The notes under the pieces: model-generated
What the model was told of the DNA's origin: nothing
Databases searched by the model: none
Seen by the model: only the letters and a program-made list of their open reading frames with translations
Virus record (IMG/VR): IMGVR_UViG_3300031784_000114
Span: 1-34,190 of that record
Reading direction: 5' to 3' (one strand)
Source: a virus
DNA length: 34,190 nt
Made by a program: the position numbers and the translations under genes
Shown: positions 1 to 34,190 of the stretch, piece after piece
Layout of the letters: the number at the start of each line of letters is the position of its first letter
Position numbering within the stretch: the stretch's first letter is position 1

Positions 1-174
1 CAGTTTCTCTTTTTCATGTTCACTGTTAAATATAACAATTATATTTTGTGAATTTTCTATAACATATCTAACCGAATCAATCACTTCTGATGCACCTAAA
101 ATTTCTGAACAAAAGAACTGCACATCTTCATGATCTTCGAACATTCCGAAAATAAAAAGAATATATGTTTTCAT
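1..174 (-). CDS. Hypothetical protein, 3' end outside window
   Basis: An open frame starts at the ATG at 174-172 and stays open for 58 codons to the window edge, so only the N-terminus is visible. It begins MKTYILFIFGMFEDHEDVQF and is a small, mixed-charge, probably soluble protein with no motif I recognise. Its start lies one base beyond the stop codon of the upstream 217-aa gene, which supports it as a real co-transcribed gene. Nothing more can be said about function from 58 residues. Confidence 0.6.
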   Translation of the reverse strand, partial: MKTYILFIFGMFEDHEDVQFFCSEILGASEVIDSVRYVIENSQNIIVIFNSEHEKEKL

Positions 175-175
175 A

Positions 176-829
176 TTATTTCTTTTTTAATTCGATCTTC
201 CAATAAACACCTCCGCCGAAATATGGGCTTAAGGTACCATTTACACCGTCAACTGTTCTATTTGTGACACCACCCATAACTTTATAAATTTTCTCAGATT
301 TTGTTTTATACATAAGTCCTATTCCGACATTATTAACTAAATCAGGTGGGTTAAAAGATGATTCAAATCCAAAATATAGTAAATTTTTTGGTGGTAAAAT
401 AATCTTAACTGTGTCCCTAACAATTTTTTGTTTTAACTTACTTGTAAATGATCTACCGAGAATCCTATTGTTAGAAATCGTATCGTATAATGTTATTGTT
501 CCCACATTATTGGGTAATTCTAAAATATCTTTCTTAAATTGTCTATTCTCTGAAAATAATTTCACAATTGCCTGTGTGTCAACAACTTGATTTACAGGGA
601 CTTCAATTGTTTTTTCAACCCTTACTTCTACAGGTACTTCTACCGGTACCTCGACTTCCACTTCTACCTCAACCGTATCGTGAACGGGAAAAGGAACAGT
701 ATCTATTTGTGATATTTCAATAGTTTTAGTTCTAATTGGTATGCACCCTTTTGGATTTAATAATATCAAAATTATTAATACTATTAATGATAATATTGTT
801 ATATTTTTATAATCAAAATATTTTTTCAT
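176..829 (-). CDS. Membrane-anchored protein with Val-Glu-Pro stalk and beta-rich C-terminus
   Basis: 217 aa. Residues about 10-26 form one hydrophobic segment, typical of an N-terminal inner-membrane anchor with the rest in the periplasm. Residues 52-80 are a repetitive VEVEVPVEVPVE-type stretch likely to be extended. Residues about 148-213 alternate polar and apolar residues with aromatic and glycine positions (for example GIGLMYKTK and YFGGGVYWKIELK), resembling outer-membrane beta strands. The start follows the stop of the 138-aa gene by one base (TAA C ATG). Inference: a protein reaching from the inner towards the outer membrane, in a lysis-like cluster. I do not recognise a named family. 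A structural or adhesin role is an alternative. Confidence 0.7.
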   Translation of the reverse strand: MKKYFDYKNITILSLIVLIILILLNPKGCIPIRTKTIEISQIDTVPFPVHDTVEVEVEVEVPVEVPVEVRVEKTIEVPVNQVVDTQAIVKLFSENRQFKKDILELPNNVGTITLYDTISNNRILGRSFTSKLKQKIVRDTVKIILPPKNLLYFGFESSFNPPDLVNNVGIGLMYKTKSEKIYKVMGGVTNRTVDGVNGTLSPYFGGGVYWKIELKKK

Positions 830-830
830 G

Positions 831-1247
831 TTATTTTAATAGTAATACCGATGTTGCAACAATACCAACAAACGTACCCACTTTATACATAAAAGTTTTT
901 CTTCTTTGTCCTTTCAGTTCTTTCAAAAGACTATTTGATTTTTCTCTTTCTAATGCAAATTGATCGTTTTGTTTAAGGATTATTAATTCTAAATTTGAAA
1001 TTTGTTTAGTTTTCAAACTGTCTTTTTCCTTAAAAAGAACTATTTGTTGGTCTTTTAATGTGATTACTTTATTTAAATCACTAATTTCTACTTTCGCACC
1101 GTCGCCAGCAATAAGATCTTTAATGACCAATTTTGCAACAGGAACTTTTAATGGTACAATTGTATCAATGTTTGTCACTGTAACGGTCTGAGAAAAACTT
1201 TTCAAGGTCAGAAAAGTTATAATTGTTAACAGAATCAATTTTCGCAT
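831..1247 (-). CDS. Secreted coiled-coil protein with C-terminal membrane segment
   Basis: 138 aa. The N-terminus has a typical Bacteroidota signal peptide: Lys/Arg, a hydrophobic core, then KSFSQ at residues 16-20 with likely cleavage after Gln20. Residues about 55-112 are heptad-rich, charged and probably coiled coil. Residues 122-137 form a hydrophobic helix (VGTFVGIVATSVLLL). There is no lipobox cysteine. Its first 83 bases overlap the end of the upstream 114-aa gene in a different frame. The small size, envelope targeting, coiled coil and nested start suggest a lysis-associated protein. This is inference; no family was identified. Confidence 0.68.
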   Translation of the reverse strand: MRKLILLTIITFLTLKSFSQTVTVTNIDTIVPLKVPVAKLVIKDLIAGDGAKVEISDLNKVITLKDQQIVLFKEKDSLKTKQISNLELIILKQNDQFALEREKSNSLLKELKGQRRKTFMYKVGTFVGIVATSVLLLK

Positions 1248-1509
1248 TTGTTTGATTTTTAATTATAGTTATGTTTTTAGTAACGTTATTTATATCTCCA
1301 TCTAAATTATCTATTTCAGAGTCGATTAATTTAATATCTTCTATTAATTTTTTATTATCAACTTGAACGGAGTCTATTTCTTTTTGTATTGCCTCAATTT
1401 TGGCGTTATAACCTTTAATATCGGTTTTTATCTTACTACCTTGAAAAATGTTCCAAGCCGCTAAAAATATAATAATACCGAGTAAAATGTTTTGTTTATT
1501 AATCTTCAT
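1165..1509 (-). CDS. Small inner-membrane coiled-coil protein (i-spanin-like)
   Basis: 114 aa. Residues 7-23 are a single hydrophobic anchor (ILLGIIIFLAAWNIF), followed by a predicted periplasmic coiled coil over residues about 28-90 with regular Ile/Leu/Val spacing. The C-terminal tail is NFSDLEKFFSDRYSDKH. This N-in, C-out architecture and length match Rz-type i-spanins, which link the inner membrane to an outer-membrane partner during lysis. The following gene starts inside it in another frame, as Rz1 does within Rz, but the partner lacks a lipoprotein signal. It is the first gene after the clpP terminator, so it probably starts its own transcript. Confidence 0.65.
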   Translation of the reverse strand: MKINKQNILLGIIIFLAAWNIFQGSKIKTDIKGYNAKIEAIQKEIDSVQVDNKKLIEDIKLIDSEIDNLDGDINNVTKNITIIKNQTNAKIDSVNNYNFSDLEKFFSDRYSDKH

Positions 1510-1520
1510 AATTACTTTTA

Positions 1521-1530
1521 TAATAAATAT
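1521..1530 (-). promoter_or_regulatory. Recurrent AT-rich motif (ATATTTATTA) upstream of gene at 1509
   Basis: Read on the minus strand the site is ATATTTATTA, ending 11 bases before the ATG of the 114-aa gene and just after the clpP terminator. Nearly the same 10-mer precedes several other transcription-unit starts in this window. It could be a phage promoter element or a translation-initiation signal. The base composition makes chance matches possible. Confidence 0.3.
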
Positions 1531-1534
1531 GAAG

Positions 1535-1556
1535 AAGGGAGACTTTTGTCTCCCTT
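1535..1556 (-). terminator. Hairpin terminator after clpP
   Basis: A perfect 9-bp inverted repeat, AAGGGAGAC / GTCTCCCTT, encloses a 4-base loop. It lies 8 bases past the clpP stop codon and before the 114-aa gene. On the minus strand it is followed by a pyrimidine/AT-rich run without a long uninterrupted U tract, so termination strength is uncertain. The GC-rich stem stands out from the AT-rich surroundings. Confidence 0.7.
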
Positions 1557-1563
1557 TTACATT

Positions 1564-2238
1564 TTATGATTTTCTTACTACAATTTCATCTATAATTCCA
1601 TAATCTAACGCCTCATGACACCCCATCCAAAAATCTCTTGTGGCGTCTGTCATAACCTGTTCTTTGGTTTTTCCACAATATTTTCCCAATAGTTCGAATA
1701 GTCTGTCATTTTTTCTTCTCCACCACTTCATAGTAATTTCGGCGTCCTGAATATTACCCATCGCACCCCCCGAAGACTGGTGTAACATGATTTCAGAATC
1801 CTCCATCGCACCTCTTTTACCTTTTGTACCTGCACCTAAAAGGATTGATCCCATGGATGCTGCCATTCCTGTACAAATTGTTCTAATATCGGAGTGTACG
1901 TAATCCATAACATTTACCATAGATAAACCTGATTTTACGGATCCACCAGGACTGTCTATGTGCATTGTGATGTCATTATGATCTATACTATCAAGATACA
2001 ATAACTGTGCCTGTACTACTGATGACATATAATCATTAACTTCCCCAACCAAAACTAAAATTCTTTCCATCATCAAACGTGAAAATACGTCCATAACCGT
2101 CACATTCATTTGTCTTTCTTCTAAGATATAAGGAGTTAAACTGTTTTCAATCCTTTTATTGTAGTAGTCCAATGTTAATGAACTAACACCTTTGTCTTTT
2201 GCGTATAACCCAAAATCTTTAAACTGATTAGCGTTCAT
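1564..2238 (-). CDS. clpP: ClpP-like serine protease
   Basis: 224 aa, normal ClpP length. The Ser-His-Asp catalytic set is complete: Ser128 in GMAASMG, His153 in MLHQSSGG and Asp198 in TDATRD. The substrate-binding IDSPGGSV loop is at about 94-101. Residues about 40-64 (ERQMNVTVMDVFSRLMMERI) are very close to the start of Bacteroidota ClpP as I remember it, indicating acquisition from such a host. ClpP forms a tetradecameric barrel fed by ClpX/ClpA ATPases; no such ATPase gene is in this window, so the phage subunit may use host ClpX. A prohead-protease role is possible, but no capsid or portal genes are adjacent. A Bacteroidota-type promoter lies upstream and a hairpin terminator follows. 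Confidence 0.93.
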   Translation of the reverse strand: MNANQFKDFGLYAKDKGVSSLTLDYYNKRIENSLTPYILEERQMNVTVMDVFSRLMMERILVLVGEVNDYMSSVVQAQLLYLDSIDHNDITMHIDSPGGSVKSGLSMVNVMDYVHSDIRTICTGMAASMGSILLGAGTKGKRGAMEDSEIMLHQSSGGAMGNIQDAEITMKWWRRKNDRLFELLGKYCGKTKEQVMTDATRDFWMGCHEALDYGIIDEIVVRKS

Positions 2239-2260
2239 GTAAAATATGTTTTTGTATTAA

Positions 2261-2292
2261 CAAATATATAAAAAAAAACGAGAATTCAAAAA
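2261..2292 (-). promoter_or_regulatory. Bacteroidota-type promoter for clpP (TTG...TATATTTG)
   Basis: On the minus strand, TTTTTG (2292-2287) is followed after 18 bases by TATATTTG (2268-2261), a match to the Bacteroidota primary sigma -33 TTG / -7 TAnnTTTG consensus. The -7 element lies 22 bases before the clpP ATG. It sits in the 103-bp divergent gap between clpP and the plus-strand exonuclease gene. Confidence 0.55.
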
Positions 2293-2341
2293 TAATATTT
2301 GTGAAATATTTATAAATGTGATTAAATTTGAAAAAATATTG

Positions 2342-3130
2342 ATGGAAATGGAGGTTACTAAACTCCCAAGTGAAAAACTTTTAAAATGGTTTTTAGATAG
2401 GATAAACCATACATTTGTTTTTTTCGATACCGAAACTACAGGATTAGATAGAAATCCCGAAGAGGGTGGTTCAAACCAATTAACTCAAATTGGTGCAATC
2501 GCTTGTCAAATAAATGGTGAAACATTAAGATTTTTTGAAATAGATAGATTTAATTTAAAAATTAAATTAAATGATGATTTAAAGAATCAAATATCCACTG
2601 AACCCGATGAACCTGAAAAAGACACCGATGAGTATAAAAAATGGTTATTTGGTACTAAGAAGGGTATTTTAAAATTCAATCACTATGATTTAGTTAATAG
2701 TGATTCTTATGAAGATGAGAGATTAGCATTAGAAAAGTTTGATTCCTTTTTAAAGAAATTTAATGACGTTACTCTTATTGCACACAATGCACCCTTTGAT
2801 TTGAAATGGATACAGTTTCATAATTTATTCAAAGAAAGTACTGACGAAATAATTGATAGTATAGATTTTTTCAAAAACTTTTTCTTTCCAATATTAGATA
2901 AATTATCTAAAACTAATTCAGAATATAAATCTACTTTTGATAAGTTTCCTTCTAATAATAAGGGTAGTAAATCTGTTGGTTTGGGTAACATTGCAACAGG
3001 TTTTGACAATGAGATCAATCAATTAAAAAAGAAATTATCAGGTGCACATGATGCGTTAGTTGATTGTGAAATCGTTATCGATGTTTTTGAAAAAGGTCTC
3101 TTTATTGTTTATCGTTATTTGAACGATTAA
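2342..3130 (+). CDS. DnaQ-like 3'-5' exonuclease (DEDDh family)
   Basis: About 262 aa from the ATG at 2342; the frame is also open to a GTG at 2318 (270 aa), and I prefer ATG because its upstream is A-rich and GTG is rare here. In the longer numbering, the Exo I motif FFDTETTGLD carries Asp37 and Glu39, Exo II is IAHNAPFDLKW (Asp161), and Exo III is HDALVDC with His244 and Asp249, the DEDDh pattern. It would trim DNA or RNA 3' ends. A segment of more than 100 residues separates Exo I and Exo II, longer than in minimal DnaQ domains. It is the only plus-strand gene, overlaps the ATPase gene by 4 bp tail to tail, and is divergent from clpP, so it must have its own promoter. Confidence 0.88.
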   Translation: MEMEVTKLPSEKLLKWFLDRINHTFVFFDTETTGLDRNPEEGGSNQLTQIGAIACQINGETLRFFEIDRFNLKIKLNDDLKNQISTEPDEPEKDTDEYKKWLFGTKKGILKFNHYDLVNSDSYEDERLALEKFDSFLKKFNDVTLIAHNAPFDLKWIQFHNLFKESTDEIIDSIDFFKNFFFPILDKLSKTNSEYKSTFDKFPSNNKGSKSVGLGNIATGFDNEINQLKKKLSGAHDALVDCEIVIDVFEKGLFIVYRYLND

Positions 3131-5469
3131 GAAATTTTAGTAGTAACAAAATCTATTGAGGATATATTATCTTCTTTTTTAATCATTATAATATTATCTG
3201 ACCAATTTCTTATCAATGGATTGTGAGAAATCACCAAGATATGTTCAAAGTATTCTTTTATCTTCTTAAAAAATTCACCAACCATATCAAGATTTTCATC
3301 TGCAATTTTACCAAAAACTTCATCCATAACTACAATATTTGGCTTAGGTAATGAAGATATTTTTGTTAGTACACTACGAAGTGCTAATGATGATATTGTT
3401 CTTTCATATCCAGATCCTGCATTTAATGGTTTGATAACTCTTGTTTCAGTATCTATCATTAAAAATTCTACTTCATTTTTTTCATTAACATTTAATTCTA
3501 AAATAAAATGACAACTATCTACCAATAATCTATAAAGTTCATAGTTTAAAAGTGGTATCATGTTTTTCATGATTACTTTTGAAATACCATTTTTACCATA
3601 AACTGTTAAATATACTTTGAAAATAGAATTCAACTCCTCTTCCGCCTTAATCTTCTTAATTAAATCGTCATTTATTTCTATCTTTTGTGTCATTAAAACA
3701 ATATTAGTATTATGATTTTCAATAGACTTAGTTGATTGTTTTATATCAGCATTAGTTGTTTCTATTTTTGTTCTAACTGAAATTAATTCACCATCTATTT
3801 TTTGATTGTCTTCTGCTCTCTTTTTATTATTTTCGTAATTGTCAAGTTTAATTTGTTTTGAATTAATCTCAAGTTGTTTTTGATCGGTTTCTAATTCATA
3901 TCTTGCCTTCTTAAGTTTATTTCTTTCGTAGGTTTCAAATTCAGTTTTTAAATTTTCAAGAGTATTAGATTTTTCTTTAATTTTATCAAATTCTTTCTTG
4001 TTTGATTTTATGTTTTCTTCTATCTCTTCAATCTCTTTTTTTATCTTTTCAATTTCATCTGTATGATCCACCTCATCAAGTGGTCGGTTACAGGTTAGAC
4101 ATATAGTTCCTTCTGTTAATTGTTTTATTAATTTTTCTTTTTCTCCCTTTTCATATTTGTATGCAACTTCATACGAATATAAATCACCTAATGTTTCTTT
4201 CAAATCTCTATGCTCTTCTTCATCATAATACTTGGACGGCTCAACTACCGATACTTCTTGTGCATTTTTTTCACTTACACCTTTTTGTTTGTTTAATTCT
4301 TCAATCTCTCTCTTTAATAGTGTTGGATTAGTTTTAATTAAGTCCTGATCAACATCATTATTTTTAGAAGACAATAAATTGTCTCTTTTATCCTCTAACT
4401 TAATTAAATCTTTTTCTAATTTTTTTAACTCTCTTTCTAATCTTTCTATTTCATTTTTTGAATTGATAATACTATCGTTGTATTTTGTGTTATCAATTTC
4501 TAATTGAGTTATATTATTTGTATTTGAAACTAATTTTTTACTCCAATCGTTATATATCTCTTTTGCTATTTCTTCTTTTGTTTTCAGGTTTTCTAAACCG
4601 AGAAATTTAACAAGTATTTGACCTCTCGCAGTTGGTTTTGATTCGATCAATTGTTCCAAATTATTTCCTGTGGTCATGATGGTCGTTAAAAAATCTTCTT
4701 CAGTTCCTATTGCAGAAGATATAAACGCTTCGGTTTCTCTTCTTTGTTCTCCTGTTAGATTTTCAATTGTACCGTCTTCCTTTTTCTTATAAAATTCTAA
4801 TTTATTAGAAACACTATATTCTCCTGTCTTTGACTTTTTTCTTATTAGTTTCCTCTCTATTACATAGTCCTCATTATCAATTGTTATGTTACCTTTAACA
4901 GTTACATCATCTTTATCAGTAAATTTATTAAAAATCTCACCTATTGTTTTTGTTTTTGTTGTTGTGTTGAAAAATAGAAATAATAACAAATCTACTGATG
5001 ATGTAGATTTACCTCCAAAATTTTTCGGTGTCGATTCAATAACCGTGATGCCGGGTAACTCTGAAAAATTAATAAAATTATTTTCACCAAAAGAAAGGAA
5101 ATTTGAAAATTCAACACTTGTTATAAACCACTTATTATACCTTACTTTATTGGCATTTATCTTATCAATCTGAACATTAACTTTATTATCAAGTCTATCT
5201 AACATTTCCCATTTTGTGGTTATGTTATTCTCTTTAATAAAGTCTTTCATCAGTTTTTTCTGGTACTGGTGATCTAATATGTTATCAGTCGCTTCAAGTG
5301 ATTCTAATTGTATATTAGAATTATTAGTAATACTTTTAGTAACAACTTGAATATTTTTACTTTTGTATTTGTCTTGAAAATAAGATTTAACTCTTCTTAT
5401 TTTTTCTGATGTAAAATTTTCAGGGCTGTCTTCCCAAGTAACTTTAATGAAAGGATTCTTATAATTCAT
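3127..5469 (-). CDS. Rad50/SbcC/T4 gp46-like recombination ATPase subunit
   Basis: 780 aa. The ABC half-domains flank a long coiled coil (residues about 310-660) with a Cys457-x-x-Cys460 zinc hook in its middle. The N-lobe starts at about residue 113 (KWFITSVEFSNFLSFGENN). The P-loop is STPKNFGGKST (about 146-156), with Pro where the first Gly of GxxxxGKS is expected. The C-lobe carries a signature-like GSGYERT, Walker B VVMDEVFG (about 714-721) and the H-loop VISHNP (about 745-750). The family partners with the Mre11/gp47 nuclease to process DNA ends for recombination-dependent replication. The partner gene lies two genes upstream. The first about 110 residues are an extra N-terminal region I cannot assign. 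The gene starts 8 bases after the DUF1360-like gene. Confidence 0.92.
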   Translation of the reverse strand: MNYKNPFIKVTWEDSPENFTSEKIRRVKSYFQDKYKSKNIQVVTKSITNNSNIQLESLEATDNILDHQYQKKLMKDFIKENNITTKWEMLDRLDNKVNVQIDKINANKVRYNKWFITSVEFSNFLSFGENNFINFSELPGITVIESTPKNFGGKSTSSVDLLLFLFFNTTTKTKTIGEIFNKFTDKDDVTVKGNITIDNEDYVIERKLIRKKSKTGEYSVSNKLEFYKKKEDGTIENLTGEQRRETEAFISSAIGTEEDFLTTIMTTGNNLEQLIESKPTARGQILVKFLGLENLKTKEEIAKEIYNDWSKKLVSNTNNITQLEIDNTKYNDSIINSKNEIERLERELKKLEKDLIKLEDKRDNLLSSKNNDVDQDLIKTNPTLLKREIEELNKQKGVSEKNAQEVSVVEPSKYYDEEEHRDLKETLGDLYSYEVAYKYEKGEKEKLIKQLTEGTICLTCNRPLDEVDHTDEIEKIKKEIEEIEENIKSNKKEFDKIKEKSNTLENLKTEFETYERNKLKKARYELETDQKQLEINSKQIKLDNYENNKKRAEDNQKIDGELISVRTKIETTNADIKQSTKSIENHNTNIVLMTQKIEINDDLIKKIKAEEELNSIFKVYLTVYGKNGISKVIMKNMIPLLNYELYRLLVDSCHFILELNVNEKNEVEFLMIDTETRVIKPLNAGSGYERTISSLALRSVLTKISSLPKPNIVVMDEVFGKIADENLDMVGEFFKKIKEYFEHILVISHNPLIRNWSDNIIMIKKEDNISSIDFVTTKIS

Positions 5470-5477
5470 GTGGATTA

Positions 5478-5786
5478 TTATCCATTTTTATTTTCGAAAT
5501 ATTCAATTATTGCATTTAGTGCCCATACTGATCCTGCGGTAAACATTCCATCAAAGAATATTCCAAATATCCAATGAATATCGAAATAGTTTCTTGATAA
5601 ACCACCCAAACATAAAGATAGAAAGAATCCTACCCATGTTGAAGTGCAAAGTGTACAACTAACTAAATCACCAAAAAATTTTGAGTGTGATTTTATCCAT
5701 TCCCTTGTTGTTTCAAAGATACTTCCCCAAACAATAATCGATGTCATACCATATGACATAAAAATCCAAAATAATAATATATCCAT
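5478..5786 (-). CDS. DUF1360-like small membrane protein
   Basis: 102 aa with about three hydrophobic segments (residues about 3-22, 50-64 and 73-92). The motif CTLCTSTWVGFFLSL at about 43-57, a CxxCxxxW signature followed by a membrane helix, matches the DUF1360 pattern known from bacteria and phages; its function is unknown. It lies between the Val/Pro-repeat coiled-coil gene and the Rad50-like gene, in the same transcriptional direction. The start region ATATTGTTATATG is the same as that of the resolvase gene. The context suggests a membrane link for the replication/recombination operon, which is inference only. Confidence 0.72.
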   Translation of the reverse strand: MDILLFWIFMSYGMTSIIVWGSIFETTREWIKSHSKFFGDLVSCTLCTSTWVGFFLSLCLGGLSRNYFDIHWIFGIFFDGMFTAGSVWALNAIIEYFENKNG

Positions 5787-5833
5787 ATAACAATATTTTT
5801 TATAAAATAAGAAAAAAAAATGACAATTTGAAA

Positions 5834-6370
5834 TTACTCATCGTATAATGTATTCAAATCACTATTTTTTAAAAACCGACCTTTATTTAGTTTTTGTAAA
5901 GAAGATGTAATTTTTTCTAATTCAGTTTTTAAATCCTGATTTTCTTTCATTAATTTTTCTAATTCTTTTGTGTTTGTGACTTCTTTTTGTACCTCAACAA
6001 TTTTTTCAACAGGTACTTCTTTTATTACTTCTTTAATCACAATTTTTGTATCGCCTTTAATTTCAATTGGAACTTCTTTAACAACCTCAACAATTTTTTC
6101 AACAGGTACTTCTTTTATTACTTCTACGATTTTTTCTACCGGTACCTCTTTAATCACCTCAATAATCTTTTCAACTTCAATTTCTTTGATTACTTCTTTT
6201 TCAACTACTTTTTCTTTGCCTCTGGCAATTTTTGGTGTTTCACCATATTTTATAATAGAAAATCCTTTAGAAAAGATTTCTTTGGCAAGTTTATCAATAT
6301 CTGAAATTTTATTTAATTCACAATATTGTAAAAATTCATCATCCAATATTAAGGAGGTTTTCTTTTTCAT
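5834..6370 (-). CDS. Val/Glu/Pro-repeat coiled-coil protein
   Basis: 178 aa from the ATG at 6370; the frame also extends to a TTG at 6376, which I reject. Residues 1-50 look like a small folded domain (SLILDDEFLQYCELNKISDI). Residues 55-130 are tandem copies of an EVPVEKIVEVIK-type unit. Residues about 134-162 are a coiled coil. There is no signal peptide or membrane segment. The first 32 bases overlap the end of the Mre11/gp47-like gene, so translation is probably coupled. I do not recognise the function; the position between the two nuclease-complex subunits suggests an accessory or scaffold role. Confidence 0.65.
   Translation of the reverse strand: MKKKTSLILDDEFLQYCELNKISDIDKLAKEIFSKGFSIIKYGETPKIARGKEKVVEKEVIKEIEVEKIIEVIKEVPVEKIVEVIKEVPVEKIVEVVKEVPIEIKGDTKIVIKEVIKEVPVEKIVEVQKEVTNTKELEKLMKENQDLKTELEKITSSLQKLNKGRFLKNSDLNTLYDE
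5992..6125. repeat. 41-bp exact direct repeat within the coiled-coil gene
   Basis: The same 41 bases occur at 5992-6032 and 6085-6125, 93 bp apart, encoding two copies of the EVPVEKIVEV unit. Shorter, diverged copies fill the space between and after them. Conservation at the DNA level suggests recent duplication or gene conversion. Confidence 0.8.
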
Positions 6371-7145
6371 TTTCAATGTCTCTTATATCATTTATCGAAA
6401 AATGAAGAAATGGTTGTTCATTTTTCAAATCGTGAAACGTATATTCATCAGTTTCAACATTATATGTACCATAACCATGATGTTTAATTGTTTCACCAAA
6501 ATTTTGTTGGATTAATGAACCAATCATAACCGCCTTTCCACCATTAGGTAATTTAAACATTTGTCTTTTGTGTATATCACCACACAGTAATAAATCTAAG
6601 TTGATAAAATTAAGTCTATCATAACCATCTTCGAATTGAAAACCTATATCTGTTGACATTCCTTGAATCACCCCATGAAATAAACCAACATATAACATAT
6701 CTTCTTCTTTTTCAAACTGTGGTCTTTCATTATGTTGATATAATGAATAAACAACCCAATTAATATTTTCATCTTCATATACACCACTATCTTTATAATA
6801 TTTAATCTCATCACGATTCAACAACTCTACTATTGGTGTGATACTGTCCATTCTTTGAGTATTGTTTTCAAGAAAATCATGATTACCAGGTATGATAATA
6901 ACTCTTCCGATATGATCAACAAGTTGAGTAATAAACCAAGATGTTAGCATCATTTGCTCATTAGAGATGTTGATTTTCTGATGTGCTAAATCACCAACAA
7001 TTACAACTCTCACCTCTTCATAGTCATAACCTTTAATTTCTTTTTTTAAATTCTCAATAAGAATTTCAAATTGTTTTTTATATAGATCGTGTAACTGAAA
7101 TGTTCTGATATGTATATCAGCGATATGTATAAGTTTTTTTACCAT
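6339..7145 (-). CDS. Mre11/SbcD/T4 gp47-like nuclease subunit
   Basis: 268 aa metallophosphoesterase. The metal-binding motifs appear in order: HIADIHIRT (Asp10, His12), VGDLAHQ (Asp52), PGNHDF (Asn88, His89, Asp90), GLFHGVIQG (His157) and LCGDIHKR (Asp190, His192). It is the Mn-dependent nuclease partner of the Rad50/gp46-like ATPase encoded at 3127-5469, acting on double-strand ends and hairpins. The family often carries a C-terminal DNA-capping region; here the protein is short, ending about 75 residues after the last motif. It overlaps the upstream PD-(D/E)XK gene by 29 bases and the downstream coiled-coil gene by 32. Confidence 0.93.
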   Translation of the reverse strand: MVKKLIHIADIHIRTFQLHDLYKKQFEILIENLKKEIKGYDYEEVRVVIVGDLAHQKINISNEQMMLTSWFITQLVDHIGRVIIIPGNHDFLENNTQRMDSITPIVELLNRDEIKYYKDSGVYEDENINWVVYSLYQHNERPQFEKEEDMLYVGLFHGVIQGMSTDIGFQFEDGYDRLNFINLDLLLCGDIHKRQMFKLPNGGKAVMIGSLIQQNFGETIKHHGYGTYNVETDEYTFHDLKNEQPFLHFSINDIRDIENEKENLLNIG

Positions 7146-7998
7146 AATTTATATATTTTGTCATATCCAAGTTCATAACTTTATTAATTACATCTGGTGG
7201 TACTTTATATTCTTGATGTGTTCCATCATCTTTTAATAACACAATTACACAACCTAATAATTTTAAATTTTCATATTTTGTGCCTTTCAACATTTTAATC
7301 AATAATCTTGCATACAATGGTAATTGTAAATAATAATGACCTAACGCAGTATCATGATAGTTTTGAAATGGATCGTACATTTTACCGGTGTAATGTTGGA
7401 TTTCAAAGTTTTTTGGTTGATTTGTTTTCCAATCGGTAACAACTAAACCAAAATCTGTATTATCCTTATTCATCATTAACCAACACTTGTCAGGTTGTCC
7501 TGTATAACCAAGTTCATTATCGCCAAGTATTGCCTCTGTATCGAGAAGTATTGCACCTCTTTGTTCCATAATATTTAAAAATTCGGTTCCCGCTTTTATC
7601 ATCTCATTACTTCTATTTGTTTGTGTTTCATCACATTCAAATATTGGTTGCCTAACATCTTTATAATTACCATTTCTTGCTATCGCCTCCATTTCAAGTT
7701 CAAAGTGTACTCTACTTCCCATATTAGTTGCATAGGAACCAGCTTGTCTCCATTGTTCTTGTAATTGTGCTGCAGCTTCAGGATCACCATTAGACATTCT
7801 GAGAGCAGTACCTTCAGCATCAAATGGTTTGAAAAACTTTTTTATAACCTTAGAAACTGATGGAAATGTTTTTCTTAATACACCTTCCGTGTCTCTCATG
7901 TAATAGATATGTTCTTCTTCAACAAATGAGATATCTAATTCTTTTCTTCTGTTTTCTAATAATTCATTAATTTCTTTAGAAATTTCTTTTAAATTCAT
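7117..7998 (-). CDS. PD-(D/E)XK nuclease (RecB/Cas4-like exonuclease)
   Basis: 293 aa. Motifs typical of the RecB-type fold are present: GSRVHFELE (His98, Glu102), GYTGQPDKCW (Asp170), VVTDWKTNQ (Asp189, Lys191) and the downstream Gln helix YYLQLPLYAR (Gln225). No CxnC iron-sulfur cluster is evident, so it is nearer to phage RecB-like exonucleases than to Cas4. It would degrade or resect DNA ends. It starts with a one-base TAATG overlap with the primase stop and overlaps the gp47-like gene, placing it firmly in the replication/recombination operon. Confidence 0.88.
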   Translation of the reverse strand: MNLKEISKEINELLENRRKELDISFVEEEHIYYMRDTEGVLRKTFPSVSKVIKKFFKPFDAEGTALRMSNGDPEAAAQLQEQWRQAGSYATNMGSRVHFELEMEAIARNGNYKDVRQPIFECDETQTNRSNEMIKAGTEFLNIMEQRGAILLDTEAILGDNELGYTGQPDKCWLMMNKDNTDFGLVVTDWKTNQPKNFEIQHYTGKMYDPFQNYHDTALGHYYLQLPLYARLLIKMLKGTKYENLKLLGCVIVLLKDDGTHQEYKVPPDVINKVMNLDMTKYINYGKKTYTYR

Positions 7999-8936
7999 TA
8001 ATCTAACTGTTTAATTTTATAATTACTCAGATCTCCTTTGAGGTCTGCTATATCTTTATTTCCCTCCAATTTTATAGTATACACTTTACCCATAAGTTTA
8101 CCACAATTTAATTTATGATATAATTTTTCTGCATCAAACCAAGCATCGGGATCCAAAACAATTACCACATCTTTTTTAACATTATCATAAATTTTATCAA
8201 ATAAGTGTTGTGACATAAATTTACCTAACATAGGGATAGAATTAGGTAAGAAAATACTATCGAAAGCACCCTCAACAATATATATTCTTTCATTCCAATC
8301 AATTAAATGTTCATTCCAAATTATTATTTCTTTTTGTACCTCAGGATTTTTATACTTTAATTTTGTTTTAGATAAAAATGACCTTGCAACAAAATAGTTT
8401 AAATTTTTTTCAGTATCATATGAAGGAATTATAATCCTATTTTCATATAGACCACTTAAACAAAAACCAATATTATATTTTTTTATAATTTCATCTGTTA
8501 TGTTTCTATTTTTAATATAATTTAACGCTTGTTTATATTGTGGTAACAATTTAACTCCTTGTGACACTTCATTGAATGATACAAATTCTTTTGGTAGATA
8601 AATCCTTTTGTATATTCTTTTGTTTTCTTCGACCTCATCCGGTAATAATAGTTCGAATTTTTTTATTTGTTTTTTATTACCGTATTTTTTAACAAATTTA
8701 TATAATGATCCATGTGTATCATGTGATTCTGCACAAGACCAACATTTGTAAACTCTTAATTTATAGTTTATTTCTAAGTTACCTTTACCGTCTCCACTAT
8801 CTAATCCTTTAATTTCATATGAACACACGGGACAATCAAAAGAAATTTGGCACTTATAATCATTGTGTAATTTATAATCACCAAGAATTTCTTCTAAGAT
8901 ATCTATTATGGGTTCATAATTTAAATCATTAGACAT
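7998..8936 (-). CDS. DnaG-like DNA primase (zinc finger plus Toprim)
   Basis: 312 aa from the ATG at 8936 (MSNDLNYEP). A longer frame begins at 9002, but those extra codons lie within a rho-independent terminator, so I reject them. The N-terminus has a zinc-binding domain with CPVC (Cys35, Cys38) and CWSC (Cys65, Cys68). The catalytic core follows, with the Toprim motifs YIVEGAFDS (Glu222) and VLDPDAW (Asp262, Asp264). There is no helicase domain; length and order suit a stand-alone phage primase making RNA primers. It is the first gene of the operon that continues to the Rad50-like ATPase. Confidence 0.9.
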   Translation of the reverse strand: MSNDLNYEPIIDILEEILGDYKLHNDYKCQISFDCPVCSYEIKGLDSGDGKGNLEINYKLRVYKCWSCAESHDTHGSLYKFVKKYGNKKQIKKFELLLPDEVEENKRIYKRIYLPKEFVSFNEVSQGVKLLPQYKQALNYIKNRNITDEIIKKYNIGFCLSGLYENRIIIPSYDTEKNLNYFVARSFLSKTKLKYKNPEVQKEIIIWNEHLIDWNERIYIVEGAFDSIFLPNSIPMLGKFMSQHLFDKIYDNVKKDVVIVLDPDAWFDAEKLYHKLNCGKLMGKVYTIKLEGNKDIADLKGDLSNYKIKQLD

Positions 8937-8963
8937 GAATAAAATATAAGAAAAAAAAGTTGT

Positions 8964-9039
8964 AAAAAAAATGGGGGAGAACACCACCTCTCCCCCTACC
9001 AACTAAACGCAGATTTTAACATCTACGTCCCGTCTCCAT
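8964..9039 (-). ncRNA. Candidate structured leader/small RNA ending in a terminator
   Basis: This unusually GC-rich stretch lies between the resolvase stop and the primase start. On the minus strand it follows an ATATTTATTA motif and contains a 7-bp hairpin (CGTAGAT / ATCTGCG, 9027-9008, with one G-U pair possible only on this strand), then the terminator at 8996-8973 and an 8-base U tract. A 7-codon mini-ORF (METGRRC) starts at 9039 and stops inside the first loop. The layout is like an attenuator, or the 3' UTR of the resolvase message. No known RNA family was recognised. Confidence 0.35.
8973..8996 (-). terminator. Rho-independent terminator between resolvase and primase
   Basis: GGGGGAGA and TCTCCCCC form a perfect 8-bp stem with an 8-base loop. 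On the minus strand it is followed by A and eight T, then a second T-rich run. This is the best terminator in the window. It ends resolvase or upstream transcripts and means the primase operon needs its own promoter or regulated readthrough. Confidence 0.9.
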
Positions 9040-9049
9040 TAATAAATAT
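9040..9049 (-). promoter_or_regulatory. Recurrent AT-rich motif (ATATTTATTA) before the leader element
   Basis: On the minus strand ATATTTATTA directly precedes the ATG of a 7-codon mini-ORF and the structured element ending at 8964. The same 10-mer occurs before the genes starting at 1509 and 28624. The function is unproven. Confidence 0.3.
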
Positions 9050-9076
9050 AATATAATAATTTTCAGATAAGAAATC

Positions 9077-9688
9077 TTAGTTGCCGGATTTATCTGATTT
9101 CAACATATTAACGAATCCAATAACCGCAGTTGCGGCGTCCGCCATGTCGTAATTTTCTTTTTTTAAATTTCCTGTCTTACCGTATAACCAATTTACCTCA
9201 GGACAAACTGAGTTTACATGTTCCCAAATGACGTGTTTTTTATCAATATCTTTGGGATAACCACCAAATAATACATTACGACCTTTATCGTTTTGTCCAA
9301 CTAAATCAGGAAAAGCAAATTTTCTTGCATTATATGTTGATATAAATGTCGGTATAATACCTAAAATATCATAACAATTTTTCAATATTAATGTATTATA
9401 TCTTAAAAGTGTTCCGACTGTATAAATGTTATTTGATTGTAATAACGGTTCTTCAATTATAATTCTCGTAATACCGATATCTTTATAATTTTCTAAATGT
9501 TTTTTAAATGCATCCGCCTTTTTTAATAGTTCCTCAATTTTATCTTCTGGTTGCGGTTTTATCTTTGGTGAAAAGTGAGTTAATTCTAATAATTTAGAAC
9601 CTGACATATCGAAGAGAGCCCATCCAATAGTTTTGGTGGAAATATCCAAACCCAAAATTTTTGGCTTATTCTTAAATTTGTTTTCCAT
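9077..9688 (-). CDS. ruvC: RuvC-like Holliday junction resolvase
   Basis: 203 aa with an RNase H-like fold signature. The first strand ILGLDISTKTIGWALFD carries Asp15; IIIEEPLL gives Glu79/Glu80; the C-terminal NYDMADAATAVIG provides Asp181 and Asp184. These are the four acidic positions of RuvC-type endonucleases, which cut four-way junctions and resolve or debranch replicating phage DNA. The start region ATATTGTTATATG is shared with the DUF1360-like gene. It lies 40 bp after the structural block and is followed by a structured UTR and a terminator. Confidence 0.87.
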   Translation of the reverse strand: MENKFKNKPKILGLDISTKTIGWALFDMSGSKLLELTHFSPKIKPQPEDKIEELLKKADAFKKHLENYKDIGITRIIIEEPLLQSNNIYTVGTLLRYNTLILKNCYDILGIIPTFISTYNARKFAFPDLVGQNDKGRNVLFGGYPKDIDKKHVIWEHVNSVCPEVNWLYGKTGNLKKENYDMADAATAVIGFVNMLKSDKSGN

Positions 9689-9728
9689 ATAACAATATAT
9701 AAATAATAATATTAAGAATGTAAAGATT

Positions 9729-11906
9729 TTAGAAATCTAATTTTACTGCAAATACTTGTGTACCAATTCTTTTTATTGGAATCGCCGATTTTGCAACAAT
9801 AAGAGGTTCTTTATTTGAATCTAAAAGTGCTATTTCTGTTAACATCTTTTCTTTTCCTAAAGAGTACGTCGGATTTTGTGTTTCTAAAAATTGGTCACTT
9901 GGTAGATTTACCAAAAACTTCATTTGTTCAACGTCGGTTGCTCTTACTAATCTAATACTACCGGGGAATGGTTGTTCGTCACCAAATTGAGGAACGGTAG
10001 ATCCTGTTAAGGTGGTATCGCTCATATAATTAATTGATAACCCTGACATATGGTTTTCTAAATCAAAATAATTTGTTGATCCTGTGTATCCCGAATAATA
10101 TATTGTAAACGTTTTATCTAATAAATTTGTAGGATTTATTAAACCTGACACATGATTAGGAATTTGTGATGTCAAGTCAACTTTTTTCCATGCATTACTT
10201 GAAGGTATTTCACCAATACTATTTTGTATTTGAACTAATGCATAAAATTTATCCGCAACAAAACCGTCGATCACATTTGAAAAAGATGTTTTCATTGTCG
10301 AAAATGTCGTTGCACCACTTGTGGATCCACTAAATTTCAAAGTTACTTGTGATGGTACTGTTGTCCCTGTTACTTTATTATAGTAATTACAAGGTAATGA
10401 ATGTATTGTGTTGTTTGTTGTATTTTCAAACATATATGTCACCCAAACAGTTTGATTCGTACTTCCTGTTAACATAGAGTTTTCGGCAATAGTATCACTC
10501 GGTACTGTTGATATCTTTGGTGATGGTAATGTATATTTTCTATTTGATCTATAATCTAATACTGCAACCAATTCTTGGTCATCAAAAACTACAATCTTTT
10601 TTGTTGGGTAAATTTTACCAACTTTATTTCCTTGTTCATCTAAAAGATATCTAAATAATAACTCGAATCTTGAATCAGTTAAACCGGTGGTTGGTTTTAC
10701 GTAATAATCAACACTATCCATAGTGAATAAAGCACCAATAGTGGTACCCGTATTTCTATGGTATTGAATGAATGGGATATATATTTCAAAATATTCAGTA
10801 TCACTTATTGGATCACCATTCTCATCTTCTACAATTGATATATCTAATCCTGTTATTCCTGTTTTGTTACTTATATAATCGTCATACTTAAAAAATCTTT
10901 CAGGATCATTTCTTAAATCACCTAATTCAGAATAATGTATAATCGCTAAACATCTTTGTTCTGATGGTAAAACATCAATAACTTCACCATATGAATTTGA
11001 AAATGATGTTGGATTAGAAATACTTCCGCCAGTGAAATTTGTAAATTTTTGTAGATTTGAATTATAACCTAAAAATTCTTTTGTTGATACAAATCTATTA
11101 CTTGTGTACCCCGTCAAACTTTCATCGTTTCCGTCATAATCAGATCCAATTGGTTTGTCATCCCAAACAATATTGAGTGTCCATGAATTTAATTGACCTG
11201 AAAAATCAACCGGTTCAGGTAAACATACATCGGCAAGGTCAGTACTATTCGGATATTCTTGTTCACAATCATTACAAATTACTTGTGCATATCCAGAGAT
11301 ACTTGATAGATTAGGTGTTTTCCTATCTAAAGTTAGAATATTTTGTGTTGTCCCCGTTGTAACATCAATAACTCTATATACAAAACTATTTGATTGTCCA
11401 GTCAATGTAGGTACTGAACCACAGAATCTATCCAAAACAACTGTAATATATTCACAATCAACAAATGTGTTTCCACTTGGAACTACTAAAGACGTTGATC
11501 CACTTAATGAAGATATTGTAATTTCCTCAACACCACATTCTATTGTTGATCCAATACAAGTAACATTATCATATTCAATGTAATTAGATACAAATCCCGC
11601 AGGACCCATAACATTTCTTATTGTATTTGTAACTGAGTTTTGTATTGGATTACCGTATGTCGTGGTATTAGTGTTACTATCTACCTTATAAGGGTATTTT
11701 ACACCTGTTTCTTTTTCATTAGGTGCCGATACTTTTTGATGTGTAGTTTGACTTGTTAAACCTGTAAAAGGAGTAGTATAGTCAAATTCAGAATCACCAA
11801 CTTGAAAGTACTGAATGTTAAAACTTCCTTTCGCAATAGCATTCCTTCCTCTTTGGGTTATTCTTGCTGATAAAAATTCCGAATTATTACTATTTAAAAA
11901 ACTCAT
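9729..11906 (-). CDS. Large virion structural protein (tail/baseplate or fibre base)
   Basis: 725 aa, rich in Thr, Ser and Gly with many predicted beta strands. It starts MSFLNSNNSEFLSARITQRG and has a region (ARITQRGRNAIAKGSF, then FQVGDSEFDY) like the N-terminal 'start of fibre' modules of phage tail proteins. The C-terminus (residues about 655-725) contains TEIALLDSNKEP, IVAKSAIPIKRIG and FAVKLDF, a pattern seen at the ends of tail-associated proteins. No enzyme motif was found. It is the last gene of the structural block. The specific role is inference. Confidence 0.65.
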   Translation of the reverse strand: MSFLNSNNSEFLSARITQRGRNAIAKGSFNIQYFQVGDSEFDYTTPFTGLTSQTTHQKVSAPNEKETGVKYPYKVDSNTNTTTYGNPIQNSVTNTIRNVMGPAGFVSNYIEYDNVTCIGSTIECGVEEITISSLSGSTSLVVPSGNTFVDCEYITVVLDRFCGSVPTLTGQSNSFVYRVIDVTTGTTQNILTLDRKTPNLSSISGYAQVICNDCEQEYPNSTDLADVCLPEPVDFSGQLNSWTLNIVWDDKPIGSDYDGNDESLTGYTSNRFVSTKEFLGYNSNLQKFTNFTGGSISNPTSFSNSYGEVIDVLPSEQRCLAIIHYSELGDLRNDPERFFKYDDYISNKTGITGLDISIVEDENGDPISDTEYFEIYIPFIQYHRNTGTTIGALFTMDSVDYYVKPTTGLTDSRFELLFRYLLDEQGNKVGKIYPTKKIVVFDDQELVAVLDYRSNRKYTLPSPKISTVPSDTIAENSMLTGSTNQTVWVTYMFENTTNNTIHSLPCNYYNKVTGTTVPSQVTLKFSGSTSGATTFSTMKTSFSNVIDGFVADKFYALVQIQNSIGEIPSSNAWKKVDLTSQIPNHVSGLINPTNLLDKTFTIYYSGYTGSTNYFDLENHMSGLSINYMSDTTLTGSTVPQFGDEQPFPGSIRLVRATDVEQMKFLVNLPSDQFLETQNPTYSLGKEKMLTEIALLDSNKEPLIVAKSAIPIKRIGTQVFAVKLDF

Positions 11907-11909
11907 ATC

Positions 11910-11919
11910 TTATAAATAT
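11910..11919 (-). promoter_or_regulatory. Recurrent AT-rich motif (ATATTTATAA) upstream of gene at 11906
   Basis: ATATTTATAA on the minus strand lies only 3 bases before the ATG. The identical 10-mer precedes the fibre gene (23208-23217) and, on the plus strand, the exonuclease gene (2306-2315). The short spacing argues for a translation-initiation role, or a leaderless start, rather than an ordinary -10 element. Confidence 0.28.
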
Positions 11920-11932
11920 TTTAAATTATTTT

Positions 11933-13369
11933 TTAACTTCCACCACAATCATTATTGTCGACACAAGGTGTACTCGACAATATCGCAGATGAATATCCAA
12001 GATATTGTGAATCATTTTTATAGTACGTCCCCGATGATGTTATCGATTGTAAACAATTAGTTACTATGTTTCCTGCTGTGTATCCTGTTATTGTTATTGA
12101 ATTCCCATTATAATCAACCGCACTAAAGAAAACTGCCCCATTTTGTAATGGATTAGTATTTCCTGTCGCATCGTCTAAATCAGTTTGTAAAACCGTTATG
12201 TCACAACAAAAAGATGGCGGATTTGTAGGAGTCGGTGTTGGTGTAGGTGTAGGTGTAGGTGTAGGTGTTACACATTGAATATATCCACTTGGGGTAGTTG
12301 AACTTATAAAATCGTAAGTTATTGTATATGGGTCACATGTAGAATCACATTCAGCAATATAATATCCACTCGTTACACCCGTTACCGATCCTGTTGATGA
12401 TCCATTTAAAATTAAAATGTTTGTGTAATTTGTAAAGGGATACCCTATACAATCACCTGTTCTAACTCCTTGTATTGTTACAGTAATATTCTCGGTTGCA
12501 TTTATAGGTGTTCCACCAGGACTATCATATAAAGTTACCGTAATAGTACTTATACTATCATAATTTTCGCCAGGATCTCCACATTCAGACGGTACCTGAG
12601 TAAGGTAATCAACAGTAAAATCTAAACACATAGAAACCGGAGGTGTTGGTGTTGGAGTATCGGTAGGTGTGGGTGTTGGTGTTGGTGTTGGTGTTGGTGT
12701 TGTACATGGTGTACACGATGAAGGGTTAAATAAGACTGATGGTGTTGTGTCTTTGGTCCATGATCTTACATTAACACCGTCAGAAACATAGTACGTACCA
12801 TTTGATAGTGGTGGAATTTCAGTTGAATTTAATGTTGTATAATTACAATAATCAGGACCTCCTGTAAATGAAACATTTGTTAATATTTGTCCACTAACTT
12901 GTCCACACGCACCGTTAATTGTTGACGATAAATATAACTGTATAGTCGGTGTTGGGGTTGGCGTTGGTGTTGCAGTGGGAGTAGGTGTTGGAGTTGTGGT
13001 AGGTGTAGGTGTTGGAGTTGTGGTAGGTGTTGGTGTGGGTGTGGCGGTTGAAGTTGGCGTTGGAGTATCGGTTGGTGTTGCAGTGGGAGTAGGTGTTGGA
13101 GTTGTGGTAGGTGTAGGTGTTGGTGGAATTATTTCTCCTCCACCACAGGTAACTGTCGATGAAGATGTCCAATCACTTTTAATTCCTCCGCAATCGGTCC
13201 TCATACCATAGTCATAAGTTTCACCATCGGTTAGGGATGTGATTACTAAAGGTGAACTTGAAGTTGTACCTGTTGTATATGTAACATCTGATGATAGTTT
13301 ATATCTATATTCAAAAGTACAACCTATACAACTCACAGGTGGTGTCCAATTTATAGTTAAAGTTGCCAT
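11933..13369 (-). CDS. Modular adhesin-like virion protein with Pro-Thr linkers
   Basis: 478 aa. Residues 1-77 look like a fibronectin type III domain (LTINWTPPVSC..., with LTDGETYDYGMRTDC near its end). Three Pro-Thr (PTPTPTPT) linkers at about 83-140, 223-243 and 367-382 separate small cysteine-containing domains at about 145-220, 245-365 and 384-478. The last domain (ATGNTNPLQNG) is paralogous to one in the gene at 14210-15523. No signal peptide or transmembrane helix was seen. It is probably a receptor-binding or decoration protein exposed on the virion. No enzymatic motif. Confidence 0.68.
   Translation of the reverse strand: MATLTINWTPPVSCIGCTFEYRYKLSSDVTYTTGTTSSSPLVITSLTDGETYDYGMRTDCGGIKSDWTSSSTVTCGGGEIIPPTPTPTTTPTPTPTATPTDTPTPTSTATPTPTPTTTPTPTPTTTPTPTPTATPTPTPTPTIQLYLSSTINGACGQVSGQILTNVSFTGGPDYCNYTTLNSTEIPPLSNGTYYVSDGVNVRSWTKDTTPSVLFNPSSCTPCTTPTPTPTPTPTPTDTPTPTPPVSMCLDFTVDYLTQVPSECGDPGENYDSISTITVTLYDSPGGTPINATENITVTIQGVRTGDCIGYPFTNYTNILILNGSSTGSVTGVTSGYYIAECDSTCDPYTITYDFISSTTPSGYIQCVTPTPTPTPTPTPTPTNPPSFCCDITVLQTDLDDATGNTNPLQNGAVFFSAVDYNGNSITITGYTAGNIVTNCLQSITSSGTYYKNDSQYLGYSSAILSSTPCVDNNDCGGS
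12951..13122. repeat. Hexanucleotide-based Pro-Thr repeat tract
   Basis: An array of GGTGTT/GGTGTA/GGAGTT-type hexamers (plus-strand reading) encodes Thr-Pro pairs in the 478-aa protein. A stretch of about 50 bases starting near 12966 recurs near 13075, and its core recurs in the gene at 14210. Shorter arrays of the same type are at 12226-12270 and 12641-12702. Confidence 0.85.
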
Positions 13370-13396
13370 TTATATTTTGTTCATATTTTAATTAAT

Positions 13397-14194
13397 TTAT
13401 ATTGGACAAATTGCCGATGGTTGACCGTCTTTCCACATTGTAACAGAAACATTTAATGGTGTTGGATCGACAATATATTCATCATATCCAACAAAGTTAT
13501 CGATTGGTACACTTGTGTACAATTGAATTGGAGTTGATAAATCACAAACTATAAAATTCACTATATTACCTGATCCGTTTTGCCAAAATCCTTTTATTTT
13601 ATATGGTAATACCAATTCACTTACGGTTAATGTTCCATTTTTTCCCGATTCTGATAATGTTACATTTTCATTTAACAATATGTTATTATCTTTATCATAT
13701 ATTGTTATTCCTCCTCCAGCATTTTCTGTTATTGACCAAAATAATTGTGTTGGTGTAACTGTGGGAGTTGGTGTTGGTGTAGGAGTTACGGTTGGAGTTG
13801 GCGTTGGCGTATCTGTTGGTGTAGGAGTAGGGGTTGCAGTTGGTGTAGGAGTTACGGTTGGTGTAGGAGTTACGGTTGGTGTAGGAGTTACGGTTGGTGT
13901 AGGAGTAGGAGTTGCAGTTGGTGTAGGAGTAGGTGTGGGTGTTGGTTTGTTTTGTACCGGTAAACACAATGTATTTCCACTACATACTCCATTAGGTGCT
14001 ATTTTAATATATGATGTGTTATCATTAATGTTTGTAATCGTGATGCCAGGAGTGTTTAATGTTGACAATAAAACACTTCCATATGATGGAATTAGTGTAC
14101 AAGAATTACAATCACCATCAGTACATTCTAAAATTTGTACTGTTGATATTTGTGTCCCTCCTGTAATTCCTGATATCGTTATATTAAATGACAT
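13397..14194 (-). CDS. Small modular adhesin-like virion protein with Pro-Thr linker
   Basis: 265 aa. There is a beta-rich N-terminal domain at residues 1-78 with two cysteine pairs (CTDGDCNSC, then CSGNTLC). A Pro-Thr linker follows at about 81-149, then a C-terminal domain at about 150-265 beginning [18 protein letters not shown]. The layout of domain, PT linker and domain matches the two flanking genes, so the three probably arose by duplication and domain exchange. No membrane segment or enzyme motif. Likely virion surface or fibre tip; function not recognised. Confidence 0.65.
13750..13955. repeat. Pro-Thr coding tandem repeat with exact 18-bp units
   Basis: This hexamer-based array encodes (PT)n. 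Within it, an 18-bp unit (GGTGTAGGAGTTACGGTT) is repeated exactly three times at 13842-13895 with a partial fourth copy. Exact copies imply recent slippage. Confidence 0.88.
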
Positions 14195-14209
14195 ATTTTA
14201 TATTAATTA

Positions 14210-15523
14210 TTAACAAGTAACAAAAACTCCTACTCCACTGGAATTAACAAGTATATTGAAATAAATTATATTACTTGAGGTTGCAACAAAACTGTATGGT
14301 GTTGTTTTACCACAATATCCAATATAATTATTTATATCAATTGCTTCTGTATTATCTTGATTTTGTCCTTCACCAAATTGAATATCTTGATCACCGGTGT
14401 TTGTTAATCCAATATAAATCATATCACCAATATTCGCATATATTGCACTACTAACATTTGGGTAATTTGACATAAATCCATTAGTTGTGGTAGTTGCCCA
14501 TGGAGCGTCTGGTAAATATTCTTCCCATGTACCACTATTTACTTTAACCCATACTCTTAAATCTGTTTCACTATGTGACGCAAATGATGTGCATCTAATA
14601 GTTAAAGGTATCATTGAAGCTTCTGTGGGTGTCGGAGTGGGTGTTGGTGTAGGTGTAGGAGATGTACAGCAAACTCCTGTATCTTCATATGTTGACAACA
14701 CTTGGAACGGTGTTATCGGATAACTTGAACCAAATTCTTGTTGGTCATCGTGATAATAATAAACTATTGGTTGATAATCACCATTTATTGTTGAACAAAA
14801 TGCGTTTGTATATGTACCGTCAGTGTCATATATTAATTCTTCTTGTGTTAATAATTCAGGGCAATTCCAATACAATACATATACCTTACCATCTTCAGAC
14901 GGATTTGTGTTTCCTGTTGCTGACAACAAATCATTTGAAGAAATTGTTACATCAAAATATACACATTCACACGGTTCTGTTGGGGTTGGTGTTGGTGTTG
15001 GTGTTGCAGTGGGAGTAGGTGTATCGGTAGGTGTTGGAGTTGGTGTAGGAGTTACGGTTGGAGTTGGAGTTGGCGTATCTGTTGGTGTAGGTGTAGGAGT
15101 TACGGTTGGAGTTGGCGTTGGGTCGTTATTACATATCAAACTATCTATTATTGGTGGAGCACAATTAGCAACATAAAAAACACCTCCACCAACTACTAAT
15201 CCAATATCACAACATCCAACACAGTCACCATAGTAAATTGAATCATGTGTGTATATGTTTTGTATTAGATACCCTGTGTCAGTTGTTTCACCTGTATAGA
15301 CAAATTTGAACCAATATTGTGTATTAAATGTTGCACCCGTAAAAACAATAGGATTAACATCATAATCTCTATAAGTTGATCCTGTATAGATCACACCACT
15401 ATTTGCACCTATAGAATATGCAGAAAAACCAGAGACATGACTTCCTAAAGTTGTTCCGGTTTTGTAAAATAATGTAAAATTATTTTCTAAGTCTATATTG
15501 TGTAATCTAATGTTCAACCCCAT
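14210..15523 (-). CDS. Modular adhesin-like virion protein with Pro-Thr linkers
   Basis: 437 aa from the ATG at 15523 (MGLNIRLHNIDLENNF); an upstream in-frame TTG at 15544 is rejected. The N-terminal domain (1-133) includes paired cysteines (GDCVGCCDIG). A PT linker follows at about 135-182, then a domain at about 184-285 that resembles the last domain of the 478-aa protein (ATGNTNPSEDG here, ATGNTNPLQNG there). A second short PT linker at about 288-300 leads to a C-terminal domain at 302-437 containing WVKVNSGTWEEYLPDAPW. Probably a virion adhesin. It is the first gene after the terminator at 15560-15582, so it likely begins a transcript. Confidence 0.67.
   Translation of the reverse strand: MGLNIRLHNIDLENNFTLFYKTGTTLGSHVSGFSAYSIGANSGVIYTGSTYRDYDVNPIVFTGATFNTQYWFKFVYTGETTDTGYLIQNIYTHDSIYYGDCVGCCDIGLVVGGGVFYVANCAPPIIDSLICNNDPTPTPTVTPTPTPTDTPTPTPTVTPTPTPTPTDTPTPTATPTPTPTPTEPCECVYFDVTISSNDLLSATGNTNPSEDGKVYVLYWNCPELLTQEELIYDTDGTYTNAFCSTINGDYQPIVYYYHDDQQEFGSSYPITPFQVLSTYEDTGVCCTSPTPTPTPTPTPTEASMIPLTIRCTSFASHSETDLRVWVKVNSGTWEEYLPDAPWATTTTNGFMSNYPNVSSAIYANIGDMIYIGLTNTGDQDIQFGEGQNQDNTEAIDINNYIGYCGKTTPYSFVATSSNIIYFNILVNSSGVGVFVTC
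14980..15121. repeat. Pro-Thr coding hexamer repeat tract
   Basis: Hexamers of the GGTGTW/GGAGTW type encode Thr-Pro repeats of the 437-aa protein. The segment GTTGCAGTGGGAGTAGGTGT also occurs in the repeat tract of the gene at 11933-13369. A shorter tract lies at 14625-14661. Confidence 0.83.
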
Positions 15524-15559
15524 GATATAATAAATACAACTCAAAGAAAATTAAATAAA

Positions 15560-15582
15560 AAACCCTTCAAATTGAAGGGTTT
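15560..15582 (-). terminator. Rho-independent terminator after the fibre operon
   Basis: AAACCCTTC and GAAGGGTTT form a 9-bp stem (11 bp if the loop closes) around a 5-base loop. On the minus strand it continues into TTTTTTATTTAATTTT, a good U tract. It lies 23 bases past the stop of the 63-aa membrane protein and before the 437-aa adhesin gene. Confidence 0.9.
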
Positions 15583-15605
15583 ATTGTTTTAAAATATTTT
15601 TAACT

Positions 15606-15797
15606 TTAATGTAATGGATAAATTGTATCAGTTGAATTAATCATCATATTTTGATAATACGATTGATTAATTGTTTGTGTTTTTTTTGTTTGATTGTTAT
15701 CTAACATAAATAATCCGTACATTAGTGTTGAAATTAATAATAACATTAATAAAAATTTATTAGTTTTTTCTGACTCGTTTTTAAGAATTAGTTCCAT
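15606..15797 (-). CDS. Small single-pass membrane protein
   Basis: 63 aa from the ATG at 15797 (MELILKNESEKTNKF); a TTG two codons upstream is rejected. Residues about 16-32 (LLMLLLISTLMYGLFML) are one membrane helix. The C-terminal half is polar and Asn/Thr/Tyr-rich. The start overlaps the end of the giant fibre gene by 17 bases, suggesting translational coupling, and a terminator follows. Function not recognised; a small lysis or membrane factor is possible. Confidence 0.58.
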   Translation of the reverse strand: MELILKNESEKTNKFLLMLLLISTLMYGLFMLDNNQTKKTQTINQSYYQNMMINSTDTIYPLH

Positions 15798-18700
15798 TTT
15801 CAATAATTTTTTTTAATTCGTTTATTTGATTTTGTTGTTCTTTAATTGCCTCGATTAATAATGGTACAATTTTTTCATACTGAACAGTTAAGTAATTTTC
15901 ACCACTCTTCGAATTATCGTTACCATCATTATCAAATGGTGCAAGTTTTACTGCCTCAGGAAGTACATCTTTAATTTCTTGTGCAAACACACCGACTAAA
16001 CTTTCTTCTGTATTAAAGTTTGCAACTTCTTTTGCCAATTCATTCCAATTATAAGTGAAACCTTTTAATGATAATACTTTATCTAATGAATTTTCAATTG
16101 GTTTAATATTAGTTTTTAATCTTTTATCAGATGAATATGCCACAACATCATTCGAAGCATCTATTCTACCGGCGGTAGCATTTGGATTTACATTAACACC
16201 AAGTGCACCTGATATAATTTTTTGGCTACCGTTAACTTCTAAATGATATGTTGGTGCAGTACTACTATTGAATCCAACTTTACCACTATCATCGAATCTG
16301 TGAAATCTATTGGTTGCTGCAACATCATCATAAATTTTCATGTAGAATCCACCTTGTGAGTAGATATGCATCATATCAGTTGGTGTAATTTCACCTTCTC
16401 TATATGATATGTTGAAATTTGCAGATCTGGCAGCAACACTTGCGTTTATTAAATTTACTTCCTGTAAACTTGATAGAGTGGCCCCTGTATATACTGAAGC
16501 AAGTACAGTTGTATTTCCTGCAGAATCATTCTTAATAAGTGCACTTTGTCCATTAAATGTGAAATAAGCTTCACCATTAATTAGTCCACTTGTACCTGTT
16601 GCAGTCAATACATAATTGTCGTTATTGTTGTTAATCGTTGCCGCTCCTGATGTTCCAGAAGAACCATTAGATCCCGATGTGCCAGAAGAACCATTAGATC
16701 CCGATGTGCCAGATGAACCATTAGATCCTGATGTTCCAGAAGAACCATTAGATCCCGATGTGCCTGATGAACCAGATGATCCGCTTGTTCCCGATGATCC
16801 ATTACTTCCACTTGAACCACTACTTCCTGAAGATCCATTACTTCCACTTGAACCCGAAGATCCACTTGATCCTGATGTACCTGATGAACCATTAGATCCT
16901 GATGTTCCAGAAGAACCATTAGATCCTGATGTTCCAGAACTACCTGATGAACCGCTTGACCCTGAAGAACCACTTGAACCACTACTTCCTGAAGAACCAC
17001 TTGAACCACTACTTCCTGAAGAACCAGATGATCCGCTTGAACCACTACTTCCTGAAGAACCAGATGATCCTGATGTACCCGATGATCCATTAGAACCTGA
17101 AGTACCAGAAGTTCCATTCACACCAGACGTACCTGAAGAACCAGATGATCCTGATGTTCCAGAAGAAGATGCATTTGTTTTTGTTTCTAATTTTCCTGTT
17201 AATGTATTATAAACAACAACTTCAGTTGATGTTGATCCTGTTGTAAATCCATTAACATAAATCGATCCTGTAAATTGATGATTATCATCCAATGTGTCAC
17301 CAAATTTTGTTGATCCTGATGAGTACATTACCGATGACGATACATATGTAACAAAAAATTCGTTAGCACTTATTGTACCTTTAACATCTAATGAACCTGT
17401 AACTTTTAAATTATTTGTTGTTGACCAATATGATCCCGTTTGAGCAAAAATTGAATCACCTGATGTTCCTGACGATCCGCTTGAACCTGAAGTACCTGAT
17501 GTACCCGATGATCCACTTGAACCTGAGGTACCTGAAGTACCTGATGATCCACTTGAACCGGAAGATCCGCTTGATCCTGATGTACCTGAAGTACCCGAGC
17601 TACCAGAGCTTCCACTTGAACCGGAAGATCCGCTTGAACCGGAAGATCCGCTTGAACCTGAAGTACCTGATGTACCCGATGATCCACTTGAACCTGAGGT
17701 ACCTGAAGTACCTGATGAACCATCTGATCCACTCGTACCTGAAGTACCAGATGTTCCATTTATACCTGATGTTCCTGAAGTACCTGAAGTACCAGATGTT
17801 CCATTTATACCTGATGTTCCTGAAGTACCTGAAGTACCAGAAGTACCAGAAGATCCAACTTGTCCGGCGGTACAGAAGATTGTACTTACACAATTACCAC
17901 TACACTCTGAATAAACAAAACCAGATGGACATGTGTATCCTGATGATAAATAATCTCCATTTATATCTTGTACTATTGTTGCGGTTGTTTCTCCACTTGT
18001 TGTATAAACTACATTTAATTCAGAGTAAGATGTTGCACCTGTTAATTCTGATAACGTATTGTCATAAATTTCACAACCAAAACCTGCATCACTTCCTAAG
18101 TTTAAACCATATATTTCAAGAATATGTGTACCTCCACCTATTTGAATAGGATAAACATGCCACCATTTAAATTGTTCGTCATTCCAAACATTTCCATACG
18201 TGTTTAAAATTTCAACGCCGTCAAGTACAAATCTATACTCATTGTCCCCACCTATACCAACATAATATGTTTTTTCTGAAGTAAATCCACTTAAACAAAC
18301 TGAGAATCCAACCCAAGTATCAATAGGTGCACTTCCATATGGATTGGTCCATAATGCACATCTATTCAACGGACCGACAGTTGATAAGTTGGGGTTACCC
18401 CAAGTTGTTCCTGTATAACTTCCACCTGATTGAGGTGTACTATATTGAAAATCGTAAGTGCCTGTACCATTTGAATTAAAATCACTCGACATGAATTGTG
18501 TACCGAAACTACTGTACACATTTAATGTACGTCCAGTCAAATTGATTGCTGAGGTTGGTGCAGTTGCACCTGTAACTTCTGTTCTATAATATGATGTTGA
18601 ATTATATTGTTCCCAAACGTAATCGGGATCACATCCTGAACTATCAAATACAAAACTTGTACCAGATGTACCCGATGATCCACTCGAACCCGAAGAACCA

Positions 18701-21700
18701 CTTGTGCCAGATGTTCCTGATGTACCCGATGATCCACTTGAACCTGATGTACCAGATGTACCTGTAGATCCACTACTACCACTTGTTCCTGATGTACCAG
18801 ATGTACCTGTAGATCCACTTGAACCAGAAGTACCACTTGTTCCTGATGATCCACTTGATCCAGAAATACCAGATGTTCCAGATGTGCCTGAGGATCCTGA
18901 AGATCCACTTGTCCCTGTAGATCCTGATGATCCACTTGAACCACTTGTTCCTGAAGTACCAGATGTACCAGATGTACCAGATGTACCTGATGTTCCTGAT
19001 ACCCCATCAACTCCAGATGTACCTGAGGATCCCGATGAACCAGATGTTCCACTTGAACCTGAAGAACCTGACGTACCTGACGTACCGGATGTCCCTGTAG
19101 ATCCTGATGATCCACTTGAACCACTTGTTCCTGAAGTACCTGATGTACCTGAGGTTCCACTTGATCCATTTATACCTGAAGTACCTGATGTTCCTGAAGT
19201 ACCGGATGACCCTGATGTACCACTTGAACCGGAAGATCCACTTGTTCCTGATGTACCACTACTTCCTGAAGAACCAGATGATCCTGAAGTTCCTGATGTT
19301 CCTGATGAACCAGAGGTACCAGAAGATCCTGATGTACCTGAGGTTCCTGATGAACCGTCTGATCCTGATGTGCCCGCAGACCCGCTTGTTCCACTTGTTC
19401 CAGAAGAACCTGAAGTGCCTGATGATCCGTTTGACCCACTTGTTCCTGATGTACCAGAAGAACCTGATGTTCCCGATGGTGTTGATCCAATTATTAATAA
19501 AAGTTGTTGATTATTTGAAAATATAGACGATCCACCTTGACTTTGTAAAGTTGAAGGAAACGTATAATAAGTTGTATTATCAACTGATGTACCAATCATC
19601 CATCTTTGGTAATTCAAATGGCTTGATTGATCTTGTAAAACTATAACAGATCCCGATGCAAGTGTTCCTAAGAAAATATCAAGATTATTATTTAAACCAT
19701 CGGTATCACTTATATTTAAACTTGTTGCACCTGTCTGAGACACATTATCCCATAGTATGAAACTTGTTCCAGGATCACCACTTGTTGAGTTTGTTTTTGC
19801 TTGATAATTAAAAAAGGAGTTTGAGAGACCTGAAGTACCTGATGTACCAGCAGATCCGGAACTACCTGATGAACCAGATGTTCCTGAAGTACCAGATGTA
19901 CCACTACTTCCAGAAGATCCTGATGTACCTGATGTTCCTGAAGTACCCGCAGTTCCGGATGAACCTGAAGTACCACTTGTTCCTGAAGTGCCAGATGAAC
20001 CTGATGTACCTGAAGTACCGCTACTACCACTACTACCAGATGATCCTGAAGTTCCTGAACTACCAGATGATCCTGAAGTTCCACTTGTTCCCGATGATCC
20101 CGATGTTCCTGAAGATCCTGATGTACCTGATGTTCCTGAAGTACCTGAACTACCACTTGAACCGGAAGATCCACTTGTTCCTGATGTACCAGTACTTCCT
20201 GAAGAACCTGATGTACCACTTGTTCCTGATGTACCAGATGATCCTGATGTTGAGGTGTATGCAACTGCAGCTACACCAATATTTTTAATATTAACTATAA
20301 TAGATGGTGCGGCTGGTGCAATAAAAGGAGTTGTTGTTCCACTTAATGCAGTAAGTCGAGCATATTGAGATTCACTTGCCATGACAAGTTGTACTTCATC
20401 ACCTTGAGTTAAATCTAATATTATACTAACAAAAGGTAATTGTAGCGTAGAATTCGCAACCAAATCAATATATGAATCTGATCTCGGAACATCTGTTCCA
20501 TTTACTCGAAGCCAAAAACTCATTAAAGATTCTGTTCCTTGAGTTTTTTCCACTTGTGGTGAATATGAAAACTCATATATACCATTATAATTTACTTGAA
20601 CGGTATTTCCACTCAATAATGTAATACCATTTTCAATTTCAGTATCTGTATATGATACAATTGTTGGTGTATTCGATGCGGTAACATTTTGTGTTTGATT
20701 ACTACTATAAGAAGCATAATAGTTCATAACACCCGCACCAGAACTTCCCGAAGATCCCGATGAACCAGATGTTCCACTTGTACCAGAACTTCCCGAAGAT
20801 CCCGATGAACCAGATGTTCCACTTGTACCAGAACTTCCCGAAGATCCCGATGAACCAGATGTTCCACTTGTACCAGTCGAACCAGATGATCCACTTGTAC
20901 CAGATGTTCCTGAACTACCAGATGAACCAGATGATCCACTTGTACCAGATGTTCCTGAACTACCTGACGTTCCTGAAGATCCAGCAATACCAATTGGTAT
21001 TACTAAGAATTCATCGTCATTATTTGGTAATGATCCTCCAGAAGATACTTGTGAAACCACATAATCCTCATAGGAAGATTGTAATGGATTTATCGCATCA
21101 ATTCTTAATGTCTTGAATGTCATCGGATCATTTTTCTTGACAAATTTCAAGTATGATCCAATTTGTAAATTATTTAAAAATGTTGTAAAACTTGATAACG
21201 AAGGGATATACGCAATATCACTAACCGCCAATGCAGATGGTGATGTTCCCCAATCTGTTATATTAAATCTAAAATAGCCCGATGTTGGGTCTGAAGATGT
21301 ATCGTTACTTGAACTATACTTCCATATTGCTAAGTGACCTTCTAAACCTTGATTACCGCTTGTACCAGATGTACCTGATGAACCATCTAAACCTGAACTA
21401 CCTGAAGTACCGTCAGCACCTGAGGTTCCACTTGTTCCTGAAGACCCGTGTGTACCATCTAATCCCGATGTACCAGATGAACCTGATGTGCCTGATGAAC
21501 CACTTGTACCTGATGTACCTGAGGTTCCACTTGTACCTGAAGTACCGTCACCACCAGAAGCACCATCAAGATTAATTTCCCAAGAATTATATGTTCCACT
21601 ACCGAAAGATCTTGTAACATATACAGAAAATGCACCTGTATTTAAATCATATGAAACTATCTCTCCCTCCATATAATTTGAGGGACTATTAACAACAATA

Positions 21701-23190
21701 ACAGATTGTACCGTTGTATATGCTAAATTCGTTCCACCTGTGAAATTTATTGTTGTTCCGCTTGGTGAAACTGAAAAATTTGTATTTGAAGTTGTAAAAT
21801 ATTTGTCCCCACTTATACCCGAACTACCTGAAGTTCCTGAAGATCCTGATGTACCTGATGTTCCTGATGTACCAGCACTACCTGACGTTCCTGATGAACC
21901 GGACGTACCCGAACTACCACTTGTTCCACTTGTACCACTGGAACCATCCGTACCAGATGTACCTGATGTACCCGATGAACCAGATGAACCACTTGTTCCT
22001 GATGTGCCATCAATTCCCGATGTACCAGAAGACCCCGAAGATCCTGATGATCCACTTGTACCAGATGAACCCGTGGTTCCTGATGAACCAGAAGTTCCTG
22101 ATGTACCTGAGGTTCCACTTGTACCTGAAGATCCGTCCGAACCAGAAGTTCCTGAAGTACCAGAAGATCCACTTGTACCTGAAGAACCTGAAGTACCTGA
22201 AGTACCTGATGTACCAGCACTACCCGATGTTCCTGAACTACCAGATGTTCCAGATGTTCCACTTGAACCAGAGGTTCCCGAAGATCCGTCTGAACCAGAT
22301 GTTCCTGATGTACCAGACGTACCTGAAGTACCATTTTGTCCTGTTGCACCATCGAGATTAATTTCCCAAGCGGTATATGTACCTCCTCCTGTTGAAGAAG
22401 TTGGTGCACTAAATTGTAATTGACCTGTTGATGGATTATATGATGTTACGATACATTCTTGATATGTTGTTGGATCACCGCTTACCGCAATTACAATAGA
22501 TTGTGCGGTTGAATATGATAAATCCGTTCCAACTGTTAATGTACCACTATTTGGTAATGTAAAAGTACTTGTTGATGTTGTTTTATATCTATCACCATTT
22601 AAACCACTTGTTCCTGACGATCCGCTTGATCCTGAGGTACCTGATGTTCCTGTTGATCCCGAAGATCCGCTTGTCCCTGATGATCCACTCGTACCGGACG
22701 TACCCGAACTACCTGAAGTACCGCTTGATCCTGAGGTACCAGATGTTCCAGACGTACCTGAACTACCTGACGTTCCGCTTGATCCTGATGTACCCGCAGA
22801 ACCTGATGTACCTGATGAACCCACTGATGTCATCAGATCCCAATCATCGGGTGTTATATCAGGAGACGTTGCTCCTGGATTTGTATTTTCAACACATATA
22901 TATGAACTACCGTTGTAATAAACAACGTCTCTTATAAAATACCCAAATGCCGATGACCATGTACCTTGCCAAGAAAATCCTCGACCTGATGTACCTGCAG
23001 ATCCAGATGTACCAGATGACCCTGAAGTGCCGGATGTTCCTGATGAACTTTCAGTTATACCTAAATAACTTAAAGGTATTTGTTCAGTTTGTGCAGTTGC
23101 ACCTGTATAGTTAACTATCGCAATTTTCGAATCATTAGTAACTGCTGTAAGCGAGCCGGAGGGTAGTTCTGTTATCTTCTTATCGTACAT
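15781..23190 (-). CDS. Giant collagen-like repeat fibre protein with C-terminal S74 chaperone
   Basis: 2469 aa. The N-terminus (MYDKKITELPSGSL) matches a common fibre-start pattern. Nine GTS/GSS (Gly-X-Y) linkers at about 47-69, 122-199, 284-459, 539-612, 736-819, 979-1121, 1237-1511, 1774-1911 and 2007-2183 separate folded domains. These include a carbohydrate-binding-like module at 70-122 (GTW...DVVYYNGSSYIC), a duplicated beta domain at 199-284 and 460-539, a C1q/TNF-like domain at about 821-977 and a possible PA14-like domain at about 1513-1776. The C-terminus has a peptidase S74 intramolecular chaperone with SDKRLK at 2354-2359; Ser2354 and Lys2359 have the dyad spacing known for endosialidase-type chaperones, which trimerise the fibre and then cut themselves off (about 116 aa). 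It is probably a long tail fibre or surface fibre. Confidence 0.9.
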   Translation of the reverse strand: MYDKKITELPSGSLTAVTNDSKIAIVNYTGATAQTEQIPLSYLGITESSSGTSGTSGSSGTSGSAGTSGRGFSWQGTWSSAFGYFIRDVVYYNGSSYICVENTNPGATSPDITPDDWDLMTSVGSSGTSGSAGTSGSSGTSGSSGTSGTSGTSGSSGTSGSSGTSGTSGSSGTSGSSGSTGTSGTSGSSGSSGTSGLNGDRYKTTSTSTFTLPNSGTLTVGTDLSYSTAQSIVIAVSGDPTTYQECIVTSYNPSTGQLQFSAPTSSTGGGTYTAWEINLDGATGQNGTSGTSGTSGTSGSDGSSGTSGSSGTSGTSGSSGTSGSAGTSGTSGTSGSSGTSGSSGTSGTSGSDGSSGTSGTSGTSGTSGSSGTTGSSGTSGSSGSSGSSGTSGIDGTSGTSGSSGSSGTSGTSGTDGSSGTSGTSGSSGTSGSSGTSGSAGTSGTSGTSGSSGTSGSSGISGDKYFTTSNTNFSVSPSGTTINFTGGTNLAYTTVQSVIVVNSPSNYMEGEIVSYDLNTGAFSVYVTRSFGSGTYNSWEINLDGASGGDGTSGTSGTSGTSGTSGSSGTSGSSGTSGLDGTHGSSGTSGTSGADGTSGSSGLDGSSGTSGTSGNQGLEGHLAIWKYSSSNDTSSDPTSGYFRFNITDWGTSPSALAVSDIAYIPSLSSFTTFLNNLQIGSYLKFVKKNDPMTFKTLRIDAINPLQSSYEDYVVSQVSSGGSLPNNDDEFLVIPIGIAGSSGTSGSSGTSGTSGSSGSSGSSGTSGTSGSSGSTGTSGTSGSSGSSGSSGTSGTSGSSGSSGSSGTSGTSGSSGSSGSSGAGVMNYYASYSSNQTQNVTASNTPTIVSYTDTEIENGITLLSGNTVQVNYNGIYEFSYSPQVEKTQGTESLMSFWLRVNGTDVPRSDSYIDLVANSTLQLPFVSIILDLTQGDEVQLVMASESQYARLTALSGTTTPFIAPAAPSIIVNIKNIGVAAVAYTSTSGSSGTSGTSGTSGSSGSTGTSGTSGSSGSSGSSGTSGTSGTSGSSGTSGSSGTSGTSGSSGSSGTSGSSGSSGSSGTSGTSGSSGTSGTSGTSGSSGTAGTSGTSGTSGSSGSSGTSGTSGTSGSSGSSGSAGTSGTSGLSNSFFNYQAKTNSTSGDPGTSFILWDNVSQTGATSLNISDTDGLNNNLDIFLGTLASGSVIVLQDQSSHLNYQRWMIGTSVDNTTYYTFPSTLQSQGGSSIFSNNQQLLLIIGSTPSGTSGSSGTSGTSGSNGSSGTSGSSGTSGTSGSAGTSGSDGSSGTSGTSGSSGTSGSSGTSGTSGSSGSSGSSGTSGTSGSSGSSGTSGSSGTSGTSGTSGINGSSGTSGTSGTSGTSGSSGSSGSTGTSGTSGTSGSSGSSGTSGSSGSSGTSGVDGVSGTSGTSGTSGTSGTSGTSGSSGSSGSTGTSGSSGSSGTSGTSGISGSSGSSGTSGTSGSSGSTGTSGTSGTSGSSGSTGTSGTSGSSGSSGTSGTSGTSGSSGSSGSSGTSGTSFVFDSSGCDPDYVWEQYNSTSYYRTEVTGATAPTSAINLTGRTLNVYSSFGTQFMSSDFNSNGTGTYDFQYSTPQSGGSYTGTTWGNPNLSTVGPLNRCALWTNPYGSAPIDTWVGFSVCLSGFTSEKTYYVGIGGDNEYRFVLDGVEILNTYGNVWNDEQFKWWHVYPIQIGGGTHILEIYGLNLGSDAGFGCEIYDNTLSELTGATSYSELNVVYTTSGETTATIVQDINGDYLSSGYTCPSGFVYSECSGNCVSTIFCTAGQVGSSGTSGTSGTSGTSGINGTSGTSGTSGTSGINGTSGTSGTSGSDGSSGTSGTSGSSGSSGTSGTSGSSGSSGSSGSSGSSGSSGSSGTSGTSGSSGSSGSSGSSGTSGTSGSSGSSGTSGTSGSSGSSGTSGDSIFAQTGSYWSTTNNLKVTGSLDVKGTISANEFFVTYVSSSVMYSSGSTKFGDTLDDNHQFTGSIYVNGFTTGSTSTEVVVYNTLTGKLETKTNASSSGTSGSSGSSGTSGVNGTSGTSGSNGSSGTSGSSGSSGSSGSSGSSGSSGSSGSSGSSGSSGSSGSSGSSGSSGSSGTSGSNGSSGTSGSNGSSGTSGSSGSSGSSGSNGSSGSSGSSGSNGSSGTSGSSGSSGTSGSNGSSGTSGSNGSSGTSGSNGSSGTSGSNGSSGTSGAATINNNNDNYVLTATGTSGLINGEAYFTFNGQSALIKNDSAGNTTVLASVYTGATLSSLQEVNLINASVAARSANFNISYREGEITPTDMMHIYSQGGFYMKIYDDVAATNRFHRFDDSGKVGFNSSTAPTYHLEVNGSQKIISGALGVNVNPNATAGRIDASNDVVAYSSDKRLKTNIKPIENSLDKVLSLKGFTYNWNELAKEVANFNTEESLVGVFAQEIKDVLPEAVKLAPFDNDGNDNSKSGENYLTVQYEKIVPLLIEAIKEQQNQINELKKIIENGTNS
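16655..16762. repeat. 27-bp tandem repeat, about four copies
   Basis: Copies begin at 16655, 16682, 16709 and 16736 with a few substitutions, encoding a nine-residue SNGSSGTSG-type unit just before the C-terminal fibre domain. Confidence 0.82.
17738..17827. repeat. 45-bp tandem repeat, two exact copies
   Basis: Copies at 17738-17782 and 17783-17827 are identical and encode 15 residues (five Gly-X-Y triplets, including GINGTSG). Confidence 0.85.
20741..20875. repeat. 45-bp tandem repeat, three exact copies
   Basis: Copies at 20741-20785, 20786-20830 and 20831-20875 are identical and encode 15 residues each. A further 45-bp periodicity (copies starting at 20882 and 20927) follows directly. 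Confidence 0.9.
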
Positions 23191-23207
23191 TTTGTTTTAT
23201 GAATTAA

Positions 23208-23217
23208 TTATAAATAT
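23208..23217 (-). promoter_or_regulatory. Recurrent AT-rich motif (ATATTTATAA) upstream of the fibre gene
   Basis: ATATTTATAA on the minus strand ends 17 bases before the ATG at 23190, in the 32-bp gap after the 1496-aa gene. It is identical to the motif before the gene at 11906. The spacing fits a promoter with a short leader; unproven. Confidence 0.3.
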
Positions 23218-23222
23218 TTTAT

Positions 23223-26200
23223 TTATGGTTCATAGTTTAAATAATCTCCATTTTCACCTAAAATTTTATTTCCATCTTCTTGTAATATTCTTTTTGTTGC
23301 AGAAGTTGGTGTCGGAGTTGGTGTAGGTGTCGGAGTTGGTGTTGAGGTTGGTGTAGGTGTTAAGGTTTGTGTAGGTGTTGGGGTTGGTGTAGGTGTTGGG
23401 GTTGCCGTTGGTGTAGGTGTTGGGGTTGCCGTTGGAGTTGGTGTAGGTGTTGGGGTTGCCGTTGGAGTTGGTGTAGGTGTTGGGGTTGCAGTTGGAGTTG
23501 GTGTAGGTGTTGGTGTAGGTTCAATTGGTAATATAGGTAATGTTGGACATGGTGTTGCCAAATTAGATGTTGAACAAACAGTTTCATAATTTCTTGTTAA
23601 TGCTGTGATACTCATGGTATCATCATCATATGGACAACAATCATCGTTAATATAGTACTGTTGTAACCCTATATTATCCAGTTCAAATTCCTCGTATTCG
23701 TGTTGTAATAATATTTTGTAATTAATATTACCATTAAGTGTTATTAAATTTGTTGGTTGTGGTGATTCAAAATTTATATTGTGATATACATTCGATTCAC
23801 AATAATTTAAATCTACTGAGATTACCTCTAATAATTCGCCCTCTTCAGTGATTAAATAATCTCCCGTTTTATAATAATCATCAGGATAGTCACAACAAGG
23901 TTCAATTTGTTGAGGTGGTTTTACCTGTAAAAATTCAGGTAATCTGTTATCAAAAAATGGAACTTTAACTTTTGATACTACAAATGTATCTTCATCAACT
24001 TCATATTTTGTGAAAACCCTAACTCTTGTTGTTGGTAAAATTTCAAATGTTTGATCTTGTGATCCTGTTGTTCCTTTTGGTCTCGCAACAATTACACTTT
24101 TTTTAACAGAACCTAAACAATCTATTCTTGATATTGTATGTGATGTTAATGAGTATGTAAAACTATAATCATTATTTTGATCTGCATTTTGAAATTGTTG
24201 ATTTGTAAATCCTGAACACGGTAAATAAATTGCAGATAAAAGTTCATCACCAGGTGTCAAATCTTTCACATATACTTGTCTACTATTTGCAATAGTTGGT
24301 GTTGCACCTGTTACTCTATATACGATTGTATCATGCTTTAATCCATGATTATATGTGTTACGATACTGAACTTTAGGTTGTATTGTATACCCTGTTGAAG
24401 AATTATAAGTTACATATTTTAATTGTAATCCTAATATTTTTGCCTTCACTTCACAGTTTGCAGCATCAGTGAATATAAAATCAATTTCGTCATTTTCAGT
24501 GAAACCAGTAAGTAAAAATCTACAAGTATTTCCATCAACTCTATACATTGTGATACCTGTAGTAACATAAGGGTCACTATAATCATTATCACAATTTTTA
24601 CGTATATAAAACGGCCACGAACTCCAAGACCCATTTTGAATTGTATTACCTGTTATATCAATAATAATATTTGATTGTAACTTACAATCAGTATTACCCG
24701 TGAAAATATCACATGGTGTTGAGAATTCAACATACATATCACAAGATGGTGATATTGATGGGTCTGTCATAAAACTATATGTAAAATAGTTTTCTACAGA
24801 ACAATCATTAGGACCATACTTTATAGATGTAAATTTAACTTTTTCAACTCCATCAACGTCGGTAAAAAATTTATATTTTATTTTTGGTTTATATTCTATA
24901 AGACCATTGTCCATAGTTCTTGTTATCCCACTTGTGTATGCGGTATATGGTGCATAATCTTCATACCCCGCAGTTGATGAATATCCTGTAACAGTTTTAT
25001 TGATTCCTTCATCAATTAATGTTGATATTGCAGATTTCCACAAATTTTTTATTGCATCAACATCAGGACTTAAATGTGTTTTATAATCACAAATTAAAGG
25101 TAATGTTTGTGCTGATGATGTTCCCTCACATGTATTTAATGTGTATCCTGTATGTAATGCGGCACTCAACCCCGAAACAGATGTTGTGCCACTTATTACG
25201 ATTGTCATTCCTGTTGTCAAATCATCATAATCAGGTCCACCATATTTTATTCCATCTATTTCTATGACAGGATAATAGGTGACTCCCGTTAAGTTAATTA
25301 ATCCTCTAAAATTATCTTCATAACCTAATAAAGTTTCAATATCTTCCTCTATTGCATTTTCAAAATCAGGATATAACTCCTCAATAAATTCTTTTGGTTG
25401 ACAACCAAATTTATATTGATATTTTGGTCTACCAAATAAATTATTTTCAATTAAATTACCTCCCGTCCATAAAGTGGTTGATGGAATAATTTGATCTAAC
25501 ACTTTAGTCCAATACGGACTCATTCTTGTAATAAACTCATGTACATCAGGAAAATTATATGGTACAAAATTGTTATTTGTAATATAATCTTGATAAATGT
25601 CTTCTAATTTTATATAGTTTTTTCTATATCTAATTGTATGTGAATTTGTTATTTGTTGATGAATTGTTTTATCTAAAAATTCAGCAAATGTTAATCCTGT
25701 TTGTGGTAACAATGTTGCACTACCAAAACTTAATTCAAGATCTCTTGATTTTCTATATATGTCATAATCAACAGTCTGTGATACCGAAAGATAAATTCCT
25801 ATATTTTTTCTATTAAGAATAAAAGGAGAAGTTTCATTAAGTAATGTTTTTTCTGAATCAATTATAGGTTCCAAATCATAACCAGTATCTAAACCTGGTA
25901 ATGTTCTGAAATTATCAAAATATTCTTCACCATATGAATATGGTTTATTTTTTGTTACAACTGTTTTAGTTCTTCCTGTCAATATAGAATTTTCTTCATC
26001 TAAAATTGTTGTTGGTCTGTGGTTGGATGTTAAATCATACCAACCTGATCCCGCCTGAAAAAATTGATTTTCAGACGATCCTGATAAGAATTTAGGTAAT
26101 GTACTATTTCTTTCTACGGGATAACCATCTCTATCTAAATTTGTTGTACCTGTTACCGATGAAGTTTCGTATGAATACGTATTTGAATTAAACGATGCGG

Positions 26201-27713
26201 TATTAAGTGTTTTAACACCATTAATCACATCAAATATATCACTCTCCAAATCGTTTGATTTTGGAAAAGATTTTACTTTATATGCATACTGTTCCAATTT
26301 CATCATTGGATCCGCGGCACCAATAAACTTTAAAAAGAAACTTAAAGATTTTTGAGTTCCTTTTGATTTATAGATGTATGCAAGATTTATAAGCATTCTT
26401 CTATAAAACTCATATTCCGCATCAATAATCGAGCTACCAAAAGTTAATCCTGAATATTGTGTTGATGTTTTTGTGTATAAAAGTTCATCTAAATTTTTTT
26501 CATCAAATAATGAAATTGTGTCTAAACCTAAAGTTGTTGATAAATTTTTTAATAAAATATCGGGTAAGTTATTTATACCATCATAACTAACATTTCTCAT
26601 GTATGCTATGTTGTCTATAAACTTTTTTATATTATCAAAACTTTGTCCGTATAATTGAAATATCGCCTCTGTTTTTTGATCTTGAGTATCAAATTCAAAA
26701 AGTTGTGGTGCAACTAAAAAACGAGTGACGATATTTGATTTATAATCATCTATTTCATCGGCAATATCCGAGACATTGGTAATGTATTCGTTAAAATCTA
26801 AACCAACGATTTGTATATTCCAATTATCTTTTGATAACGGCCAAGAGTATTCAACGGTAACAAGACTTGTTTTAGTTTGGTCGAAACTATCTCTCGGTAC
26901 TTTAAATCTACTTGTATATTTTGGTGATCCATCTCTATTTAATAAACATTCTTCAACATCATCTAAAGATAAAAAAAATTCTTCTGTAACCGCGTTATTT
27001 GGTCTAATTAAAAAACTATTACTATAAGTTGATGCATTATTAAAAATGTTACCACTAACTTTAAGTGTAATGATATTACTACTGTTTGGTTGTGTGTAAT
27101 TTAAAATATCATATGTATTTCCATTTATATCAACTACATATTTTTTAAATGAAGAAAATAAATCACGTAATGGATTTTCACTTGATTTAGCACCAACAGC
27201 TTTTGGTTTTGTTAGTTTGATATCAAAAACATTATAAATCATTGCAGCCTCAATTTTAAATTGAGTTGTTTTTGATGATATGTCATAAGACGCCTGAAAT
27301 GCTGTTAATCCACTAATTGTTACAGGACTATCCTTATCAACATATAAAGCAGCAGGAAATTTTTTAATTATTTGTTCAATCGAAACTCTTAATCTACTTT
27401 TTAAAGAACCATATAATGATTTTCCTGCATCATTTTTTGATGTTCTAAATCTTATAGATTTCTTTTTTTGAACAACACTTTCTTCAGTTGTCGGTGTAAC
27501 AGTAGGATCGACTTTTAACTTATCTAATGTAAAATATTCAGAAAAAGGATTAATTTTAAATTGTTTAGATTCTTTTTCTGGTGTTGAGGTATCTAAATCA
27601 AAGTTCGTGTTCGTTAATTGAGCACTTCCATTAGTAATCTGATTACCAACGAGGTTATCATTAAACGTATCCGCACCACTTGCAGCCTGACTCGGGACTT
27701 TTCTTTTTGCCAT
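23223..27713 (-). CDS. Large baseplate/tail structural protein with Pro-Thr tail
   Basis: 1496 aa. Residues about 335-480 contain a helical region ([20 protein letters not shown], then [20 protein letters not shown]) that resembles tail protein I/baseplate-type modules where a KGT motif follows a helix. The rest is beta-rich and Thr/Ser-rich, with scattered cysteines after residue 880. A PTPTPT linker at about 1398-1470 leads to a short tail, [18 protein letters not shown], a two-fold repeat seen at the ends of some virion proteins. It starts at a TAATG one-base overlap with the 303-aa gene. Likely baseplate component; the exact position in the virion is unknown. Confidence 0.7.
23300..23520. 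repeat. Pro-Thr coding repeat with 30-bp units
   Basis: A hexamer-based tract contains a 30-bp unit (GTTGGAGTTGGTGTAGGTGT plus GGGGTTGC and two variable bases at its end) in nearly exact tandem copies at about 23431-23460, 23461-23490 and 23491-23517. It encodes the PT linker near the C-terminus of the 1496-aa protein. Confidence 0.85.
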
Positions 27714-28624
27714 TATACCTCTGTAATTGTATCAAAACCTAATGTTTCATCTATATCAGTTCTTTCTTCTCTGATTTCATATAGTGTTTCATCAAGCTCA
27801 TCTTTTATTTCATACAAGTTATATTGCTTGTATATGTTATTATTATTATCGTAAATTGTGTAAATACCAGGTGTAATCGCCTTACTTTGATTACCGTAAA
27901 GTGCATGTGCGAGAGTTGTTGCATCATGTTCAACCATTTCTATCTCAATTGTGGTTGGATTCAAAAAAGTATTTGTTATAATAATTTTTTGATTTGGTGT
28001 ACCAATATATGGTACAGTATTCGGTTTACTTGATGGTGCAGATGATGGTGTTAAAGTTAAAAATATCTGATTGGTCGCACTTTCACTATATTGATATCTT
28101 ATTGCTTTATTAGTGGTATTATTCATGTTAGTCGTAACGGGAGTACAATAAAATGAAGATGTTACGACCCTATAAAAGTTTGGTATTTTTTTATTATCAG
28201 TTGTGTTTATGTATTCAACTCTATATCCAACCAATCCACTTGGAACGAACTTATTTCTGTCTTCAGTTGGAACATCAGCGATATTAACAATTAACCCCCT
28301 AACAGAAGGTAAAGACGCCAAAACACCACAATCTGTAATTTTTGTTCTAATTTGTTTGGGTCGTATATATAACGTATACACCCCAAGTTCTGAAAAATCT
28401 GATGCAGATAATTTCAGGTTGTATAAACCACCAAGTATTTCAACATTAGCCTGTCCACCTGTAGTACCATTATGGTAAACCGGTGTTAACACATCCTGAG
28501 GTGTTAACTTTTTATATGTAACTGTTGAGTTTGCAGTCCTACCAGATGCGTAGTGATATATGATCTCTACATCTGCTGGTGATACGTCTGCCGGTCTTAT
28601 TATACCATAACTTCCTACTGCCAT
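27713..28624 (-). CDS. Virion structural protein, function unknown
   Basis: 303 aa, beta-rich, beginning [20 protein letters not shown]. No signal peptide, membrane segment or enzyme motif. The last about 45 residues ([20 protein letters not shown]) are acidic and helical. It is followed by a TAATG one-base overlap with the 1496-aa baseplate-like gene, so the two products are probably made in coupled amounts and may interact. The position suggests a tail or baseplate component. No family recognised. Confidence 0.6.
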
Positions 28625-28634
28625 AAACTTTTAT

Positions 28635-28644
28635 TAATAAATAT
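28635..28644 (-). promoter_or_regulatory. Recurrent AT-rich motif (ATATTTATTA) upstream of gene at 28624
   Basis: ATATTTATTA on the minus strand ends 10 bases before the ATG, within the 25-bp gap after the 379-aa gene. It matches the sites at 1521-1530 and 9040-9049. Confidence 0.3.
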
Positions 28645-28649
28645 AATTT

Positions 28650-29789
28650 TTATTGTTTTTTAATTTTAAAATATCCATTTCCGTATATATCAAGTTCACC
28701 TATGTTGTCAATTTCACCTAATCTAAAATTTTTCTCCATGACACCCTGTTTTCCTCTCTCAACAAAAATGTCAGAATAAATTGTTGGGTCATCAACAAAT
28801 CCTATAAAGTGTTCATTTCTTGTTATGACATAGTTTACTACCTCCTCTTTAGTGAAACCAGATGTATGACCTGTAATCATGGTATATCCGTCAGAATAGT
28901 CTCTATAACTTAGTGTATCTATTGTATACCCTGTATACTTTACCACACCTGTAGAACCCGTCACACTACCAGATGTTAGAACTTGGGTATATCCTGTACT
29001 TCCATATTTTTTTAATTCATTTAATCTACTTTTTCCAAAAGAAACATATGTGAACTCAGTATTTCCTGTGTTATTGGTATAATCTAAATTATTAATATAA
29101 TTTTGTGAACCTGTTGTTCCTGTTGTATATGGAATTGTAAATCCTGAAAATGTTCCTAATGGATTTTGGATAGTACCATCAAATTTTGGAAACACAATGT
29201 GTTTACTAACTTTTTGTTTGATCCATGGTGCATCTAAAGATATTGTAACAGTATATCCTGTTGTTCCAACATAGGTATACGTATGTGAAGTTGACGGTAA
29301 CCCTGTTCCTAAAACACCACTATTAATTGGAAAATTTGAAGATGTTGTGTTGTCACCCCAATCAATTGTGAATGTTTGTTCAACTATTGTTCTAAGTTTC
29401 TCAGGATTGGTTGTTCCGTAAATTGTTAATACATTATTATTTTGTGTGTATGAAAAATTAACTATTTGATCAACTTGTTCAATATCACCATCAAAACCAA
29501 CCATAACACCCATCTCATCTACAGTACTTTCTAATGGTAATAATATTTCATAATCATTTTGAATTGGCCCTGTATATGTGTTCCATTGTGTTCCATTCCA
29601 TTTATAATAACCCGTTGGTAAACTACCTGTAACATTTTTAACAATGGTCCCAACACTTGGCTCTAAATTTGTTGTACCCGTCCAACTGACAAGGTTTTTT
29701 AATGCATCAATCCAGTATTTTTCTGTTAGTGAATACAGATTTACATCATGTATAACTTTTTTGACTATATGGTATCTATTTCTTTTCAT
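28650..29789 (-). CDS. Virion structural protein with PKD-like domain
   Basis: 379 aa. Residues about 112-186 show a PKD-like pattern: a strand, then FTIDWGDNTTSS, and finally SHTYTYVGTTGYTVTISL, the WGD...HTY...YTV signature of this Ig-like fold. Residues about 48-75 (PTGYYKWNGTQWNTYTG) resemble short carbohydrate-contact loops. The C-terminus includes FVERGKQGVMEKNFRLGEID. It starts with a TAATG overlap with the upstream 279-aa gene. Likely tail or baseplate protein; the specific role is unknown. Confidence 0.63.
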   Translation of the reverse strand: MKRNRYHIVKKVIHDVNLYSLTEKYWIDALKNLVSWTGTTNLEPSVGTIVKNVTGSLPTGYYKWNGTQWNTYTGPIQNDYEILLPLESTVDEMGVMVGFDGDIEQVDQIVNFSYTQNNNVLTIYGTTNPEKLRTIVEQTFTIDWGDNTTSSNFPINSGVLGTGLPSTSHTYTYVGTTGYTVTISLDAPWIKQKVSKHIVFPKFDGTIQNPLGTFSGFTIPYTTGTTGSQNYINNLDYTNNTGNTEFTYVSFGKSRLNELKKYGSTGYTQVLTSGSVTGSTGVVKYTGYTIDTLSYRDYSDGYTMITGHTSGFTKEEVVNYVITRNEHFIGFVDDPTIYSDIFVERGKQGVMEKNFRLGEIDNIGELDIYGNGYFKIKKQ

Positions 29790-30628
29790 TAACCTCTTCT
29801 TTCATAAAATTTTATTGGGTCTCCTCTTTTTCCTATTCTTGTTGATTTTGTTCCATCATATCTAAACACTTCATATGTTCTATTAATTTTATCAATATCG
29901 ATTTGATAATACATGTCTCTATATTCAACAACTTGGTGTCCTATACTTGTTCCCGTATTTGTAAAATCTAAAATAGACCCATCTTTTGAATTAAAAAATT
30001 TAGCACTCATAAAGAATGTATTTCCCGTAGTACTTCCACTTAAATTTGTTTCCTCTAAAACAGTTTCATCATCAAACCAGAAAAAATACATATTTTCTTT
30101 GTTTCTATAGTTTGAACCCATAAAAACAGGAACAAATATGTTATCGTATAAATTTTGTCCCGTGTAAAAATATTTCTCACCTAATGGTAATGATAAATTT
30201 TTTGCAAAAACTAATCTACGATTTGTTCTATTTGGTTTTTCACATGTTAGTACATTATTAACAACGGTACCAGGAGTTTTATAAAATTCTAATCTGAAAA
30301 AACTTTCAGTAGACTGTTTCAACATTTTCACATTTTCATTTGTAGTTATACCAACTAAATTATAATCTAACCCATTTGTATATCCACTCGCCTCATCAAT
30401 AAAATAAAAATTAAACCAAATATCTGTTTGTTCAATATTTGTAGTACTTGAAGTATATGTTTTATGGATATAACGAATAGTTTCTAAATTATCGGCCGGA
30501 TTAATAATATCTCTAAGAACTTCTCCCTCGAATTCTGCCATATTATCCTGCCAACCAAGATCTAATTTAAAATCTTGTTCACCATTTATTAATATTTTTT
30601 GATCAGTATTTTTTCTTAATATTTTCAT
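29789..30628 (-). CDS. Virion structural protein, function unknown
   Basis: 279 aa, mixed alpha/beta, starting MKILRKNTDQKILINGEQDF. No transmembrane or catalytic motif seen. Its start follows the upstream stop directly (TAAATG) and its end overlaps the next start (TAATG), so it belongs to a tightly coupled structural operon. It may be a baseplate wedge or tail component; no family recognised. Confidence 0.6.
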   Translation of the reverse strand: MKILRKNTDQKILINGEQDFKLDLGWQDNMAEFEGEVLRDIINPADNLETIRYIHKTYTSSTTNIEQTDIWFNFYFIDEASGYTNGLDYNLVGITTNENVKMLKQSTESFFRLEFYKTPGTVVNNVLTCEKPNRTNRRLVFAKNLSLPLGEKYFYTGQNLYDNIFVPVFMGSNYRNKENMYFFWFDDETVLEETNLSGSTTGNTFFMSAKFFNSKDGSILDFTNTGTSIGHQVVEYRDMYYQIDIDKINRTYEVFRYDGTKSTRIGKRGDPIKFYERRG

Positions 30629-32416
30629 TTAACATTTAAATCTTCCTTTTTTATACTTATTAAACTTGAATACGCCATTTTGTTTATTATTAAATAACAA
30701 TTCATTTTGTAAATGAAAGTTGATATTAGTCATAACATAATGTTGGTCATTTAGGTATGGGTAATCTGTTCCATTTCCTTCTTGATCTATAAAACCATGA
30801 TCGTATACATCTCTCCATTTCCATAATTTATCTTTTTCATCGTAAACCGTATTCTCAGGTAAATTTAATATGTCGCGAGTATTTGCCGTTTCAACAAATG
30901 GTGATAATTGTCTTAATTTAATTCTGTAATGTGGTTGATAAAACAATCCTACTAAATTATTAGGAGTTGCACCCGAATAAAATGATGAAGAATCTTGTCC
31001 ATGATCAAATAACGTTGTGGAGTTTACCGATTTTCTATGTGTTATTTTATGATACGCTTCACTTATTATTCGTTCTTTAAATTCTTTTTTATTGTATTCA
31101 ACATATGCACCTGTTAATGTTGTTCCTGTTGGTAACTCTGTTCCTCCTGTAAAAACTAAGTTATTTGTGTTACCTGTAAATGTGGATCCTGAGATTGAAG
31201 TTTCTAATGTGGTATTTCCACTAAAATGATTATCTATCCAAGAATCATGAAAATTAAATCTATATCCAATTTTTGGTGGATAATTAAAATAACCATTTGC
31301 ATTTCTATAAATTACAGTTACATATGCATCCGTTGGGGTATATTTTAAATTATTTGTGATTCCTGTAAGAACAAATGGTTTTTTAAAATCAAATATTAAC
31401 GACTCCATTCTATTTCTCTCAACTATAACATCATTTTCTTGGAGTGCATTTTCAAAAATAATTTTCTTTTCATTTTCCCAAATATTACTTTCAAATCCAG
31501 CTTTATCTAAAATATAATCATTAACAGTTGTTAATGTTTTATGTTTGTGTACATAATATTGCGATGTTGTTCCTGTTATATCTTTATTATCTAAACATCT
31601 TTTACCTAAAACAAATGTTAATCCAGTTAAGGTATATCCTACTTTAAATTGACTTTTTAATAATTTAATAACATAATTTTCAGAATCATAAATTTCACTT
31701 CCAATAGCATCAATAGAAAATGTTCTTCCTGTTACATTAACACCACTATTAAGTGTTCCGCCTGAAATCACAACATATTCACCCTGACTCATTCCATGTT
31801 TTACGGGTGATGTTAAAACAAAAAAGTTACCTTCTTGTGAAACTCTAAATGGTATTCCATCTGCAGAAGTAAAACTATATGTTGTACCACCAGAGAAAGT
31901 ATACTTCATTGGATATGTTGAATCTTGACCATGAATATAACTTAAGTATAAATTCCAATTCTTGTATGGTGCATTAATTGGGGTTATCGCAGTATGTCCT
32001 GTATATCCATAAATTGAAAATGTAGGATTATATGTTCCAATAGTTGATCCACTGACACTTGATGGTGTTATAACTTCTCTTATTGTGTCGTCTCTTAAAA
32101 AGGCAAATTCATTATAAGGAAAAAAACCATCATTTTTATCTTGTTCTGTTACTGTATATAGATTTTTTAATAAAGGATCGTATGTTGTGGTACCTGAATA
32201 AATGTTTCTAAAAATCATTTTTATTTTACCGTGTATCTTATACTTCTTACACTCATTTCTTTCTACGTTAAACAATTGATTTATATCTAAAACAATATCT
32301 CTTTCACCTTCTCTTAATAAAGTTTCATTGTTATCTAAACCAACTCTAACCGTAATATCTTCTTCGGGTGCCTTGTTGTATTTTTTTGATGGTAATATAA
32401 TTTGTTTCTTTTCCAT
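30629..32416 (-). CDS. Virion structural protein, function unknown
   Basis: 595 aa, starting MEKKQIILPSKKYNKAPEED. Beta-rich, with many Gly-Thr/Gly-Ser turns (SGSTIGTYN, TGNTNNLVF). The C-terminal part includes LRQLSPFVETANTRDILNLP and VYDHGFIDQEGNGTDYPYLN, which looks like a conserved folded end. No enzyme signature. TAATG overlap upstream and TAAATG junction downstream. Likely baseplate or tail; role not recognised. Confidence 0.62.
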   Translation of the reverse strand: MEKKQIILPSKKYNKAPEEDITVRVGLDNNETLLREGERDIVLDINQLFNVERNECKKYKIHGKIKMIFRNIYSGTTTYDPLLKNLYTVTEQDKNDGFFPYNEFAFLRDDTIREVITPSSVSGSTIGTYNPTFSIYGYTGHTAITPINAPYKNWNLYLSYIHGQDSTYPMKYTFSGGTTYSFTSADGIPFRVSQEGNFFVLTSPVKHGMSQGEYVVISGGTLNSGVNVTGRTFSIDAIGSEIYDSENYVIKLLKSQFKVGYTLTGLTFVLGKRCLDNKDITGTTSQYYVHKHKTLTTVNDYILDKAGFESNIWENEKKIIFENALQENDVIVERNRMESLIFDFKKPFVLTGITNNLKYTPTDAYVTVIYRNANGYFNYPPKIGYRFNFHDSWIDNHFSGNTTLETSISGSTFTGNTNNLVFTGGTELPTGTTLTGAYVEYNKKEFKERIISEAYHKITHRKSVNSTTLFDHGQDSSSFYSGATPNNLVGLFYQPHYRIKLRQLSPFVETANTRDILNLPENTVYDEKDKLWKWRDVYDHGFIDQEGNGTDYPYLNDQHYVMTNINFHLQNELLFNNKQNGVFKFNKYKKGRFKC

Positions 32417-34190
32417 TATTCTGCAGATGTAAATGCTCCTTTATCACCAAATAGTTGTATAAATTTATCTACACCTGTCTTACCGTTTCTTAAACCAAAA
32501 TAAAACATGAATGGTGTTGATAATATTTGTTTATTCGATCCACTATAATAATCTAATGTTGGTCTTATTATAAAATCTTTACTATTGTCCCAAGGTAAAC
32601 TTGCCCAACCGTCTACAACGTTAAATGGTGTGGATGTATTGTGTCCTACGGGTCCAACTCTTGTGTACATAGTACCCGAAAGAGGATTATCAACTGTACC
32701 TGAACTAACATGTAAAATAGTGAAACCGGGATATTCTTTTCTGAATGTACTTCTTGTATCACTTAATGATACGTCATTAAATTCAAAATCAAATCCTGTA
32801 TCGGGTAAACCAGAATTAATTGACATACCACTGAAATTATATGTTATCGGTAGTAAAAGATATTTGTCTGAAGAATCATTATCTCCTCCAGTATATCCCC
32901 AATTGTAAGTCATACCTTGTAATGGTTGTACTTGAACAGTGGTATAATCCCATGATTGATCGTCGTGTGTATTATCATTATATGGACCAAATCCTGTACC
33001 CTTTTTATCCCATAAAAAGAATGGAACTTTTTGTGACGCCTCAGTCAATCTACCATCAACTTTATTACCGTAGTAATCTATATGCATACCCTCATTTAAA
33101 CATGATCTAACTCTTTCACCATCATCATCAAGATAAAGTGTGATTGGTAACGGACCATAAACTCCTGAAGATTTAAAAACATTAGAAAATGCCGGATCAT
33201 CAGGATCTAAAACTTGATATGAATAACCGAGGTACTTTGGATTTTGTAAATCAAATTCTTCAATACCCGCTTCATTATTTATTGATATCAATTGCATGAT
33301 GTCACCATCCAATATTTTTTGATTGGATAATGAAAATCCATTATTATTAAAGAATTGTTTGTAATCAAAATCACCATTACTAACGTCTAATCTGTAATTA
33401 ATTGCCATACCCATTATTTCACCAAAACTTTGAAATGACGTGGGACCAATTGATCTTACAACTGAACAATTTGGATCTAAAGATTTATCAACACAAATTT
33501 CCTTAATAAACTCATCTCTTGGTCCTAAATCTACAATTGTTGTAGGATTATTCAATTGTCTACGTGAGGCAATAATTTTACCCCAATTACTTTCATTTAA
33601 ATATCTTGTTGACCTATAGTAATGTTCATAAAATATATCACCTTCTTCTGTTGTCAGTGTTTTTGTATAAATGATTCTATCACATACTTTATTTTTCTTA
33701 CCTTTAAATTGGAAAAAATATAAAGATCCGCTTAACCAATTATCTACGAAAGAATAATTTACAATTCCTCCACAAAATAATTTTGCAACTCTTTTTCTTC
33801 TTATGTATTCTTTAATAATTTGTATTACTCTTGTATTAGTTTGTGCGCCGGGTACAAAATAAAAAATTCCGTCTCTAAATTCTGATTGACCACTTGGTGT
33901 TTTTCTAACAAAATAATCATCAAAGTCATCTCCTACAAATCTACTTGCTAATGGATATATGTCACTACGATTATCCTTGTCTTTATAATAAAATAAGTCA
34001 CAGTCACATTTATTACTACCATCAGTAACTCTAATAACCCCGTCATCATTTGATAAGTTTGTGGCGGTTACATTTGTACCCCCAACGTAAGAGGATGGTA
34101 CTATTTTACCAGCGGGCATACTATTACCTGTTGATGTGTTTTCAGTTGGTCTTGTTACACCTGTGTAGTAGTATGATATTAAAGTTTCAT
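32416..34190 (-). CDS. Virion structural protein, 5' end outside window
   Basis: The frame is open from the window edge. The first in-window ATG is at 34119 (MPAGKIVPSSYVGGTNVTAT), but the 23 codons before it (including SYYYTGVTRPTENTSTGN) are in frame and have the Thr/Gly-rich composition of this protein set, so the true start probably lies outside. At least 567 aa are present, beta-rich. The C-terminus is STPFMFYFGLRNGKTGVDKF followed by IQLFGDKGAF, a type of ending I associate with large aquatic phage baseplate proteins. It ends with a TAATG overlap with the 595-aa gene. Confidence 0.65.
   Translation of the reverse strand, partial: ETLISYYYTGVTRPTENTSTGNSMPAGKIVPSSYVGGTNVTATNLSNDDGVIRVTDGSNKCDCDLFYYKDKDNRSDIYPLASRFVGDDFDDYFVRKTPSGQSEFRDGIFYFVPGAQTNTRVIQIIKEYIRRKRVAKLFCGGIVNYSFVDNWLSGSLYFFQFKGKKNKVCDRIIYTKTLTTEEGDIFYEHYYRSTRYLNESNWGKIIASRRQLNNPTTIVDLGPRDEFIKEICVDKSLDPNCSVVRSIGPTSFQSFGEIMGMAINYRLDVSNGDFDYKQFFNNNGFSLSNQKILDGDIMQLISINNEAGIEEFDLQNPKYLGYSYQVLDPDDPAFSNVFKSSGVYGPLPITLYLDDDGERVRSCLNEGMHIDYYGNKVDGRLTEASQKVPFFLWDKKGTGFGPYNDNTHDDQSWDYTTVQVQPLQGMTYNWGYTGGDNDSSDKYLLLPITYNFSGMSINSGLPDTGFDFEFNDVSLSDTRSTFRKEYPGFTILHVSSGTVDNPLSGTMYTRVGPVGHNTSTPFNVVDGWASLPWDNSKDFIIRPTLDYYSGSNKQILSTPFMFYFGLRNGKTGVDKFIQLFGDKGAFTSAE

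Follow-up and report, generated by a model that had tools for sequence, protein, structure and literature searches.

A conserved two-hairpin RNA element, probably a small RNA gene, between the RuvC-like resolvase and DnaG-like primase genes of uncultivated phages

The locus

The window, by which we mean the whole stretch of DNA that was analysed (34,190 nucleotides of IMG/VR virus record IMGVR_UViG_3300031784_000114), carries on its minus strand a gene for a RuvC-like resolvase and, beyond it, a gene for a DnaG-like primase, and the core of a putative small RNA (9035-8967, minus strand) lies between them. The features of the region, in 5' to 3' order on the minus strand, are as follows.

9077-9688, minus strand: RuvC-like resolvase, upstream (phrog_159, E 7.5e-7)
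9042-9050, minus strand: promoter-like box TATATTTAT, just upstream of the core (sequence match only)
9016-9039, minus strand: mini-ORF METGRRC, not a conserved feature
8967-9035, minus strand: core of the putative small RNA, match to covariance model R1 (61.7 bits, E 7.3e-15)
9029-9034, minus strand: 5' unpaired segment GACGGG, which appears in loci picked by RuvC similarity alone
9008-9027, minus strand: hairpin 1, CGTAGA/TCTGCG (two-sided changes in 6/6 pairs, 98.6% of cells paired, 60 copies)
8999-9003, minus strand: unpaired linker GUUGG, present in 57/60 copies
8973-8996, minus strand: hairpin 2 (terminator), with covariation; arms 8996-8989 and 8980-8973, loop GGUGGUGU at 8988-8981
8964-8971, minus strand: T-run of the terminator, 8 T in the window
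8943-8948, minus strand: second promoter-like box TATATT, a short way ahead of the primase ATG (assigned from its letters alone)
7998-8936, minus strand: DnaG-like primase, downstream (phrog_47, E 1.5e-40)

Covariance model R1 was built from 20 copies of the element with the window's own copy left out, and it found a single convincing match in the window, the runner-up scoring 9.4 bits. An earlier, sequence-only reading of this region had described a GC-rich element ahead of primase, in agreement with the composition of the core, whose G+C is 0.48 against approximately 0.28 in the surrounding 2-kb windows. Folded as minus-strand RNA, the 86-nt stretch reaches -31.8 kcal/mol (z -4.9), and as plus-strand RNA -20.2 kcal/mol (z -4.8), with 0/200 shuffles as good in either case; since both strands fold far better than shuffles, energy alone cannot pick the strand. 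The terminator, which had been called strong, deserves the description: its hairpin (8996-8973) and eight T rank first of the 13 terminator-like sites found in positions 1-20000, where 7.3 (sd 2.6) were expected from shuffles. This predicted intrinsic terminator would form the 3' end of the small RNA gene.

Elsewhere in the window, near-perfect palindromic terminator-like hairpins that score on both strands occur at 1533-1558 and 15560-15582, and three successive proteins encoded in 11933-15544 all match one uncharacterised family, phrog_15511. With respect to the flanking genes, the RuvC-like protein (9077-9688) is better conserved than the adjoining primase (7998-8936), at 91 vs 76% (L002/L082) and 85 vs 69% (L073/L085) within the same contigs.

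Conserved structure and strand

The element has a conserved RNA structure of two hairpins. Covariance analysis in relatives, which the sequence-only reading had put forward as a check, showed both hairpins to be conserved with compensatory changes. In the alignment of 20 copies, 98.0% of the cells pair, where shuffles average 63.6% and slid versions never exceed 57.7%; two-sided changes occur in 13/15 pairs (10.0 in shuffles, 2/500 as high), and covariation scores 0.833 vs 0.195. Among 60 distinct copies, in an alignment that was fitted to the covariance model, 98.0% of the cells are paired (55.1% in shuffles) and 349 cells carry a two-sided change (108.8 in shuffles, 0/500 as high), while the bare number of pairs that change two-sidedly, 15/15, is not above shuffles (mean 14.0; 147/500 as high).

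A G-U pair specific to minus-strand RNA had also been pointed out in the window. It is present, and the strand that it favours is borne out by the wobble cells of the 60 copies, 68 of which are G.U in minus-strand RNA vs 2 that are A.C, indicating that the functional RNA is the minus strand.

Sequence motifs and variation among copies

The usual order in RuvC-bearing loci is the box TATATTTAT, a few bases, GGACGGGA, hairpin 1 with a GAAA or UUAAAA loop, UUUGGUUGGU, a GC-rich hairpin with the loop GGUGGUGU, a T-run, a T-rich stretch with the second box and then the primase ATG. Among the 60 distinct copies GACGGG is exact in 43 and G[A/G]CGGG is found in 48, the terminator loop is GUGGUGU in 52 with the core [U/C]GGUG in all 60, and the T-run consists of nine T in 44; these counts include pattern-chosen copies, the unselected evidence being that from the RuvC loci and from copies found via neighbouring proteins. 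For the A1/A2 copies, selection itself depended on a pattern (GACGGG plus a following A or G, GTTGG, GTGGTGT), and the lack of variation in those columns is a product of that choice. The set of 61 copies is one of chosen representatives, from which L505 and L511 (matched) and repeats were left out.

Hairpin 1 varies in length and also in its loop, which many relatives have as GAAA and others as UUAAAA. A GAC/GUU helix that closes it is part of the minimum-energy fold, but both of its sides vary so little across copies that they speak neither for nor against it. In hairpin 2, two-sided changes were found in 9/9 pairs, with 97.6% of cells paired (60 copies). One copy (L511:3441-3560) has about 50 extra nt in the region of hairpin 1, with the conserved segments still on both sides, and its match spans 120 nt. 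Some copies lose GACGGG or have an altered loop; the divergent copies are L073, L087, L385, L418, L473 and L479 among the 60, together with L505 and L086 outside them.

The element is not protein-coding, as length differences between copies are not in threes and the start codon is not conserved. The mini-ORF METGRRC that had been read in the window does exist (ATG GAG ACG GGA CGT AGA TGT TAA), but it is not conserved in relatives: an ATG near the 5' end was found in 12/60 copies, 7 of which have TAG immediately after it, and the window's ATGGAGACGGG is otherwise found only in L001, a near-identical relative. The sequence-only reading had named a lack of conservation of the first hairpin or the mini-ORF as part of what would refute it, and on this point its two parts diverge, hairpin 1 being conserved and the mini-ORF not.

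Distribution and host

The element was found in 74 of the 80 RuvC-bearing IMG/VR loci (two of the 74 are cut by the contig end), and the six misses were L061, where the contig ends, and L074, L075, L076, L078 and L079, where another gene follows RuvC. Loci reached via distant primases and a distant RuvC gave 91/160 matches (28/86 at E below 1e-4 and 63/74 at E below 1e-3), many of them on contigs already counted elsewhere. Of 37 contigs searched, 24 had exactly one copy, 13 had none and 0 had two, in a count for which some contigs over 200 kb were scored at 141 candidate places, such that a second weak copy could escape; L086, one of the 13 contigs scored negative, has a degenerate copy that is nevertheless recognisable by eye.

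Several other matches were rejected. Those of the model in L434-L436 overlap apparent coding sequence; two weak model matches (30.9 and 29.9 bits) in 395 Bacteroidota genomes are without the loop and were judged to be chance; and a pattern scan of genome contigs, which gave at least 80 matches from many phyla among the matches listed, was set aside as chance, with only L244 and L333 among the fetched loci fitting a stricter pattern with the T-run. In cultured phages, neither the 1.2-kb region nor the RuvC protein had a match. The primase is 31.6% identical to that of Flavobacterium phage immuto, and one model search, which took in 74 loci and also covered the immuto primase region, gave no covariance-model match in the latter. 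A blastn match in a Pelagibacter phage RNA polymerase gene was short (E 0.3) and was ignored.

The host of the phage is probably a Bacteroidota bacterium. The GC content of four related contigs is 31-34%, contigs reach 335 kb, and bS21 genes were found in 10 of the 26 contigs searched, five of which (G001, G002, G003, G005, G009) have the element; bS21 was not seen in 11/16 element-bearing contigs nor in the window itself, which speaks against the placement given next, though all of these may be fragments. GC content, contig size, bS21 genes and TATATTTG boxes (see below) are the grounds on which the group apparently belongs, by resemblance rather than by phylogeny, to the type of the bS21-encoding Bacteroidetes myophages as these are presented by Chen et al. 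2022 (PMC9723584), the main text of which makes no mention of 'non-coding', 'small RNA' or 'intergenic'.

Promoter-like boxes and relation to the neighbouring genes

An AT motif had been noticed upstream of the element; a conserved promoter-like box, TATATTTAT, lies just upstream in 60/60 copies. At least 7/9 of its positions are matched in all 60 distinct copies, a level that 61% of shuffles also reach, whereas at least 8/9 positions are matched in 55/60 copies compared with 16.1% of shuffled upstreams and 0/60 stretches further upstream. Transcription would probably start at approximately 9037-9034. The TATATTTAT box resembles both Bacteroidota-type TATATTTG and late-like TATTTATA boxes. In contigs G004, G006, G007 and G008 (L343-L378) two classes of box stand before genes: the Bacteroidota-like TATATTTG, and TATTTATA, which precedes several genes starting ATGGCA and reads as the T4 late box, TATAAATA, reversed.

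The second promoter-like box, between the terminator and the next ATG, is present in 58/60 copies (300 shuffles: mean 31.5, maximum 41 of 60). In the outgroups L522, L524, L529, L530 and L532, RuvC is directly followed by primase, with TTGACA and a promoter-like box and no element; their box types before the primase ATG are TATATT, TATAAT, TATCTT and TATACT, and the further outgroups L518, L520 and L521 are without TTGACA. As some outgroups have promoter-like sequence but no element, the comparison, made without a tree, suggests that a RuvC-primase gap with a primase promoter already in it later acquired the element. The primase starts only a few bases past the promoter-like box in the window (8936-8948) and in L522, L524, L529, L530 and L532 (with TTGACA upstream), a spacing which suggests that the primase mRNA may be leaderless or nearly so.

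When IMG/VR was scanned for the pattern irrespective of context, the complete listing comprised 69 matches, of which 65 are true and 4, with neither terminator nor primase, are chance. Primase lies downstream of 64 of the 65 true matches, the remaining stretch ending 12 bases past the match, while RuvC and primase are each within 200 nt in 56/65, RuvC is about 890 nt off in 8, and 1 stretch is too short to tell. Genes are inserted between RuvC and the element in L066 (UDPG_MGDP_dh), L479 (GIY-YIG) and L513 (a 67-aa ORF), and an Aminotran_3 gene (407-aa aminotransferase) stands between the element and primase in L412/L110. Given these intervening whole genes, the element is part of neither neighbour's reading frame nor 3' end. 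It does, however, stay in the company of primase.

These arrangements bear on the explanation that the element does no more than end the RuvC transcript as an ordinary intrinsic terminator. In most of the 80 loci RuvC is indeed followed at once by a strong hairpin and T-run; termination, however, needs no conserved loop, linker, 5' segment or covarying hairpin 1, a promoter-like box sits between RuvC and the element, and the element remains with primase where genes insert behind RuvC. We judge this explanation to be most improbable, and the copies that are set apart from RuvC by a whole gene also contradict the earlier suggestion that the stretch might be just a resolvase 3' UTR.

The position upstream of primase in 64/65 true context-free matches leaves room for a cis role on that gene, such as that of a leader or attenuator in which a ligand, a protein or translation acting at hairpin 1 and the unpaired segments would govern readthrough of the terminator. 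The terminator indeed stands ahead of primase, and there are conserved unpaired segments either side of hairpin 1. Against this, the mini-ORF is not conserved and neither is an antiterminator pairing of the 5' end with the terminator. The competition that had been proposed, in which GGAGA at the start of the element would contend for the TCTCC arm of the terminator stem, is not conserved, at least five contiguous complementary bases being present in 12/60 copies vs a proportion of 0.22 when the partners are mismatched; and the antiterminator test, which covered pairing of the 5' end with the terminator 3' arm, gave 0.012 expected pairs in the window ensemble and a median of 0.002 across copies. 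Furthermore, attenuation does not require a conserved terminator loop, the second promoter-like box lies past the terminator (58/60 copies, shuffles at most 41), and in L412/L110 a whole aminotransferase gene separates the element from primase. A cis-acting primase leader is thus unlikely in our estimation, and of the original description, 'attenuator-like or small-RNA element', the attenuator half and the regulatory leader of primase that it implied are not supported, while the small-RNA half is supported by the box, the covarying hairpins, the terminator and the strand-specific wobbles.

An element that adjoins primase and has a G-rich transcript could also be pictured as the primer transcript of a replication origin. 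No cumulative GC skew extremum was seen at the element in four large contigs, however, and such a primer does not require a structured, terminated RNA with a conserved loop; we give this idea next to no credence.

Function and possible targets

From its anatomy and conservation, we infer that the element is a phage gene in its own right for a small noncoding RNA, one that probably acts in trans, a reading to which we assign a probability of roughly 0.6. The RNA, of approximately 70-75 nt, would start a few bases past the TATATTTAT box, with the unpaired GACGGG as its 5' end, followed by hairpin 1 and then by an exposed GUUGG, and would stop at the intrinsic terminator, with GUGGUGU displayed in the terminator loop. 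Primase would be transcribed separately, from its own promoter-like box. Action in trans is likely because evolution has kept the unpaired G-rich segments but let the stems bearing them vary freely, and the unpaired segments may serve as seeds for a C-rich target RNA or as a protein-bound site.

A rival proposal is that of a protein-binding RNA or decoy, whose conserved segments would bind a phage or host protein (RNA polymerase, a ribosome factor or a nuclease), titrating or recruiting it. Conservation of the unpaired segments in similar geometry would suit such a role, as would the lack of a convincing mRNA target (see below), whereas the variable length of hairpin 1, with a match of 120 nt in L511, would not; we regard the proposal as decidedly doubtful.

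With regard to mRNA targets of a small RNA, strong pairing at 665 ORF starts in four contigs was slightly more frequent than in one shuffle each for the loop (36 vs 25) and the linker (22 vs 12), with no excess of complements to the 5' segment (2 vs 5). Compared with 56 permutations, the loop gave 44 vs 27.0 at ORF starts (2/56 as high) and, inside coding sequence, 86 vs 48.9 at +30 to +100 (1/56) and 61 vs 49.2 at +100 to +170 (9/56). Since the excess is equal or greater within coding sequence, it provides no pointer to start-site targets and looks like sequence composition, and phage mRNA start sites were rejected as targets. A test of ortholog groups gave two weak leads, a Methyltransf_24 gene (16/500 nulls) and a phage sigma factor (45/500 nulls), both uncorrected, and for these the pairing is not conserved among relatives. 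The sigma-factor starts in L358:13555-14364 and L591 have ACACC(A)AC, complementary to the RNA loop, just before the ATG, and this is absent in the other relatives read; the relative in L344 has Sigma70_r2 and r4 domains.

Another candidate target was ribosomal RNA. GACGGG is complementary to CCCGUC, and the loop GGUGGUGU to ACACCGCC with one G.U, the two sites overlapping within the universal 16S stretch ACACCGCCCGUC in antisense order. Across the 7,089 windows of a Bacteroidota rRNA operon, the consensus loop GGUGGUGU finds its best partner in UACACACCGCCC, while CCCGUC, which overlaps it, is the site for the 5' segment, with 6 windows better; with other first bases of the loop, 5 or 6 windows are better than the decoding site. 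When the segments were permuted with their composition kept, 10 (L550) and 7 (L551) of 1680 pairs, counting the real pair, placed the two sites equally well together, for a target that was found after several had been looked at. Natural variants break the 16S pairing, in the 5' segment in L073, L418, L473, L479 and L505 and in the loop in L087 and L385, and because these divergent copies lose complementarity the decoding-site match is only a lead. An antisense RNA made by the phage against the decoding site of the small subunit, bound to 30S subunits or precursors, would restrain host ribosomes or aid their remodelling; so universal a target would mean that phage translation is struck too, which counts against this reading, and we rate it as very unlikely. 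The 16S 3' tail, AACACCUCC, was rejected as a loop target, being weaker than the decoding site and having a conserved mismatch.

Several relatives of these phages also carry ribosomal protein bS21. In their account of such phages, McNutt et al. 2023 (PMC9976891) speculate that they may encode products aiding bS21 exchange on the ribosome, and a ribosome-directed RNA is in that light worth testing; the same account describes the hosts as largely without Shine-Dalgarno signals.

Comparison with known systems

The element is a real phage RNA family that lies outside Rfam 15 at gathering score, with the small-RNA reading supported and the leader reading not. Uncultivated phages thereby gain a well-delimited small RNA with clear covariation and testable conserved unpaired segments; should its target prove to be the ribosome or a phage regulator, control at the RNA level would become open to study in these phages. 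In the window, Rfam 15 gave 0 matches at gathering score; a permissive search gave 9, the best of which (CrcZ, E 0.016, and RF_site9, 0.036) lie on the plus strand and fall far short of gathering score, and membership of FopS (RF04319) was rejected at 14.9 bits, the gathering score being 56. Among the matches listed in the literature on phage-encoded, structured, intergenic or ribosome-directed small RNAs, the element is not described.

In leader-peptide transcription attenuators, a short ORF and a terminator precede the gene and alternative pairing governs the outcome. The element shares with them a terminator ahead of a gene, here primase, and, in the window's copy, a short ORF; it differs from them in that the ORF and the alternative pairing are not conserved.

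A likeness in layout is seen with FopS/GibS of Bacteroides (RF04319), which, as reported in PMC11697453, is a short RNA with a Bacteroidota-type promoter, where the element has a promoter-like box, an unpaired 5' seed, where the element has a putative one, and a Rho-independent terminator, and the sequence of which is also reported there in one Caudovirales phage. In the same report, however, FopS has 14 paralogues in B. thetaiotaomicron, compared with at most one copy per contig searched here, and its consensus consists of a single-stranded 5' stretch and the terminator hairpin with no first hairpin. The phage-encoded regulatory RNAs covered by a review (PMC12197685), in the text of which 'Bacteroid' and 'rRNA' do not occur, come mostly from temperate phages. 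Notwithstanding these differences, they are, as the element probably is, small RNAs made from phage genomes, and some of those in the review affect replication (PreS on dnaN, OOP).
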